NCBI GenBank assembly: GCA_000169355.1
Contig: AAXX01000003.1
Span: forward strand, 1-64,000
Source of the DNA: Flavobacteria bacterium BAL38
Lineage (GTDB): Bacteria > Bacteroidota > Bacteroidia > Flavobacteriales > Flavobacteriaceae
Direction of reading: 5' to 3'
DNA length: 64,000 nucleotides
Shown here: positions 1 through 64,000 of the stretch, piece after piece
Numbering within the stretch: position 1 is the stretch's first letter
Layout: each line of letters starts with the position of its first letter
Translations under genes and position numbers: made by a program
The notes under the pieces: model-generated
Seen by the model: only the letters and a program-made list of their open reading frames with translations
Database searches by the model: none
What the model was told of the DNA's origin: nothing

Positions 1-26
1 CCGAAGCTTCGGGATTGGGCTTTTTT
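1..26. terminator. Partial terminator hairpin at window edge
   Basis: The window opens with a perfect 12-base palindrome, CCGAAGCTTCGG, followed shortly by a run of T. This looks like the right side of a Rho-independent terminator belonging to a gene left of the window. The edge cuts it, so neither the full stem nor the strand can be judged. Confidence 0.4.
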
Positions 27-64
27 CAAAGAATTTTAATCAACATTTTAAAATTTTTATAAAA

Positions 65-1012
65 ATGAAACTTTTTGGGTTCAAGTCAAATTTTAAATGT
101 TGCCAATTTCTTAGGTGTAAATTCTTACTGATTCTTTTTGTATCTGTTTTATCTCAGGCGCAATCATCTATTAATACTTTCTTAAAACCTTCTGATACGC
201 TTAATAAACCAAGAAGAACTGGTGTTTATGTAGGAGAATCTGTTTTTTTAGGAGCCACTTTAATTGGTTTAAACCAACTTTGGTACAAAGATTATCCAAA
301 ATCAAATTTTCATTTCATCAATGATAACGGTCAATGGCTGCAAATGGATAAGTTAGGACACATGTATTCTGCTTATCATTTAGGTAGCGTTGGTGCTGAT
401 ATGTTGCAATGGAGTGGCGCTACAAAAAAAGAACAACTAATTTATGGTGCTACTCTTGGATTAGGTTTTTTAACGGTAGTTGAGGTTTTTGATGGGTTTT
501 CGCAAGAATGGGGAGCATCTTCAGGTGATATCATTGCCAATGTTTCTGGAACCGCTCTTTATGTATCACAAGAGTTACTTTGGAAAGAACAACGCATTAT
601 ACCAAAATTCTCCTTTCATCAAACCCAATTCGCATCTCAACGTCCAGAAACACTAGGTGCTTCTTTAAATGAACAAATTTTAAAAGATTATAATGGTCAA
701 ACCTATTGGTTGTCTTTTAATATTCATTCGTTTACCAAAGACAACTTTATTCCTAAATGGCTAAATGTTGCTATTGGCCATGGTGCGGAAGGAATGTTAT
801 TTGGTAAAAATAAAGAAGCGGTTGAAAATGGAATAATTCAAAACCCATATCGTCAATTTTACCTTAGTTTAGATGTAGATTTGACGAAAATTGAAACAAA
901 ATCTCATTTTTTAAAGTCCCTTTTCTCTATTTTTAATACCATAAAAATTCCGGCACCAACTTTGCAATACGATGATTATAACGGAGTTAAAGCACACTTT
1001 ATCTACTTTTAG
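65..1012 (+). CDS. DUF2279 family predicted envelope protein
   Basis: This 315-residue protein starts with a hydrophobic export-like segment (about residues 17-33, ending in SQAQ), so it is probably exported. The core around residues 95-160, with MDKLGHMYSAYHLG and further hydrophobic stretches, matches what I recall of the DUF2279 (YfiM-like) family, which has no established biochemical role. A second part follows (about 200-315) and ends in aromatic residues (HFIYF), as envelope-associated proteins often do. It stands alone between a terminator-like hairpin and a separately promoted lysozyme-like gene. Family assignment is fairly secure; function is unknown. Confidence 0.7.
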   Translation: MKLFGFKSNFKCCQFLRCKFLLILFVSVLSQAQSSINTFLKPSDTLNKPRRTGVYVGESVFLGATLIGLNQLWYKDYPKSNFHFINDNGQWLQMDKLGHMYSAYHLGSVGADMLQWSGATKKEQLIYGATLGLGFLTVVEVFDGFSQEWGASSGDIIANVSGTALYVSQELLWKEQRIIPKFSFHQTQFASQRPETLGASLNEQILKDYNGQTYWLSFNIHSFTKDNFIPKWLNVAIGHGAEGMLFGKNKEAVENGIIQNPYRQFYLSLDVDLTKIETKSHFLKSLFSIFNTIKIPAPTLQYDDYNGVKAHFIYF

Positions 1013-1054
1013 AAAAGATTAACATGCTGTAAATCAATATTATAATTTTTTTTG

Positions 1055-1063
1055 TATATTTGC
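1055..1063 (+). promoter_or_regulatory. Bacteroidota -7 promoter box
   Basis: TATATTTGC matches the Bacteroidota -7 consensus TAnnTTTG and lies 47 bases before the start codon of the lysozyme-like gene at 1110. No clear TTTG -33 box is visible at the usual distance, so this is a likely but unconfirmed promoter. Confidence 0.45.
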
Positions 1064-1109
1064 ACCGGTAATTTCAGATGGGGTGACAGACGCTGAGAAA
1101 TAACAATTC

Positions 1110-1754
1110 ATGATAAAAAAAAGGTCGTATTTTATAGGATTGACACTCCTAGTATTAGTTGTATCTTCAGGTTTTATAACCTTTAAAGAAGAAAAATTGG
1201 AAGGGTTTCATTTAACGAACAATGAGGTTATTAAATATCATGTTCCAAATGAAAACGAAAACGAAGAGATTACTCCAGTTAAAGTACCACACGTTGGTAA
1301 ATCATTTGCTGGTTTTGCTCAAAAAATGGCTTACAAAGAGTCAAGAGGTATTTTACATTTAGTGAATCCATACGGATATATGGGAAAATACCAATTCGGA
1401 AGAAGTACACTACGAACTGTAGGTGTATATGATTTTCAAGAATTTTTACGTAACGCTGAATGGCAGGATAAAGCTTTTGAGGCTTTAATTGCGCGTAATA
1501 AGTGGGAATTACGTAAAGAAATTGATAAATATTCTGGTAGAATTATCAACGGTGTTGAAATTACAGAATCAGGCTTAGTGGCAGCAGCACATTTAGGTGG
1601 TGCAGGTTCGGTAAAGAAATATTTAAGAAGTAACGGACGTAATGGTTTTAAAGATGGTTTTGGAACATCTTTATCAAGTTACATCAGAAAATTTTCAAAC
1701 TACGATATTTCACATATTAAAGCAGATGTAAATGCTAAAGTAGTTTTAGAATAA
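1110..1754 (+). CDS. Secreted lysozyme/transglycosylase-like protein
   Basis: This 214-residue protein has an N-terminal membrane or signal segment (residues 8-24). Its C-terminal domain reads like a lysozyme-fold muramidase: KESRG near residue 76, where the Glu would be the catalytic acid, then YGYMGKYQFGRSTL and GLVAAAHLGG, which resemble the substrate-cleft motifs of SLT-type transglycosylases. Similar flavobacterial proteins are often labelled peptidoglycan-binding proteins. It probably acts on the cell wall in the periplasm. It has its own promoter box and is convergent with the methyltransferase gene that follows, so it is probably monocistronic. The catalytic assignment rests on motif pattern only. 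Confidence 0.65.
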   Translation: MIKKRSYFIGLTLLVLVVSSGFITFKEEKLEGFHLTNNEVIKYHVPNENENEEITPVKVPHVGKSFAGFAQKMAYKESRGILHLVNPYGYMGKYQFGRSTLRTVGVYDFQEFLRNAEWQDKAFEALIARNKWELRKEIDKYSGRIINGVEITESGLVAAAHLGGAGSVKKYLRSNGRNGFKDGFGTSLSSYIRKFSNYDISHIKADVNAKVVLE

Positions 1755-1756
1755 TT

Positions 1757-2491
1757 TTACATTTTGTGAATAATAAAAATACAAGGTCGATTATGTAAAT
1801 CGGCCTTTTCTTTTTTCCATTCGTTAACCGTTTTGGTTTTGATGAATTCTGTTGGTAAAGTAATATCACAAGCCACACATAAATACGTATTGGGTTGTAA
1901 AATTTGCAACAAATCTTCCATTAATTTATTGTTTCGATACGGTGTTTCAATAAACAATTGCGATTGATTTTTATCTTGCGACAAACGTTCGAAATTCTTT
2001 AAAGCCTGTTTTTTATCGTTTTTGTCAATAGGTAAGTAGCCATTAAAAGCAAAACTTTGGCCATTCATTCCGCTTGCCATTAAAGCCAATATAATAGAAC
2101 TTGGTCCTACTAACGGCACTACTTGAATTCCTTTTTCATGAGCTAATTTTACAATCACAGCACCAGGGTCGGCAATTCCAGGGCAACCCGATTCGCTCAT
2201 TAAACCAATGTTTTTTCCGTTTAATAAAGGTTGTATAAATTCGTTATGCTCTGTAATTTCTGTATGCTTATTTAAAACCGAAATTTTTAATTCAGGTTGT
2301 TTCTTTTCGGGATGAATGCTTTTGATGAATTTACGAGCGGTTTTCTCGTTTTCAACTATATAATAATCTACAAAATCAATGGTTCTTTTTATGGTTTGAG
2401 GTAAAACATCTTCAGGAACTACCGTAGTTTCTCCAGGATTGGAAAGTGTAATGGGGATTAAGTAGAGTTTGCCTAAAGTGTTTGATTTCAT
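1757..2491 (-). CDS. SAM-dependent methyltransferase, RsmI-like
   Basis: This is a tetrapyrrole-methylase-fold methyltransferase related to RsmI, which 2'-O-methylates a cytidine of 16S rRNA. The signature SESGCPGIADPGA is followed by VPLVGPSSIILALMASGMNG, the SAM-binding part of this fold. The start is taken at ATG 2491 (MKSNTLGKLYLIP), because the upstream extension would run into the preceding gene and has no family resemblance; this leaves 244 residues. It follows the phosphatase gene by 7 bases and is probably co-transcribed with it and dnaA. Flavobacteria often carry a second, divergent RsmI paralogue, so the exact substrate is uncertain. Confidence 0.8.
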   Translation of the reverse strand: MKSNTLGKLYLIPITLSNPGETTVVPEDVLPQTIKRTIDFVDYYIVENEKTARKFIKSIHPEKKQPELKISVLNKHTEITEHNEFIQPLLNGKNIGLMSESGCPGIADPGAVIVKLAHEKGIQVVPLVGPSSIILALMASGMNGQSFAFNGYLPIDKNDKKQALKNFERLSQDKNQSQLFIETPYRNNKLMEDLLQILQPNTYLCVACDITLPTEFIKTKTVNEWKKEKADLHNRPCIFIIHKM

Positions 2492-2498
2492 GATATTA

Positions 2499-2951
2499 TT
2501 ACTTAAGTTTTCTTGCAATTTCTTCACAAGCTTGGTCTAGCATATTATAAACGTTTTCAAAACCGTCTTGACCGCCATAATACGGGTCGGGAACATCAAC
2601 GTTTTCATTTGGGAAAATTTCGTTTAAAATCATCTTGACTTTCGATTTTGCTTCTTCATTTGGAGCCAAGGCCAATACATCTTTGTAATTAGAATTATCC
2701 ATTACAAAAATATGATCAAAAGTATCAAAATCACTTTTTTTGAATTGTCTGGCTCTTTGGTTGGTAATATCTAAACCTTTATTCTTGGCAGTTGAAATAG
2801 AACGTTTGTCAGGTAATTCGCCAGCGTGCCAGCCACCTGTTCCTGCAGAATCCACTATAAAATCTTTGGAAAGTTTAGAACGCATAATACCTTCTGCCAA
2901 AGGAGAACGGCAAATATTTCCTAAGCAAACCATTAAGATTTTAGAAGCCAT
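2499..2951 (-). CDS. Low-molecular-weight protein-tyrosine phosphatase
   Basis: The 150-residue length is typical of this cytoplasmic family. The N-terminal P-loop CLGNICRS (Cys9, Arg15, Ser16) is the C-x5-R-S catalytic signature, with Cys9 as nucleophile. The C-terminal DPYYGG supplies the general-acid Asp of the DP(Y/F) loop. It dephosphorylates phosphotyrosine or related phosphomonoesters. It lies 3 bases downstream of dnaA and 7 bases upstream of the RsmI-like gene, an arrangement suggesting one operon. The physiological substrate cannot be read from the sequence. Confidence 0.9.
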   Translation of the reverse strand: MASKILMVCLGNICRSPLAEGIMRSKLSKDFIVDSAGTGGWHAGELPDKRSISTAKNKGLDITNQRARQFKKSDFDTFDHIFVMDNSNYKDVLALAPNEEAKSKVKMILNEIFPNENVDVPDPYYGGQDGFENVYNMLDQACEEIARKLK

Positions 2952-2954
2952 GAA

Positions 2955-4382
2955 TTACAGCGATAATTTCTTGTTGATATCGTCTACGAATTTTCTAAAT
3001 TGTTTGTCGGTAGTAACTAAATTGTCAACTGTTTTACAAGCATGAAGAACTGTTGCGTGGTCTCTGTCTCCAATTTGTGAGCCAATATTAGCTAAAGAAG
3101 CTTTTGTGAATTTCTTTGCAAAAAACATCGCTAACTGTCTTGCTTGTACAACATGACGCTTTCTAGTTTTGGATTGAAGAGTTTCAATATCCAATTGAAA
3201 ATAATCAGAAACAATTTTTTGAATGTAATCAATTGAAATTTCTCGTTTTACGTTTTTAACGAATTTTTCAACTACTTGTTTTGCTAATTCAAGATTTACT
3301 TCACGTTTGTTAAATGAAGATTGTGCAATTAAAGAAATAATAGCACCTTCTAATTCACGAACGTTAGATTTGATGTTTTTAGCAACATATTCTACTATTT
3401 CGTCAGGAATTTCAACACCATCTCTAAATAAAATATTTTTTAAGATAGAAATACGAGTTTCGTAATCGGGTTGGTGTAATTCTGCAGATAATCCCCATTT
3501 GAATCTAGATAATAAGCGTTGCTCAATATCTTGCATGTCAACTGGTGCTTTATCAGAAGTTAAAATTACTTGTTTTCCGTTTTGGTGTAAATGGTTAAAG
3601 ATGTGAAAGAATACATCTTGTGTTCCTGATTTACCTGATAAGAATTGTACGTCGTCAATAATTAAAACATCAATTAATTGATAGAAGTGAATAAAATCGT
3701 TACGTGTGTTTTTCTTAACAGAATCGATATATTGTTGTGTGAATATTTCAGCCGAAATATACAACACGGTTTTTTCTGGATATTTATCTTTGATTTCAAC
3801 ACCAATAGCATGCGCTAAATGCGTTTTCCCTAAACCAACACCACCAAAAATTAATAATGGGTTAAATGAAGTTCCGCCAGGTTTGTTAGCAACCGCCATA
3901 CCAGCACTTCTTGCTAAACGGTTTGAATCTCCTTCAAGAAAATTATCAAAACTGTAATTTGCGTTTAATTGCGATTCGATTTTTAAATTACGAATTCCTG
4001 GTATAACAAACGGATTTTTTAATTCTGGATTTTTATTAGCAATTGGCACATCTACTTCCTGAGGTTTTACCGCTGTTCTGTTGTAACTTGGAATTTGCTC
4101 AGTAAATGGAAGTTTATTGCCATAAGTGTTTTCCATCTTAATTTTATACAATAACTTTGCACCCTGACCTAACTCTTTTGTTAGAGCTACTTTTAATAAT
4201 TTTACATAGTGTTCTTCTAACCATTCGTAGAAAAATTTACTAGGTACTTGAATTGATAACGCGTTATCGTTAAGCTCAACTGACTGTATAGGTTCAAACC
4301 AAGTCTTGAATGCTTGGTCTTGAATATTGTCTTTTATGAAAGACAGACAGTTGTTCCATACCGATTGCGCAGTTTTCGTCAT
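2955..4382 (-). CDS. dnaA: Chromosomal replication initiator DnaA
   Basis: This 475-residue protein has all four DnaA domains: an N-terminal interaction domain (about 1-85), a variable linker (85-140), the AAA+ ATPase core with Walker A GGVGLGKTH (180-188) and Walker B IIDDVQFL (D243, D244), and a C-terminal DNA-binding domain with the signature RDHATVLHACKTV. It binds DnaA boxes in ATP form and opens the origin. The 200-base upstream region is AT-rich, but I found no cluster of TTATCCACA-type boxes there, so the origin may lie elsewhere. The phosphatase and methyltransferase genes follow closely on the same strand. Confidence 0.98.
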   Translation of the reverse strand: MTKTAQSVWNNCLSFIKDNIQDQAFKTWFEPIQSVELNDNALSIQVPSKFFYEWLEEHYVKLLKVALTKELGQGAKLLYKIKMENTYGNKLPFTEQIPSYNRTAVKPQEVDVPIANKNPELKNPFVIPGIRNLKIESQLNANYSFDNFLEGDSNRLARSAGMAVANKPGGTSFNPLLIFGGVGLGKTHLAHAIGVEIKDKYPEKTVLYISAEIFTQQYIDSVKKNTRNDFIHFYQLIDVLIIDDVQFLSGKSGTQDVFFHIFNHLHQNGKQVILTSDKAPVDMQDIEQRLLSRFKWGLSAELHQPDYETRISILKNILFRDGVEIPDEIVEYVAKNIKSNVRELEGAIISLIAQSSFNKREVNLELAKQVVEKFVKNVKREISIDYIQKIVSDYFQLDIETLQSKTRKRHVVQARQLAMFFAKKFTKASLANIGSQIGDRDHATVLHACKTVDNLVTTDKQFRKFVDDINKKLSL

Positions 4383-4583
4383 AAATTCAATTAATTATTA
4401 TTTGTTATTAAGGTTTTGTAAAGGTTACAAAAGCGAACTGAATGAATATTCTGTTCTTGTTTTTTGGGATAGCAAATATGTGAACAAATTTCTTTAAAAA
4501 AAAATTTTTTGCTATTGATTTTTCGAAAAAAAAATTGTATGCCCTGTAAGTAGTTTTTAGGATTAATTTAATGTTATTTTAAT

Positions 4584-4985
4584 ATGAGAGAATATCAGTT
4601 TCAAGTTCGTGTGCGTTATGCCGAAACCGATCAAATGGGAGTTGTTTATCATGGTAATTATGCGCAATATTTTGAGATGGGACGCGTGGAATGGCTAAGG
4701 AATATGGGGGTTTCTTATAAATGGATGGAAGAAAACGGTGTGATGTTGCCAGTAGTAACTTTAACCATGAATTATAAAAAGCCTGCTCGTTATGATGACT
4801 TGCTAACCGTTAAAACAATTTTTAAAAGTCAGACTTCTGTGAAGATAGAATTTGATTACGAAATATACAATGAGGCAAATGAGTTGTTAACAACGGGTTA
4901 TTCTATGTTGGTTTTTGTAGACATGAAAACAGGACGTCCAATGTTGCCGCCAAGTTATGTTTCGGAGAAGATAAATGCGTTATAA
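4584..4985 (+). CDS. Acyl-CoA thioesterase, YbgC/FadM type
   Basis: This 133-residue single-hotdog protein opens with the 4-hydroxybenzoyl-CoA thioesterase signature YAETDQMGVVYHGNY (Asp16 is the conserved catalytic position), followed by FEMGRVEWLR. The family hydrolyses acyl-CoA thioesters in the cytoplasm, and YbgC relatives associate with the Tol-Pal system. No tol genes are adjacent here. It is divergent from dnaA and convergent with the YigZ gene, so it is probably a single-gene unit. The substrate is unknown. Confidence 0.88.
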   Translation: MREYQFQVRVRYAETDQMGVVYHGNYAQYFEMGRVEWLRNMGVSYKWMEENGVMLPVVTLTMNYKKPARYDDLLTVKTIFKSQTSVKIEFDYEIYNEANELLTTGYSMLVFVDMKTGRPMLPPSYVSEKINAL

Positions 4986-4989
4986 AATT

Positions 4990-5604
4990 TTAAATTTCGG
5001 TTAATTTAATTTCGTACAAACTTTCAAAAGTGTCCAAAAGATTTTGGACATTTTTTTTTCGAATTCCGATTTCAATTTCACAATCCATTTCCATTTTTTG
5101 AGAAATTATTTGTAAATTTTTTTCTTTAATGATTCGCATTACTTTATTCATGTTTGCATAACCAAAAGAAATAACGAAATTTTTGTTAATTGTTTTTTCA
5201 ATAATAACTGCATTTTCTAATGCCATTTGGGCAGCGGTTTTATAAGCAGATATTAATCCTCCAACGCCCAGTTTTACGCCTCCAAAATAACGCACTACTA
5301 CAATTAGTATGTTTGTAACTTCAAACGACTGAATTTGTCCATATATTGGCATTCCGGCACTATTATTTGGTTCGCCATCATCATTAGCGCGATATTGTAT
5401 TTTTTCGGTACCAATTTGATACGCATAACACCAATGTCTGGCTGAAAAATGTACTTTTCTAAGTTGCTCTATAATTTCTTTAATTTCCTCTTCTGTTGTT
5501 ACAGGATATGCATATCCAAAAAATTTACTGTTTTTTTCTTTGAATAGTACTTCTTCTGACTGAAGATTTATGGTTTTATAGGTATCGTTATCTGAAAGCT
5601 CCAT
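4990..5604 (-). CDS. YigZ/IMPACT family protein
   Basis: This 204-residue protein contains the UPF0029/IMPACT core: KNSKFFGYAYPV, the diagnostic RHWCYAYQIG, DDGEPNNSAGMPI and VVRYFGGVKLGVGGLISAY. The C-terminal part is the second YigZ domain. The eukaryotic relative IMPACT regulates translation by acting on Gcn1; the bacterial role is not settled. It lies one base downstream of the DMT transporter gene and probably belongs to the minus-strand operon running from ribD (8113) down to 4990. Confidence 0.9.
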   Translation of the reverse strand: MELSDNDTYKTINLQSEEVLFKEKNSKFFGYAYPVTTEEEIKEIIEQLRKVHFSARHWCYAYQIGTEKIQYRANDDGEPNNSAGMPIYGQIQSFEVTNILIVVVRYFGGVKLGVGGLISAYKTAAQMALENAVIIEKTINKNFVISFGYANMNKVMRIIKEKNLQIISQKMEMDCEIEIGIRKKNVQNLLDTFESLYEIKLTEI

Positions 5605-5605
5605 T

Positions 5606-6466
5606 TTAATAAGTAACTAAATAAAGTGCAAATAAAGCCAATCCAATCCCAAAAGCATTTCGAATAGAAATTTTTTCTTTAAAAAATAGAATTCCCACAA
5701 AGGTTGAAACAATAACAATTGAAATATTGTGAATCGTAAATAATGTGGCACTTTGAAAAGCTTTTGCTTCTAACATTTTTATTAAAAAATATAAAGAAAA
5801 GTAATTTGGAATTCCTAAAATAATTCCGCCTAAAATATTTCTGCCATTCAGTTTAAATTGACCTTTAATTGCTTGAATGGTTAAAATTAAAATACCAACA
5901 CTAAAAGCACATAAAAATGTTATGGATGAAAATAAACCAATTTCATTTGATGCAACATGATGTGTTTGAAGGTATTTTAAACTTGAATCAATAGTTCCGG
6001 CTCCAAAAAAAACTAAAATAGGATATATTAAATTGCTTATTTTTTGTATTTCGCCTGTTTCTTTTTTTGAAGTGAAATAAACTGCAATTAATGCTAAAAT
6101 AATTCCAATAACTTTAATAATTCCAAGAGTTTCATTATACAAAAGAACACCAAGGCTAATAGGAATTATAACCGACATTTTTGAAGCTACTGATGCTACA
6201 GATAATCCGTTTATTTGAGATGTTAATGTGGTAGCATAAAAAGTGCCAATAAAAACTAATCCTAATAAAACACTTCCATAAAACCAATTACTTTCAATGA
6301 CTGATTGTGGATTTATTTGTTGGTCTAAAAAAAACAACCCAACGCCAAAAGCTACTATATAATTAATAACTAATGCAGGTAATGCGTCGATGTTAAATTT
6401 TGCAAAAAGTTTTATAATTACAAAAAGTAAAGCATTAAAAATGATACTTAATAATAAATAGATCAC
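5606..6466 (-). CDS. EamA/DMT-family transporter
   Basis: This 286-residue inner-membrane protein has about ten predicted hydrophobic helices in the two five-helix repeats of the drug/metabolite transporter (EamA) fold. The second repeat begins around residue 145 (LIYPILVFFGAGTIDSS). These carriers export or import small metabolites; the substrate is not evident. The gene sits between a HAD hydrolase and YigZ with spacings of 7 and 1 bases, which suggests co-transcription. That says little about substrate, because the neighbours are functionally mixed. Confidence 0.85.
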   Translation of the reverse strand: MIYLLLSIIFNALLFVIIKLFAKFNIDALPALVINYIVAFGVGLFFLDQQINPQSVIESNWFYGSVLLGLVFIGTFYATTLTSQINGLSVASVASKMSVIIPISLGVLLYNETLGIIKVIGIILALIAVYFTSKKETGEIQKISNLIYPILVFFGAGTIDSSLKYLQTHHVASNEIGLFSSITFLCAFSVGILILTIQAIKGQFKLNGRNILGGIILGIPNYFSLYFLIKMLEAKAFQSATLFTIHNISIVIVSTFVGILFFKEKISIRNAFGIGLALFALYLVTY

Positions 6467-6473
6467 TTAGCTG

Positions 6474-7076
6474 TTATATTATTTTTTTATCAAAAAGTTC
6501 AATTACATCTTCTTTGCCTACTTGTAGATTCCAAACTTGTAATCCAAGTTGTTCTGCAATATCTGTGTTTTCTTTTTTATCATCAACAAATAAAGTCTTT
6601 TTGGGATTTAAATTATGATTATGAATTACATATTTGTATGCGTCCTCGTTGGGTTTTCTCATCCCAATTTCATATGAAAAATATACTTTTTCAAAGCAAC
6701 TGTAAAAATCGCGTGCAAAAGTTTGACCTTCTTTGTGTTCAAATTTTTCAATATGAGTGTAATCGGTATTGCTTAAAAGAAATAAACGATACTTTGATGC
6801 AATCATTTGTAAAAATTCTAAACGATACAAAGGAAAATCGCCTATAATTGAGTTCCAAGCAGTTCTAATATCGATTAAATCAATATTTGGAAGGTGTTTT
6901 TGAAAACCTTGCATGAATTCTAATTCATCAATTTTTCCAATTTCGTATTTTTTATTTAATTGATCTAAGTCGTCATGCCATTCAGTTAAACCTAATTTTC
7001 TAAATTCAGTTTCAACAGCTTCTTTGTTTAAATTAAGAAATACATCGCCAAAATCAAAAATAATTGCTTCAATCAT
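6474..7076 (-). CDS. HAD-superfamily hydrolase, subfamily IA
   Basis: This 200-residue haloacid-dehalogenase-fold protein begins with motif I FDFGDV (nucleophile Asp8). It has motif II LLSNTD near residue 101, a Lys in RKPNEDAYKY, and motif III LFVDDKKENTDIA near residue 165. An alpha-helical cap lies between motifs I and II. Members are mostly phosphatases acting on small metabolites. The stop overlaps nothing downstream, but its start overlaps the end of ribD by four bases, indicating translational coupling. A HAD phosphatase next to ribD could supply the missing riboflavin-pathway dephosphorylation step; this is only an inference from position. Confidence 0.85.
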   Translation of the reverse strand: MIEAIIFDFGDVFLNLNKEAVETEFRKLGLTEWHDDLDQLNKKYEIGKIDELEFMQGFQKHLPNIDLIDIRTAWNSIIGDFPLYRLEFLQMIASKYRLFLLSNTDYTHIEKFEHKEGQTFARDFYSCFEKVYFSYEIGMRKPNEDAYKYVIHNHNLNPKKTLFVDDKKENTDIAEQLGLQVWNLQVGKEDVIELFDKKII

Positions 7077-8113
7077 AATTGTTTGAAAATTTTAAGTTCA
7101 TCATTCATTATTTCAAAACGAGCCACTGGATTTCCAGAAATTATAGGTGCAATAATACCGTTTTGAAATATTTTTTTCCCTCTAAAAACTTTAGCTTCAT
7201 CCCATAAATTTGCATCTATAAAGGATTGTATGGTTTTAGTTCCGCCTTCAATTATAATAGATTGTATGTTGTTTTTATACAAAATGTCACAAATGGAACG
7301 AACAAGGTTAACATCAAAGATAGTATTTTCGTAGTTACAATTTTCTGTTGATGCGTATTTTTCACTTTCTGTTATAAAAATTGTCTTTTGTGAATTATCT
7401 TTAACATGATAGTTTTTTGATACTTTTCCTGATTTATCTAAAACAACTCGAATTGGATTATTTTCAGAGAAATCACGTGCATCTAATTTTGGATTATCGT
7501 CTAAAACGGTATTTGTTCCCACTAAAATAGCTTGTTCTTCAGTGCGCCATTTGTGAACCAATTGTCTGGAATATTGATTCGTAATCCAAATTGGACTTTT
7601 TTCTTCTTTCGAAATCGGAGCAATAAATCCATTAGCTGTTTCTGCCCATTTCAAAATAATATAAGGTCTTTGTTTTTGATGGAAGGTAAAAAATCGTTTG
7701 TTGAGCTCGTTACATTCGTCTTCTAAAATGCCAACGGTCACTTTTTTACCACTTTCAACTAGTTTTTTAATGCCATTTCCGGCCACTTTTGCAAATGGAT
7801 CAACGGTTCCAACCACAACATTCGGAATTTCATTTACTATAATTAAATCACAACACGGAGGTGTTTTTCCGAAATGGCTACAGGGTTCTAAACTTACATA
7901 AATTGTAGCTTCTTTCAATAATGATTTATCTTTTACCGAATTCACCGCATTGACTTCCGCATGAGGTTCGCCAGCTTTTTTGTGCCAACCTTCGCCAATG
8001 ATTTTGTTTTCATATACAATTACACTACCCACTAACGGATTTGGATACGTAGTTCCCAAACCATTTTTAGCGAGTTCAATACAGCGTTTTATGTAAAATT
8101 CGTGCGTAGTCAT
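7073..8113 (-). CDS. ribD: Riboflavin biosynthesis protein RibD (deaminase/reductase)
   Basis: This bifunctional 346-residue enzyme performs the second and third steps of riboflavin synthesis: deamination of the pyrimidine intermediate and NADPH-dependent reduction of its ribose. The N-terminal deaminase domain shows the zinc motif HAE (His51, Glu53) and PCSHFGKTPPC (Cys78, Cys87). The C-terminal reductase domain (about 148-346) has WAETANGFIAP and IIEGGTKTIQSF. It is the first gene of a tight minus-strand run with the HAD hydrolase (4-base overlap), DMT transporter and YigZ. No FMN riboswitch is evident in the 174 bases upstream. Confidence 0.96.
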   Translation of the reverse strand: MTTHEFYIKRCIELAKNGLGTTYPNPLVGSVIVYENKIIGEGWHKKAGEPHAEVNAVNSVKDKSLLKEATIYVSLEPCSHFGKTPPCCDLIIVNEIPNVVVGTVDPFAKVAGNGIKKLVESGKKVTVGILEDECNELNKRFFTFHQKQRPYIILKWAETANGFIAPISKEEKSPIWITNQYSRQLVHKWRTEEQAILVGTNTVLDDNPKLDARDFSENNPIRVVLDKSGKVSKNYHVKDNSQKTIFITESEKYASTENCNYENTIFDVNLVRSICDILYKNNIQSIIIEGGTKTIQSFIDANLWDEAKVFRGKKIFQNGIIAPIISGNPVARFEIMNDELKIFKQL

Positions 8114-8287
8114 GATACAAAAATAAGATTTTTAACAATTAAAAAATGGATTTTATGCGAACTTTGTTTTCTGTAAGGGTACCACAACCTAAACTTTGAT
8201 ATACCTTTACTATGGCGTATCTATACTTGTGCTATGTAGTTGTATAAAATTTAAATTTACGTACTTTTACCCAACAATAAAAATGCA

Positions 8288-8767
8288 ATGCTAATTAGAG
8301 AAATCCAACAAAAAGATAATGAGTCGATTGCGAATGTAATTCGTGCTATTTTTCATGAATTAGATGCGCCAAAAGTGGGAACGGCTTATGCTGATCCAAT
8401 TTTAGATACACTATATGAAGTCTATCAAGCGCCTCGTTCAGTGTATTATGTAGTGGAACACGATGGAAAAGTAGTGGGAGGCTGTGGTGTGGCGCCTTTA
8501 GAGAATGGTGATGATTCGGTATGTGAATTACAAAAAATGTATTTTGCTCCCGAAATCAGAGGAACGGGTTATGCAGAGAAAATCATTGAAAAATGTTTGG
8601 AATTTGCTAAAAAACAAGATTTTGAAATTTGTTATTTGGAAACCTTATCGTTTATGACAACCGCACAAAAACTTTACAAACGAATTGGTTTTGAAAATAT
8701 TTGTGGACCTATGGGAAACACTGTGCACAGTAGTTGTGAAGTGTGGATGACGAAGAAATTAGTTTAA
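8288..8767 (+). CDS. GNAT-family N-acetyltransferase
   Basis: This 159-residue single-domain GNAT protein has the core YYVVEHDGKVVGGCGVAPL, the acetyl-CoA-binding MYFAPEIRGTGYAEKII (the Q/RxxGxG/A loop) and the late strand LETLSFMTTAQKLYKRIGF. It would transfer an acetyl group from acetyl-CoA to an amine; the substrate is unknown. It precedes prmC by four bases on the same strand and is probably co-transcribed with it. Confidence 0.85.
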   Translation: MLIREIQQKDNESIANVIRAIFHELDAPKVGTAYADPILDTLYEVYQAPRSVYYVVEHDGKVVGGCGVAPLENGDDSVCELQKMYFAPEIRGTGYAEKIIEKCLEFAKKQDFEICYLETLSFMTTAQKLYKRIGFENICGPMGNTVHSSCEVWMTKKLV

Positions 8768-8771
8768 AATT

Positions 8772-9653
8772 ATGCTGTTAAAACAATACAAAAATCACTT
8801 TTTCGATTCGCTAAAAAACATTCAAGACGAACAAGAAATCGAAAGTTTCTTTTTCATCCTAACCGAATATTTGCATAATTTAAAGCGAGTAGATGTCGCT
8901 TTGAATCCAAATTTTGAGCTTTCAGAAGATGATGTTGAAAAGTGGAATTCTATTTTAGCGGATTTACAACAAGAAAAACCCATTCAATATATCACAGGTG
9001 AAGCTTGGTTTTACGGTTTGCAATTTGAAGTCAATGAAAACACTTTAATTCCAAGACCAGAAACAGAAGAATTGGTAGAATGGATTTTAAATTCACCCAT
9101 TACCCATTATCCATTACCTATCACCATTTTAGACATTGGAACGGGTTCTGGTTGTATTCCTATTTCATTAAAAGCTAACTTACCACAAGCCAATGTTTCA
9201 GCAATTGATGTTTCCGAAAAAGCATTAGAAGTAGCTAAAAGAAACGCAGTTTCAAATAAGGTTGAAATCAATTTCATTCAAACTAACATATTAGAAGTTG
9301 AAGATTTATCCCAACTTCCATCACCCAACTTCCATCACCCATCTTCCTTCAATATAATCGTTTCAAATCCTCCCTACGTTCGTAATTTAGAAAAACAAGA
9401 AATCAAGAAAAATGTATTGGATTATGAACCGCATTTAGCGTTATTTGTAGAAAATACCGATGCCTTACTTTTTTATAGAAAAATTGCTCAATTAGCGTTA
9501 AAAAACTTGTCGCCAAACGGGTTGTTGTTCTTTGAAATTAATCAGTATTTAGGAAAAGAAACGGTTGAATTATTAAAGAATCTAGGTTTCAAAAACATCG
9601 ATTTGAAGAAGGATATCTATGGTAACGATCGAATGATTAGGTGTTCGGTTTAG
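8772..9653 (+). CDS. prmC: Release-factor glutamine methyltransferase PrmC
   Basis: PrmC methylates the Gln of the GGQ motif in peptide-chain release factors. This 293-residue protein has the N-terminal helical domain (1-95), the PRPETEELVEW motif, the SAM-binding LDIGTGSGCIPI and the catalytic SNPPYV. Two stretches look inserted. SPITHYPLPIT lies just before the SAM motif, and QLPSPNFHHPSS just before NPPY. Both are encoded by short tandem repeats (9094-9125, and three 14-base units at 9311-9352) that keep the reading frame. They lie at loop positions, so the enzyme is probably functional. Confidence 0.95.
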   Translation: MLLKQYKNHFFDSLKNIQDEQEIESFFFILTEYLHNLKRVDVALNPNFELSEDDVEKWNSILADLQQEKPIQYITGEAWFYGLQFEVNENTLIPRPETEELVEWILNSPITHYPLPITILDIGTGSGCIPISLKANLPQANVSAIDVSEKALEVAKRNAVSNKVEINFIQTNILEVEDLSQLPSPNFHHPSSFNIIVSNPPYVRNLEKQEIKKNVLDYEPHLALFVENTDALLFYRKIAQLALKNLSPNGLLFFEINQYLGKETVELLKNLGFKNIDLKKDIYGNDRMIRCSV

Positions 9654-9673
9654 TTTGACATGAATTACGCAAA

Positions 9674-9838
9674 TTTACACAGAGATTCACCGAGTTTTTT
9701 TTGATTTTTAATCTGTTGAAAAGAGATACACCGAGCGTTTCACTTTTTACAATTCAAACATATATTGAAAAAGCAGTATAATTTTAAGTGTTTCTTAGTG
9801 AACTCTGCGAAAAACTTTATCTCTTTGTGGTTAACTTT
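9674..9838. repeat. Dispersed CACAGAG/CACCGAG repeat, gene-less inverted pair
   Basis: The gap between prmC and the permease gene begins with a unit reading TTACACAGAG, CACCGAG, a T-rich spacer, then ACACCGAGCGTTTCACTT. After about 40 bases an inverted-orientation arm follows (AAGTG, CTCTGCG, CTCTTTGTGGTTAA). The first arm closely matches the units flanking the GxxExxY gene at 61.9-63.0 kb, but nothing is encoded between the arms here. A looser relative lies at 12,757-12,785. Confidence 0.6.
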
Positions 9839-11080
9839 TTATTCATAACGCAACGCTTCCACAGGGTCTAATTTCGATGCTTTTATCGCTGGAATTAATC
9901 CAGAAAGTATAGTTACAGCAAAAGTTACAACAAAAGCCCATATGATTGCCATCCAAGGTGTTGTAAAGGTAAATCCAATAGCAGATGCTATTCCGAAACC
10001 AATTAAGATTCCTAAAATAATACCAACAATTCCTCCAATTTGACCAATTATTAAAGTTTCTGTAAAAAACTGCCAAGCAATGGTGCTTTTTTTCGCGCCA
10101 AGCGACTTTCTAACTCCAATTTCTCGAGTTCTTTCTGTAACGGAAACGAGCATGATATTCATTAAGGCAATAGAAGAACCAAAAATGGTGATAATTCCAA
10201 TAACCCATGCCGAAATCCCAAGAACAGCTGTGTTTGAAAGTAAGGTTTGAATTAGATCATCACTTCGTTCAATTCCGAAATTATCTTTTGAAACCGGACT
10301 TAATTTTCGAACTCTTCGCATGGTAATAATGGCATCGTCAACCGCTTCATCAAGCAAGGCTTCGTTATTTACCATAACATCTAAATCATAATTAATATTA
10401 GGAGCAGAAAATAATGAGCGTGCTACTTGAATAGGAATCATTACGCGTAAATCTTGACTGTTTCCAAACGTAGATCCTTTTTCTTTTAAAACGCCAATAA
10501 CTTTAAATTTAGCACCACGAATAGATATTATTTTGTCAATAGGATTGATGTTTTCAAATAGACCTTTTTCAAAATCAGAACCTAAAACACATACATAATT
10601 ATTGTTTGATATATCAAATGAATTAAAGTTTCTGCCTTTAACCACTTCCAAACCTTTGTTTGGACAAAAATTCTCATCAATTCCTACAATAGAAATTTCT
10701 GGATCGGTTTTCTTTTCGCCATATTTTACTTCAATTGCAGAACCTGCTGTAAAAGATAAGGATGTATTTGTAAAAGGAAAATTATATTTGTCTTGAAATG
10801 CCTTTGCTTCTGGATAACTAATAATAGGATTTACACGTTGTTCGGCATCATTCTGATTAATTTCGGAAGAAAAATCATATCTGCTTATAGAAAAAGTATT
10901 CGCCCCCATTGAAGCAAAATCTTTTAAAATAGTGTTTTCTAAAGCAGAAACTACGGTTAGAATTCCAACTAAAGCGGTAATTCCAATAGCAATAATCATT
11001 ACAGTTAATGAAGTGCGTAAAGCCTGACCTTTAATCGAATCAAGCGCAATTTTTGTATTTTCTTTAAATAATCCTACCAT
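9839..11080 (-). CDS. MacB/FtsX-type ABC transporter permease
   Basis: This 413-residue permease has the usual MacB layout: one N-terminal transmembrane helix (residues 23-45, IIAIGITALVGILTV), a long periplasmic domain (about 50-280), and three C-terminal helices of the FtsX domain. It includes the conserved VTERTREIGVRKSLGAKK loop, and ends LIPAIKASKLDPVEALRYE. Such permeases work with a separate ATPase and often an outer-membrane partner, moving lipoproteins, peptides or drugs or transmitting force. No ATPase gene is adjacent, so partner and substrate are unknown. Confidence 0.88.
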   Translation of the reverse strand: MVGLFKENTKIALDSIKGQALRTSLTVMIIAIGITALVGILTVVSALENTILKDFASMGANTFSISRYDFSSEINQNDAEQRVNPIISYPEAKAFQDKYNFPFTNTSLSFTAGSAIEVKYGEKKTDPEISIVGIDENFCPNKGLEVVKGRNFNSFDISNNNYVCVLGSDFEKGLFENINPIDKIISIRGAKFKVIGVLKEKGSTFGNSQDLRVMIPIQVARSLFSAPNINYDLDVMVNNEALLDEAVDDAIITMRRVRKLSPVSKDNFGIERSDDLIQTLLSNTAVLGISAWVIGIITIFGSSIALMNIMLVSVTERTREIGVRKSLGAKKSTIAWQFFTETLIIGQIGGIVGIILGILIGFGIASAIGFTFTTPWMAIIWAFVVTFAVTILSGLIPAIKASKLDPVEALRYE

Positions 11081-11130
11081 AACTATAAGACTAAATAATC
11101 TTTTTTTTGTTACAGTTTAAAGTGAGAATT

Positions 11131-11195
11131 TTGTCAGTTCGAGCGAAGTCGAGAACTTTTTAATGAATGAATCTCGACTTCGCTCGATTTGACAA
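11131..11195. repeat. Inverted repeat with GCGAAGTCGAGA arms
   Basis: Two 24-base arms (11131-11154 and 11172-11195) are complementary at 22 of 24 positions around a 17-base loop. The arm core TCGAGCGAAGTCGAGA resembles intergenic palindromes I recall as common in flavobacteria. It lies between the divergent permease and hisS genes, so it is not an obvious terminator; it may be a REP- or MITE-like sequence. Confidence 0.75.
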
Positions 11196-11324
11196 TCATA
11201 AAACAACACTTCAATTTTTGAAATGTTTGATTTGATTTTTTAAACTCCACAATATATCCGATATTTGCACTACAAAAATCAGAATTGTCTTATTGACACA
11301 TTTTCAAATTGACACATTAGAAAA

Positions 11325-12749
11325 ATGGCACAAAAACCAAGCATACCAAAAGGAACCCGAGATTTTTCACCAGCAGAGGTGGCAAAACGCAATTATATTT
11401 TCAGTACGATAAAAACCAATTTTGAGAAATTTGGTTTTCAACCGATTGAAACACCTTCGTTTGAAAATTCTGAAACCTTAATGGGAAAATATGGCGAAGA
11501 AGGTGATAGATTGATTTTTAAGATTTTGAATTCGGGTAATTATTTTTTTAATAAAAATAAAATTGAAATTCCAGTTTCGATTGATGATTTACAAGTAAAA
11601 TCGGCAGAAGATATTTCTAAAGAAGAACTAATTCAATTAAATCAGTTTACATCTAAAATTTCTGAAAAAGCCCTTCGTTACGATTTAACCGTTCCATTTG
11701 CGCGTTACGTAGTACAACACCAAAATGAAATTGAGTTTCCGTTCAAACGTTACCAAATTCAACCGGTTTGGCGTGCCGATAGACCTCAAAAAGGACGTTT
11801 TAGAGAATTTTATCAATGTGATGCCGATGTGGTGGGTTCGAATTCGCTTTGGCAAGAAGTAGAGTTGGTGCAATTATATGACTCGGTTTTTTCGCAATTA
11901 GGATTAAACGGAGTGACTATTAAAATTAACAACCGCAAAATATTATCTGGAATTGCTGAGGTAATTGGCGCTTCGGATAAATTAATTGATTTTACGGTAG
12001 CTTTAGATAAATTAGACAAAATAGGTGAGGACGGCGTAAAAAAAGAAATGTTAGAAAAAGGCATTTCGGAAACCGCTATCGAAAAAGTACAGCCTTTGTT
12101 TAATTTCACAGGAACCATCAACGAAAAAATAGAAAAATTAGCTGTTTTATTAGCTAATTCTGAAGAAGGAATGAAAGGCGTAAACGAGTTGCAATTTATT
12201 TGTGATAACGTTTCGACTTTAGGTTTACAAACCGCTTTCTTAGATTTAGATGTAACGTTAGCTCGTGGTTTAAATTACTACACGGGTGCCATTTTTGAAG
12301 TTGCTGCGCCTAAAGGTGTTGCTATGGGGTCCATTGGTGGTGGTGGTCGCTATGATGATTTAACCGGAATCTTTGGGTTGAAAAATATGAGTGGTGTTGG
12401 GATTTCGTTTGGTTTAGACCGAATTGCTTTAGTAATTGAAGAACTTGGATTATTTCCAGAAGCTGTTTTAGCGACATCAAAAGCATTGTTTTTAAATTTT
12501 GGAGATAAAGAAGCTTTATATGCTATGCAAGCCATTGGAAAATTGCGTCAAGCCGGAATAAAAGTAGAATTATATCCTGATAATGCAAAAATTGGAAAAC
12601 AATTTCAACATGCCGATAAACGCGGAATTCCTTTCACGGTTTTAGTGGGTGAGGAGGAAATACAAAACAATCAGTATGCTATTAAAAATTTAGCATCTGG
12701 TGAGCAGCAAAAAGTGGATTTTGAGACTTTAGTTGCATTATTGAAATAA
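11325..12749 (+). CDS. hisS: Histidyl-tRNA synthetase
   Basis: This 474-residue class II aminoacyl-tRNA synthetase charges tRNA-His. It begins with the class motif GTRDFSPAE. It has motif 2 around [24 protein letters not shown], the histidine-binding [13 protein letters not shown], motif 3 [11 protein letters not shown], and the C-terminal anticodon-binding domain (from about 385). It is longer than the roughly 420-residue E. coli enzyme because of an insertion around residues 60-110. The gene is expected to be essential and appears intact. Confidence 0.97.
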
Positions 12750-12855
12750 ATAAAACACAGATTTCAAAGATTAACACAAATTGATTTTTGAATTTGTAAT
12801 TGCTTTTTGAACTTGAGTTTTATTTTTACCCTTGAACTTGTAATTGATTTTTGAT

Positions 12856-13203
12856 ATGAATGTAGACGACGAAGCAAAAAAAGTAATTTGGTCACTTCAA
12901 AACAATAAACGTTCTGAAGCTGAACGAAATGTGTTTGAACCAACTGGCAAAAAACTAATGAATAAAAATGTGGTTTATATTTTTTCGGCTATCGGAATTA
13001 TACTTTTAATGAGTTTTGCGTTGTCTCAGTTTTCTAAAGAAGCTACTAATTTTTGTTTTTTAATTGAAAATTTTTGTTTTAATTCTGAAGAAAATCCAAT
13101 AGCGTATGCGTTTTATGTTTTTATGAATCTATGGATTTTAATCTTAGGAATTGGAATTGCCTATTTGATTGGTAAAAAACTTGGAAATTACTTAAAGATT
13201 TAA
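12856..13203 (+). CDS. Small membrane protein of unknown function
   Basis: This 115-residue protein has a charged N-terminus and two predicted transmembrane helices (about 42-62 and 85-110), separated by a short loop with two Cys residues. I chose ATG 12856 over the upstream TTG because it is a normal start. I do not recognise the family. It follows hisS by about 100 bases on the same strand and is convergent with the large T9SS gene. Confidence 0.55.
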   Translation: MNVDDEAKKVIWSLQNNKRSEAERNVFEPTGKKLMNKNVVYIFSAIGIILLMSFALSQFSKEATNFCFLIENFCFNSEENPIAYAFYVFMNLWILILGIGIAYLIGKKLGNYLKI

Positions 13204-13282
13204 TAATTAAAAATATAAAAACGGATATTTTCATAAGGAGAAAACACCCGTTTTAAGAGAAGTAGAATTTTGTAGTTATGCA

Positions 13283-16200
13283 CTACTTAATGATAATTTT
13301 TTGGCTAAAATAAAGGTTGTCAGTTGTTTTTAATTTTACAATATAAACCCCTGTTTCAATATTTTTAACAGGTATTTTTATGCTTTTTTCGGAACTATTT
13401 ATTTTCCAATTACTTATTTTTTGACCTAAAAGAGAGAATAATGTAGCTTCTTCAATTTCCAAAAATTGGTTGTTTATAATTTCTATATTATTTTCTGTCG
13501 TATTAAAAAACACAGTAGTTGGCATTGAATCAAAGTCAGTTGATGAAAGTGTTTCGTTAGTAAATCTGAGTGAGAATCTGTTGGTTATTTCTCCCGCAGG
13601 TATAGTAATACTTGCATTTGAAGTTCTTAAGTTATAATAAGTATTATTACTGTTATCGTGAATATAAATAGGTTGGTTAGGGTCAAAATTTTCTAATCCA
13701 TCAATCATGAAATTAACCAAACCTGTTTGACTTGATTTTAGGGTTAACGGATAAGAATTATTTATGTTAAAGAATCCAACTCCCTGAATCACTAATTTGT
13801 AACTTCCTGCTTGAAAATAAATATCGTTTGGTTGAATATCTATAATTTCGGCATCATAGCCTAAATTATAGCTATCGTCTGCATGTTCGTTCATAAAACC
13901 TATTAATAGTTGTCTGTGATAATTAGTGCTCCCCGTATAGCCTAATCTTATTCTAGAAAATAAATCTGGAATAACTTCTACATCATTATTATTGTTTAAA
14001 CTAAGAGATTGATTTGGTGTTCTGAACATTTCGTTTGAGTTTACATTGTCTTCTTTAACAAATTTACGTTGACTATTTTGATATATAATTTGTCCGCCAT
14101 TTGTGTTTCCTTTTACAAAAAAGCCTTGTGCTACTGGAATGTATCTTCCAGGAAATCTAGAGCTTGAACCTAATCCGCTTATTAATGCTGGGGAAACAGG
14201 AGGAACACCGCCTACTAAATTTCTGGTAGCATAACCACCTTGATATCCTGATAGAACGTGAGTGCTATTAGAAGTATAATGTTCCCAAAAATATAGCGAT
14301 CCAGTAATAGCGCTTAAGTTGTCTATAATAAATTCATCTGCATCAAGCGCTGATGCATATGGATTTCCAACTAAGTTAATATTATTAATTCCTATTTGAA
14401 TTCCAGTATTATTGATTAATCCGTTATTTGGTTTTCCAGAAAAAACATAATTTTGAGCCAACACACTTGGAGGTATTACAATACCACTTCCTTTCATTGT
14501 GTACCCTTGACCAGATTTAAGTACTGTGTTTTCTGTAATTTGTTGCCAATTGGCATACTCAGATGTTAAGTTGGTGAATTTATATAACCAATATCTTGCA
14601 AGTCTCATAGGACTTGAAGCGCCATTTACACCAGCAATCCACGTAATTGTTTGAGGTGACGCAGGATTGGTTCCATCTCGCAAAATATTTCCAACTGTAA
14701 ATCCGGTGTTGTTTTCGGTACTACTTACAACAGAACTAACGGGAGAAGACCAATAGTTGTAATTATATAAGTTTCCTGTCCCTTTTTGGTCTTTTTCTAT
14801 ACTTCCGATACTTGCAGGATCTAAATCGCTATCATCTGTTTGTAGTAATTGCGAATACTCTTGTAAATCAATTATGCCATCTAATTTTAAATACCAATCA
14901 TTTTGTATTTTGGTGTCGTTAATAACATCTATTCTAGCACTTGCGTTAACAAACATTCCTAAGTCGATATGGTTAGAATTAGATGTAATATTATGATTTA
15001 CTTGAATAATTGACCAATCGTAATCATTTACATCTAAGCCACGAATTTGTTTTGAAATTGAGTGAGAAGCAGTGGCAAAATCACCTGTTTGTTCTGTAAT
15101 AAATGGCATTGGCGCTTCTTGAGGAGCAATTGTTTTTACATTAAAAATTTTAGCTCCGGGAGTTGTATCAATAATTAATGTAGCATGATTGTCAATTACA
15201 TCGTCTTTGTAGTTATCCATTCTATAATAGCGAATTAGATTTGGCCAAAGTAAGTTTGGAACATCTTTTGGAATAATAGCTCCTCTAACTTGGTTGCTGT
15301 TTTCTTCAATTTCTTGATACACTATTTTTTGAAATTGTGAATCAGATAAAGCGATATCAAATAATCGTACTTCATCTATTTTGCCTTTAAAGAATTGTGT
15401 ATCTGAAATTGCATTTTTCCCAATAGTAAATAGTGAAGTGTCAGAAGAGATAACTCCGGAAACAGATGTACTATTTACTATTTCTCCATTAATAAACAAT
15501 TTCAGTGTTTCATTTGTACCGTCATAAACCGTTCCAACATGAATCCATTGTGCTGTGTTTAAGATTTCACTACTAATTAGAGAAACTCCGTTGCCAATAA
15601 CTTCAACTTGTTTAGAATTTGTTATTTTAATTTGAAATTTATTTTGACCAACAACAACTCCTTCAGAAGTAAATGCATTATTAATGTTAATCCAAGCCAT
15701 TAAAGTAGCATTTTCCCAATTTATAATAATATTGTCATCTGTTGCATAGTCGTTTCTACCGTCAAAGGATAAGAATAGTTTTCTTTCTAAGTTTCTTGGA
15801 GAACCAAATACACTATTATTGGTATCAAAAGCATCTAAAATTCCATCTCCATCACTATCGGTATTTCCATCAATGATTCCATCATTATTGGTGTCTAAAT
15901 GGGCATAAAGTGTTTGTGAAATATCAAAAGTTAATCCGTTAGACATTACATCTAAATAATCTGGATTTCCATCACCATCAGTATCTTTTACGTAATAATT
16001 AAAAGGTACAATATTAGTTCCTTGATCATAGTTGCCATAAATATTTACAGCATAATCGTATATGTCTAAAATTCCATCACCAAAGCCTTCAAGAATTCCA
16101 TCTCCATTAGTATCTTTATTTCTAAACGTTTCTGTTTCAGGTCCGTCTCCGCTTCCATTTCCGTTAATATCTCCGTCTCCATTTTCATAACCTACATAAG

Positions 16201-18202
16201 CATTTATATTTTCAGACCACGATTCATCAACATCAAATACACCATCATTATCGCTATCCAAATCTAAATAATTTGGAGCTCCATCTCCATCGAAATCAGG
16301 AACAATGTTTGATTCTGCACTATCATGCATGCCGTTTAAATTGGTGTCAACCCAACTGTATAAATAGGCTTTTCCATCTGATAGATTTCCTAAACCAACT
16401 TCAACAACATCTGGAATTCCGTCATTATCTGAATCTAAATCAAAAACATCGGCAATATTGTCTCCATCTAAATCACATAATGTTTGAGAAATTAAAATAT
16501 CGTCTAAGGCTAAATCATTACCAGTACCACCAGTTTCGTTGTTAATAAAAATTACACGAAAAGCACTTACGTTTAAATTTAAATCTGCTGTAAAATGTTG
16601 CCAATCTCCAGCTAAATTACCAGCTGTTGTTGGAGGAATATCACCGGTTTCTATAAATGTTATTAAATTATTACTCATGTCTCTAAATTCAACTCGCACG
16701 TTTGGGCGTAAACGTGTTGCAATTCCTGGCGCATCTGTTCTATCTAGGTTAATTACCCAAAAACTATAAGTAATGGGTATGTTAGGCAATGCCCCAGTAA
16801 TAGTTGCAGTATAAAAAATTCCAGGTGTATAAGAAGCGTTAAATATTGCCATTCTTCCGTTGAGGTTCCCTGTATGATCTCCACCAAGATACCAATATGT
16901 TGGAGCCCATGATGCTATTTGAGCTGATTGACCTACTGTATATTTACCATCGTTTAAGTCAGTTAAATCTTGTTTTGGGCATTCAGGGGTGTTTATTCCA
17001 ACGGTTCCGTCTTCAAAACAGTAAGTGGTTAAAGCATCGTAGGTTGTATTAATTGTAGTTCTTGATCCAGCCCCAAATGTTTCGTTTAGAAATTTATAAT
17101 TGATTTTATTTCCGGTTAAAGAATTGCAATTTGATTCTTCAATATCATCTCGAATTCCATCATTATCATCATCAATATCTACATTGTCAAAAATACCATC
17201 ACCATCACTGTCAAAAAAAGTTTGTATTCCACTACCTATAATTTCAAATAAATAAGGATTCGCATCGTCACTGTTACTTGCGATTGAAACCTGAGCTGTT
17301 TTTATTCCGGTTGTAGTTGGGTTGAATTCTATTTCAAATGTTGTTGAATTACTTACAATAATAGAACTACTAGGGTTTACAGTAACAGTAAAATCGGTAC
17401 TTCCAATAATTTCTACTAAAGGACTTCCTGTTAAATTAATAGTTGTTGTTCCTGTATTTTGTATGGTAAATATTCTAGTAACTGGATCGGTATAAATTTG
17501 AGTTTCTCCAAAATAGGTGCCATTTGCTAAAATAGCAGAGGAATTGTGAGCAACTACTAAATCGTTTAAACCTAATACATTAAAATGATTTCCAATACTA
17601 TTTCCATACAGACTAACGTTATCAATAAAATAGAAGTCACTGGTATTATTTAGTCCATTATTTTCGTCAAATCGTATTTTTACTTTTATTTGAGTATTTC
17701 CGCTAGGAACTGAAAATATATAAGGAGAACCAACTGTGTTTCCAGAACTCGCACTATGAGTAAATGAGTAAATATCTGAAGAAGTACTCGTTTTGCCATC
17801 AATAAGTTTTACAGAAGTTGCGTAAGTAACTCCATTATTATATGAAATATCTAGATATAAGTCATCTTTATCATCAGGTGAGCCGTTTGATGAAAAATAG
17901 ATTTTTAAATATACATTTGTGTATAAACTTATATCAACGTTATCTAGTGTTATAAAAGGGTCATCTGGAGAAGAACTCCCAGAACCGCCCAATCTTAATG
18001 AATTAGGTGCAGAAACAAAAGTAGACGTGTTGGTTTGAATTGTACCTGTATTGAGTGTTGAGGTATAATTCCAAGTATCTTCTATAGTACTATCAAAACC
18101 TTGATAATTAATTTGTACTTGAGCATTGCCAATTGCTACATAGAAAAAAAATAAAATAGAAATAACTATTTTATGGTGCTCTAGGGTGATTTTTTTTTCC
18201 AT
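13283..18202 (-). CDS. T9SS surface protein with LamG and calcium-binding repeats
   Basis: This 1639-residue exported protein has a signal peptide (about 1-27). It is followed by a beta-sandwich region, a choice-of-anchor-D-like domain (about 210-325), Asp-rich thrombospondin-3-type repeats (DSDGDGIFDNVD and several later blocks) likely to bind calcium, and a second carbohydrate- or lectin-like segment (about 370-575). A LamG/concanavalin-like domain lies near 815-960, and the C-terminus is a T9SS type A sorting domain (about 1565-1639) ending in FSQKIIIK. Type IX secretion would carry it across the outer membrane and anchor it to the surface. Adhesion or polymer binding is likely; the ligand is unknown. 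It is monocistronic by position. Confidence 0.85.
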   Translation of the reverse strand: MEKKITLEHHKIVISILFFFYVAIGNAQVQINYQGFDSTIEDTWNYTSTLNTGTIQTNTSTFVSAPNSLRLGGSGSSSPDDPFITLDNVDISLYTNVYLKIYFSSNGSPDDKDDLYLDISYNNGVTYATSVKLIDGKTSTSSDIYSFTHSASSGNTVGSPYIFSVPSGNTQIKVKIRFDENNGLNNTSDFYFIDNVSLYGNSIGNHFNVLGLNDLVVAHNSSAILANGTYFGETQIYTDPVTRIFTIQNTGTTTINLTGSPLVEIIGSTDFTVTVNPSSSIIVSNSTTFEIEFNPTTTGIKTAQVSIASNSDDANPYLFEIIGSGIQTFFDSDGDGIFDNVDIDDDNDGIRDDIEESNCNSLTGNKINYKFLNETFGAGSRTTINTTYDALTTYCFEDGTVGINTPECPKQDLTDLNDGKYTVGQSAQIASWAPTYWYLGGDHTGNLNGRMAIFNASYTPGIFYTATITGALPNIPITYSFWVINLDRTDAPGIATRLRPNVRVEFRDMSNNLITFIETGDIPPTTAGNLAGDWQHFTADLNLNVSAFRVIFINNETGGTGNDLALDDILISQTLCDLDGDNIADVFDLDSDNDGIPDVVEVGLGNLSDGKAYLYSWVDTNLNGMHDSAESNIVPDFDGDGAPNYLDLDSDNDGVFDVDESWSENINAYVGYENGDGDINGNGSGDGPETETFRNKDTNGDGILEGFGDGILDIYDYAVNIYGNYDQGTNIVPFNYYVKDTDGDGNPDYLDVMSNGLTFDISQTLYAHLDTNNDGIIDGNTDSDGDGILDAFDTNNSVFGSPRNLERKLFLSFDGRNDYATDDNIIINWENATLMAWININNAFTSEGVVVGQNKFQIKITNSKQVEVIGNGVSLISSEILNTAQWIHVGTVYDGTNETLKLFINGEIVNSTSVSGVISSDTSLFTIGKNAISDTQFFKGKIDEVRLFDIALSDSQFQKIVYQEIEENSNQVRGAIIPKDVPNLLWPNLIRYYRMDNYKDDVIDNHATLIIDTTPGAKIFNVKTIAPQEAPMPFITEQTGDFATASHSISKQIRGLDVNDYDWSIIQVNHNITSNSNHIDLGMFVNASARIDVINDTKIQNDWYLKLDGIIDLQEYSQLLQTDDSDLDPASIGSIEKDQKGTGNLYNYNYWSSPVSSVVSSTENNTGFTVGNILRDGTNPASPQTITWIAGVNGASSPMRLARYWLYKFTNLTSEYANWQQITENTVLKSGQGYTMKGSGIVIPPSVLAQNYVFSGKPNNGLINNTGIQIGINNINLVGNPYASALDADEFIIDNLSAITGSLYFWEHYTSNSTHVLSGYQGGYATRNLVGGVPPVSPALISGLGSSSRFPGRYIPVAQGFFVKGNTNGGQIIYQNSQRKFVKEDNVNSNEMFRTPNQSLSLNNNNDVEVIPDLFSRIRLGYTGSTNYHRQLLIGFMNEHADDSYNLGYDAEIIDIQPNDIYFQAGSYKLVIQGVGFFNINNSYPLTLKSSQTGLVNFMIDGLENFDPNQPIYIHDNSNNTYYNLRTSNASITIPAGEITNRFSLRFTNETLSSTDFDSMPTTVFFNTTENNIEIINNQFLEIEEATLFSLLGQKISNWKINSSEKSIKIPVKNIETGVYIVKLKTTDNLYFSQKIIIK

Positions 18203-18473
18203 AATAAAATGTCTTTTTTTTAAAGAAATGACATTATTAGCATCGAGAGCTTAAAATTTATTACGGAAAATTCTTGGTAATATTTTTCAGTTCATAATCT
18301 GTTGATAATAGTGTTTGTTTCTTTAAGCTATTTATTAGAGTAAAGTTTGGAAAAAAATACTACAAAAAGGATTGCAAATTAATAACTGTATGGTTTTTTT
18401 AAACAACTGTTTTGACAGGAAATTAGTCGTTTAAAATGTTGATTTTTAATATTTTAAAATATTTTTTTTGGTT

Positions 18474-19418
18474 TTAGCCATTTTTAAAAATTTCTTTAAC
18501 AGCTAATTCATAATTTTTACTATTTCCTGCCTTTTTAATTTTTTTGTACGTCTTTTGAGGATTTGAAAAAGATTCTGAAAAGTATTCCCAAAAACCCAAC
18601 ATTTTCATACGAATTGGAGTTGGACCTTGTAAATAAGCATCGTATTCTTGATAAATAGTATCATGAAACTCTTCAAATAGTTGATATCTGTTTTTTGGGT
18701 ATTCTGTAGTGTTGTTTTTAATCATACTTGGCAAAAAAGGATCGGCAATTAAACCTCTTCCTATCATAAAATGATCTATAGATGGGAAACGTTCCTGCAT
18801 TTCTTTAAATTTAGTTACCGAAGTAATGTCACCATTGTAATATAATTTATGTTTAGAATGATCTAAGCACTTTTGAAAAGAATCTAAATCTACACCTCCT
18901 TTATACAGTTGTTTGCCAATGCGAGCATGAATTGCAATATTTTTTATTGGATATTGTTCTAAAATAGGGAATACATCTAATATTTCTGAAGGATTTTCAT
19001 AACCCATTCGCATTTTCATTGAAACTATTATGTCTGTTTCATTATGAACTCGTTTTAAAATATGTTCAATTTGGTCTGTATTCTTAATTAATCCAGATCC
19101 CATGCCACATTTCGCCACCATTGGGTAAGGGCAACCTAAATTCCAATTTAATTCTTTGTAACCAAATTGCTGAACGTATTTAGCAACAAATAAAAATTCT
19201 TCAGCATCATTTGTTATAATTTGTGGAATTACTTCTAAAGTTGAATTGTTTTCTGGTAAAATATCACGTTCATATGAACCTTTTATAATCATTTTTCCAT
19301 TCAATTTTATGTACGGAGAATAAAAAGTGTCAATACCACCAAAGTATTTGTGAAAAGCATTTCTGAATCGGAAATCAGTAAAACCTTGTAAAGGAGAAGA
19401 TAATAATGTAATACTCAT
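18474..19418 (-). CDS. tRNA-dihydrouridine synthase family protein
   Basis: This 314-residue FMN-dependent enzyme reduces uridine in tRNA D-loops. Visible motifs are SPLQGFTDFRFRNAF at the N-terminus, the catalytic-Cys motif WNLGCPYPMVAKCGMGSGL, SMKMRMGYENP, IHARIGKQLYKGGVDL, YNGDIT and MIGRGLIADPFL, which form the TIM-barrel FMN and phosphate sites. The overall pattern is closest to the DusC-like branch. It is separated by 27 bases from the esterase-like gene upstream on the same strand, with which it may be co-transcribed. Confidence 0.9.
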   Translation of the reverse strand: MSITLLSSPLQGFTDFRFRNAFHKYFGGIDTFYSPYIKLNGKMIIKGSYERDILPENNSTLEVIPQIITNDAEEFLFVAKYVQQFGYKELNWNLGCPYPMVAKCGMGSGLIKNTDQIEHILKRVHNETDIIVSMKMRMGYENPSEILDVFPILEQYPIKNIAIHARIGKQLYKGGVDLDSFQKCLDHSKHKLYYNGDITSVTKFKEMQERFPSIDHFMIGRGLIADPFLPSMIKNNTTEYPKNRYQLFEEFHDTIYQEYDAYLQGPTPIRMKMLGFWEYFSESFSNPQKTYKKIKKAGNSKNYELAVKEIFKNG

Positions 19419-19445
19419 AATGCAAAGATAAGTGAAAGCAGTGAA

Positions 19446-20129
19446 TTACTCTCTTTTCTGTTTAAATAACCAATTGTACATTGCGTCTTCATGAAATATA
19501 CTTTCAACTGTTCCGTGATTTCCTCCTTTTATTATTGTAAATATAAGATTGGCTTTGTCATTACATTTTCTAATAGCATTTACAATTTTTTGCGATTCAG
19601 AAAGAGGTACTATATAATCTTTATCTCCATGCTGAATCCAAATAGGGATTGTTGCTAATTTACAAGCATCATTTGTATTTCCTCCACCACAAATTGTAAC
19701 TGCTGCTGTAATTTTATCTGCATATTTTCCTGCAAAATGTAAAGTTCCGTAACCACCTAAACTCATGCCGCAAACATAAATTCTAGATTCATCAACATTG
19801 TAATTTTTCTTTACATATTCTAAAATTTCTAAAACTTTATCAGGATTCCAGTTGCCTTTTGCTAATTGAGGAGCTACTACAATAGCAGGAATTTTTCTTC
19901 CTTTATCCATTGCGCGAAGAACTCCATAGCGTCTTACGCGATTTAAATCGGTTCCCGAAAGGCTTTTTCCGTGCAAAAAAATTAATACGGGTTGCTTTTC
20001 AGTGCTTTCTTTTTGTGGAATATTAATCCAAAATGGATATGTGGTTTGGTTGGTGATAGTTTTTAACTGAGAATATCCAAAGCAACTTAAAAGTATAAAT
20101 AAGGATATAAAAACAGGTTTTAATTTCAT
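19446..20129 (-). CDS. Secreted alpha/beta hydrolase, esterase-like
   Basis: This 227-residue protein has a signal peptide (about 1-20). It then has an alpha/beta-hydrolase core with HGKS near residue 53, the nucleophile elbow GMSLGG (Ser123), HGDKDYIVP with the acid Asp171, and GGNHG with His205, giving a complete Ser-Asp-His triad. It resembles PHB-depolymerase/prolyl-oligopeptidase-type carboxylesterases of the phospholipase/carboxylesterase group. The substrate is unknown. It is the last core gene before the tRNA-associated island. Confidence 0.82.
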   Translation of the reverse strand: MKLKPVFISLFILLSCFGYSQLKTITNQTTYPFWINIPQKESTEKQPVLIFLHGKSLSGTDLNRVRRYGVLRAMDKGRKIPAIVVAPQLAKGNWNPDKVLEILEYVKKNYNVDESRIYVCGMSLGGYGTLHFAGKYADKITAAVTICGGGNTNDACKLATIPIWIQHGDKDYIVPLSESQKIVNAIRKCNDKANLIFTIIKGGNHGTVESIFHEDAMYNWLFKQKRE

Positions 20130-20155
20130 AATCAGTTAATTAGCTTTAAAAAACA

Positions 20156-20192
20156 AAACCCGAAATTTACAATAATGTAAAATTTCGGGTTT
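20156..20192 (-). terminator. Terminator of the displaced tRNA half
   Basis: A stem beginning AAACCCGAAATTT pairs with a downstream arm with one bulged base around a 6-base AATAAT loop. On the minus strand it is followed by a T-rich tract. It lies four bases beyond the tRNA 3' end at 20196, as expected for the native terminator of the original tRNA-Met gene. Confidence 0.75.
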
Positions 20193-20195
20193 TCG

Positions 20196-20237
20196 TAGCG
20201 AAGACGGGAGTTGAACCCGTGACCTCAGGGTTATGAA
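20196..20237 (-). pseudogene. 3' half of tRNA-Met, original host copy
   Basis: On the minus strand these 42 bases give the anticodon-loop end, variable loop, T-arm (ACGGG stem with TTCAACT loop) and acceptor 3' strand of a tRNA-Met. The 5' half is missing. The T-arm and acceptor differ from the complete tRNA-Met at 48476-48549, but the acceptor strand can pair with that gene's 5' end GGCGAGG. I infer that this is the host tRNA's own 3' half, pushed away by insertion of the island. It includes the shared core GACCTCAGGGTTATGAA at 20221-20237. Confidence 0.85.
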
Positions 20238-20299
20238 TTGAGTTTTTACTCGATTTTTTCCCTTTTTATTGCCCAAATAAGATATATTCTTTAAAAATA

Positions 20300-20347
20300 G
20301 TGTACGGTTTGGTGTACTGTTTAGTGTACTGTTTAGTGTACTGTATT
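20300..20347. repeat. Four 12-base tandem repeats (GTGTACTGTTTA)
   Basis: Four consecutive 12-base units occur: GTGTACGGTTTG, GTGTACTGTTTA twice, and GTGTACTGTATT. They begin 62 bases inside the left att core. Tandem direct repeats at this distance are typical arm-type binding sites of tyrosine integrases. A different 13-base array occupies the equivalent place in the second element (45576-45614). Confidence 0.85.
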
Positions 20348-20417
20348 TGAAAATAATTTCTGATGCAATATAGTAATTTTTTTATTTCAAATAACCCGTT
20401 GGTTGTAATTAAATTAT

Positions 20418-20785
20418 TTAATTTTTGATGTTATTAATTGGTATTTCAATAATAAATTTATTTATGAATTGCACCAAAGTTAATGCTGTTGTTTTTGCTA
20501 ATATTCTTGTTTTGAAACCTTGAAAATATTTAGCATAATTTTGTTTAATCATAAATTTTTGATATGATTGAGAGAATAATGTTTCTATTTTTTTTTCTGG
20601 ATTTTCTAAATATATAAGTTGTGGTTTATAGTTTTTTTAATTCATCCTTTTTGGTGTTTCTAATTTAACTTTTATTTTTTCAAATAATTTTAATTGTATA
20701 CTTTTAGGCAAATTTCTTCAATCTCCAAGCAACACACAATTAGGCATTTTTTCTATTATATTTTTTTAAAATTGATGTCGTGAAC
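20418..20785 (-). pseudogene. IS982-family transposase, C-terminal remnant
   Basis: Reading the minus strand across a few stop codons and a frameshift gives VHDINF, IIEKMPNCVLLGD, KVKLETPKRMN, KNYKPQ, KIETLFSQSYQKFMIKQNYA and FQGFKTRILAKTTALT, ending NNIKN. This is the conserved C-terminal half of IS982-family DDE transposases as I recall it. Internal stops near VLLGD and KRMN show it is dead. The N-terminal half is absent. It occupies most of the otherwise gene-less 960-base stretch at the left end of the island. Confidence 0.7.
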
Positions 20786-20939
20786 CTTCGATTTATCACC
20801 CAAAATAAGTTAAAATAATAAGTTACAAGATTTTAAAAAGCCAGCAGGAGTTCCTTAATAAAGTGGTTATTTTTGATTTTTTTACAACTTTGATGTTATC
20901 AAAATATTTATACTAGAATATTTTTGTGTAAAACAAGTC

Positions 20940-21100
20940 TATAATGGAAAATACAATACTATTTTCCACTAAAAAGCACATGTAGTTGAACTGAAATCCC
21001 ATAAGTAATACATTTATAATGGAAAATTTTAGCTAAAAACCACTATTTAATGGAAAAAAATATCTAATTTTGAGTTTCAAAAGCATTTATAATGGAAAAT
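20940..21100 (+). promoter_or_regulatory. Repeated TATAATGGAAAAT motifs before the Fic gene
   Basis: TATAATGGAAAAT occurs at 20940-20952. An extended form, CATTTATAATGGAAAAT, occurs identically at 21011-21027 and 21084-21100; the last copy contains the start codon of the Fic gene. A weaker copy (TTTAATGGAAAAA) lies near 21046 and an inverted partner (ATTTTCCAC) at 20961-20969. The pattern suggests operators for a DNA-binding autoregulator, plausibly the N-terminal domain of the encoded protein. Confidence 0.6.
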
Positions 21101-22588
21101 AACATCCCAATCCACTTACAAGAAATCATTTTTGCAACAAGCGATAATGCTTTAAATAGGCAATTAAGTAAATTGGAAAAAGAAGGGCAAATAAAAAAAA
21201 TTGCACCGCGTATCTATTCTTCAAATTTTAATGAATCAGAAGATATGATTATTAAACGAAATATCTTTTCCATTTTAGGCAAGTTGTATCCAGGTGCGGT
21301 GTTAAGTCATCGTTCTGCTTTAGAATTTAAACCAACATCTGCTAATCAAATTTTTGTAACCTATACCTATACCAAAAAAATTAAACTTCCCGGAATAACA
21401 ATACGTTTTATGGAAGGTAGCTCCGCAATTGAAGGTGATAATCTTTTCGCTGGAGAATTATATGTAGCACAACAAGAAAGAGCTTTTCTAGAAAATATGC
21501 AAACGTCTCGACAAGTAGGCCCAACTTCCAAAACACTTACACTACCCGAAATCGAAAACAGACTAGAACAAATTGTTCATGTAAAAGGAGAAGAAGGTCT
21601 AAATCATTTCAGAGACAAAGCCAGAGAAATAGCAGAAAAACTGGAAATGCAATCCGAATTTGAAAAGCTAAACAAACTAATAAGTGCTTTATTAACGACA
21701 AAACCTTCAAAAATACTAACTTCACCAATGGCATTGGCAAGAGCTTTGGGAAATCCATATGACAAACACAGAATAGAGTTGTTTGAAAAATTATTCATAG
21801 AATTACAGCAACAACCCTATAAAGAGAGAAAAGATATAAATACAGATACCAATGCATTTAGAAACTTTGCTTTCTTTGAAGCTTATTTTTCAAATTATAT
21901 CGAAGGAACTATTTTTGAAATAGAAGAAGCTAAAAGTATCATTCAAACAGAAACGCCAATTCCAAATCGTGATGAAGATTCTCATGACATTTTAGGAACA
22001 TACAAATTAGTAAGCAATCAAACGGAAATGAGTATCACTCCTTCAAATCCAGAAGAATTGTTAAATATTTTACAATACAGACATCAAATACTTTTAGCAG
22101 CCAGAACCTCAAAGAAGCCCGGTCAATTCAAAGATAAAAACAACCGTGCCGGAGAAACACATTTTGTCGACCATACTTTAGTAAGAGGAACATTAATAAA
22201 AGGATTTGACTATTATCAAGCATTACAAGAACCATTTGCTAAGGCAGCTTACATCATGTTTATGATAAGCGAAATCCATCCATTCTTAGATGGAAACGGT
22301 AGAATAGCAAGAGTAATGATGAATGCCGAATTAGTAAAAACAAATCAAACAAGAATCATAATTCCAACGGTTTACCGTGATGATTATTTAGGTGCATTAA
22401 GAAGACTAACAAGAAACGATGACCCAGCAGTTTATATCAGAATGTTACAAAGAGCACAAGAATTCAGTGCAACACTTGTTGCAAACGATATGGAAGCATT
22501 AGAAAATCATCTAACCCAAAGCAATTCCTTCAAAGAACACGACGAAGCTAAACTGAAAATTGTAAATCGTCAGCATAAAGTGGACTGA
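21092..22588 (+). CDS. Fic-family protein with AbiEi-like N-terminal domain
   Basis: This 498-residue protein joins two modules. Residues 1-150 look like an AbiEi-type antitoxin/winged-helix region: RQLSKLEKEGQIKKIAPRIY, then YPGAVLSHRSAL. Residues about 255-465 form a Fic domain with the active-site motif HPFLDGNGRIAR (His396 to Arg407), which would transfer AMP or a similar group onto a target protein. The inhibitory motif SNYIEG (Ser267-Gly272) precedes it, matching the (S/T)xxxE(G/N) autoinhibition helix of class II Fic proteins. The last nine or ten residues are encoded by the left end of the adjacent IS element, so the native C-terminus is lost. The toxin- or defence-like role is an inference. 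Confidence 0.8.
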   Translation: MENNIPIHLQEIIFATSDNALNRQLSKLEKEGQIKKIAPRIYSSNFNESEDMIIKRNIFSILGKLYPGAVLSHRSALEFKPTSANQIFVTYTYTKKIKLPGITIRFMEGSSAIEGDNLFAGELYVAQQERAFLENMQTSRQVGPTSKTLTLPEIENRLEQIVHVKGEEGLNHFRDKAREIAEKLEMQSEFEKLNKLISALLTTKPSKILTSPMALARALGNPYDKHRIELFEKLFIELQQQPYKERKDINTDTNAFRNFAFFEAYFSNYIEGTIFEIEEAKSIIQTETPIPNRDEDSHDILGTYKLVSNQTEMSITPSNPEELLNILQYRHQILLAARTSKKPGQFKDKNNRAGETHFVDHTLVRGTLIKGFDYYQALQEPFAKAAYIMFMISEIHPFLDGNGRIARVMMNAELVKTNQTRIIIPTVYRDDYLGALRRLTRNDDPAVYIRMLQRAQEFSATLVANDMEALENHLTQSNSFKEHDEAKLKIVNRQHKVD

Positions 22589-22640
22589 TTTAGGTCAAAA
22601 CTAAGAGAGTGTTTTCAAAAATTATTAACTTTGAAATAGT

Positions 22641-22994
22641 ATGAAAACACCTAAGAAAAAAACAGCAGAGAATTTTATCAAAGACATTCGTAGAAATACA
22701 CGAAGAATCTTTAGTTCTGAACAGAAAATTCAAATTGTTATGGAAGCTTTACGAGCAGAAATGTCAGTTGCAGAATTGTGTCGGAAGTATTCCATTAATG
22801 AATCTCAGTTTTACAAATGGAACAAAGAGTTTTTAGAAGCAGGCAAAAAGCGTTTAGCAGGCGATACCACAAGAGAAGCTACCAGTGATGAAGTAGCAGA
22901 GCTCAAGAAAGAAAATCAGGCTTTAAAAGTAATGATTGCCGATTTGGTTTTACGCTACGATATTGTAAAAAAAAGCTTGGACATGCTGGATTAA
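22641..22994 (+). CDS. IS3-family transposase OrfA
   Basis: This 117-residue basic protein has a helix-turn-helix (about residues 25-65, MSVAELCRKYSINESQFYKWNKEF) followed by a leucine-zipper-like coiled coil (about 85-115). This is the usual OrfA of IS3-type elements, which binds the terminal repeats. It ends 20 bases before OrfB. No obvious slippery overlap joins the two frames, so OrfB may be translated from its own ATG. Confidence 0.9.
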   Translation: MKTPKKKTAENFIKDIRRNTRRIFSSEQKIQIVMEALRAEMSVAELCRKYSINESQFYKWNKEFLEAGKKRLAGDTTREATSDEVAELKKENQALKVMIADLVLRYDIVKKSLDMLD

Positions 22995-23014
22995 CTGAAA
23001 AGTTTAAGAAATAT

Positions 23015-24025
23015 ATGCGACTTACAGTATCCGAAAAACAAGAAATCATTCACATGGTTACTCGTTCAGAAATTGGCGTAAATCGAACACTTCGGGAGAT
23101 TGGAATCAATAAAAGTATGTTTTACAATTGGTATCATGCTTACAGCGAAAATGGTGTTGAAGGATTGCTTCCAACCAAAAGAGCATCAAACAGACAATGG
23201 AATAGCATTCCACAAGAACAGAAGAATTTAGTTGTAAAATTAGCTTTAGAATATCCTGATTTATCTTCACGAGAATTAGCCTATAAAGTGACAGATGAAC
23301 AGCAAATATTCCTATCAGAATCAAGCGTTTACAGAATTTTAAAGTCAAGAGGTTTAATTACAGCTCCAGCTCATATTTTTCTGAGCGCAGGTAATGAATT
23401 TACAGACAAAACAAGCTTTGTTCATCAAATGTGGCAAACGGATTTTACCTATTTTAAAATATTGGGTTGGGGTTGGTATTACTTGAGTACGGTTTTGGAC
23501 GATTACAGCAGATACATTGTTCACTGGGAGCTTTGCTCCAATATGAAAGCCGATGATGTAAAAAGAACTGTGGATTCTGCCATTAAAAAAGCAAAATTAG
23601 TAACTAAACAAAAACCAAAACTCTTGTCAGACAAGGGTTCGTGCTATATTGCAAGCGAATTAAAAACGTATTTAAAAGACAATTATCAAATGCAACAAGT
23701 ACATGGCAGACCCAATCATCCGCAAACACAAGGAAAAATTGAACGCTATCACAGAACCATAAAAAATGTCGTAAAACTTGATAATTACTTCGCTCCAGAA
23801 GAATTAGAAGCTGCTTTAGAAAAGTTTGTTTATCGTTATAACAATGAACGCTATCATGAATCATTAAACAACTTAACCCCAGCAGATGTATATTTTGGGA
23901 GAGGTGAACTGATTTTAAAAGAACGTGAACGATTAAAGAAAATTGCAATTATAAACCGAAGAAATGAGTACCAAAAATCAAAATTAACAACAAATCAAAA
24001 AAATCTTTTATCTTTGAATTATTAA
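23015..24025 (+). CDS. IS3-family transposase OrfB (DDE integrase core)
   Basis: This 336-residue protein has an N-terminal helix-turn-helix region (1-60) and an rve-type catalytic core. The catalytic residues are Asp143 (QTDFTYF), Asp206 (LLSDKGSCY) and Glu243 (GKIERYHR), with the last pair spaced close to the IS3-type DD(35)E pattern. The C-terminal FVYRYNNERYHESLNNLTPADVYFG is also characteristic. It appears intact, so the element may still be active. The last 50 or so codons recur in the defective copy at 39.8-40.0 kb. Confidence 0.92.
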   Translation: MRLTVSEKQEIIHMVTRSEIGVNRTLREIGINKSMFYNWYHAYSENGVEGLLPTKRASNRQWNSIPQEQKNLVVKLALEYPDLSSRELAYKVTDEQQIFLSESSVYRILKSRGLITAPAHIFLSAGNEFTDKTSFVHQMWQTDFTYFKILGWGWYYLSTVLDDYSRYIVHWELCSNMKADDVKRTVDSAIKKAKLVTKQKPKLLSDKGSCYIASELKTYLKDNYQMQQVHGRPNHPQTQGKIERYHRTIKNVVKLDNYFAPEELEAALEKFVYRYNNERYHESLNNLTPADVYFGRGELILKERERLKKIAIINRRNEYQKSKLTTNQKNLLSLNY

Positions 24026-24037
24026 CTAAATACTCTC

Positions 24038-25795
24038 TTAGCAAAAGTCCAATTTAGTTTGAAGACGTACAACGTAATTTCTAAAGCTATTTACACCCTT
24101 TATATTTAATTTTTGCATGACACGACTACGTGTTTTGGTTATCGTATTGGTATTTACACCTAGAATCATTGAAATTTCTTCATCAGTCAGGCCTAAGAAT
24201 GTAAAGCAAAACAAAAGTTTTTCAGAGTTGGTAAGATTAGAATGCTTTTTTTCTAAGTTTACTGAAAACAACGGATACGTATCGTTAAATAAAATTTTAA
24301 ATTCATCTAATTGAAGTTTCGTAGAAAGTTTATTTTTTTTGATTTCCTTTTTTAAAGACTTCACTAATAAAGATTCTACCAAAGCGTCTAATTCTATCCT
24401 TGACACTGACAATTGGTCTTCTAGCTCTATATTTTTAACCTCTATAATTGCGCGCTTTAAGCGTTCTTTTTTAATATAAAGTGATATGATAAGACCAACT
24501 AAAGGCAAAATTATAGCAAGTGCCATAAAAATAATGAGATATACTCTATTCCTTTGCTGTTGAACTAATTGTAATTGCTTTGCTTTTAATAAATCTACTT
24601 TACTTATGTTTAACTCAATTGATTTTTCTGCATCAAAACTTGAAACTGCAAAAAATTCTTCATTTAATTTATTTACAACATAACTAGCGGAATCTGCATA
24701 AATTAGTGTTTTTGTAGCGTTTCCTTTTACAGCGTACCATTTGCTTAATTGTTTGTAAACAGGCTCCATTCTGCGTAAATCGTTTATCTTACGTGCATTG
24801 GCTAATGCCTGAAACAAGAGGGTTTCCGCTTTGGCATTATTGCCCAATTGCAGATAGATATCTGACAGTAATACCAACGCATTTGAAGCATTCCCAAAAC
24901 TATTTACACTTAAACACATCTCTGCATCTTCTTGTATTAAAGGAATAGCAGCTTCAAAACGACCTTGCTTGTATAAAATTTCACCAATATTACCATTTAT
25001 CACTTTAAGCATTACAGAATTTTTATTGGCAAAGGCCTTTTCTTTGGCTATTTTATAGTAATAATAAGACGAATCTAAAATTCCTAGTTTGCTATACGAT
25101 AAACCCAAATTATTAAAAATTAAAGATTTATCAGAATTAAATCTCGTATTTATGCATTCTTTAAAAAAAATTTTACTCAAATTAAAACGATGTTTTCTAT
25201 AGGCATAATTGGCTATAGCATTTGTTACATCATAATGAGTTTCTGGGTCTGAAATACCATTTTTAAGCAGATGACGCGCATTAAATAACTCGTATAAACC
25301 TTCAGTAAAACGTCCTGCACCCATTAAAGCTGTACCTAAGAGAGACTTAAATTTCACATGCATAGGCTTATTAATAGCTTCGGTACTGCTATCTAACTCT
25401 AATAGACGTTGTAAAATAAATTCTGGTGTTTGGTTTGATAGATTGTATTTTACATTAAGTAGTTCCATTTCTAGAGCTAAATCGGTATCGTCTTGGCGCT
25501 TTGCGAATAACTGAATGCTTTTTATTAAGGAGTCTACTTTATGCCTACCTATTTTTTCAACACTTACATAATTAATACCTTTTAACTTGTTTCTTCGTTC
25601 TAAGGCATTGAGATTTAACAAAGCATTATTATTTGGAATACCTAATTGCACTCTAATAGAGATATTCTTAACCCTTGATAAACTATCGGCGTTTATAGTT
25701 GTTTGCGCCTGTGCTAAATTAGCCACTAAAGCTATAATTAAAACCTTAGTACCTTTTTTTAAAATACCGCTTATTTTACTATTTGCTGTATTCAT
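24038..25795 (-). CDS. Membrane-anchored TPR/LuxR-type transcriptional regulator
   Basis: This 585-residue protein has an N-terminal signal or membrane segment (about 13-31), a long TPR-like helical region (about 100-400), one transmembrane helix (about 421-441), a coiled coil, and a C-terminal LuxR-type helix-turn-helix (about 520-575, LTDEEISMILGVNTNTITKTRSRVMQKL). Sensors of this layout in Bacteroidota read an envelope signal and bind DNA from the inner membrane. It lies downstream of the giant surface-protein gene and may regulate it. The last ten residues (VRLQTKLDFC) and the stop are supplied by the right end of the IS, so the native C-terminus has been replaced. Confidence 0.8.
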   Translation of the reverse strand: MNTANSKISGILKKGTKVLIIALVANLAQAQTTINADSLSRVKNISIRVQLGIPNNNALLNLNALERRNKLKGINYVSVEKIGRHKVDSLIKSIQLFAKRQDDTDLALEMELLNVKYNLSNQTPEFILQRLLELDSSTEAINKPMHVKFKSLLGTALMGAGRFTEGLYELFNARHLLKNGISDPETHYDVTNAIANYAYRKHRFNLSKIFFKECINTRFNSDKSLIFNNLGLSYSKLGILDSSYYYYKIAKEKAFANKNSVMLKVINGNIGEILYKQGRFEAAIPLIQEDAEMCLSVNSFGNASNALVLLSDIYLQLGNNAKAETLLFQALANARKINDLRRMEPVYKQLSKWYAVKGNATKTLIYADSASYVVNKLNEEFFAVSSFDAEKSIELNISKVDLLKAKQLQLVQQQRNRVYLIIFMALAIILPLVGLIISLYIKKERLKRAIIEVKNIELEDQLSVSRIELDALVESLLVKSLKKEIKKNKLSTKLQLDEFKILFNDTYPLFSVNLEKKHSNLTNSEKLLFCFTFLGLTDEEISMILGVNTNTITKTRSRVMQKLNIKGVNSFRNYVVRLQTKLDFC

Positions 25796-25979
25796 TTAAA
25801 AATTTATTATATTCTATCGCCGTATAGTTTCCAAAGTTAATTATTTAGTTTGAATGTAACCCGTTGGGTGTAATTATTTAAAATAAAAAATATAGCTTAA
25901 AAGCTGTTCAAATTACAGAAATAAAAATCTTGTCTTTAAATTCAATTTAGCAAAATCATTTGTAGAATTTTTTAAATAA

Positions 25980-26183
25980 TTAGTAATACTTTTTTTTGAT
26001 TCTTAATTTTTGATTTAAAAACACATAACCCAAACCTATTGCAGCTATAAATAATATAATCCAATAACTATCTATATTTGCAGCAGGGGTTGTGTCAATA
26101 GTATCCTCATCAAAATTCTCTTGTGCACAAAGTGGAATGTTTATAAAACACAATAAAGCTAAAGTTAATAGAGTTTTTTTCAT
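25980..26183 (-). CDS. Small signal-peptide/TM partner protein, PID-CTERM-like
   Basis: This 67-residue protein starts at ATG 26183 (MKKTLLTLALL); an upstream ATG would add seven residues. It has a signal peptide ending LCAQ, a short acidic linker (NFDEDTIDTTPAANIDSYW), one transmembrane helix (IILFIAAIGLGYVFL) and a basic tail (KLRIKKKYY). It follows the 3901-residue T9SS gene by 28 bases. The same arrangement recurs at 42922-43140 after another T9SS gene. The layout resembles what I recall as PID-CTERM sorting-signal proteins of Bacteroidota; the function is not established. Confidence 0.7.
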   Translation of the reverse strand: MKKTLLTLALLCFINIPLCAQENFDEDTIDTTPAANIDSYWIILFIAAIGLGYVFLNQKLRIKKKYY

Positions 26184-26211
26184 TACTATTTTTTTATTTT
26201 TCAATTATAAT

Positions 26212-29200
26212 TTATTGTACAATCCATTTTTTTGTAACATTTTTACCTTCTTGTGTTATGGTTATGTAATAAATTCCTGTTGGCAATGGATTCATAGACT
26301 TGAATTGTCTTGTTAATCCATCCGTTAACTCTACTGCTATTGGAATTTGTTGACCTAAAGCATTATTTAATATTACTTTAGTAGCATCATTCCAATTCGA
26401 AAGATTTAAGTAAAAAGAACTTAATGATGATGGATTAGGATACAAAAGAATGGAAGATTCAAAATCCACATTACCTAACTGTGAAACATGAAACACAATT
26501 TTGAAACGATCTTCCCCATAAGACAAAACATCTGAAGTAGTGTTTATAGCAATAATATTATCTTGGGTTAAATCTATTTCAGACTGTGTATTCAAAAATT
26601 GATCCACTAAAAATGCGGAAATGGCAGTGTCAAAATTTAAAGGTTCAAATTTAAAAGTGTACGATTTATTAGCGCTGAATCGTAATGTTTTAACTAACAA
26701 TTGATCATTGTCTGTTACAGGAAATAACGTTGATATAGTTAATTTTTTATTAGAACTTAACCATGCTATATTTTCTCCTGCAGACTCCAATTTTTCTATA
26801 TCTCCAACATCGATAGCATTTGTATAGTTATCACCAAATAAGGCAACTACTCCATCAATAGGTGCAGATCCAAGAGACAATTCATTTGGTTCATAAACTA
26901 ACATGCCCAACTTACCAAGTAAAACTTCTTGTGTTCTAAAAACACTGGCAAAAGTTCCTGCTTTATCACTTTCGTTAAAAGTTAAGGTACCAGGCGTCCC
27001 TAAACTAGAATTTCTAACAAAAAAAGCTTGTCCAGGTTGAATAAATCGTCCAACTTGTGAAGAACCAGAATTTCCTAAGTTGTTAAATCCTGTAGAAGCA
27101 CTATAAGCAACGTAACGACCTCTTTGTGTTGGTGTTCCCATATTAGCATCCCATGCGTAGTAAGAATCCAAAATCCCTGATTTTGTAACAGTGTGCCAAT
27201 CAACAGGACTCACATAAGGATTACCTACAAAACTAAAACCATTTGTAGTTGTATTTGTAGTTGTATTAATAGAAGGTGAACTAGATGAATTAAAAACAAC
27301 TTGACCTGTTTTTAATTCTCCCGTTGCACGTAAAGTTATAGCAGCATTCATATTAGCTTCTGAAGCATTAGTTATTAAAGAAGGTGTTCTGTCTCCTCTA
27401 ATTAATATACGATAACCCTCTGCTGCTTTTAGATAGGTTGCATGGGTATTAGCAATAGGCGTCCATCCAGTTCCAGTAATAGCGGTATTATTATAAGTGT
27501 ACATAGAAGGATTTCCTGAAGCAGTTTGATCAAAACCACTAGAACCTGTTGTAGAACCTGTAATATGAGTTGCCAATTGCCAATTACCTGAAATAAAATT
27601 AATAGTCGTAACACCAGGTGTTATAAAACGGAATGCACGTTTCCCTTGAGGAATATAACGCTCAACAGTAACATTATTAGCATTTGATAACGTACCCGTA
27701 ATTTGTCCAATAATAGCGTCCCCATTAGCATCAGATTGCAATACCACCGATTTTCCTCCGAAATCAGCCGATCCGCTAATGGTTAGAGTCTTTAATGGAT
27801 TAATGGTTAAACCACCCGTTCCACTTATGATGAGGGAGCCTGCTACGGTAAAGTCAATATCCAGTGTTGGGGAGCCGTCATTGATGGTAATATTATCCAA
27901 AGTAGAAGGTACGGAACCACAAGACCAATTCGCAGCATTACTCCAGTTGCCTGTGCCACCGATCCAGTTTTTTTCAGGATAGATAGTAACCGTTGCACTA
28001 CCACTCAAATCACTCGAAGTGGCAGTACTTTGACTGTCACTCAACGCAACAAGGGTATAAGTAGTTGTCGCACTTGGACTAACCGAAAACGTATACGGAC
28101 TAGTAGCAATAGCATTTACCGTAACAGGTGTAGTGCCATCAGTATAGGTTACACTCCAAGGCGCTGTACCCGTTAATGCTATGCTCAATTGTGTAGATGA
28201 ACCGTTACATACTGTGGCATCGCCACTGATAACGCCTGTCGGATTTACAATAGAACTACCCTGAACATTGAAAGAATAAACACTTTCATCACAATCATCA
28301 CTAGTAATAGTAACCGTTGCCGATTTAACACCTGAAGTAGCTGCATTAAAGGTGACCGTAAAAGTAGCAGAAGTACCAGCAACAATTGTTGCTGGAAGCA
28401 TAACATCACCCACTATAAACGCCGCCGCATCAACACCCGAAAGTGCAATACTAGCCACTGACAAATTGCTTGTGCCTGTATTTTGAATGGTATAGGTTTT
28501 GGTGGTTGGGGTATTTAATACTACCGTTCCAAAATCAGTATCATCAGCTACATCAGGGGAGCTATCACCTGAAATTATGTTTTGACCATTTGCTTGAAGA
28601 TTTATTTCTGCCGGATTTAGTATACCCCCATCGGTAATGTTCCAACCATAACTATTTATCATACTTTGGCGAGCTGCTGCACCTGCACAATACTGGCTAT
28701 TACCACCATCGAAAATTACGCTTGGTTGCAAGGTTTGTGATGCCCAACCAGTAAGCAGTGCATCATAATTTATTGTAGATAGCGTTACCCCAGTGAACAT
28801 ATTGTCCATATAAGTCACACTACTCACATCCCAGCTGCCAAGGTCTTGGTTAAAAGAGGTGGCATTATAGAACATCTGTGTCATGTCTGTCACACTACTC
28901 ACATCCCAACCGCCAATGTTTTGGTTAAAGGAGGTGGCACCACTGAACATAGAGCCCATATTGGTCACACTACTCACATCCCAACCGCCAATGTTTTGAT
29001 TAAAGTTTGTTGCTCCTAAGAACATTACACTCATATCAGTCACACTACTCACATCCCAATTACCAATATCTTGGTTAAAGGAGGTGGCTTCTAAGAACAT
29101 ATAGGCCATATTAGTCACACTACTCACATTCCAATTACCAATATCTTGGTTAAAGGAGGTTGCTCCTAAGAACATAGCGCTCATATCAGTCACACTACTC

Positions 29201-32200
29201 ACATCCCAATTCCCAATGTTTTGGTTAAAGGAGGTTGCTCCTAAGAACATAAGACTCATATCAGTCACACTACTCAGGTCAGGGCTATCTGTGGCATTAC
29301 CTTGCAGGTTGGCACAACCCCAAAATGCACCGTCCATGGTACTCCAGGGTGTGGTGCCCCATTGCTCTATACTTCTAATATTGAGTTTACTACCTGTGTT
29401 ATTAAAGTTAACACGATCGTACGTACCATTAACACTTACCGTATAGGTCCCTGAAAAGGAGTAGCTATGTCTTGGGTTATCACCTAAACCTGATTCTATA
29501 GTACCATCACCCCAATCGATGGTCATATTGGCACCACCTACCGCTGTGAGTGGGAAGGTGATAGTACCGTCACTCAAGACTTGCCAGGTGGTGATGAAAG
29601 TACCAGCACATCCAGCAATTGCTGCACCACCATCGGTAATGTTCCAACCATAAGTAGCCATCATACTTTGGCGAGCTGCTGCACCTGCACAATACCGGCT
29701 ATTACCACCATCGAAATTTACGCCTTGTTGCAAGGGTTGTGATGCCCATCCAGTAAGCAGTGCATCATAATTTATTGTAGATAGCGTTACCCCAGTGAAC
29801 ATATTGTCCATATAAGTCACACTACTCACATCCCAATTCCCAATGTTTTGGTTAAAGGAGGTTGCTCCTAAGAACATAAGACTCATATCAGTCACACTAC
29901 TCACATCCCAAGCAGCAATGTCTTGGTTAAAGGAGGTGGCATTATAGAACATATAGCTCATACTATTCACATTACTGACATTCCAATTACCAATGTTTTG
30001 GTTAAAGGAGGTGGCATTATTGAACATGCCAGACATACCAGTCACACTACTGACATCCCAACTGTTAATGTTTTGGTTAAAGGAGGTGGCACCAGCGAAC
30101 ATTTCGCTCATATTGGTCACATTACTCACAACCCAACTACCAATGTTTTGGTTAAAGGAGGTGGCATCATCGAACATAATTGCCATATTAGTCACACTAC
30201 TCACATTCCAAGTACCAATGTCTTGGTTAAAGGAGGTGGCACCAGCGAACATTTCGCTCATATTGGTCACATTAATAACATCCCAACCGCCAAGGTCTTG
30301 ATTAAAGGAGGTGGCAGCAGCAAACATAGCGCTCATAGTAGTCACACTACTCACATCCCAATTACCAATGTTTTGGTTAAAGGAGGTTGCTCCTAAGAAC
30401 ATAGCGCTCATATCAGTCACACTACTCACATCCCAAGCAGCAATGTCTTGGTTAAAGGAGGTGGCATTATAGAACATATAGCTCATACTATTCACATTAC
30501 TGACATTCCAATCGCCAATGTTTTGGTTAAAGGAGGATGCTCCTAAGAACATAAGACTCATATCAGTCACATTACTCAGGTCAGGGCTATCTGTGGCAGT
30601 ACCTTGTAGGTTAGTACAACCATAAAATGCATTGGCCATCGTACTCCATGCTGTGGTGCCCCATTGCTCTATACTTCTAATATTGAGTTTACTACCTGTG
30701 TTATTAAAGTTAACACGATCGTACGTACCACCAACACCTACCGTATAGGTGCCTGATAATGCGTAGGTATGGCTTGGGTTATCACCTAAACCTGATTCTA
30801 TAGTACCATCACCCCAATCGATGGTCATATTGGCACCACCTACCGCTGTGAGTGGGAAGGTGATGGTCTCGTTATCCGTTGTGGTTTCCCAAGTGGTGAT
30901 GAAAGCATCAGTATTGTCCCACTGCGCATATAAGATTACATCAGCACTACCCATGGTGTAAGCTGCCTGTTCTGCGTAGTCAGTACCAGTGCCATCGGCT
31001 GCCGTATTCCAACCCACAAAGGTATAGTTTGTAAGTGTAAACGCATTGGCAGTTAATGCTTCGGTAGTCCCTGCTGCAATCAACTGATTGGCCATGGTAC
31101 CTGCACCACCGTTGGCATTAAAAGTAATAGTGTAGGTTGGCGCCGCATTTTCATACCAGGCAATTTTGTCATCATCAAATGATGCAGAGAGCACATCTAA
31201 ATCGCCATCGCCGTCTAGATCAGCGGCGCTAACACTAACAGCACCATTTGCCAATGTGGTAATGATATTTTGCCCACCAAATCCTCCTGTGCCATCATTG
31301 GCATACCAGGCAATTTTGTCATCATCAAATGATGCAGACAGCACATCTAAATCGCCATCGCCGTCTAAATCTGCGGTGCTAACACCAAAAGCCGCACTTG
31401 CATCTGTGGTAATAATTTGTTGCACACCAAAGCTACCCAAGCCATCATTGGCATACCAGGCAATTTTGTTATCAAAATATGAAGCAGACAGCACATCTAA
31501 ATCGCCATCGCCGTCTAAATCTGCGGTACTGACACGCACAGCCCCATCTGCCACTGTGGTAATAATTTGTTGGGCACCAAAGCTACCCGAGCCATCATTG
31601 GCATACCAGGCAATTTTATCATCATTTAATGAAGCAGACAGCACATCTAAATCGCCATCGCCGTCTAAATCTGCGGTGCTAACACTAGAAGCACCATTTG
31701 CCGCTGTGGTAATAATTTGTTGCGCCCCAAAGCTACCCGATCCATCATTAGCATACCAAGCAATTCGGTTATTACTAACAGAAAGCACATCTAAATCACC
31801 ATCGCCATCTAAATCTGCGCTGGTAACACTCGAAGCACGACTTGCCACTGTAATAATTTGTTGCCCACCAAATCCTCCTGTGCCATCATTGGCATACCAG
31901 GCAATTTTGTTATCTAATTGTGAAGCAGACAGCACATCTAAATCGCCATCGCCGTCTAAATCTGCGGTGCTAACACCATAAGCATAATTTGCCGCTGTGG
32001 TGATAATTTGTTGCCCACCAAAGCCCCCTGTGCCATCATTGGCATACCAGGCAATTTTGTCATCAGTACTTGATGCAGACAGCACATCTAAATCGCCATC
32101 GCCGTCTAGATCAGCGGCGCTAACACTCAAAGCCCCATCTGCCAATGTGGTAATGGTATTTTGCCCATTTGGAAAAGTCCCAGGACTAGCTGCAGCTACC

Positions 32201-35200
32201 GCTGCGGTAAAACGATAACTATAAGGGATTCCCAAAAGTACGCCAGCACTACTACTTACATTTGTAGTAAGTGTGGTGGTGATCACTTCTCCTGGGAAAA
32301 AAGAACGATTAGGAGCTAGTGCTACCGTAGCCGCTGTAACAGTAGGGCTAGCAAAGCTAAGAGGTAGCCCTTGGTTTCCAGTAATTTTAACATTGGTAGC
32401 CGTAACACTTGCCGCATCTACATTGTCATCAAAAACAAGCGTTATGTTTGCGTCGTTAGCGACAACTATCGCGTTTGTGGTAGGGGTTGTTGCTAGTACA
32501 CTTAACTTAAGAAACCACTGTGCATATAACGTTACATTAGCACTGCCCATGGTGTACGCTGCTTGGTCTGCATAGAGGGTACCCAAGCCATCGACTGCGG
32601 TATTCCAACCCAAAAAGCCATAGTTGGCTAGTGTAAACGAGTTAGCACTAAGTACTGCGGTAGCTCCTTCGGCAATAACTTGGTTGTCCATCATACCCAC
32701 ACCACCATTGGCATTAAAAGTGATTTCAAATCCCCACTGCGCATATAGCGTAACGTTAGCACTACCTATCGTGTACGCTGCTTGGTCTGCATAGAAAGTA
32801 CCGGTACCATTCGCAGCAGTAGTCCAACCCAAAAAAGTAGATTCTTCTCGTGTAAACGTGTTGGCAGTTAATACTGCAGTAGCTCCTGCTGCAATCAACT
32901 GGTTAGCCATGGTACCTTCGCCACCATTGGCATTAAAGGTAATTGTGGGATTTGAATTTTCATACCAGGCAATTTTATCATCATAAAATGAAGCAGACAG
33001 CACATCTACATCGCCATCGCCGTCTAGATCTGCGGTGCTGACACTTTCCGCCCCACTTACAGCAGTGGTAATAATTTGTTGCGCCCCAAAGCTACCCGAG
33101 CCATTATTGGCATACCATGCAATTTTAGGAGATATAACAGAAAAACCAAAAACAGCAGACAGCACATCTAAATCGCCATCGCCGTCTAGATCTGCGGTGG
33201 TAACACTACTAAAATCTCCCTGCGAATTAATATATTGTTTCGCCCCAAAGCTACCCGAGCCATCATTGGCATACCAGACAATTTCTGTATAAATATTCGA
33301 AGCAGACAGCACATCTAAATCACCATCGCCGTCTAAATCTGCGGTGCTAACACTAGAAGCACCATTTGCCGCTGTGGTAATAATTTGTTGCGCCCCAAAG
33401 CTACCCGAGCCATCATTGGCATACCATGCAATTTTGTTATCATAAAATGAAGCAGACAGCACATCTAAATCGCCATCGCCGTCTAAATCTGCGGTACTGA
33501 CACTTGTAACGTAATTTACAGCAATAGTAATAATTTGTTGCGCCCCAAAGCTACCCGAGCCATCATTGGCATACCAGGCAATTTTGTTATCATTAGATGA
33601 AGCAAACAGCACATCTAAATCGCCATCGCCGTCTAAATCTGCGGCACTGACACTTTCAGCCCCATCTGCCACTGTGGTGATAATTTGTTGGGCACCAAAG
33701 CTACCCGAGCCATTATTTTCATACCAAGCAATTTTGTCATCAAAGGCTGAACTAGACAGCACATCTAAATCGCCATCGCCGTCTAGATCTACAGCGCTGA
33801 CACTTGTAACGTAATTTACAGCAATAGTAATAATTTGTTGCGCCCCAAAGCTACCCGAGCCATCATTGACATACCAGGCAATCGCATCATATGAAGCAGA
33901 CAGCACATCTAAATCGCCATCGCCGTCTAGATCTGCGGTGCTAACAATCCTAGCCGTATTAGCCGCAGTGGTAATAATATTTTGCCCATTTGGAAATATT
34001 CCAGGACTAGCTGCAGCTACCGCTGCGGTAAAACGATAGGTATAAGGAGTTAGCAAAGGCACACCAGCACTACTACTTACACCAGTGGTAAGTGTGGTGG
34101 TGATCACTTCTCCTGGAAAAAAAGATCGGTTAGGAGCTAATGCTACCGTAGCCGCTGTAACAGTAGGGCTAGCAAAGCTTAGAGGTAGGCCTTGATTTCC
34201 TGAAATTTTAACGCTAGAAGCTGTAACACTTGTCGCATCTACATTGTCATTAAAAACAAGTGTTATGTTTGCGTCATTAGGGGCAACTATTGCGTTTACG
34301 GTAGGGGATGTTGTGAGTACACTGATCTGAACCCCCCACTGTGCATACAGCGTGACATTAGCACTGCCCATGGTGTAAGCTGCTTGGTTTGTATAGTAAC
34401 TACCCGAGCCATCATCTGCAGTATTCCAACCCACAAAGTCATTGGCGTCTAATGTAAAGGAGTTAGCAGTTAATGCTTCGGTAGCTCCTTCGGCAATCAA
34501 CTGGTTAGCCATGGTGCCTACGCCACCGTTGGCATTAAAGGTAATACTAGGGTTTACCAATGCACCAATAGCAAAGGTATAACTACTGTTAGCACAAGCA
34601 TCACTACTTACCGTTACTGTAGCTGTTTTAGTGCCGAATGTTGCAGGGGTAAAGGTTACATCAAATGTGGTTTCGCCACCCGCTGGTACTGTTGCTGGTA
34701 GCGTAATATTACTGAACACAAAATCTGAAGCATCTGTGCCTGTTATAGCAATATTAGAAACTGCTAAAGCCAAAGTACCTGTATTTTGTATGGTGTAGGT
34801 TTTGATACTTGGCGTATTTTGTGCCACCACACCAAAATCAGTGTCGTCTGTAGTTGAAACTGTTGTAGCACCTGCTACAATTGGGGTTCCATTACCCTGA
34901 AGATTGACACTAAGTATACCCCCATCGGTAATGTTCCAACCATAACTATTTATAATACTTTGGCGAGCTGCTGCACCTGCACAATACTGGCTGTTACCAC
35001 CATCGAAATTTACGCTTGGTTGCAAGATTTGTGATGCCCAACCAGTAAGCAATGCATCGTAGTTAGCTGTAGAGAGGGTTACGTTCTGGAACATATCCTG
35101 CATGTTAGTCACACTACTCACATCCCAGCTGCCAATGTCTTGGTTAAAGGAGGTGGCATTTTCAAACATAAGGATCATATTAGTCACACTACTCACATTC

Positions 35201-37917
35201 CAAGTACCAAGGTCTTGGTTAAAGGCGGTGGCATCACGGAACATAGCACGCATATTAGTCACACTACTCACGTTCCAATCACCAATGTCTTGGTTAAAGG
35301 AGGTGGCATCAGCGAACATTCGGACCATACCTGTGACACTACTTACATCCCAACTGCCAATGTTTTGGTTAAAGGAGGTGGCACCATCGAACATAGAGCC
35401 CATATTAGTCACATTACTTACGTTCCAGCCTACTAAATTTTCTCCTGTTAAAGATGTACAACCACTAAAGGTTTCACTTAAACTAGTGGCATTACTTAGG
35501 TCTGGTGTATCGGTGGCAAGTATCTGCAAGTTTACGCAACCTGCAAATGCTTGGTCCATTGTTCTCCACTGGGTAGTACCCCATTGGTCTACGGATTGTA
35601 ATGTCTCTGGAAGACCAAAACCCGGACCATAATATGCTAAGGGACTAATTAATCCATCAAACTCACCAAATGCTCTAATGTGATACGTTCCTGGTGAAGT
35701 ATAAAGATGTTCAAATTCAAAAGACCCTTGCCTTATCTCTAAACTACCATTGGCATCACCCCAATCAATAAAAATATTCCCATTTGGGGTTTGCGAATCT
35801 AACAAGAGATAATAATAACCAGATGTAGCGCTTAAATCATCAATAGCTATTGTAATACTAAAAAAATCTGTGTCTGCCACCCACTGTGCATTCAGCGTTA
35901 CATTGTCACTACCCATGGTGTAAGCTGCTTGATCTGCGTAGTAAGTACCGGTGCCATCGGCTACCGTATTCCAACCCACAAAGGTATAGCCTGCAAGGGT
36001 AAACGTATTGGCAGTTAATGCTTCGGTAGCTCCTTCGGCAATATCTTGATTGGCCATGCTACCTGTGCCACCGTTTGCATTGTAGGTAATTGTATAATTA
36101 AGCGTCCACTGTGCGAACAATGGTAAAGAACCATCAAATGTAATGGCTTCAGCTTCAGTATAAGAAGTTCCCGTTCCATCGGACAGGGTATTCCATCCGG
36201 CAAACGTGTTGCCCGTTTTTACGAGGGCTCCTGAATTTGTTGCCAGCGTTACCGAAGAACCTATGGTCTCTAACTGAGATGCAGGAACAGTTCCGCCTGT
36301 ATTGCCATTACCGTCATAAGTAACACCAATAGCATAAGACCAAGCCGCACCTTGGCTAGTAGCATCCCCATCAGCTCCTACCAACATATTCGTACCGTCG
36401 GCTGAAAGGGCAACACTTCGGCCCATGTACAAAGTAGTTCCCACTGTACCTGTTGCTAAAAGTTTTTTGCCTTTTTGCGTATAAATATTTCCAGAACGGG
36501 TAAATACCCATGCCGCACCTCTGTTACCATTGTCAGTAACACTACCCATCATCGCGGTGTTGCCATCTGCGGATAGTGATACAGAAGTTCCGTTGGCTGC
36601 AGTACCTATTGCATCAGAACCTACAAGTGTAGTGCCTTGCTGCGTCCACGTAGCTCCTGAACGGGTAAAAACCCATGCATTGCTAACATTGCTGGTTGCA
36701 TTAATACCTCCAATCAATAATGTAGTAGCATCGGCAGAAAGCGCAACAGATTGACCTTGCTTAGAAGCACCTACAGCCCCAGTTCCAACTAGTTTATTAC
36801 CTTGTTGTGTCCAAGTAGATCCCGAACGGGTAAATATCCAGGTAGCTCCTTTATTGCTGTCATCACCTGCACCGCCTATTGCGGCAATATTGCCATCAGC
36901 AGAAAGGCTAACCGCGGTACCTTGCTGTGCAGCTCCAATAGCTCCTGTTCCTACCAGTTTAGTTCCCTCCTGAGTCCATGTGGTTCCTGAACGGGTAAAA
37001 ATCCATGCGGCACCAGCATTGGCATTATCATTGTAACCACCCACAAGGGCAGTATTGCCATCGGCTGATAGCGAAACTGATTTACCAAACCACGCATTAC
37101 CCACTCTATCCGAAGCCACCAATTTTGTTCCTTGTTGAGCCCATGTACTACCCGAACGGGTAAAAATCCATACAGCGCCTTTTCCGCTAGCATCAACAGC
37201 GCCACCAACAATAGCGGTGTTGCCATCTGCAGAAAGTGCTACAGAAAAACCTTGCCATGCATTACCAGTATTTCCTGTGCCTATTAATTTTGCTTGTTGT
37301 GACCAAGTATTTCCAGTTCGGGTATAAGCCCAAGTGGCACCTGCGCCATTGTTGTCATAATAGCCACTTACCAAAGCCGTTTTACCATCTGCAGAAAGTG
37401 CTACCGACCAACCCTGACTTGGTGAAAGCAAACCGCTTGAAGCCACCAATTTAGTTCCTTGTTGCGCAATGGGAAAAGGAGTGTTTTGTACGGTAAACGT
37501 ACCAGCGCTTGTAGCTAAACCACCTGGTGTGCTAACTGCCACCGTGCCTGTAGCCGCACCTGGCATTACCATACCTACCAACGTTTCTCCTGTATTAGAT
37601 ACTACAACGGCAGATACGCCACCAATAGTAAAAGAGGATAGCCCGTTTAAATCAGTTCCTGTAATGGTTACCAATGTACCCGGAGCACCGCTAGCGGGCG
37701 TAAAAGAAGAGATTATGGGAACGAAGTTTTGCTGTACCCCATCTGTACTAGAACCTGTTGCACCGGTTTTATAGGTGTAAAATACCTCTCCTGCGGTGAA
37801 GCTGGCGCTGCCACCAGTTCCTGTGGCTTCGCCTCCTAATGCATCCGTGTTACTTTGTACCGATAACCTTACTATGCAAAGCAGAAAATAGATGGCTAAT
37901 GATATTGATTTTTTCAT
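26212..37917 (-). CDS. Giant modular T9SS surface protein (3901 aa)
   Basis: This exported protein has a signal peptide (about 1-22) and a TIG/IPT-like domain (about 48-145). It then has seven FG-GAP-like repeats ([13 protein letters not shown], about 155-525), InlB-type B repeats (ITFNANGG...YAQW), a PKD-like segment, and BspA/DUF285 repeats ([19 protein letters not shown]). Choice-of-anchor-D and SbsA-type Ig domains follow, with two large blocks of VCBS/FG-GAP repeats ([15 protein letters not shown]). More DUF285 blocks and a C-terminal T9SS sorting domain (about 3825-3901) complete it. Adhesion or polymer binding on the cell surface is likely. The gene is visibly richer in G and C than its neighbours and contains long near-identical internal duplications. 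The frame is intact despite the repeats. Confidence 0.85.
28600..30890 (-). repeat. Long internal duplication within the giant gene
   Basis: A segment of DUF285 repeats with its preceding PKD-like domain (about 28.6-29.6 kb) is repeated almost base for base at about 29.63-30.9 kb. For example, the same cyan-like run encoding [25 protein letters not shown]'s domain appears at 29,340-29,410 and 30,650-30,725. A third, more diverged block lies at 34.9-35.6 kb. The high identity implies recent duplication or gene conversion inside the gene. Confidence 0.75.
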
Positions 37918-37953
37918 TTTTTTAATTTTTTGTTACTGCCGTTATTATTTTTT

Positions 37954-37975
37954 AAAAACCCGACCGCTGCGCGGT
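37954..37975 (-). terminator. GC-rich hairpin after the DUF1566 gene
   Basis: On the minus strand ACCGC-GCA-GCGGT forms a perfect five-pair stem, followed by CGGG and a run of five T. It lies about 50 bases beyond the stop of the 431-residue gene and before the giant gene, and could terminate or attenuate transcription between them. In a DGR context a hairpin after the variable region would also be expected. Confidence 0.5.
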
Positions 37976-38004
37976 AATATTTAAGTAGTTAAATGGTTAA
38001 ACCT

Positions 38005-38018
38005 GCCTGCCGGTAGGC
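38005..38018. repeat. Near-perfect palindrome GCCTGCCGGTAGGC
   Basis: This 14-base sequence is self-complementary at 12 of 14 positions and lies seven bases after the stop codon of the 431-residue gene. GC-rich hairpins immediately after the variable region are a known feature of several DGRs, where they aid target recognition. It may equally be a common intergenic palindrome. Confidence 0.6.
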
Positions 38019-38024
38019 CAGTAG

Positions 38025-39320
38025 TTAAAAAGCCCGAACAGCACGACCCCTGACCGTGAGGTTCTTACCGTTGCTGGCCTGGAAGCCATTGTCGAAGCCC
38101 TGCTCCCAAGCGATGAGGTTATTGTTCTCGGTAGAACTCCAATAGTAGGCACTAGCAAAACCGCCAATAGCAGCTTTATTTAAATATAATTTATTTAATT
38201 CATCTTGGCTAGGTAAATACCAATCAGTATATCCTCCACCTGTATAGGCTCTGGCTAAGCCTGCTGCATAGCTGGTTGCAGTAGCACCTTGACTTGCAAT
38301 AATAATATTTGTATTGGATAACCCCGTTCCTATAGCAGTTCCTGTTGCTCCTGTTACAATATAACTACCATTATACCATCGAATTCCTGTACTTTGATCT
38401 GAGGTTGCAGCAATTAAACCATGTTGTGTATTTGCATCATATCCTGGATCGCCAGGTTGTAATATGTACGCTATTTTACCCCCACCATAGCTACTGCCAA
38501 TAGTTATATCGGTACCTGCAGCACTTCCCATCATGTTTCTCCACATTCCTCCAGAATATACTTGTACTTCGCCTCCAACACTTGTTTGTCCACAATCAGT
38601 ACAAAATATAACTAGTCCGGTTGCAGGGCTTGTAATTGAATTCCGTTGTGCAAAAGTCATCCGCGGCGGTAAAAAACCTTGGGTTGTACTAGCTATTTCA
38701 ACTTTTGCTGAAGCGCTTGGAGTAGTTGTTCCCACACCCAATGTGCCCGTAAGTAATTTGTTGCCCGCAAAAGTTTGTGTTCCTGTAGTAACTATACCGC
38801 CGTTGGTAGCATCCGCAGGGGTTAAACTTAACACACCAGCCGTTATAGTACCGCCATTAGCCGAAGATGAACCCCCTACAACGCCCATTATGGTAGCATC
38901 ACCACTCTTTGCAGCATACATCGCATACGGCACACTCAGTATTTCCTGCGTACCCGTAATGCTGTAGTTGCTCCCACCCGCTGGGTCGGTTTCGGTTTTA
39001 ATGAAGTAGGGTCCAGCTGCCCAGTCTATACCCGCAAAGGTTCCTGTTGTGGCTGCACCAGTTCCTATTTGTATGCTCACCAAACCATTACCATTGGTAG
39101 TAGCTGTTTGGGTTTCTACATACACAGCCGAGCCTGTTGCACTGCCTTGCAATACACTAATTCTAATACCCACTGCAGTATTTGCCAACAAAACATTGCT
39201 GCTGTTGCGAAGCACCGATTGGTAACTCATTTTTTGGGGTGCTTGGGCAGTGGCCTGTTGCGTTAATAATAGGCTGGCTGTGAGTAACAGACCTGCTAAA
39301 ATGGAATTGATTTTTTTCAC
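38025..39320 (-). CDS. Exported DUF1566-like protein, candidate DGR target
   Basis: This 431-residue protein has a signal peptide (about 1-25). Its N-terminal module (about 28-135, MSYQSVLRNSSNVLLANTAVGIRISV) is common in Bacteroidota surface proteins. A low-complexity middle follows. The C-terminal DUF1566/Fib_succ_major-type domain (about 265-431) contains DWYLPSQDELNKLY and YYWSSTE, ending in VRAVRAF-like RAVRAF. This fold is one of the target classes of diversity-generating retroelements, and the last 41 codons have the composition expected of a variable region. It lies upstream of the giant surface-protein gene on the same strand. Surface display and ligand binding are inferred. Confidence 0.75.
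   Translation of the reverse strand: MKKINSILAGLLLTASLLLTQQATAQAPQKMSYQSVLRNSSNVLLANTAVGIRISVLQGSATGSAVYVETQTATTNGNGLVSIQIGTGAATTGTFAGIDWAAGPYFIKTETDPAGGSNYSITGTQEILSVPYAMYAAKSGDATIMGVVGGSSSANGGTITAGVLSLTPADATNGGIVTTGTQTFAGNKLLTGTLGVGTTTPSASAKVEIASTTQGFLPPRMTFAQRNSITSPATGLVIFCTDCGQTSVGGEVQVYSGGMWRNMMGSAAGTDITIGSSYGGGKIAYILQPGDPGYDANTQHGLIAATSDQSTGIRWYNGSYIVTGATGTAIGTGLSNTNIIIASQGATATSYAAGLARAYTGGGYTDWYLPSQDELNKLYLNKAAIGGFASAYYWSSTENNNLIAWEQGFDNGFQASNGKNLTVRGRAVRAF
38028..38150 (-). other. Candidate DGR variable region (3' end of gene)
   Basis: The last 41 codons of the 431-residue gene differ from the rest. By hand count, 38031-38130 is 58% G+C against 33% for the adjacent 38151-38250. Eighteen of the 41 codons end in C, and none ends in A. 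The C-ending codons include CTC, ATC, GGC, TTC, GAC, GCC, AGC and GTC, all derivable from AAC by changing adenines only, mixed with unchanged AAC. The encoded end, WSSTENNN...VRGRAVRAF, fits a C-type-lectin-like target tail. No template repeat or reverse transcriptase is in the window. Confidence 0.55.
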
Positions 39321-39806
39321 TGTTTTATTCTTTATTTATTTTATTGTTGGAGTTACTATATTTAAGGTTTGAGCATTACTACTCAAAGTACATAAAACTA
39401 AAAGTAAACACATAGTTAGAGGCACCTTGCTAAATTTGGATACTGTGAAAATAAAAGTAGGCATGTTAAATAGGGTTAAATTGTAATTAGTTCGTGCTAA
39501 AATTAGAGTACCTTTTGCTTTACACCCAATTTAAAACATGACATTTTCATGACATTTTTGATATTAAATCGGTTTAAACACACTTTTTATCGGTAAAATA
39601 CCTATTATTGAAATTGTTTATAGAAACGAGCGCTCATTTGAAGCAAAACATACATTTTTTAAGTTTAAAATAGGTAAGTTTTTATTATACGAAGATTTAA
39701 GTACTCTAACAATATAGATTTAGCCTCTATATGTATACATGAAATGATGAAAACAACAGTTGTTCCTGCCAAATGCTATAATGCATTATTTTTTAACAAA
39801 GCAAAC
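39321..39806. other. Gene-less AT-rich stretch
   Basis: This 486-base stretch lies upstream of the minus-strand DUF1566-like gene and must contain its promoter and leader. I could not place a convincing TTTG / TAnnTTTG pair. No gene or strong hairpin is visible. A short plus-strand frame beginning at 39744 only leads into the defective IS copy and is not treated as a gene. Confidence 0.5.
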
Positions 39807-40008
39807 TATAAATCGTCAGCAGATGTATATTTTGGGAGAGGTGAACTGATTTTAAAAGAACGTGAACGATTAAAGAAAATTGCAATTATAAACCGAAGAA
39901 ATGAGTACCAAAAATCAAAATTAACAACAAATCAAAAAAATCTTTTATCTTTGAATTATTAACTAAATACTCTCTTAGCAAAAGTCCAATTTAGTTTGAA
40001 GACGTACA
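39807..40008 (+). mobile_element. Internally deleted IS3-family derivative
   Basis: The first 15 bases, TATAAATCGTCAGCA, match the left end of the IS at 22561 with one difference. They join directly to the last codons of the transposase (from GATGTATATTTTGGG) and continue through the complete right end to CGTACA. The join lies at the short shared sequence CAGCA, so the middle was lost by a deletion. The remaining 202 bases keep both ends and resemble a MITE. Confidence 0.8.
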
Positions 40009-40293
40009 AATTTATCAACACGAAAACGTTATAGTTTCTTTTTTATTGCGTTGTTTTATTTGTGTATTAAAAAATTTATTAATTTAGTGTAACTTGTTCT
40101 AATTTTACTTTATAGTTAGTTTTTCCTATAAATTAATATAATATTTTTATTTATTTATTCATATAAATAAGAATAGCGCAATAAGTTTTGCAAGAATTTG
40201 AAAAAGATTGCGTTTAAAATAGTTTTAACACAACTATATAAGTTTTTTGCATAAATATAAGGATACAGAAATTAATTTTTAACTTTTCTTGAT
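40009..40293. other. AT-rich leader of the second T9SS gene
   Basis: This 285-base stretch is very AT-rich and contains no frame of note. It must hold the promoter of the 873-residue T9SS gene at 40294. No clear Bacteroidota promoter pair or strong hairpin could be assigned. Confidence 0.4.
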
Positions 40294-42915
40294 ATGAAAA
40301 ATGAATACAAAATTTTGAAAAAACTTTATTTAATTGGTTTGCTTTGTATATCACTACTGACAAGTGATTTTATATTTGGACAACAAACAACTGTTTCGTT
40401 ATCACAGAGAATCTCTCATTATGAACAAATATATACTACTGGAACTGCAGGAGCTTTCGATCAAGGCTCATATCAGATGGGTATGTATGCTAATAATAGC
40501 TCAACTAAACAAGTGGTGTGTTGGAGAAAGTTTAGAATTAACGGAAATGATAATACTAGTTCTTATAGAAGTTTACAAGTTGGTGATGAGTTTAGAATTT
40601 CTTTAAGTGCTAATACTGTTGTTGGTGAAATGGGATTTGCATTACTATCCAATCCTTCTTCAACAAATAGCTGGGATGATCGTTTAAGTAATGCATCTGT
40701 TTCTGTACGTTTATCTAATTATGGAAACTGGTATGTTACTTATTATAACGGAACTGTTAATACTGCTACTTCTACAGGTAGTATAGATATAGGAGGTGCT
40801 AATTCATATAAGAATTTCGATTTTACATGCTTGCTTACTGCACCTAATAGAATGAACATAACTATTACTGATGGTTCAAATACCTCACATTTATATGATG
40901 TATTTCTTAATAATTCAAATCCAATAACTGACCTTTCTTTATTTTTAGAAGATGATTGGAACGGTACATCACATCAAAATATTTATTGGAATAATAATCC
41001 ATCTGCACCATCAGACTATATAAAAAACACGAATTTAATAACAATAGGAAGTAGTAACGGAAGTTTTACTATTAACGATGTTCTCTCTGATGGACTCCAA
41101 GCAAATACAACCTCAGTTCTTTCGATAAACAGCTTAACTAAGACAGGGACAGGTACTCTAACCCTTACAGGAGCAAATACCTATTCAGGACCCACCATAA
41201 TTAATGGTGGTGTTTTACAACTCAATCGTACAGGTGGCACAACAATTCCAACAACTAATAAAATCACAGTTGAATCAGGAGCAACTCTGCGTATATCTTC
41301 AAATCAAGAACTAGATGAGTTGATTATCAATTCTGGTGGTGTTGTTATTGTAGATGCTGGTGTGGTTTTAAAAGTGGGTACAACATTAACAAATAATGGA
41401 AATATAATTTTTAAAAGTAGTAATTTAGGTACTGCTGTTTTTGATCAATTTAGTGGTACAATTTTAGGGTCAGGTACTGCTACTGTAGAGCGTTATATTC
41501 CTGCTAAACGAGGTTGGCGTTTGTTAACAGCCCCTGTAAAAGGAAATTCAAGCAACAGTATTTTTTACAATTGGCAAAATAACGGAGCTGCTACAGATAA
41601 CCTTACTGGTGTTACCTTATGGAACCCGGCAGGAACAGCAACACCAACAAGCAGTAATAACGGCTTATTCCAAGGGCCTCAAGCTAATATTTATAGTTAT
41701 TCTAATGGATGGAGTGCTGTTACTGATACCAATACTACAAATTTAATGGAAGCTTCAGCAAATAATGCCTTTTTGGTTTTTGCAACAGGCCCTCATGCTA
41801 CGAGTACCATATTAGGTTCAGCTGCAGCAATACCATCAACATTAACACCTAAAGGTGATTTAATTACAGGGACGGTAACAAAAACACTAGCGGCAAATCA
41901 ATACAATCTAATCGGTAACCCTTATGCGAGTGCTATTAATCCTGTAAGTTTAATTGCAACCAATACGGGTGTGAATGCAAAAATTTGGATGATAGACCCA
42001 ACAACAGGTTTTGGGAGCTATGCAGCTTATGACGGTTCAAATTGGGTTCCTTCAACCCCAACTGGTGGTGATGCGTACATCCAAAGCGGACAAGGCTTCT
42101 TTGTAAGAACAACAGGTACAAGTTTTACTATTAATGAAACACACAAAGTAACTGGCAACAGCAACACTTGGTTTGCAAGAACTAATGCTACGGCAACCCA
42201 AACCAATGATTCTGATAAAATAAGAGTGATGTTGTACAAGCAAGATAACAACCAGTGGCAATTAGCCGATGGTATCTTGGCAGTTAATTCAAGCACTGGC
42301 AACAATGATGTGGATGCTACCGATACCCCTAAGATTTCTAATTTCAATGAAAGTTTGATGTTTAGAAACGCAACGAGTAATTTATCTATTGAGTACCGAG
42401 CTTTGCCACAAGCAGGAACGGTGCAAGCAATGCGTTTAACAAGTACAACAGTACAACCATACGAATTGCGATTGTTTACAGAGAATTACAGCAACAGCAA
42501 CTTACAACCGTTTTTAGAAGATACCACAACAGGAACTTTTACTGCCATTCCAACAGACGGAACAATTGTAACAGTGCCATTTACAGGAGTTGCAGCTACT
42601 AGTACAAATCCCGACCAACGATTTAGAATTGTATACCAATCGGCATTAAACAATGCAGATTTTACCACTATATTGGCATCGATTTATCCTAATCCTGTAA
42701 CGCAGGGCTTGCTTAACATTCGATTGAATTCCAATGAAGGAGATGCTCGTTTTGAAATAAATAATTTATTAGGACAAGTAGTACATCAAGGCACTCTAGA
42801 AAACATTCAAAACACGGTTAGCTTACCAATTTTAAATGAAGGTATTTATTTGGTTACCATCAAGCAGTCTAACAAACAATTTACAACAAAAATATACATC
42901 AATAATTATAAATAG
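40294..42915 (+). CDS. T9SS surface protein with autotransporter-type strand repeat
   Basis: This 873-residue exported protein has a signal peptide (about 10-30, ending FGQ) and a beta-rich N-terminal domain (about 40-245). An autotransporter-associated beta-strand motif follows (LTKTGTGTLTLTGANTYSGPTIINGGVLQLN region, about 285-310), then a beta-solenoid-like part, a T9SS-associated region (VERYIPAKRGWRLLTAPV, shared in kind with the giant protein), and a C-terminal T9SS type A domain (about 798-873). It is followed after six bases by a small PID-CTERM-like protein, forming the second such pair in the island. A surface or adhesion role is inferred. Confidence 0.82.
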   Translation: MKNEYKILKKLYLIGLLCISLLTSDFIFGQQTTVSLSQRISHYEQIYTTGTAGAFDQGSYQMGMYANNSSTKQVVCWRKFRINGNDNTSSYRSLQVGDEFRISLSANTVVGEMGFALLSNPSSTNSWDDRLSNASVSVRLSNYGNWYVTYYNGTVNTATSTGSIDIGGANSYKNFDFTCLLTAPNRMNITITDGSNTSHLYDVFLNNSNPITDLSLFLEDDWNGTSHQNIYWNNNPSAPSDYIKNTNLITIGSSNGSFTINDVLSDGLQANTTSVLSINSLTKTGTGTLTLTGANTYSGPTIINGGVLQLNRTGGTTIPTTNKITVESGATLRISSNQELDELIINSGGVVIVDAGVVLKVGTTLTNNGNIIFKSSNLGTAVFDQFSGTILGSGTATVERYIPAKRGWRLLTAPVKGNSSNSIFYNWQNNGAATDNLTGVTLWNPAGTATPTSSNNGLFQGPQANIYSYSNGWSAVTDTNTTNLMEASANNAFLVFATGPHATSTILGSAAAIPSTLTPKGDLITGTVTKTLAANQYNLIGNPYASAINPVSLIATNTGVNAKIWMIDPTTGFGSYAAYDGSNWVPSTPTGGDAYIQSGQGFFVRTTGTSFTINETHKVTGNSNTWFARTNATATQTNDSDKIRVMLYKQDNNQWQLADGILAVNSSTGNNDVDATDTPKISNFNESLMFRNATSNLSIEYRALPQAGTVQAMRLTSTTVQPYELRLFTENYSNSNLQPFLEDTTTGTFTAIPTDGTIVTVPFTGVAATSTNPDQRFRIVYQSALNNADFTTILASIYPNPVTQGLLNIRLNSNEGDARFEINNLLGQVVHQGTLENIQNTVSLPILNEGIYLVTIKQSNKQFTTKIYINNYK

Positions 42916-42921
42916 TACCTT

Positions 42922-43140
42922 ATGAAAAAGATAAAATTTACAGTATTGACGCTATATGTAATTGCTTTCAGTTTAGTAAGCACCCCACTTTTAGCACAGG
43001 ATCCAGATTTTCCAATTGATAACGACCCGGGCAATGCACCTGCAGCTCCCATAGATGATTGGGTATTACCGATGTTTATTTTAACTTTATTACTTGTTTA
43101 TTTTATGCATAGAAAACATAATCTTAATAGAGTTAAATAA
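42922..43140 (+). CDS. Small signal-peptide/TM partner protein, PID-CTERM-like
   Basis: This 72-residue protein has a signal peptide ending LLAQ, an acidic Pro-rich linker with APIDDW, one transmembrane helix (VLPMFILTLLLVYFM) and a basic tail (HRKHNLNRVK). It starts six bases after the 873-residue T9SS gene and ends before two terminators, so the two genes form one operon. It matches the layout of the small protein at 25980-26183. The APIDDW motif fits what I recall of PID-CTERM proteins. The role is unknown, possibly a processing or anchoring helper. Confidence 0.75.
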   Translation: MKKIKFTVLTLYVIAFSLVSTPLLAQDPDFPIDNDPGNAPAAPIDDWVLPMFILTLLLVYFMHRKHNLNRVK

Positions 43141-43174
43141 ATCATTTACTTAAATACCAGGTGGGACCACAACA

Positions 43175-43208
43175 AAACCCTTGTAAGTATCAGTATTTAC
43201 AAGGGTTT
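43175..43208 (+). terminator. Terminator after the second T9SS pair
   Basis: A 12-pair perfect stem, beginning AAACCCTTGTAA, encloses a 9-base loop, and T-rich sequence follows. It lies 34 bases after the small partner gene and probably ends the T9SS operon. Confidence 0.8.
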
Positions 43209-43226
43209 CTTATTAAATGTTTGAGC

Positions 43227-43260
43227 AAAAAGTTGAGCAAAACCTAACGCTCAACTTTTT
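43227..43260. terminator. Second terminator, bidirectional
   Basis: AAAAAGTTGAGC pairs perfectly with GCTCAACTTTTT around a 10-base loop. Because it has A on one side and T on the other, it can act on both strands. It lies between the plus-strand T9SS operon and the minus-strand gene ending at 43324. Confidence 0.8.
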
Positions 43261-43323
43261 TATTTGGTATAATTTGTGATTTTTTGACTTGGTTATTTTT
43301 GTAATGAGGTTGGATTGTAGACA

Positions 43324-43908
43324 CTAATAAATTGCTGATTTCCTGTGTTCCGGACCAAAATCAGTACGAGATTTTACATTATTCTTATCATCTTTAATAA
43401 TTCGTTCACCATATTTGTATATCCCGTCATAATATAGAGTAACAATTATGTTTTTTTCTTTGCATTGAAGTTCACTATTATGTCCGCCAACACAATACCT
43501 CCCATCATCCATTTTTCTTCCAAATTCAAGTTCAATGAGTTGTTCGTAATAGAAAAAATAACATCTTTTGTTTCTTCTTTCAATACGTAATGATTTACTT
43601 GTATAATCAAAAAATGGCATCTTCTTTTTTGCCTCTTCCTGATATTTTTTAAGAATAGTTGACTTGTTTCTATTGTATTCCTTTTCATCTACTGAACCTA
43701 AATAATTCTTTTTATCCAAGAACACGAGCATTTGAACATATTTCCCAACGCCTTGTAGATATTTTTCGGTAGCGTAATCCACAACAATAAAATCTTTGTT
43801 GACCGAGAGTCTTCCGTATTCATCTTTGAATAGCAACTCATCTTTTGTCTTAGTTGTGTTGAATGATGTTAACACAAATAATAATAAGGTTAATGATATT
43901 TTTTTCAT
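43324..43908 (-). CDS. Exported hypothetical protein
   Basis: This 194-residue protein begins with a short signal-like segment (MKKISLTLLLFVLTSF), then a soluble, Lys-rich domain with four Cys residues including CYFFYYEQ and RYCVGGHNSELQC. I do not recognise the family. It is a single gene with a bidirectional terminator downstream. Codon use is like the AT-rich neighbours. Confidence 0.55.
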   Translation of the reverse strand: MKKISLTLLLFVLTSFNTTKTKDELLFKDEYGRLSVNKDFIVVDYATEKYLQGVGKYVQMLVFLDKKNYLGSVDEKEYNRNKSTILKKYQEEAKKKMPFFDYTSKSLRIERRNKRCYFFYYEQLIELEFGRKMDDGRYCVGGHNSELQCKEKNIIVTLYYDGIYKYGERIIKDDKNNVKSRTDFGPEHRKSAIY

Positions 43909-44030
43909 AAAATTTGGGTTTATATTATAACAATTTGCTCCCTTATTTTATTGTTTAACAACTAATAAATTACAAATTCCATTTCTATTTTCTGCTAAGA
44001 AAATGGAAAGTTTCTTGTTTCGAGCTGGGC

Positions 44031-44101
44031 TGGGGCAAGCTAGGATTTTAGCTTGCGACACTTGAAGGTGCCCTGGTTGCTCAACTGATTAGTCAGCCCC
44101 A
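44031..44101. ncRNA. Possible structured RNA or mobile-element end
   Basis: A G/C-richer stretch in AT-rich surroundings can fold into a branched structure. The outer stem is TGGGGC/GCCCCA (44031-44036 with 44096-44101). Inside is a perfect eight-pair hairpin, GCAAGCTA/TAGCTTGC (44035-44056, sharing two bases with the outer stem), and a short CACT/GGTG hairpin. A further hairpin (TTCCATTT/AAATGGAA, 43977-44008) lies just upstream. No coding frame covers it. The strand and nature are unknown. Confidence 0.3.
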
Positions 44102-44284
44102 CGAGTGTTTACAGAGTTAAACTCCGACCCCATTTATCCGGCTCCGTTCAATGAGGATTTGTATTGTATGAATAGATTTCAAATTCCCCCACTTCATATC
44201 CTCTTCTTCTCGTGGTGGGGTTTGCCGGTCTTTATGACCCATCAATCTATTACTATAATAAATATAGTCAAAGAACTAAAAAGA

Positions 44285-44593
44285 CTAATTAATGGCAAAA
44301 TATTTATATTTTTTTAATTCGTCAATAAAACCCTTGCAATTGAATCCAAACCAAAATTCAAGCTCATCTATTTCCATATCGTCGATACTTGTCTTAAAAC
44401 TCTTTAAAACAAGTTCTATGTCGTTTTTACAATAAGTTTGTATAAGTTCATATGTGATGAATTTGTGTATTTTTTCAATTTCTTCATTTTCAAACTCTTC
44501 TAATGCACCTGAATTAAAAAGTTCATCTGAAAATAAGCAAACAATATCTTGTTTTGTAATAGTAATCTGTTTGATAATTGTGTTTTTGTTCAT
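44285..44593 (-). CDS. Hypothetical acidic small protein
   Basis: This 102-residue protein has no signal peptide or membrane segment. It is acidic and helix-rich (LEEFENEEIEKIHKFITYEL, DDMEIDELEFW). I do not recognise the family. Such small acidic proteins can be immunity proteins or antitoxins, but no partner gene is adjacent, so I make no functional claim. It stands alone on the minus strand. Confidence 0.45.
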   Translation of the reverse strand: MNKNTIIKQITITKQDIVCLFSDELFNSGALEEFENEEIEKIHKFITYELIQTYCKNDIELVLKSFKTSIDDMEIDELEFWFGFNCKGFIDELKKYKYFAIN

Positions 44594-44660
44594 TTCTAAA
44601 TTTTATGGATTAATTATTTAATAGTAATGAAAAAAATAAAAGAAGTAAAATTGAATTTTG

Positions 44661-44858
44661 CTATGCAAATTTTATAATACATTGGTTTAACTTATTAAAA
44701 TATTTCAATTTCAAAATCTTGCCTTTGTATTTCTCTTTAGTACATTTCTGAAAAGACCAAATAGGTCCAACTTTATGCCCAAGAGTTCCACCCATAATGC
44801 GTGCTTCTTGTAAGTAGAAAAAAGCTTCAATAGTTAGCGTCTCCCAGGCAAAATCACG
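44661..44858 (-). pseudogene. Decayed gene fragment
   Basis: A 65-codon open stretch on the minus strand encodes WETLTIEAFFYLQEARIMGG and HKVGPIWSFQKCTKEKYKGK. It ends at a TAG at 44661-44663. There is no start codon at its beginning, and a stop lies just upstream in frame. It reads like part of a real protein but I cannot name the family. It lies in the 480-base gap before the IS remnant. Confidence 0.4.
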
Positions 44859-44994
44859 ATTTTTTCAATTTGGTAGTACTACAAGAATATTGAACTCTTT
44901 TGTAACTATCAATTTTTTAATGCTTTCGATTTTTGAATTTCCAAATTAAGGGTAATGTATAGAGAAACTATTTTTTAGGTCAAATATGTACTTT

Positions 44995-45077
44995 AACAAA
45001 TCAAAAAAAACATTTATCTTTGAATTATTAACTAAATACTCTCTTAGGAAAAGTTCACTTTAGTTTGAATACGTACA
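44995..45077 (+). mobile_element. Right-end remnant of the IS3-family element
   Basis: About 83 bases match the last part of the IS at 22561-24071 (ATTATTAACTAAATACTCTC and the end TACGTACA) with several differences. The rest of the element is missing. It abuts exactly the truncated gene copy starting at 45078, so the insertion or its later deletion removed the 5' part of that gene. Confidence 0.75.
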
Positions 45078-45350
45078 GTTTATATTTGTACTGCTCAAAG
45101 TTATGCATCTTGTTGTAAGTTAGTTGCTTCAACAACATTTGGTTATCCAAAAACTGGCTGCTGTACAAGAGCTGATGGTAATGGTTGTTCTTCAGGACAT
45201 AGTTGGTCAGATGTAGGGGAAGAAGGTGAAACCCAATATGTATGTAGTTATTGTAATATAAGTGTAAATTTAAAAACTCGTCCAAGAAATAGTGGTTGTT
45301 GTTCGGGAAGAGGTGGGTGTGGTGGGCATTCTTGGAGTGAAATAAAATAA
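45078..45350 (+). pseudogene. 5'-truncated copy of the 870-aa gene's C-terminal domain
   Basis: This 90-codon open frame without a start reproduces the Cys-rich end of the 870-residue protein (YICTAQSYASCC ... GHSWSDVGEE ... GGHSWSEIK), with a few substitutions such as TRAD for PRTD. Five differences in 430 bases separate the two copies by my count. It is cut at its 5' end by the IS remnant at 45077. Confidence 0.85.
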
Positions 45351-45428
45351 TTATTTAACTAATTTTTTGTTATAACTTTAAAATTTATTCCTCTAAAAAA
45401 ACAAAATATTTTATTAAACCTTATAAAA

Positions 45429-45459
45429 AACCCCTTAACATATTAAATGTTAAGGGGTT
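45429..45459 (-). terminator. tRNA-type terminator, element copy
   Basis: AACCCCTTAACAT pairs perfectly with its complement around a 5-base loop. On the minus strand it follows the tRNA half by seven bases. It may also serve the converging protein gene. An identical hairpin lies at 48439-48469. Confidence 0.8.
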
Positions 45460-45465
45460 AATTTG

Positions 45466-45507
45466 TAGCGAGAGGGAGATTTGAACTCCCGACCTCAGGG
45501 TTATGAA
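45466..45507 (-). pseudogene. 3' half of tRNA-Met, internal att site
   Basis: These 42 bases are identical to the 3' half of the complete tRNA-Met at 48476-48517, ending in the core GACCTCAGGGTTATGAA. The sequence then diverges completely. This marks the junction between the 25-kb and the 3-kb elements. Confidence 0.9.
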
Positions 45508-45575
45508 AATAATTAAACCTTTTAAGTTCCCATAAATTACGGGGGTTTTTGTTGTTTTTTAGTGATTAATTGAAT

Positions 45576-45614
45576 AATTCCTTACTCCAATTCCTTACTC
45601 CATTTTCTTACTCC
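45576..45614. repeat. Three 13-base tandem repeats (AATTCCTTACTCC)
   Basis: AATTCCTTACTCC occurs twice in succession, followed by ATTTTCTTACTCC. The array begins 68 bases inside the second att core, almost the same distance as the 12-base array in the first element (62 bases). I infer integrase arm-type binding sites of a different specificity. Confidence 0.8.
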
Positions 45615-45747
45615 AAAATAAAAAAATTATTCTGCTCCCGTCATTAGAAAAAGTTAAAAAATTGATGTGATTCAATCCTCTTAAATCAGAGTTACAGATG
45701 ATTTATGTTTTTTTAATATCTTCGCAATCAAATAAATAATTCAATTT

Positions 45748-48360
45748 ATGAAAAAAACATTCATTTTATCAGTTTCATTGTTGTTTAGTATTTTAATGTA
45801 CTCTCAAAATTTAGAACAAGATTGCGAATCTGCTAGACAGAAATATTTACAACAAAATCCTGATGTAGCAAGAGCAGGAATGAATGCATGGACTCACTTC
45901 ACTAACTTTGGTAAAAATGAAGGCAGAAAGTGGCCTAAATGTGATAATTCTGAAAAAAATAAAGAACTTTATAACGAAATAGACAATAATATCTACAATT
46001 CTGCAAGTGTTGAGGTAAAACCAAATTATCCTGGAGGTTTGGATAATTTTTATAATTTCTTTTTAAAGAATTTCCAAGTTCAAAATGAAGAGGAATTAAA
46101 TGGAAACGTATTTGTAACTTTTGTAGTTGAAAAAGACGGTTCACTTTCGGATATTAAAGTTCTTAGGGATATTGGTTACGGAACAGGTAAAGAAGCTGTC
46201 AGAATTTTAAAATCTTGCCCAAGATGGAATCCCGGGGAACAAAATGGTAAAAAAGTTAGGGTATTATATTCACTTCCAATTACAATTGACTCAAACAGTT
46301 TAGTAACTGTTAGTAATAGCACAACTGACATCTCAAAAACAATTGTAGAACCTGAACCTTCAATTGATGGCATTTCTAATTGTGAAATTAATGGAAAACT
46401 ATTCTTTTCGAATGCTATTAAATACGTAGGTCAATGTAAAAATAATTCTGCAAATGGTTGGGGAACACTTGAATTAATGAATGGGGATAAATTATCAGGT
46501 TTTTTTACGGATAATAAACTACAAGATAATTTTCTAAATTACTACGTAGCTAAAACAAATAAAACAATTTTTGGACCAAATATAAATTCAGCATTTAATG
46601 GGCCATGTATTAGTGTGAATAATAATAATTACTCAGTACAAGACGAAAACTATGAAAACGGAGCCTATAGAGGAAATTCAGATTTGTTTGAAGTATCCAC
46701 ACCTGAATTTACTTTAAATGAAAATTTTTGTCAAGCATGGGGTTTTTTTGCTAAAATCAAAAGTATTAGAATACCAAATACTAATAAAATAATATTTAAC
46801 TCTGAAAGAGAATATAATAATAATGGTGATAAAAAAATTTGGATAACTATTGTAAATTTAGAAACAAATAAAATAGTTTTTAATTTTGGTAGTTTTGAAA
46901 ATCCAATTTCTACCTTAACAAATGAAAAGCCAGGGGAGCCTAATTTTATAGGGTTTTCAAAAAACAATGATTATGCTTATTACAATATTAAACGTTCTAT
47001 TTATGATAAAGACAGTTTTTTAAGTTTAAATTTGAATAATGGAATTAAAAAAATTGTCACTCAACTGCCATACGAATTGACAAATAAAAATAAATTTTTT
47101 TTTACAAAAGAAAATATAGACGAAATTAATATTCAAAATTTAACTGAAATCGGGAGTAAAGTATTAAAAGATAGTTCATACATTAAAGTTTATAATTTTA
47201 AGAAAGAAAAAGCTTTAATAGAAAATTCCGAAAATGGCATCCAAAGTTTTGGCTCTTTAATAATACGCATTGGAAAAGATAATAATATTATTCTTAAAAA
47301 ATCAATTGATAATGTTGCTGTTGAGGATTTTGATATTAATGAGAACATTAAAAAAATCGCTTTAAGTTATAAAGGAATTGATTCAACTTATTTGAGCTAT
47401 TTTGATTTGGACTCATTTTCGAAAATAGCTGATGTTTTTGTGAAATCAAATGCTGATTTTGAGACGCTAAGAGATAAGTTTCCTGGTGATGTTAAGTTTT
47501 CAAAATCAGGAGCTTATTTAGTTTATAGTAGAGCTTTTGGGTCGAGTATTTTTTCAGGGACAGAGTTGTTTTATGGTTTTACAGGGGGATTATATGATTT
47601 TAATAATAACGAAAATTGTATTCTTACTAATTCTGCAGGAACTTTAAAAGCATATAGTTTAGAACAGAAAAGATTACTTTGGCAATATAATATTGGTAAT
47701 AATAAGGTAAATACTGGCTTTTTTAAAGTTAATAATGATTTTGTGATTATTAGTGGAAATTTTCCAGGATTAAATAAAGGAAAACTAGTAAATAATCTAA
47801 AATTTTATAAATTTAAAATGCCCGAAGCAATTTTTGTTCGTTCAAATTTTTTAATAAAACCCGATGAAATTGAAAAACCCGATGAAATTGAGACTAACAA
47901 ACCAATTGTTGAATCAAAACAAATTTTAGCAAAAAACAAATCAAAAAAGAATGATGTTGATGATGATAATTGGTTAATGAAGGCATTTATTTGGGGATTT
48001 AATGAAGCAGAAAAAAATCCTAAACCTTATTCCTATACACCAACTAATTCTTCAAAGAGTTCAACTCCAAAAAAACAGAAAAGGAATGTTTATATTTGTA
48101 CTGCTCAAAGTTATGCATCTTGTTGTAAGTTAGTTGCTTCAACAACATTTGGTTATCCAAAAACTGGCTGTTGTCCGAGAACTGATGGTAATGGTTGTTC
48201 TTCAGGGCATAGTTGGTCAGATGTAGGGGAAGAAGGTGAAACCCAATATGTATGTAGTTATTGTAATATAAGTGTAAATTTAAAAACTCGTCCAAGAAAT
48301 AGTGGTTGTTGTTCGGGAAGAGGTGGGTGTGGTGGGCATTCTTGGAGTGAAATAAAATAA
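45748..48360 (+). CDS. Exported protein with TonB-C, MORN and Cys-rich C-terminal domains
   Basis: This 870-residue protein is the only gene of the 3-kb element. It has a signal peptide (about 1-20), a YLQQNPDVARAG...HFTNFGKNEGR motif (about 33-61), a TonB C-terminal-like domain (about 88-178), a MORN-like segment (about 212-255), and a long beta-rich, propeller-like region (about 330-690). The Cys-rich tail (about 780-870) has eleven Cys and two GHSW motifs, and probably binds zinc or forms disulfides. The combination is unfamiliar to me. The tail is duplicated at 45078-45350. It converges on the tRNA-Met gene. Function is unknown; a secreted effector or surface role is possible. Confidence 0.7.
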   Translation: MKKTFILSVSLLFSILMYSQNLEQDCESARQKYLQQNPDVARAGMNAWTHFTNFGKNEGRKWPKCDNSEKNKELYNEIDNNIYNSASVEVKPNYPGGLDNFYNFFLKNFQVQNEEELNGNVFVTFVVEKDGSLSDIKVLRDIGYGTGKEAVRILKSCPRWNPGEQNGKKVRVLYSLPITIDSNSLVTVSNSTTDISKTIVEPEPSIDGISNCEINGKLFFSNAIKYVGQCKNNSANGWGTLELMNGDKLSGFFTDNKLQDNFLNYYVAKTNKTIFGPNINSAFNGPCISVNNNNYSVQDENYENGAYRGNSDLFEVSTPEFTLNENFCQAWGFFAKIKSIRIPNTNKIIFNSEREYNNNGDKKIWITIVNLETNKIVFNFGSFENPISTLTNEKPGEPNFIGFSKNNDYAYYNIKRSIYDKDSFLSLNLNNGIKKIVTQLPYELTNKNKFFFTKENIDEINIQNLTEIGSKVLKDSSYIKVYNFKKEKALIENSENGIQSFGSLIIRIGKDNNIILKKSIDNVAVEDFDINENIKKIALSYKGIDSTYLSYFDLDSFSKIADVFVKSNADFETLRDKFPGDVKFSKSGAYLVYSRAFGSSIFSGTELFYGFTGGLYDFNNNENCILTNSAGTLKAYSLEQKRLLWQYNIGNNKVNTGFFKVNNDFVIISGNFPGLNKGKLVNNLKFYKFKMPEAIFVRSNFLIKPDEIEKPDEIETNKPIVESKQILAKNKSKKNDVDDDNWLMKAFIWGFNEAEKNPKPYSYTPTNSSKSSTPKKQKRNVYICTAQSYASCCKLVASTTFGYPKTGCCPRTDGNGCSSGHSWSDVGEEGETQYVCSYCNISVNLKTRPRNSGCCSGRGGCGGHSWSEIK

Positions 48361-48517
48361 TTATTTAACTAATTTTTTGTTATAACTTTAAAATTTATTC
48401 CTCTAAAAAAACAAAATATTTTATTAAACCTTATAAAAAACCCCTTAACATATTAAATGTTAAGGGGTTAATTTGTAGCGAGAGGGAGATTTGAACTCCC
48501 GACCTCAGGGTTATGAA
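48088..48517. repeat. 430-base direct repeat, second copy
   Basis: This copy contains the intact end of the 870-residue gene, the spacer, the tRNA terminator and the 3' half of the functional tRNA-Met. About five bases differ from the copy at 45078-45507. Recombination between the two copies would remove exactly the 3010-base element. Confidence 0.95.
48439..48469 (-). terminator. tRNA-Met terminator
   Basis: A 13-pair perfect stem (AACCCCTTAACAT arm) with a 5-base loop lies seven bases past the tRNA 3' end on the minus strand. It may act in both directions and also stop transcription of the converging 870-residue gene. Confidence 0.8.
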
Positions 48518-48549
48518 TCCTGCGCTCTAACCGACTGAGCTACCTCGCC
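48476..48549 (-). tRNA. tRNA-Met (anticodon CAT)
   Basis: This complete 74-base cloverleaf on the minus strand starts GGCGAGGTAGCTC and has anticodon loop TTCATAA (anticodon CAT), T-arm GGGAG/CTCCC and discriminator A. CCA is not encoded. An A-C mismatch closes the anticodon stem. It could be elongator tRNA-Met or a CAT tRNA modified to read Ile. The 5' half is probably the host's, and the 3' half was supplied by the inserted element. Confidence 0.93.
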
Positions 48550-48582
48550 AAAATTGGACTAGCATCCTTGTTGAATGCGGGT

Positions 48583-48614
48583 GCAAATATAAAACTATTT
48601 ATATTCTTTGCAAA
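48583..48614 (-). promoter_or_regulatory. Promoter of tRNA-Met
   Basis: On the minus strand a TTTG box (48611-48614) is followed after 19 bases by TATATTTGC (48583-48591). This is a full match to the Bacteroidota -33/-7 consensus, about 34 bases before the tRNA. It is host sequence outside the island. Confidence 0.8.
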
Positions 48615-48646
48615 TATAATTTTTAAAAAAATAAATAAAATGTTTT

Positions 48647-48678
48647 TTTGTATATTCAATTAATTCTGTATATATTTC
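48647..48678 (+). promoter_or_regulatory. Promoter of the START-like gene
   Basis: TTTG at 48647-48650 and TATATTTC at 48671-48678 are spaced by 20 bases, close to the Bacteroidota promoter consensus, 21 bases before the start codon at 48700. Confidence 0.55.
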
Positions 48679-48699
48679 CAACATCAAAATAAAACAATA

Positions 48700-49092
48700 A
48701 TGAGTGTTAAAGTAAAATATGAATTAGAATTTCCAATTCAATCTTCCCCACAACTACTATATCAATATATTTCAACGCCATCAGGATTATCGGAATGGTT
48801 TGCCGATAACGTAAATTCAAGAGGTGAATTTTTTACTTTTATATGGAATGACTCTGAAGAAAAAGCAAAATTAGCTTCAAAAAAATCAGGAGAAAGAATA
48901 AAATTTAGATGGTTAGAAGAAGATAATACGGAAACCGATTACTTTTTTGAGATAAAAATTATGGAAGACGAAATTACAAAAGACGTTTCTATAGTTATTT
49001 CAGATTTTGCTCACGAAGATGAATTAGATGAATCTAAATTATTGTGGGAAAATCAAATTTCCGACTTAAAACATGTGTTGGGTTCTGTTTAA
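48700..49092 (+). CDS. START-like (SRPBCC) domain protein
   Basis: This 130-residue protein has the pattern of the AHSA1/SRPBCC helix-grip fold: PSGLSEWFADNV near the N-terminus, GERIKFRWLEED in the middle and a long C-terminal helix. Such proteins bind hydrophobic ligands or assist chaperones; the flavobacterial START-like protein has no fixed role. It is the first core gene to the right of the island, with its own promoter and a terminator before the next gene. Confidence 0.8.
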   Translation: MSVKVKYELEFPIQSSPQLLYQYISTPSGLSEWFADNVNSRGEFFTFIWNDSEEKAKLASKKSGERIKFRWLEEDNTETDYFFEIKIMEDEITKDVSIVISDFAHEDELDESKLLWENQISDLKHVLGSV

Positions 49093-49110
49093 AAACTCAA
49101 TTATATAAGT

Positions 49111-49144
49111 TATATTTGTCCCGATTTAATAATCGGGATTTTTT
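49111..49144 (+). promoter_or_regulatory. Promoter box followed by terminator-like leader hairpin
   Basis: TATATTTG (49111-49118) is a -7 box. Directly after it, CCCGATT-TAAT-AATCGGG forms a seven-pair hairpin (49120-49137) with six T that end at the ATG of the aminotransferase gene. The hairpin can terminate the upstream gene and would also lie at the very 5' end of the aminotransferase mRNA. Confidence 0.6.
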
Positions 49145-49984
49145 ATGGTAAATTGTAACGGAAATATTCAGGATAATAGCGCAATTAGTATTGATTCGAA
49201 CAGAGGTTTCTTGTATGGTGATAGTGTTTTTGAAACTATTAAAGTATTAGATAATAAAGTGCTGTTTCTTGAAGATCATTATTTTAGATTGATGGCATCT
49301 ATGCGTATTTGTCGTATGGAAATTCCGATGAATTTTACCATGGAATATTTTGAAGAGCAAATTATAAATTTAATTCAGTCACTCCCTGTTTCTAATTCGT
49401 TCCGCGTTCGTTTTTCAGTCTACAGAGATTCTGAAGGGTTTTATTTGCCAAAATCAAGAGAGGTGAAATTTATAATTACTGCTTCGCCTCTTCATTCCGA
49501 ATTATATACCATTGTAAAAGAGCAATATGAGGTAGATTTATACAAAGATTATTATATTTCTAAACAATTGCTTTCAAGTCTGAAAACAAACAATAAAATG
49601 CTTCAAATTACAGGAAGTATTTTTGCCGATGAAAATGGTTACGATAATTGTTTGGTTTTAAACGATGAAAAGAATGTAGTGGAAGCATTGCAAAGTAATT
49701 TGTTTATGAAAACAGGTAATGTTATTATTACACCTCCAGTTTCTGATGGCTGTTTAAATGGTATTATGCGTAAACAAGTTATTGAAATTTTAAAAAAAAT
49801 GGAAGGAATAGAAGTGAAAGAAGTTTCTATTTCTCCTTTTGACTTACAAAAAGCAGACGAGTTATTTTTAACTAATGTGATTTCTGGTGTTCAACCCATT
49901 ACTCAATATAGAAAGAAAGGGTACCAATTCGATTTTGCAAATGATGTGTTAAAACGATTGAATGCTAAAATCCGACTTAGTTAA
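49145..49984 (+). CDS. Class IV aminotransferase
   Basis: This 279-residue fold-type IV PLP enzyme has the N-terminal RGFLYGDSVFETIKV, the PLP-Lys motif SSLKTNNKMLQITG (Lys near residue 148) and the phosphate-binding EALQSNLFMKTGNVIITPPVSDGCLNGIMRKQVI. The family includes branched-chain aminotransferases, D-amino-acid aminotransferase and aminodeoxychorismate lyase (PabC). The motifs and length do not decide between them, although the PabC-like branch is plausible. Its end overlaps the converging YqgE gene by eight bases. Confidence 0.85.
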   Translation: MVNCNGNIQDNSAISIDSNRGFLYGDSVFETIKVLDNKVLFLEDHYFRLMASMRICRMEIPMNFTMEYFEEQIINLIQSLPVSNSFRVRFSVYRDSEGFYLPKSREVKFIITASPLHSELYTIVKEQYEVDLYKDYYISKQLLSSLKTNNKMLQITGSIFADENGYDNCLVLNDEKNVVEALQSNLFMKTGNVIITPPVSDGCLNGIMRKQVIEILKKMEGIEVKEVSISPFDLQKADELFLTNVISGVQPITQYRKKGYQFDFANDVLKRLNAKIRLS

Positions 49985-50537
49985 GCATAGGATTTTCTGG
50001 CGAATTTGAAAAAAGTACATATTCTCCTCCTTGTTCAATAATTTTTTCTTTCCAAAACAAATCACTTGCCTTAGATAATAATTTATCTTTAAGCGTGTTT
50101 TCGGAAACTATCCATGCGTTTTCTTGCATTTCAATTTCTAGTTGATTAATACTCCATCCGCTATAACCTAAGAAAAAACGAATATGGTTTCTAGTTATTT
50201 TACCTTCGTTTATAAGTTGTTTGGTAGTTTCAAAATCACCACCCCAAAAAATACCATTAGAAATTTCTATACTGTTTGGAATAACATCTGGAATATTGTG
50301 AATAAAATATAAATCATCTTGCTCAACAGGTCCTCCATTGTATATTTTAAAGGAAGCTTCTATTTCTGGAAGTAAATCGTTAATTGTGTAATTCAAAGGT
50401 TTATTTAAGATAAAACCTATTGAACCTTCATTGTTATGCTCTGCTAATAATACTACAGAGCGATTAAAAGAAACATCGCCTAAAATAGAAGGTTCTGCTA
50501 TGAGCAAATGGCCTTTTTTTGGTAGAGTTGATATCAT
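49977..50537 (-). CDS. YqgE/AlgH family protein
   Basis: This 186-residue protein has the family motifs GHLLIAEP, FNRSVVLLAEHN, GSIGFILNKPL, IYNGGPVEQDDLYFIH and FLGYSGWSINQLE. YqgE/AlgH proteins are widespread, and AlgH has been linked to alginate regulation, but the molecular role is unsettled. It lies downstream of the HU gene on the same strand, with a terminator between them. Confidence 0.92.
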   Translation of the reverse strand: MISTLPKKGHLLIAEPSILGDVSFNRSVVLLAEHNNEGSIGFILNKPLNYTINDLLPEIEASFKIYNGGPVEQDDLYFIHNIPDVIPNSIEISNGIFWGGDFETTKQLINEGKITRNHIRFFLGYSGWSINQLEIEMQENAWIVSENTLKDKLLSKASDLFWKEKIIEQGGEYVLFSNSPENPMLN

Positions 50538-50612
50538 ATTTCAGCAGTTTATTAACTAAAGTTATCAAAAAAAAATCAGAAATTCAAAATAATCTCATAT
50601 AAATGTAAAAAA

Positions 50613-50638
50613 AGAGTCCCGATACAAATCGGGACTCT
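50613..50638 (-). terminator. Terminator of the HU gene
   Basis: An 11-pair perfect stem (AGAGTCCCGAT arm) with loop ACAA is followed on the minus strand by seven T. It lies 24 bases after the HU stop codon. Confidence 0.9.
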
Positions 50639-50661
50639 CTTATTTTTATGTAACAAAAATA

Positions 50662-50937
50662 TTATTTGTTTACTGCACCTTCTAATTCAGCACCAGCTTT
50701 GAATTTTACTACATTTTTAGCAGCAATTTTGATAGTTTTACCAGTTTGTGGATTTCTACCATCTCTTGCAGCTCTTTTAGATACTGACCAAGATCCGAAA
50801 CCTACTAAAGATACTCTTCCACCTTTGTTTAGAGTTCCTTCAACATTGCTTAAAAATGATTCTAAAGCTAATTTAGCAGCTGCTTTTGTAATACCAGCAG
50901 AAGCTGCCATTGCATCGATTAATTCTGATTTGTTCAT
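50662..50937 (-). CDS. HU-family DNA-binding protein
   Basis: This 91-residue HU/IHF-type nucleoid protein has the classical layout: MNKSELIDAMAASAGITKAAA helices, GRVSLVGFGSWSVSKRAARDGRNPQTG with the DNA-binding beta-arm, and KNVVKFKAGAELEGAVN. It bends and compacts DNA as a dimer. It has a strong terminator of its own and is probably highly expressed as a single gene. Confidence 0.95.
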   Translation of the reverse strand: MNKSELIDAMAASAGITKAAAKLALESFLSNVEGTLNKGGRVSLVGFGSWSVSKRAARDGRNPQTGKTIKIAAKNVVKFKAGAELEGAVNK

Positions 50938-51113
50938 GATTAAAGTTATTTATAATTGGTTAAACTTAATTATTTATCACAAATTTAGCGGTATTGTTGA
51001 ACTACGCAAGCATTCGTGCTATTTTTCGATTAAAATGTTAATAAAATAGATTAAATGTTAATAACATTGTTTGTTTTTTAAAATTTCACCACCATTTATA
51101 GTGTTTTCGGGGC

Positions 51114-52061
51114 TTAAAGTGCTATTGCATTTTCAGAAAATGAAATTCCGTTTAATAATTCATGTGCAAGCATTCTTTTCTTTCCCGGAAATTGTAAGCT
51201 TTCTATTTTTAATACACCATCTTTAGTATTTATAAAGATTTCTTTTTTTGTTGTTGTTATTTTTCCAATTGTATCTGAGTGTTCCGACTTTTCAAAACTA
51301 GCTATGTATATTTTTACATTCCATTCGTTTTCTCCGTCTTTAATGTAAGTCCAAGCCGCAGGATAAGGCGATAACCCTCTAATTAAATTAAAAATAGTTC
51401 GTCCAGATTGCGACCAATCTATTTTGCAATTTTCCTTATTTAATTTATAAGCGGTTTTAACCTCAAGATTATTTTCTTGTAAAGTAGTGCTTGCCTTTTC
51501 GGATTCAATTAGTTGTAAAGTTTCTAAAACGGTTTCACTTCCTACATGCATTAAACGATCGTGTAATTCTCCTGCAGTTTCGTTTGTACCTATTGCAGTT
51601 TCTTTACTTAAAATTATAGCGCCTGTATCTATTTTATCATCTATAAAGAAAGAAGTAACTCCGGTTTTAGTTTCGCCATTAATAATAGCCCAGTTAATTG
51701 GGGCAGCTCCGCGATATTCTGGTAACAAAGATGCGTGGAGGTTAAATGTTCCTAATTTTGGCATTCTCCAAACCACTTCGGGTAACATTCTAAAAGCAAC
51801 AACAACTTGTAGATTGGCATCTAAACTTTTTAATTCGGCTAAAAAATCTTCCGATTTTAAATTGGTAGGTTGTAATAAACGCAAGTTTTTTTCTAAAGCA
51901 TATTCTTTAACAGCACTTGTACTAACTTTTTGTCCACGACCTGCTGGTTTGTCTGGAGCTGTTATAACGCCTACAATGTCATAGTTATTTTGATAAATGG
52001 TATTCAGAATCCCAACAGCAAAATCAGGTGTTCCCATGAATACAATTCTAAGTTTTTCCAT
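51114..52061 (-). CDS. fmt: Methionyl-tRNA formyltransferase
   Basis: This 315-residue enzyme formylates initiator Met-tRNA using 10-formyl-tetrahydrofolate. Visible motifs are VFMGTPDFAV at the N-terminus, NLHASLLPEYRGAAPINWAIINGE (catalytic Asn and His) and the FFIDDKIDTGAI loop with the catalytic Asp, followed by the C-terminal tRNA-binding domain (about 205-315). Its start overlaps the last base of recQ, so the two genes are probably translated from one mRNA. Confidence 0.97.
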   Translation of the reverse strand: MEKLRIVFMGTPDFAVGILNTIYQNNYDIVGVITAPDKPAGRGQKVSTSAVKEYALEKNLRLLQPTNLKSEDFLAELKSLDANLQVVVAFRMLPEVVWRMPKLGTFNLHASLLPEYRGAAPINWAIINGETKTGVTSFFIDDKIDTGAIILSKETAIGTNETAGELHDRLMHVGSETVLETLQLIESEKASTTLQENNLEVKTAYKLNKENCKIDWSQSGRTIFNLIRGLSPYPAAWTYIKDGENEWNVKIYIASFEKSEHSDTIGKITTTKKEIFINTKDGVLKIESLQFPGKKRMLAHELLNGISFSENAIAL

Positions 52062-53947
52062 TATAATAAGTAATATTGATTGTTTGAATTTAGTGCAATT
52101 TTATTATTCTCTAATAATAACTGTAGGGCAAAGATAGTAGCTTCTGAAGAAATGTTAAGTTTACTTTCTATTTCTCTAGAAGAAAGCGCTTCTTTTTTTA
52201 ATAATTCAATTACCAATTGTGTGGTAGCTATTGGATTGTCTTTATTTTTAGAAAAGCAATAGGAACAAATGCCGCAATCTTCTTTGGTAACTTCATCAAA
52301 ATAAGCCAGTAGCATTTTGTTTTTGCAAGTATCCTCATTTGAAATATAATTTACAACACTCTGAAATTGTTCTTGCTTTAAATTGTTTTGATGCTCTAAA
52401 AATTTAGCGACACGATTTATTGTTAAATCGTCTTCTCTTGCCTCATTAAACGTAATGTAACTATCATTGTTTTTGGCATGTAAAATTATGCAATTACTTT
52501 TGGCTAGTTTATCTATTACCTGTTCAACTTGACTTTCTGTGCATTGCGATTTTTTTGCAACTAAATGCGGATTAATTGTGGTTTCTACCTCAAAAATTCC
52601 AGAATAAGTTCTTAAAATAGTAGTGATAACGGGTTCGTCATGCGGATGCAAACTAATGTAACGAATTACTTCTTTACTTGGAATAATAAATTGCAAATTA
52701 ATTTTTTCCGAAGATTCATTCTGGAAAGTTAAAATGCCTTGTCGGTCTAAAAATTGTAAACTATTAAAAGTTTTAATTATTGGGAATTGATATTGCGCAC
52801 AAAACTGGTTTAAATTAAAGGCAAAACTTTCATTATAACCTTCACCATAAGCAATTTGGAAGTAATTATTTAGTTTTACATAAACATCTCTTACAAATTT
52901 TTTATCGGGTAAAACATCAATAAATTGTGCTTTAGTGTAATTAATATCAGTAGCATTGGTTAAAATAATTCCAAAAGCTTTTTCGCCATTTCTTCCTGCT
53001 CTTCCAGCTTCTTGATAATAGTTTTCAATATTTTCTGGTAATTGAATGTGAATAACCGTTTTTACATCGGGTTTGTCTATTCCCATGCCAAAAGCATTTG
53101 TAGCAACCATTACTTGTGATTTGTTTTCTAGCCACGATTGCATGTTTTTTTCTTTCTCTTTAGCAGGCAATCCACCATGATAAAACGTACAAGTAAATCC
53201 TAATTGATTTAACTGTTGCGATGTTTCAATGCACGATTTTCTATTTCGAACATAGATTATCGAAGATTGCGGATTTTTAGTTAAAATCTGACGAATTTTA
53301 AAGAGTTTATCTTCGGTTTTTATAACGTGATAAGCTAAATTTTCTCTAGTAAAAGACTTTGTAAATATTTTTGGGTTAACAAAGGCTAAATGGGTACAAA
53401 TATCTTCCTGAACTCTTTTATTTGCTGTAGCGGTTAAGGCTAAAAATGGAGTAGAAGGGAAGTGTGTTTTTAAAGCCGAAATTTTCAAATAGGCGGGTCT
53501 AAAATCATGTCCCCATTGGCTTACACAATGTGCTTCATCTATTGCAATTAAATTGATAGGCAATTGTTTTAGGCGTTCCACAATCCAGTCGTGTTGCAAA
53601 CGTTCGGGTGAAAGGTATAAGAATTTGTAATTTCCAAATTGGCAATTATCTAATATATCTATTACTTCGTCCTGAGAAACGCCACCAGTTAATGCAATAG
53701 CTTTGATGTTTTTACTTTGTAAATTCTGAACTTGATCTTTCATTAGAGCAATCAAAGGAGAAATAACCAAACAAATTCCATTTAAAGTAATAGCCGGAAT
53801 TTGAAAACATAACGATTTTCCTCCACCTGTTGGTAAAAGGGCAAAAGTGTCATTTCCATTTAATACCGACTGGATTATTTCTTCTTGAGGTTCTCTAAAA
53901 CGCTCGTGTTTCCAATATTTTTGAAGAATTTGTAAGGCTTCAGACAT
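52061..53947 (-). CDS. recQ: ATP-dependent DNA helicase RecQ
   Basis: This 628-residue superfamily 2 helicase unwinds DNA 3' to 5' in repair and recombination. It has motif I LLPTGGGKSLCFQ, the DEAH box IDEAHCVSQWGHDFRPAY, motif VI QEAGRAGRNGE, and a zinc-binding RQC region with CKNKMLLAYFDE and CGICSYC. A winged-helix part follows, and the C-terminal end seems to lack a recognisable HRDC domain. It is upstream of fmt with a one-base overlap. Flavobacteria often carry a second, longer RecQ. Confidence 0.95.
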   Translation of the reverse strand: MSEALQILQKYWKHERFREPQEEIIQSVLNGNDTFALLPTGGGKSLCFQIPAITLNGICLVISPLIALMKDQVQNLQSKNIKAIALTGGVSQDEVIDILDNCQFGNYKFLYLSPERLQHDWIVERLKQLPINLIAIDEAHCVSQWGHDFRPAYLKISALKTHFPSTPFLALTATANKRVQEDICTHLAFVNPKIFTKSFTRENLAYHVIKTEDKLFKIRQILTKNPQSSIIYVRNRKSCIETSQQLNQLGFTCTFYHGGLPAKEKEKNMQSWLENKSQVMVATNAFGMGIDKPDVKTVIHIQLPENIENYYQEAGRAGRNGEKAFGIILTNATDINYTKAQFIDVLPDKKFVRDVYVKLNNYFQIAYGEGYNESFAFNLNQFCAQYQFPIIKTFNSLQFLDRQGILTFQNESSEKINLQFIIPSKEVIRYISLHPHDEPVITTILRTYSGIFEVETTINPHLVAKKSQCTESQVEQVIDKLAKSNCIILHAKNNDSYITFNEAREDDLTINRVAKFLEHQNNLKQEQFQSVVNYISNEDTCKNKMLLAYFDEVTKEDCGICSYCFSKNKDNPIATTQLVIELLKKEALSSREIESKLNISSEATIFALQLLLENNKIALNSNNQYYLL

Positions 53948-53985
53948 GTTGTTTGGCTTTTAGAAACACTAAAATACAAAAATAA

Positions 53986-54525
53986 TTATTTAACAAGATG
54001 TTTCATGATAAAATCAACTCTATTTGCAACCGTATCTTTAGGAACTTCTCTTATAGAATAGCCATAACTTTTATAGGTTTCTATTAAATGTTCGTGAATT
54101 AAAACTGCTTGTTCGTAATTTTCATAACGTTCTGCATCACTAACATAAATTTCTTTCCATGGAGGTAAAACAAATATGGCCGTGTATTTGAATTCCTGAC
54201 AAGCTTTATCAAAAAACGAAGGGTAAGAGTCACCAATGTAATGCATGTATGCCAAAACATCTGGAATACCACGATCTAAAAAAACAATATTAGAAGATTC
54301 ATTTAAAGCTTCTTTGTACTGTCTTTTTCTGCCTTCTAAAAGCAATTCACTAAATAAAAGTGGTTTCTCAAGAAACAATTGTTCAATTCCTTGTTCCTGG
54401 GCTTCACGAATAACTTCGCGCGAAACTTCTGGATAACAAGTGTGTCCATTTTCTTTTAAAGCATCAATTAAAGTGGTTTTCCCAGAGCTTGGTCCACCTA
54501 TTAAAACCACAATTTCTTTATTCAT
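53986..54525 (-). CDS. AAA_28-type ATPase/kinase
   Basis: This 179-residue P-loop protein starts at ATG 54525 (MNKEIVVLIGG); the upstream extension is unlikely. Walker A is GGPSSGKTT. A Walker-B-like VFLDRGIPDVLAY and a final HEHLIETYKSYGY region follow. The family is similar to small nucleoside/nicotinamide-type kinases (AAA_28). It lies 38 bases upstream of recQ on the same strand. The substrate is not known. Confidence 0.8.
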   Translation of the reverse strand: MNKEIVVLIGGPSSGKTTLIDALKENGHTCYPEVSREVIREAQEQGIEQLFLEKPLLFSELLLEGRKRQYKEALNESSNIVFLDRGIPDVLAYMHYIGDSYPSFFDKACQEFKYTAIFVLPPWKEIYVSDAERYENYEQAVLIHEHLIETYKSYGYSIREVPKDTVANRVDFIMKHLVK

Positions 54526-54576
54526 ATCTGAAATTCTAAGGCGCAAAAGTAAGTTTTTTTAAAAATCTAATCAACT

Positions 54577-54758
54577 TTAAACCCAGAATCCGTATTAGAC
54601 TTCGTAGCGAAACTGAATTATTCAATAAAATCAAGAGCTCACGGACTATTTTTAGAGATGTAATACTAAAGTATATTGAATTTAAAAATGGGAGTAAGTT
54701 CTTGGTTTTGAAGAAGAATTTAGTTGGAGTAGATTTCTATTTCGGAATCTGGGTTAAA
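54577..54758. repeat. MITE-like element with inverted ends
   Basis: The gap between two divergent genes contains inverted ends. AACCCAGAATCCG at 54580-54592 pairs with CGGAATCTGGGTT at 54743-54755 (12 of 13 positions), and looser similarity extends about 30 bases inward. It encodes nothing. It resembles a short non-autonomous transposable element about 180 bases long. Confidence 0.55.
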
Positions 54759-54797
54759 TTTATAAGTTACTACAATATAATTCTGATTAGAAAAAAG

Positions 54798-54806
54798 TAT
54801 ATTTGC
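54798..54806 (+). promoter_or_regulatory. -7 promoter box of the DUF493 gene
   Basis: TATATTTGC matches the Bacteroidota -7 consensus and lies 15 bases before the first ATG of the DUF493 gene. The -33 box is not clear. Confidence 0.5.
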
Positions 54807-54820
54807 TTTTCCAATAAGAA

Positions 54821-55111
54821 ATGATGATGGATAAGAAAACAGAAGATTTTTACATTAGATTAAAAGAAGAGTTAACAAATTCAACCCTTTGGCCTTCAGA
54901 GTATTTGTATAAATTTATTATGCCTTCTAATGCGCATAGTATTGCAAAAGTAGAAGCTATATTTAACGATATGGGTGCGGTTATTACTACACAACAGTCT
55001 AAAACAGGTAAATTTACTAGTGTTTCTATCAGTGTAACGATGGTAAGTCCTCAAAGTGTGATAGATAAATACATTGCCGTTTCAGATATTGAAGGCATCA
55101 TTTCATTATAA
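54821..55111 (+). CDS. DUF493 (YbeD-like) family protein
   Basis: This 96-residue protein has the DUF493 pattern: a helix, then WPSEYLYKFIMPSNAHSIAKVEAIF and the strand SVSISVTMVSPQSVIDKY. The fold is ferredoxin-like and resembles ACT-type regulatory domains; the YbeD role in E. coli is unclear. Three successive ATG codons begin the frame, so the exact start could be 54821, 54824 or 54827. The DUF4290 gene and murA follow on the same strand. Confidence 0.85.
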   Translation: MMMDKKTEDFYIRLKEELTNSTLWPSEYLYKFIMPSNAHSIAKVEAIFNDMGAVITTQQSKTGKFTSVSISVTMVSPQSVIDKYIAVSDIEGIISL

Positions 55112-55118
55112 AATAAAC

Positions 55119-55820
55119 ATGCAAGAAGAAGTAAGTTATTTAGAATATAATTCAGAACGTTCACATTTGATTATTCCAGAATATGGAAGACATTTGCAGA
55201 AATTAATCGATCAAGCAACCGCAATTGAAAATCGTGAGGAACGAAACAAAGCGGCACGATACATTATTTCTGTAATGGGTTCTTTAAATCCGCATTTAAG
55301 AGATGTATTGGATTTTCAACATAAATTATGGGACCAGTTGTTTATCATGTCTGATTTTAATTTAGATGTCGATTCGCCTTATCCAATTCCATCAAAAGAT
55401 ATTTTATTTCAAAAACCAGATCGTTTAAAATATCCTCAGAATTTTCCAAAATATCGTTTTTATGGAAATAACATCAAATATATGATTGATGTTGCGAACA
55501 GTTGGGAAGAAAGCGATTTAAAAAACGCTTTGGTCTTAGTGATTGCTAATCATATGAAAAAGAGTTATTTAAGTTGGAATAAAGATACGGTTACAGACGA
55601 AATTATTTTTCAACACTTGTTTGAATTATCTGATGGAAAAATCGATTTAAAGAGCACAAAAGAAGAACTTTCGAACACACACGATTTAATGAAAGTGAAC
55701 AAGAAAGTTTCTAATAAAACACAATTTGGTCCTAGTAAAGTTGGAATTATCAAGAAAAACAACAATACAAAAGGACATTTGAATAAAAACAATCAAAATA
55801 AAAATACATTTAAAAAATAG
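55119..55820 (+). CDS. DUF4290 domain protein
   Basis: This 233-residue protein starts at ATG 55119 (MQEEVSYLEYNSERSHL), seven bases after the preceding stop. It contains the DUF4290 core YGRHLQKLIDQATAIENREERNKAARYIISVMGSLNPHLRD. A basic, Asn/Lys-rich low-complexity tail follows (about 175-233), which suggests nucleic-acid binding or disorder. It is conserved in Bacteroidota with unknown function and sits directly before murA (8 bases), so probably the same operon. Confidence 0.85.
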   Translation: MQEEVSYLEYNSERSHLIIPEYGRHLQKLIDQATAIENREERNKAARYIISVMGSLNPHLRDVLDFQHKLWDQLFIMSDFNLDVDSPYPIPSKDILFQKPDRLKYPQNFPKYRFYGNNIKYMIDVANSWEESDLKNALVLVIANHMKKSYLSWNKDTVTDEIIFQHLFELSDGKIDLKSTKEELSNTHDLMKVNKKVSNKTQFGPSKVGIIKKNNNTKGHLNKNNQNKNTFKK

Positions 55821-55828
55821 GCAGTTAC

Positions 55829-57139
55829 ATGGGAACATTTAAAATAGAAGGAGGAAAAGCTTTAAAAGGAGAAATAACACCACAAGGTGCAAAAAATGAA
55901 GCTTTACAAGTATTGTGTCCTGTTTTATTAACTTCTGAAAAAGTAAGAGTAACCAATATTCCTGATATTATTGATGTTAACAAATTGATTACACTTTTAG
56001 GTAATTTAGGAGTTAAAATTCAAAAAAACGGACCTGGCGATTACACGTTTCAAGCAGATGAAGTAAATGTAAATTATCTTAAAACGGAAGCTTTTAAAAA
56101 AGAAGGCGGAAGTTTAAGAGGTTCTATTATGATTGTTGGACCTTTATTAGCGCGTTTTGGTTGTGGTTATATTCCAAAACCTGGAGGAGATAAAATTGGG
56201 CGTCGTCGTTTAGATACGCACTTTGAAGGTTTTATTAACCTTGGAGCAAAATTCAGATACGAAAGAGAAGACCATTTCTACGGAGTGGAAATCGAAGGAA
56301 GATTAAAAGGTTCTTACATGTTGTTAGACGAAGCTTCAGTAACAGGAACAGCAAACATTGTAATGGCAGCTGTTTTAGCAGAAGGAACAACAACGATTTA
56401 TAACGCTGCTTGTGAGCCTTACTTACAACAATTGTGTAAAATGTTGAATTCTATGGGTGCGAAAATTACTGGCGTAGGTTCAAATTTATTAACGATTGAA
56501 GGAGTTGAAAGTTTAGGCGGATGCGAGCATAGAATTTTACCAGATATGGTAGAAATTGGTTCTTGGATTGGTCTTGCGGCAATGACACGAAGCGAAATAA
56601 CGATTAAAAATGTGAGTTGGGATAACTTAGGACAAATTCCAAACGTGTTTAGAAAATTAGGAATTACGTTAGAAAGAAAAGGCGAAGATATTTACATTCC
56701 AGCTCATAAAGAAGGTTATGAAATTAAAACCGATATTGATGGTTCTATTTTAACAGTTGCCGATGCTCCATGGCCAGGTTTTACACCTGATTTATTGAGT
56801 ATTGTTCTTGTCGTTTGTACACAAGCAAAAGGTGATGTTTTAATTCACCAAAAAATGTTTGAAAGCCGTTTGTTCTTCGTAGATAAATTAATTGACATGG
56901 GAGCCAAAATTATGTTGTGTGATCCGCACAGAGCCGTGGTTATGGGACATAATTTCCAATCGGAATTAAAAGCTACTACAATGAGTTCACCAGATATTAG
57001 AGCTGGAATTTCCTTATTAATTGCCGCTTTAACAGCAAAAGGAACTTCTACTATTCAAAATATCGAACAAATTGATAGAGGTTACGAGCGCATCGACGAA
57101 AGACTTCGTGCTATCGGAGCTAATATCGTAAGAGTATAA
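55829..57139 (+). CDS. murA: UDP-N-acetylglucosamine 1-carboxyvinyltransferase MurA
   Basis: This 436-residue enzyme adds enolpyruvyl from PEP to UDP-GlcNAc, the first committed step of peptidoglycan synthesis. It has the GAKNEALQ motif, GSIMIVGPLLARFG, and SPDIRAGISLLIAALTAKG near the end. At the active-site loop the usual PGGC is PGGD: Asp121 replaces the Cys that fosfomycin alkylates. Asp at this site keeps MurA active in other bacteria and makes it insensitive to fosfomycin, so intrinsic insensitivity is expected. It follows the DUF4290 gene by 8 bases. Confidence 0.96.
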   Translation: MGTFKIEGGKALKGEITPQGAKNEALQVLCPVLLTSEKVRVTNIPDIIDVNKLITLLGNLGVKIQKNGPGDYTFQADEVNVNYLKTEAFKKEGGSLRGSIMIVGPLLARFGCGYIPKPGGDKIGRRRLDTHFEGFINLGAKFRYEREDHFYGVEIEGRLKGSYMLLDEASVTGTANIVMAAVLAEGTTTIYNAACEPYLQQLCKMLNSMGAKITGVGSNLLTIEGVESLGGCEHRILPDMVEIGSWIGLAAMTRSEITIKNVSWDNLGQIPNVFRKLGITLERKGEDIYIPAHKEGYEIKTDIDGSILTVADAPWPGFTPDLLSIVLVVCTQAKGDVLIHQKMFESRLFFVDKLIDMGAKIMLCDPHRAVVMGHNFQSELKATTMSSPDIRAGISLLIAALTAKGTSTIQNIEQIDRGYERIDERLRAIGANIVRV

Positions 57140-57149
57140 TATTAGTTTT

Positions 57150-57193
57150 CAGTTTTCAGTTACAGTAAGCAGTTTTACTGTGACTGAAAACTG
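57150..57193. repeat. Hairpin of CAGTTTTCAGT repeats
   Basis: A 20-base arm beginning CAGTTTTCAGT pairs at 18 of 20 positions with its inverted copy around a short loop. It lies between murA and the TSUP gene and may terminate murA, although T follows poorly. Short related direct repeats flank it. Confidence 0.65.
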
Positions 57194-57210
57194 AGACTGA
57201 AAGCTGTAGT

Positions 57211-57972
57211 ATGGAGACTTACATCATCATTTTTCTTTGCATTGCTTCCTTCATAGCTGGTTTTATTGATGCTATTGTGGGTGGCGGTGGTTTAATTCAA
57301 ACTCCAGCAGCTTTAATATTGTTACCAAATGTATCTGTTGCTTCTATTATTGGAACACTCAAAATTCCGGGGTTTAGCGGAACAAGTATGGCAACCTATC
57401 ATTATTTAAAATCTGCAAAAGTCAATTGGAAGTTATTTATTGTAATGGCAATTGTTTCTTTTATTTTTGCTTATTTAGGCTCGAGTTTACTTAACGTTAT
57501 GCAAAACGATTTCATGAAACCCTTGCTTTTTGTGATTTTGATTTTGTTATTACTTTATACCTATTTCAAAAAAGATTTTGGCCAATTTCAAATTGATAAA
57601 TTAACCACTAAGCAAACCTATATTTACGGAAGTGTAATTTGTGTTTTTTTAGGTTTTTATGATGGTTTTATTGGTCCAGGAACTGGAAGTTTACTAATCA
57701 TGGCGTTTATTGCTATTCTGGGTTTCGACTTTTTAAAAGCCAATATCTACGCAAAATTAGTCAACTTGGCAACCAATATAGGCTCCATTACTTTATTCGT
57801 CTTAAAAGGAAAAATTATTTGGACGATTGCTATTCCAATGGCAATTTGTAATGTTACAGGCTCGTGGTTAGGTGCCAAGTTAGCTATTTCTAAAGGAAAC
57901 GGATTTATTCGAATCTTCTTTTTAATTGTGGTTGGATTAGCATTGTTGCGTTTTGGATATGATGTGTTTTGA
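57211..57972 (+). CDS. TSUP (TauE/SafE) family membrane transporter
   Basis: This 253-residue protein has about eight hydrophobic helices in two repeats, with the family motif FIDAIVGGGGLIQTPA in the first repeat and YDGFIGPGTGSLLIMA in the second. TSUP proteins move sulfur-containing or organic anions such as sulfite or sulfoacetate across the inner membrane. The substrate is unknown. Its last bases are duplicated 580 bases downstream, flanking the toxin-antitoxin pair that follows. Confidence 0.87.
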   Translation: METYIIIFLCIASFIAGFIDAIVGGGGLIQTPAALILLPNVSVASIIGTLKIPGFSGTSMATYHYLKSAKVNWKLFIVMAIVSFIFAYLGSSLLNVMQNDFMKPLLFVILILLLLYTYFKKDFGQFQIDKLTTKQTYIYGSVICVFLGFYDGFIGPGTGSLLIMAFIAILGFDFLKANIYAKLVNLATNIGSITLFVLKGKIIWTIAIPMAICNVTGSWLGAKLAISKGNGFIRIFFLIVVGLALLRFGYDVF

Positions 57973-57981
57973 AATAAAAAA
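57951..57981. repeat. Direct repeat, left copy, flanking the YafQ-type TA pair
   Basis: TTTTGGATATGATGTGTTTT followed by GAAATAAAAAA covers the end of the TSUP gene. A nearly identical copy with one extra T lies at 58533-58565 after the toxin gene. Confidence 0.85.
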
Positions 57982-58020
57982 TCAATTGATAATCTATTTA
58001 TTTAACTAGCACGATTTTTG

Positions 58021-58028
58021 TATCTTTG
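58021..58028 (+). promoter_or_regulatory. -7 promoter box of the toxin-antitoxin operon
   Basis: TATCTTTG matches TAnnTTTG and lies 18 bases before the antitoxin start at 58047. No clear -33 box. Confidence 0.5.
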
Positions 58029-58046
58029 TATTTAAATACTATAATC

Positions 58047-58232
58047 ATGGCAGAAATAACATTAAAATTCGATGCAAGAAACCCAATTGCAAAAAAAACG
58101 ATAGACTATGTTCTTTCACTTGGAGTTTTTAAAAAAGTTTCAGGCTTAGATCAAGCAATTGAAGATGAGAAGAAAGGTAAAGTGAAAAAATATAAAAATA
58201 GCGAAGATTTGTTCAAAAAAGTATTGGGTTAA
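58047..58232 (+). CDS. Antitoxin of a YafQ/RelE-type pair
   Basis: This 61-residue protein starts at ATG 58047 (MAEITLKFDARN). It begins with a beta-strand-like segment, followed by a helix and a basic Lys-rich tail that would bind the toxin. The stop TAA overlaps the toxin ATG by one base, the usual coupling of antitoxin and toxin. It presumably neutralises the downstream toxin and represses the operon. I assign its role mainly from its position. Confidence 0.75.
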   Translation: MAEITLKFDARNPIAKKTIDYVLSLGVFKKVSGLDQAIEDEKKGKVKKYKNSEDLFKKVLG

Positions 58233-58504
58233 TGTATACTATAACTACAACTAATAAATTTGACAAAAGTTTAAAGCTTTGTAAAAAGAGAAATTATGAT
58301 TTGTCTTTATTAAAAGTTGTTATCGATTTACTTCAAAAAGACGGTAAGCTTCCTCAAAAATATAAATCGCATAAATTATCCGGAAACTATAAGGATTGTT
58401 GGGAATGCCATATAAAACCAGATTGGCTTTTAGTTTGGAAACAAAACGATACGGAACTCATTTTACTTCTTCTTGACACAGGTACGCATAGCGACTTGTT
58501 TTAG
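58232..58504 (+). CDS. YafQ-family mRNA interferase toxin
   Basis: This 90-residue RelE-superfamily toxin has the YafQ pattern: KFDKSLKLCKKRNYDLSLLKVVIDLL, KSHKLSGNYKDCWECHIKPDWLLVW and LLLLDTGTHSDLF. The conserved His/Asp near HIKPDW and the C-terminal GTHSDLF are the family's catalytic region. It would cleave ribosome-bound mRNA when freed from its antitoxin. The pair lies between direct repeats of the TSUP gene end, suggesting insertion. Confidence 0.88.
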   Translation: MYTITTTNKFDKSLKLCKKRNYDLSLLKVVIDLLQKDGKLPQKYKSHKLSGNYKDCWECHIKPDWLLVWKQNDTELILLLLDTGTHSDLF

Positions 58505-58532
58505 TTTTTCCGAATTTTTAAAATTGCATTTG

Positions 58533-58565
58533 TTTTGGATATGATGTGTTTTTGAAATAAAAAAA
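58533..58565. repeat. Direct repeat, right copy, flanking the YafQ-type TA pair
   Basis: This is the second copy of the sequence at the end of the TSUP gene (57951-57981), with one extra T and one or two more changes upstream. The two copies bracket the 550-base toxin-antitoxin cassette. Confidence 0.85.
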
Positions 58566-58833
58566 GCACTTCTATCAAAATTTCATGGTTTTAATTACAG
58601 TTGATTCATTACACATTTTATCATTCCGTTCAACTAGAAAGTTTAAAATAAACTGTTCGATTCCCGCTCTGGGTCGAGAACGGTAGAAACCTAATTTTAA
58701 TTACCACAACTATAATTTGTTGTAATATACCCAAAGGATAAAATTGAATTTAGAATAAGAAGTATCTAATTAAAGTAATGAGTAAAGCACACTAATAAAA
58801 AAAGACAATTCGTTTAGAAATGTCTTTAATAAT
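58566..58833. other. Gene-less stretch between two TA modules
   Basis: This stretch contains a short imperfect inverted sequence around 58650-58683 (GTTCGA, then TCGAGAAC) but no coding frame, RNA gene or terminator that I can support. Confidence 0.4.
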
Positions 58834-59130
58834 TTATAACCAATGTTTGTTAGGATTTTGATGAGTTGAAAGCACAGCGTATATATGAACTGTTTTGTTA
58901 GGGATATCAACAGTAAAATGAACCATATACCTGAATGTTTTCAATGGTAAACAATGAATGTTCTTGTATCTTAATTGGAACTCTGGATTACTTTGTAAGG
59001 TTTTTAAAAGAGCTTTGTATTCTTTTAAGAATTTACTGCCATATCCTTTTCTTCTTGAAGTTAAGAAATCACGAGCTTCTTTCAAATCATTGGCAACTCT
59101 CGGGTCAGCAACTATTTGGTACTTAATCAT
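58834..59130 (-). CDS. RelE/ParE-family toxin
   Basis: This 98-residue protein has the ParE/RelE layout: YQIVADPRVANDLKEARDFLTSRRKGYGSKFLKEY, then FQLRYKNIHCLPLKTFRYMVHFTVD and VHIYAVLSTHQNPNKHW. It lies two bases downstream of its antitoxin gene. ParE members poison gyrase and RelE members cleave mRNA; the sequence looks closer to the ParE branch. It is probably co-transcribed with the antitoxin. Confidence 0.87.
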   Translation of the reverse strand: MIKYQIVADPRVANDLKEARDFLTSRRKGYGSKFLKEYKALLKTLQSNPEFQLRYKNIHCLPLKTFRYMVHFTVDIPNKTVHIYAVLSTHQNPNKHWL

Positions 59131-59132
59131 AG

Positions 59133-59351
59133 TTAGCCTTCTAATTCTTCTATCATTTTAAAAGCATCAACAGGAGATTCTTGACTTTCAATGCGTTGTA
59201 ATACAACATCTTTGTGCCACTGAGGCACATCTTGACTTTCTTGGGAGTATTTAAATGCAAGAAAATCAATGTATTTTTCCACTTCTTCTACCAAAGTATC
59301 AGGTAAATTTTTGAGTTTAATATTTACGTGTTTTATTGCTGATGTTGTCAT
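59133..59351 (-). CDS. Antitoxin, DUF2281-like
   Basis: This 72-residue protein has a N-terminal segment VNIKLKNLPDTLVEEVEKYIDFLAFK that resembles the DUF2281/addiction-module antitoxin pattern, and an acidic C-terminal part (SPVDAFKMIEELEG) that would wrap the toxin. It is the first gene of the pair and overlaps nothing. It is the second TA system within 1.3 kb. Confidence 0.8.
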   Translation of the reverse strand: MTTSAIKHVNIKLKNLPDTLVEEVEKYIDFLAFKYSQESQDVPQWHKDVVLQRIESQESPVDAFKMIEELEG

Positions 59352-59425
59352 AATAAATTAGAATTTCAATATACAAATATAATAAATATTCAATTCAACT
59401 TCCTCTAATTAAATAACTTTAAGAT

Positions 59426-61891
59426 TTAAAACTTCAACCCAAACATCACACCATCTCCTTGATAACCATTTTGATAGCTTCTAACATAATCAACACGTAA
59501 GAATCTGAATTTACCAAAACCTATATTATCAAACCCAACAGTAAATTCTTGATACGGTTTCATGTTTGGAATGTTCAACTGATGAAATCCTCCAATTAAA
59601 TTCCATTGTAATTTATTTAACAACGGAATTTTGTTCATAATAAAACCTTTAAAATTATGTTCAATATGGGTTTCTAAATAAGCATCATTTGTAGAATGAC
59701 TATAATAAGGTAGTAAATTAAATGAGTTTAATGAATTATTCATCAAATTTACATGTGTTTGATTTCCGTTAAAATGTTTGTAGTCTACAAACGAAATGTT
59801 CTCGGCATTAAAGAATTTTCCGGCTTTAAAGCGTAAACCAAAATCGCCTTTATTTCCTATTGTTTTGTTATAAGATATTGTTCCGCTAATTAAATCATAA
59901 TGATAGTTGCTGTTAGAAGCGCCAAATGCTTTTTCATAATAAAAAGTCAATATTGGATAATCATCGTTTTGAATATTTATTTTTCCGTTAGGACGTGAAA
60001 TGTATTTTTGTCCAAATCGAATACGTGTTCCTAAACTTGCCTTTATAATATGATGCTTTTCAAACGGAACAGAAGTATAATTATCAGGTTGCAACGGATC
60101 ATTAGAAAAATACAAATCATCGTTTTTAATAAAGGTATAATCTGTAGTATTAAATAAAGCCCTACGATTTTCATAAAGTAATTTTCCAGAAGCATAAATG
60201 CCGTTTACTACTTCTCTTCCATAGTTAATTTCTGCAAATTCTTTATTGTACAATTTCATATAATTGTTTTTAAAGAATAAAGTTGCTACCGAATTCACTA
60301 AATTACTAATTGGCTCACTCGGATTGAACTGACTAATTGCACTTCCACCATTTAAACTAATATACGCATTGTTTCGGTTGTTGAATCGATGGTAGAAATT
60401 TCCTTTCACACGAAGTCTATCTTCAGAAAAACCATAATTAAAGGTAGATGAAATCGAGGTGAATTTTCCTGTTTCTTCATTCCATTTTCTATAGGAGAAC
60501 CCACTGTCTAAATTGTATCCTTGAACCGTATTATAACTTAGAGAACCCAAATTGGTGAGTCCTTGATAGTTAAAATTCCAATTGTTAAACGAATTTTTAT
60601 AGTTATATCCTGTAATAATTTTAAGTAATTTGAATTTATTTCCTTTAGCATCTATCGAGTCTAAATACACTTGTGACTTTCTAATGGTCTGGATACTATC
60701 TTTCTTAATGTAATTAGTAGATTCTTCCGTAGTTAATGGAACAGGTCTAAATTCATTCCAAAAAGTAGCTTCTTTCTTGTTAGCGTTTTCAGCAAATGAA
60801 ACTATTTCTTTTCCAAAGGTTTTTTTCTCAAACGCATCTTTAAAATTATAATTAGTAAATACATGTGTAAACTTACCAGTAAATTTCATTCCGAAAATTC
60901 CGGCCTGAAAATCTAACGTTTGAATATTTTTTGCCCAAATTTTATTTTCGCTATTGTAACTAAAATTTTGAGTTAGTTTCATGTTCTCTAATATAGGTTG
61001 TTGCATTCGATATCCTTTTATATCCAAATCAATACCATAAATAGCCCACGAATCTTCTACTATATAAATGTAACCTTCAAAAACAGGTTCTTTGTCGCGT
61101 TTTGTAATAACCTGTATTTTATTAATTAATTGGTTTTTATCGTCGTAAAATGTGCTTTCTAATTTGTATTTATAATAATTAAAAGCGTTATCTGCAATTG
61201 GAGAAATCATATTAATTCCAAAACCAACATAATTCTCATAAAAGTCATAATTTGTATTTAAAGCCGTATTGTAACTAAAGCCATTATCGTCACCAGCAAT
61301 TTTAGATGCAATGATTTCTTCTTTTAAATTATCTGGTTTTTGAAACTTTATTTTAGATACGGTTTCCGATTGGTAAATAATACCACTTCGGGTAGAATCT
61401 AAGTTACCTTCTAAATCACCAATTTCAACTCCCATAAATTTCTTAGGAATGTCTTTTGCTTTAAAAACACCTCTCGAATAAAAATCGGCTTCAAACTTAT
61501 CTGTTTTTGCAGCGTTTTTCTTTTTTTCTTTAATGGAATTTCTAATTATTTCATTGGCAGGATTTTCATTATTGACCACAACTACTTCTTTTAGCTGAAA
61601 ATCTTCTTCAATTAAAACGACATCAAATTGATATGGGAATTGCGAAATATTTAGAATTTGTTTTTGTGTTTTATAACCTAAATATTGAAAAATTAAAGGA
61701 ACATTACTTTTTTCAGTTATGCTTAATTCATATTTACCTAATTCGTTTGAAGTTGTACCTATATAGGTGTTCTCTATATAAATATTTACAAACGGTAATG
61801 GGTTGCCGTCTTTGTCTTTAACGGTTCCTTTTATTTGCGAAAAAGAGATGGAAGCAATAAATAATAATAGTAGGGTAATTTGTTGTTTCAT
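59426..61891 (-). CDS. DUF5686/carboxypeptidase-regulatory-domain outer-membrane protein
   Basis: This 821-residue protein begins at ATG 61891 (MKQQITLLLLF); the longer frame upstream is only repeat sequence. It has a signal peptide (about 1-19) and a carboxypeptidase regulatory-like beta domain (about 20-105, IKGTVKDKDGNPLPFVNIYIENT). A long beta-barrel-type DUF5686 region follows, ending in an aromatic residue (MFGLKF), as outer-membrane barrels do. DUF5686 proteins are common in Bacteroidota and resemble TonB-dependent receptors without a plug. The ligand is unknown. Confidence 0.85.
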   Translation of the reverse strand: MKQQITLLLLFIASISFSQIKGTVKDKDGNPLPFVNIYIENTYIGTTSNELGKYELSITEKSNVPLIFQYLGYKTQKQILNISQFPYQFDVVLIEEDFQLKEVVVVNNENPANEIIRNSIKEKKKNAAKTDKFEADFYSRGVFKAKDIPKKFMGVEIGDLEGNLDSTRSGIIYQSETVSKIKFQKPDNLKEEIIASKIAGDDNGFSYNTALNTNYDFYENYVGFGINMISPIADNAFNYYKYKLESTFYDDKNQLINKIQVITKRDKEPVFEGYIYIVEDSWAIYGIDLDIKGYRMQQPILENMKLTQNFSYNSENKIWAKNIQTLDFQAGIFGMKFTGKFTHVFTNYNFKDAFEKKTFGKEIVSFAENANKKEATFWNEFRPVPLTTEESTNYIKKDSIQTIRKSQVYLDSIDAKGNKFKLLKIITGYNYKNSFNNWNFNYQGLTNLGSLSYNTVQGYNLDSGFSYRKWNEETGKFTSISSTFNYGFSEDRLRVKGNFYHRFNNRNNAYISLNGGSAISQFNPSEPISNLVNSVATLFFKNNYMKLYNKEFAEINYGREVVNGIYASGKLLYENRRALFNTTDYTFIKNDDLYFSNDPLQPDNYTSVPFEKHHIIKASLGTRIRFGQKYISRPNGKINIQNDDYPILTFYYEKAFGASNSNYHYDLISGTISYNKTIGNKGDFGLRFKAGKFFNAENISFVDYKHFNGNQTHVNLMNNSLNSFNLLPYYSHSTNDAYLETHIEHNFKGFIMNKIPLLNKLQWNLIGGFHQLNIPNMKPYQEFTVGFDNIGFGKFRFLRVDYVRSYQNGYQGDGVMFGLKF

Positions 61892-61904
61892 GTTGTTTGT
61901 TTTT

Positions 61905-62154
61905 TTACACCGAGCTACGCAGAGCTTTTTTTTGATAATCTTTGTCTTTATAGAGCTACACAGAGTCGGAAGCTTCGGACGTTTCACTTGTTTTTTACAC
62001 AGAGCTACACAGAGCTTTTTTTGATTTTCTTTGTCTTGAGAGAGCTACACCGAGGCGTTTCACTTATTTTTTACACCGAGCTACATAGAGCTTTTTTGAT
62101 TTTTTTTGTCTTTAGAGAGCTACACCGAGTCCAAAGCTTACACTTTAGACGTTT
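61905..62154. repeat. Three-unit CACAGAG repeat array, left of the GxxExxY gene
   Basis: Three units of about 75-90 bases start at 61905, 61995 and 62071. Each reads TTACAC(A/C)GAGCTAC with CAGAG, a T-rich spacer, then GAGCTACAC(A/C)GAG and, in two units, CGTTTCACTT. The same unit occurs at 9674. The orientation is opposite to the array on the other side of the GxxExxY gene. Confidence 0.85.
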
Positions 62155-62168
62155 TGTGATAATTATTG

Positions 62169-62540
62169 TTACATGGAAAATCTTTTAATTCCTTGAGATA
62201 ATAATTTGGTATTAAAATTAATTAGCAAACCGGTTTTGTAATTCCCTAATCTCATATACGTTAATATTTGTGCTTTATGAACATCTGTAAAAGTTTCAAC
62301 TGTTTTTAATTCAAGAATCAATTGATCTTCTATTAATAAATCAATTTTATACCCATGATCTAATTTGATTTCTTTGTAAGCAATTGGAAGTTTTTTCTCT
62401 CGTTCAACTTTCAAATTAGCTTTTTTTAACTCATAATATAAACATTCTTGATAAGCAGATTCTAATAATCCCGGACCCAAATGACGATGAACTTCAATAG
62501 CTAAACCAATTACTTGTTCAGTTAACTTATCAACTTCCAT
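62169..62540 (-). CDS. GxxExxY protein (PDDEXK nuclease-like)
   Basis: This 123-residue protein has the family signature GLLESAY (residues 24-30, G-x-x-E-x-x-Y). It also has a PD-(D/E)xK-type core with YKIDLLIED (Asp67) and LILELKTV (Glu77, Lys79), followed by QILTYMRLGNYKTGLLINF. The family is predicted nuclease-like, but no biological function is established. It lies between two repeat arrays in inverted orientation, an arrangement I recall seeing near other GxxExxY genes. Whether it recognises the repeats is not known. Confidence 0.85.
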   Translation of the reverse strand: MEVDKLTEQVIGLAIEVHRHLGPGLLESAYQECLYYELKKANLKVEREKKLPIAYKEIKLDHGYKIDLLIEDQLILELKTVETFTDVHKAQILTYMRLGNYKTGLLINFNTKLLSQGIKRFSM

Positions 62541-62574
62541 AATATAATTTCAATTTTATAAATATTTTTTAATT

Positions 62575-63037
62575 AACCAAGTGCAACGCTCTTTCAAACT
62601 CTCTTTCTACACATAATATATATTAAACTCTCGGTGAATCTCATTTTACTCAGTGAATCTCCGTGTAAAAACAAGTGCAACGCCTCCAAGTACAACGCTC
62701 TCTTTCTCACATTCAACACAAAGTTTATAAAACTCTCGGTGTATCTCTGTGTAACAACCAAGTGCAACGCTCTCCATCACTCACATTCAACACAAAGTAT
62801 ATTAAAACTCTGTGCATCTCATTTTACTCAGTGAATCTCTGTGTAAAAACAAGTGCAACGCCTCCAAGTACAACGCTCTCTTTCTCACATTCAACACAAA
62901 GTTTATAAAACTCTCGGTGTATCTCTGTGTAACAACCAAGTGCAACGCTCTCCATCACTCACATTCAACACAAAGTATATTAAAACTCTGTGCATCTCCT
63001 TTTACTCGGAGCATCTCTGTGTAACAAAAAAGTGCAA
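62575..63037. repeat. CTCTGTGT repeat array, right of the GxxExxY gene
   Basis: This array of short related blocks (AAGTGCAACGCT, CTCGGTGTATCTCTGTGTAA and similar) contains a 178-base tandem duplication, starting at 62640 and 62818, with a partial third copy at 62996. Reversed, its units read TTACACAGAGATACACCGAG and GCGTTGCACTT, matching the left array in opposite orientation. Confidence 0.9.
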
Positions 63038-63039
63038 CG

Positions 63040-63453
63040 CTACTCAAAAGCTCTCAAAGCCAATTCATAACTCTGCAACCCAAAGCCAATAATAACTCCC
63101 TTTGCATTTGGAGATATATAAGACTGATGACGAAACGATTCTCTTGAAAACGTATTGGAAATATGAACTTCTATAACAGGTGTAGTAATCGCTTTTATAG
63201 CATCTCCTATACCTATAGAAGTATGTGTATAAGCACCAGCATTTAAAATAATACCATCATATGAAAATCCGGTGTCTTGAATTTTAGAAATGATTTCACC
63301 TTCTATATTACTTTGATAATATTCTAATGTTAAAGAAGAAAATTGCACTTGTAATTTATTAAAGTACGATTCAAAAGTTTCATTTCCATATACTTCTGGC
63401 TCTCTTTTACCTAATAAATTAAGATTTGGACCGTTTATAATAATAATCTTCAT
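63040..63453 (-). CDS. aroQ: Type II 3-dehydroquinate dehydratase
   Basis: This 137-residue enzyme converts 3-dehydroquinate to 3-dehydroshikimate in the shikimate pathway. It starts with the family motif IINGPNLNLLGKREPEVYG and has LNAGAYTHTSIGIGDAI and VIEVHISNTFSRESFRHQSYIS, which carry the catalytic Tyr, Arg and His of the dodecameric type II enzyme. Its last codons border the repeat array, but the frame is intact. Confidence 0.95.
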   Translation of the reverse strand: MKIIIINGPNLNLLGKREPEVYGNETFESYFNKLQVQFSSLTLEYYQSNIEGEIISKIQDTGFSYDGIILNAGAYTHTSIGIGDAIKAITTPVIEVHISNTFSRESFRHQSYISPNAKGVIIGFGLQSYELALRAFE

Positions 63454-63477
63454 GCGGATTGTTTTTGTAAAAATAAA

Positions 63478-63504
63478 AAAACCATTCCTTTTGAGAATGG
63501 TTTT
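63478..63504 (-). terminator. Terminator of the beta-barrel gene
   Basis: AAAACCATTC pairs with GAATGGTTTT around a 7-base loop. On the minus strand it is followed by seven T. It ends the partial outer-membrane protein gene and separates it from aroQ. Confidence 0.85.
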
Positions 63505-63528
63505 AATAAAATATTGTGAGTTTTAGTC

Positions 63529-64000
63529 TTAAAACATATAACCTACTGAAAATTGAATTAAAGAATTCTTAACATCAGCATCTTTTTTAGGTTCTGTTAA
63601 ACCTGCAGCATAACGTCCAGAAACAAAAAAGGCATCTGTAATTTTAAAACTCAATCCACCGGCAATAGCAAAGTCAAAACTGTTACTGTCTCCAGCATCA
63701 ACATTATTGCGCTCACTTACAAGAAAAGAAGCTTGCGGACCTAACTCTAAACTTAACTTATTAGGTGTTAAATAAAATTTTGCTAAAACAGGTATAGATA
63801 TATAACCTAACTCGTTTTTAATTTGGTCTCCCAAGCCATCTAGCTCAGAGCCCTGAGTAGAATATAAAAGTTCGGGTTGTAAAGCAAAGTTTTCAAACAA
63901 TTTTACTTCCATTACAGCTCCAGCATGAAAGCTTGTTATGGTTTTAAAATCGACACCCGAAACATCTCCACCAGTGTAGTTAGCAAAGTTAAGACCTCCT
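63529..64000 (-). CDS. Outer-membrane beta-barrel protein, partial
   Basis: The frame runs from its stop at 63529 through the window edge, so the N-terminus is missing. The visible 157 residues include FANYTGGDV, FHAGAVMEVKLFENFALQPELLYS, IPVLAKFYLTPNKLSLELGPQASFLV and the end LIQFSVGYMF, the alternating strand pattern with a terminal Phe of Bacteroidota small beta-barrel (OMP_b-brl_2) proteins. It probably sits in the outer membrane; the function is unknown. Confidence 0.85.
   Translation of the reverse strand, partial: GGLNFANYTGGDVSGVDFKTITSFHAGAVMEVKLFENFALQPELLYSTQGSELDGLGDQIKNELGYISIPVLAKFYLTPNKLSLELGPQASFLVSERNNVDAGDSNSFDFAIAGGLSFKITDAFFVSGRYAAGLTEPKKDADVKNSLIQFSVGYMF

Follow-up and report, generated by a model that had tools for sequence, protein, structure and literature searches.

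In the DGR of the Bordetella phage BPP-1, the available text of Guo et al. (2011, PMC3240598) describes a variable region (VR) that lies at the 3′ end of a gene, varies in an adenine-specific manner and is followed by a hairpin needed for efficient retrohoming. This hairpin has an 8-bp stem and a 4-nt loop and stands behind a 4-bp spacer; among phage DGRs, the same excerpt indicates, the distance is flexible, ranging from 4 to 34 bp, with longer spacers lowering efficiency (PMC3240598). According to the consulted parts of two further reports, VRs, remote targets, action in trans and incomplete DGRs are already known, as are distal targets beside a mutated reverse transcriptase (RT) (PMC10907252, PMC3521204). 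In Thiohalocapsa PB-PSB1, where the local DGR is incomplete or absent, a VR agrees with a template (TR) at every or almost every non-adenine site, the matching TR or an intact variant being found in the same genome or population (PMC10907252, in part). Among DGR targets, DUF1566 is given as the most common Pfam domain in the portion seen of PMC6642488, and a survey anchored on the RT would, as far as the excerpt of Roux et al. goes, not detect remote targets (PMC8144416).

The locus described here lies in a 64-kb stretch of DNA, the whole of which is referred to as the window. It shares with the DGRs numbered L047 and L048 the non-adenine positions of their TRs, to within 2–3 of 85–86 bases, and a VR placed C-terminally in a gene of the Lcl_C type, with a VR-type 3′ end and a downstream hairpin. 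Unlike those loci, in which the VR gene is followed by an Avd gene and a TR (and, in L048, an RT), the window has the VR alone. A decayed DGR of the same genus (genome G452, locus L086) likewise combines an Lcl_C target and its VR with a hairpin, an Avd and a TR; it differs in that its RT is truncated and its TR is retained and of another sub-type. Measured against the available description of BPP-1 (PMC3240598), the adenine-specific VR and its hairpin are alike, but the hairpin here has a 5-bp stem, a GCA triloop and a 50-nt spacing, and neither DGR RT nor TR was found in the organism's own assembly. Against Thiohalocapsa, so far as that report was available (PMC10907252), the difference is that fitting TRs come from other organisms only.

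The VR-bearing gene (38025..39320, minus strand) is an open reading frame of 431 aa, predicted to encode a secreted adhesin-like protein. Its C-terminal part matches Lcl_C/DUF1566 (PF07603) at residues 306–429 with 43.6 bits in Pfam, placing the VR at the 3′ end of a gene of the C-type-lectin-like/DUF1566 class, the fold being a prediction; an AlphaFold model of the Lcl_C domain from a 10-row alignment reached a mean pLDDT of 37. The NCBIfam model Bdello_MAT_N also matched the protein, with 38.1 bits against its cut-off of 60. The N-terminal 136 aa are 63% identical to the target gene of the DGR at L046, a paralog on contig 11 of the same genome shares 65% identity with the N-terminal part over 142 aa, and the first part of the gene is, judged from these alignments, of native type. 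Against the L047 target, protein identity is only 38%, counting the aligned part. Downstream of the VR gene, at 26212-37917 on the minus strand, lies a gene for a 3901-aa secreted protein in which repeats of FG-GAP-like, BspA-like and InlB-like type can be recognised by eye, as can a sorting-type C-terminus.

The 3′ tail of the gene departs abruptly from the rest in composition. An earlier note on this DNA had reported that the last 41 codons of the 431-residue gene differ sharply from those before them and that G+C is 58% in the tail against 33% beside it; both statements are borne out, the measured values being 58% at 38031-38130 and 32% at 38131-38230. The third base is C in 18 of the 41 codons and G or C in 28 (0.68), and it is never A; the other 390 codons are 29% G/C-ending (0.29) and 35% A-ending. 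When codons were drawn from the long genes of the 64-kb window with the amino acids held fixed (n = 20,000), none of the 20,000 simulations was as extreme as the tail in its G/C-third count, its C-third count, its absence of A or its codon likelihood. That no tail codon ends in A is due in part to three core template codons, AAA, ACA and AGA, all of which are G-ending in the window VR. The codons CTC, ATC, GGC, TTC, GAC, GCC, AGC and GTC, proposed earlier to derive from AAC through changes of adenines alone, are all found in the tail; of its TTC codons, the one at position 413 is indeed adenine-derived, while that at 409 reads TTC in the template too. Likewise the 41-codon tract is real, but it starts further upstream than had been supposed, with TR identity running from 38166-38167 (codon 385) and the first mutated codon at 402.

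Templates with which the tail could be compared were found in other organisms. A degenerate pattern applied to viral contigs retrieved three DGRs. Their TRs read AWNQNFNNGNQNNNK, with AWYQ in one case, and their VR genes end in RARAVRR. A TR pattern that required asparagine codons at most variable positions of the window VR was run over named genomes covering 84,980 species by the database description; it matched four stretches, L045-L048, all in Bacteroidota records, and gave no match in viral contigs. All four TRs have an Avd-type gene nearby, together with a gene whose VR is of the same class. The Avds of L047 and L048 are recognised by PHROGs and also, below cut-off, by NCBIfam, and those of L045 and L046 are 67–74% identical to them; a DGR RT is present in L048, and none occurs within the stretches of L045, L046 and L047. 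L047 belongs to Mesohalobacter halotolerans (NZ_SWMU01000001; Flavobacteriales, Flavobacteriaceae) and L048 to a metagenome-assembled genome titled Bacteroidales (JADHVR010000129). Their TRs are 95.6% identical over 206 nt and their Avds 96.5% identical over 115 aa, and since such near-identity spans Flavobacteriales and a Bacteroidales-titled record, this DGR family looks mobile from its sequences. In L048 the VR gene beside the intact DGR (L048:6535-7554) carries a one-base length change within the VR that destroys the RAVRAF end, possibly a homing error or an assembly error.

Read against these foreign TRs, the organism's own genome offering no cognate one, the tract at 38024..38166 on the minus strand fits throughout, save mainly at template adenines and in the 3′ difference between VRs and TRs. 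Over 144 nt of the L047 TR, mismatches fall at 23 of 53 template adenines and at 3 of 91 other bases (Fisher p 2.7e-9). In the 134-nt core (38033-38166), which stops short of the 3′ end because VRs differ from TRs there anyway in DGRs of the L047 type, the counts are 21/49 for adenines and 3/85 for other bases, to be set beside 17/49 and 0/85 for the native L047 VR against its own TR. With the L048 TR they become 22/50 and 2/85; two of the three non-adenine differences from the L047 TR agree with that of L048, and a single T-to-G base is accounted for by neither. The mutated stretch proper, codons 402–424 (38049..38117, minus strand), has 21 substitutions that derive from adenines of the L047 TR, together with two T-to-C differences that match the L048 TR. 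Compared directly, the VRs of the window and of L047 differ at 26 positions of template adenines and at 3 elsewhere. The differences are thus confined to template adenines to within 2–3 bases. TR identity begins sharply at 38166; in the 150 nt upstream of that point, 77 of 120 aligned bases are shared with the L047 VR gene.

A Fisher p-value against a TR also responds to protein-level constraint, because template adenines fall at variable residues, and the contig 11 paralog gives p-values similar to those of the window VR. The argument for a VR therefore rests on identity at non-adenine and silent sites. Non-adenine third codon positions are mismatched at only 2 of 42 relative to the L047 TR and at 1 of 41 relative to that of L048, and the keeping of such silent sites is not predicted by selection acting on the protein.

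How unusual this identity is can be read from a control in which 33 tails were scored identically, every row by its non-adenine mismatch to the best of 10 TRs. Nine VRs compared with the TR of their own locus showed 0–3.1% mismatch, the window VR 4.5% (3/67), the contig 11 paralog 5.8% with 6 gap positions, and the tails from genomes G028 and G432 8.7% and 9.5%, while 16 other Lcl_C tails ranged from 16 to 46%. The 16 include L011 (G001), at 17.6%, which adjoins a DGR relic, and the second Lcl_C gene on contig 11 (L007), which, at 16.2%, could be an old VR. Four viral VRs (L032, L036, L039, L041), whose own TRs were missed by the regular expression, were kept apart from these 16 and showed 14–19% against foreign TRs. 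The expression that picked tails retained 10 of 20 control loci, an eleventh, L135, being a duplicate of L011; it passed over the window VR, which was added by hand, the frameshifted VR of L048 and the tail of G021. Four rows that were TRs were set aside as templates.

The 3′ end of the tract carries a further mark. The window VR ends in CGGGCTTTTTAAC (38024..38039, minus strand). L045, L047, L048 and L086 have this ending in their VRs but CGGG[A/G]TTTTAAAC in their TRs. These VR-type and TR-type ends presumably correspond to IMH and IMH*, in the terms used for BPP-1, and the window thus has the VR-type end as distinct from the TR-type one. L028 and L046 have other ends, so that this VR/TR difference is absent in 2 of 6 DGR loci.

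Behind the VR stop, at about 37963..37975 on the minus strand, stands the hairpin ACCGC-GCA-GCGGT, at a spacing of 50 nt. The earlier note had pointed it out, and it proves to be common to the VRs of related DGRs: the hairpin CCGCGNAGCGGTC follows the VR stop by 24 nt in L047 and L048, by 29–30 nt in L046 and L045 and by 84 nt in L086, and a loop variant of it stands 30 nt behind the stop in L028. Five of these six loci thus have spacings of 24–30 nt, as against 50 nt in the window and 84 nt in L086. Exact matches occur in 17 of 163 loci, counted as 8 distinct places, each 24–84 nt past a VR-type gene end; these loci were chosen around VR-type genes and are not a random sample, and the unbiased check is the organism's own 2.81-Mb genome, where a single copy was found at no more than one mismatch, at this VR, against none for the reversed control. 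Because the loop pattern G-N-A was fixed after the DGR loci had been viewed, the loop in later matches is partly by construction. In genome G647 the hairpin stands 28 nt after a target of another class. We take that target to resemble the FISUMP family. A wider pattern showed that the G028 tail is followed at 66 nt by a different hairpin, with the loop TAC. In the intact DGRs of congeners G417 and G584, a GGGGC-GTAA-GCCCC hairpin takes the place of the shared one, between target and Avd. By energy alone, the window hairpin is not exceptional (DNA fold −4.7 kcal/mol, z −0.94), nor are the eight hairpin stretches, whose single-strand folding z of −0.5 to −2.0 is unremarkable. By analogy with BPP-1, the hairpin may have a role in retrohoming in DGRs of the L047/L048 type. 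The palindrome at 38005-38018, which the earlier note had counted along with the hairpin, is likewise present, imperfect and GC-rich, in one copy in the 64-kb window; as part of a DGR target it was rejected, there being no counterpart after the VRs of L045-L048, L086 and L028, and it looks incidental.

The retroelement itself was not found in the organism's own assembly (G000; 2,806,989 bases in 14 contigs, completeness given as 100%), which shows no cognate TR, DGR-type RT or close Avd. A DNA search of this genome with the VR returned only the VR itself and a 71% paralog on contig 11, and one with the L047 TR returned the VR (E 5.8e-35), the contig 11 paralog (2.1e-9) and otherwise only short weak matches, 39 in number and all at E 0.01 or more, with no TR in either case. 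Two DGR-RT queries, both of which do retrieve DGR RTs from other genomes, gave no match in it (E <= 10 for one, <= 1e-10 for the other). PF00078 (RVT_1) matched only two loci, both retron-like genes on contig 9 about 3 kb apart (L006:8129-9208 and 12558-13885, the second split in two frames). As suppliers in trans they were rejected, the best models being TIR-, Toprim- or protease-fused retron RTs. Seven genes matched PF05635, a family that may not match every DGR Avd; none adjoins the VR, and their best tblastn matches to six DGR Avds were weak (25% over 115 aa, 36% over 39 aa). Sixteen contig-end stretches contain neither RT nor Avd matches. The genome-wide search proposed earlier for a template repeat with a DGR RT and Avd thus came back empty in this assembly, and the suggestion that the target is served in trans finds no support there. 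The absence of template and RT refutes present service in trans within this assembly; it does not refute the identity of the VR.

The same genome has another Lcl_C tail of interest, on the minus strand at about 88.8-89.8 kb of contig 11 (L007:8795-9832). It fits the TR of G452, with 4 of 69 non-adenine mismatches (4/86 over a longer tract) and 6 gap positions, and has no hairpin, nor do the contig 11 paralogs in general; from its sequence it is a probable second orphan VR, and the two VRs fit two different TRs. Within L007:5140-9832, the Lcl_C genes at 6001-6936 and 8795-9832 have near-identical downstream sequence, and the last 177 residues of a further gene, presumably membrane-protease-like, occur twice (5140-5673, 7933-8775).

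DGRs occur in the genus and family of this organism, and several are in decay. An RT query from a viral contig with other TR/VR genes (P0001) matched 3 of 299 genomes of the family Flavobacteriaceae, among them G287 (L028), with an intact RT frame and the order VR gene, Avd, TR, RT. P0001 is only 40% identical to the RT of G287, and the L048 RT was therefore added as a second query. Among 398 genomes of the genus it found intact DGR RTs in G417 and G584, close RT fragments in G046, G452 and G647, and weaker matches (28–40% identity) in nine others; the L047 TR matched four of the 398, namely G000 itself, G021, G028 and G452. The relic in G452 keeps VR, hairpin, Avd and TR; of its RT only a 75-aa frame is left, and the frames of both target gene and Avd seem to be cut short. 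The TR of this relic, with 11 of 88 non-adenine mismatches to the window VR, is of another sub-type. In G046 a contig opens with some 42 aa of RT, which give way to unrelated sequence and a stop; in G647 the target and the hairpin survive, the Avd is truncated and a piece of RT contains stops; and in G001 an Lcl_C tail occurs with the hairpin and 60 aa of an Avd, the L048 query matching no RT there. As read from these four sequences, DGR decay is something that happens in the genus. The intact DGRs of G417 and G584 (L084, L085) serve another target class, with the gene end VRCLRD. Candidate VRs were also noted in G432 C131 (L133; 6/63 non-adenine mismatches to the L046 TR) and G028 C94 (L093:4334-5188; 6/69 to the G452 TR), two genomes that are absent from the 14 with an RT match and may not both be among the 398 searched. 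In the family, L029 and L030 (G171, G367) have adenine-biased TR/VR-like repeats of another class, and both genomes have DGR RT matches in short or split frames.

Taken together, the fit to foreign TRs, save for 2–3 bases, and a hairpin common to DGR targets strongly support the earlier reading of this tail as a DGR variable region. It is very likely a genuine one, now orphaned, and probably a frozen target whose retroelement was lost or escaped sampling. A DGR of the L047/L048 family, formerly resident or brought by a mobile element, would have reverse-transcribed its TR with adenine errors; the mutated cDNA would have replaced the 3′ end of the gene at the hairpin-marked target, changing the probable ligand-binding end of a domain predicted to be surface-exposed; and the retroelement would then have been lost, or the gene separated from it, leaving one variant frozen in an intact frame. 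Retrohoming with later loss of the DGR would be the simplest account of the tail, and is favoured because the tract begins where the homology between the TR and VR of L047 begins. Continuing activity of the VR, with diversification in trans from a DGR carried by a plasmid or phage or hidden in an assembly gap, is by comparison distinctly unlikely. Such activity would suit the intact reading frame, VR-type 3′ end and hairpin, it has a precedent in the trans targets documented in the part seen of the Thiohalocapsa report (PMC10907252), and the positions of the G584 DGR, at a contig start, and of the G417 DGR, near a contig end, suggest that such loci may fall at assembly breaks; against it stand an assembly of 14 contigs listed as complete and yet without TR, DGR RT or close Avd, and 16 contig-end stretches free of RT and Avd matches.

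The end and its hairpin might also have been imported ready-made from a DGR-bearing relative, with no retrohoming in this lineage, a course of events that seems rather unlikely; being a sub-case of an orphaned target, it shares part of its probability with the preferred account. The near-identical TRs and Avds of L047 and L048 point to horizontal movement, and the tail uses codons foreign to the rest of the gene, but foreign-looking codons are a property of the TR and do not discriminate. The start of the tract at the start of L047 TR/VR homology is what replacement by cDNA would give, and the N-terminal part resembles the paralog on the organism's own contig 11. That the tail is an ordinary Lcl_C domain, its hydrophilic loop rich in C-ending codons by chance and no DGR ever involved, is extremely improbable. 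Lcl_C matches are frequent among congeners (45 of 199 genomes at E <= 1e-6), many Lcl_C tails end in VRAVR-like motifs, and variable positions differ among non-DGR homologues too; ordinary descent, however, would have to produce a non-adenine mismatch far below that of the 16 other tails, silent positions conserved with TRs of other genera, and a hairpin unique in the genome yet positioned as in DGR loci.

A DGR target without its DGR, as the orphaned VR appears to be, is of a kind already known, and the use of the hairpin as a marker together with foreign templates goes slightly beyond it; titles and the beginnings of abstracts in the DGR literature, a partial coverage, held no account of this case. 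In practice, recognition of a VR does not require its own template: the TRs of other genera can serve as the test and the downstream hairpin as a guide, an approach that reaches targets missed by RT-anchored surveys. DGR decay is thereby documented within one genus, together with orphan or relic targets. A rather doubtful extension is that quick DGR turnover in the genus leaves intact modular targets that an incoming related DGR could re-engage in trans. If so, dormant targets would persist in the genus as a reserve open to a transferable mutator. The window VR and the contig 11 VR, the latter lacking the hairpin, would then be two such sockets in one genome, and DGRs would be transferable mutators rather than fixed cassettes.
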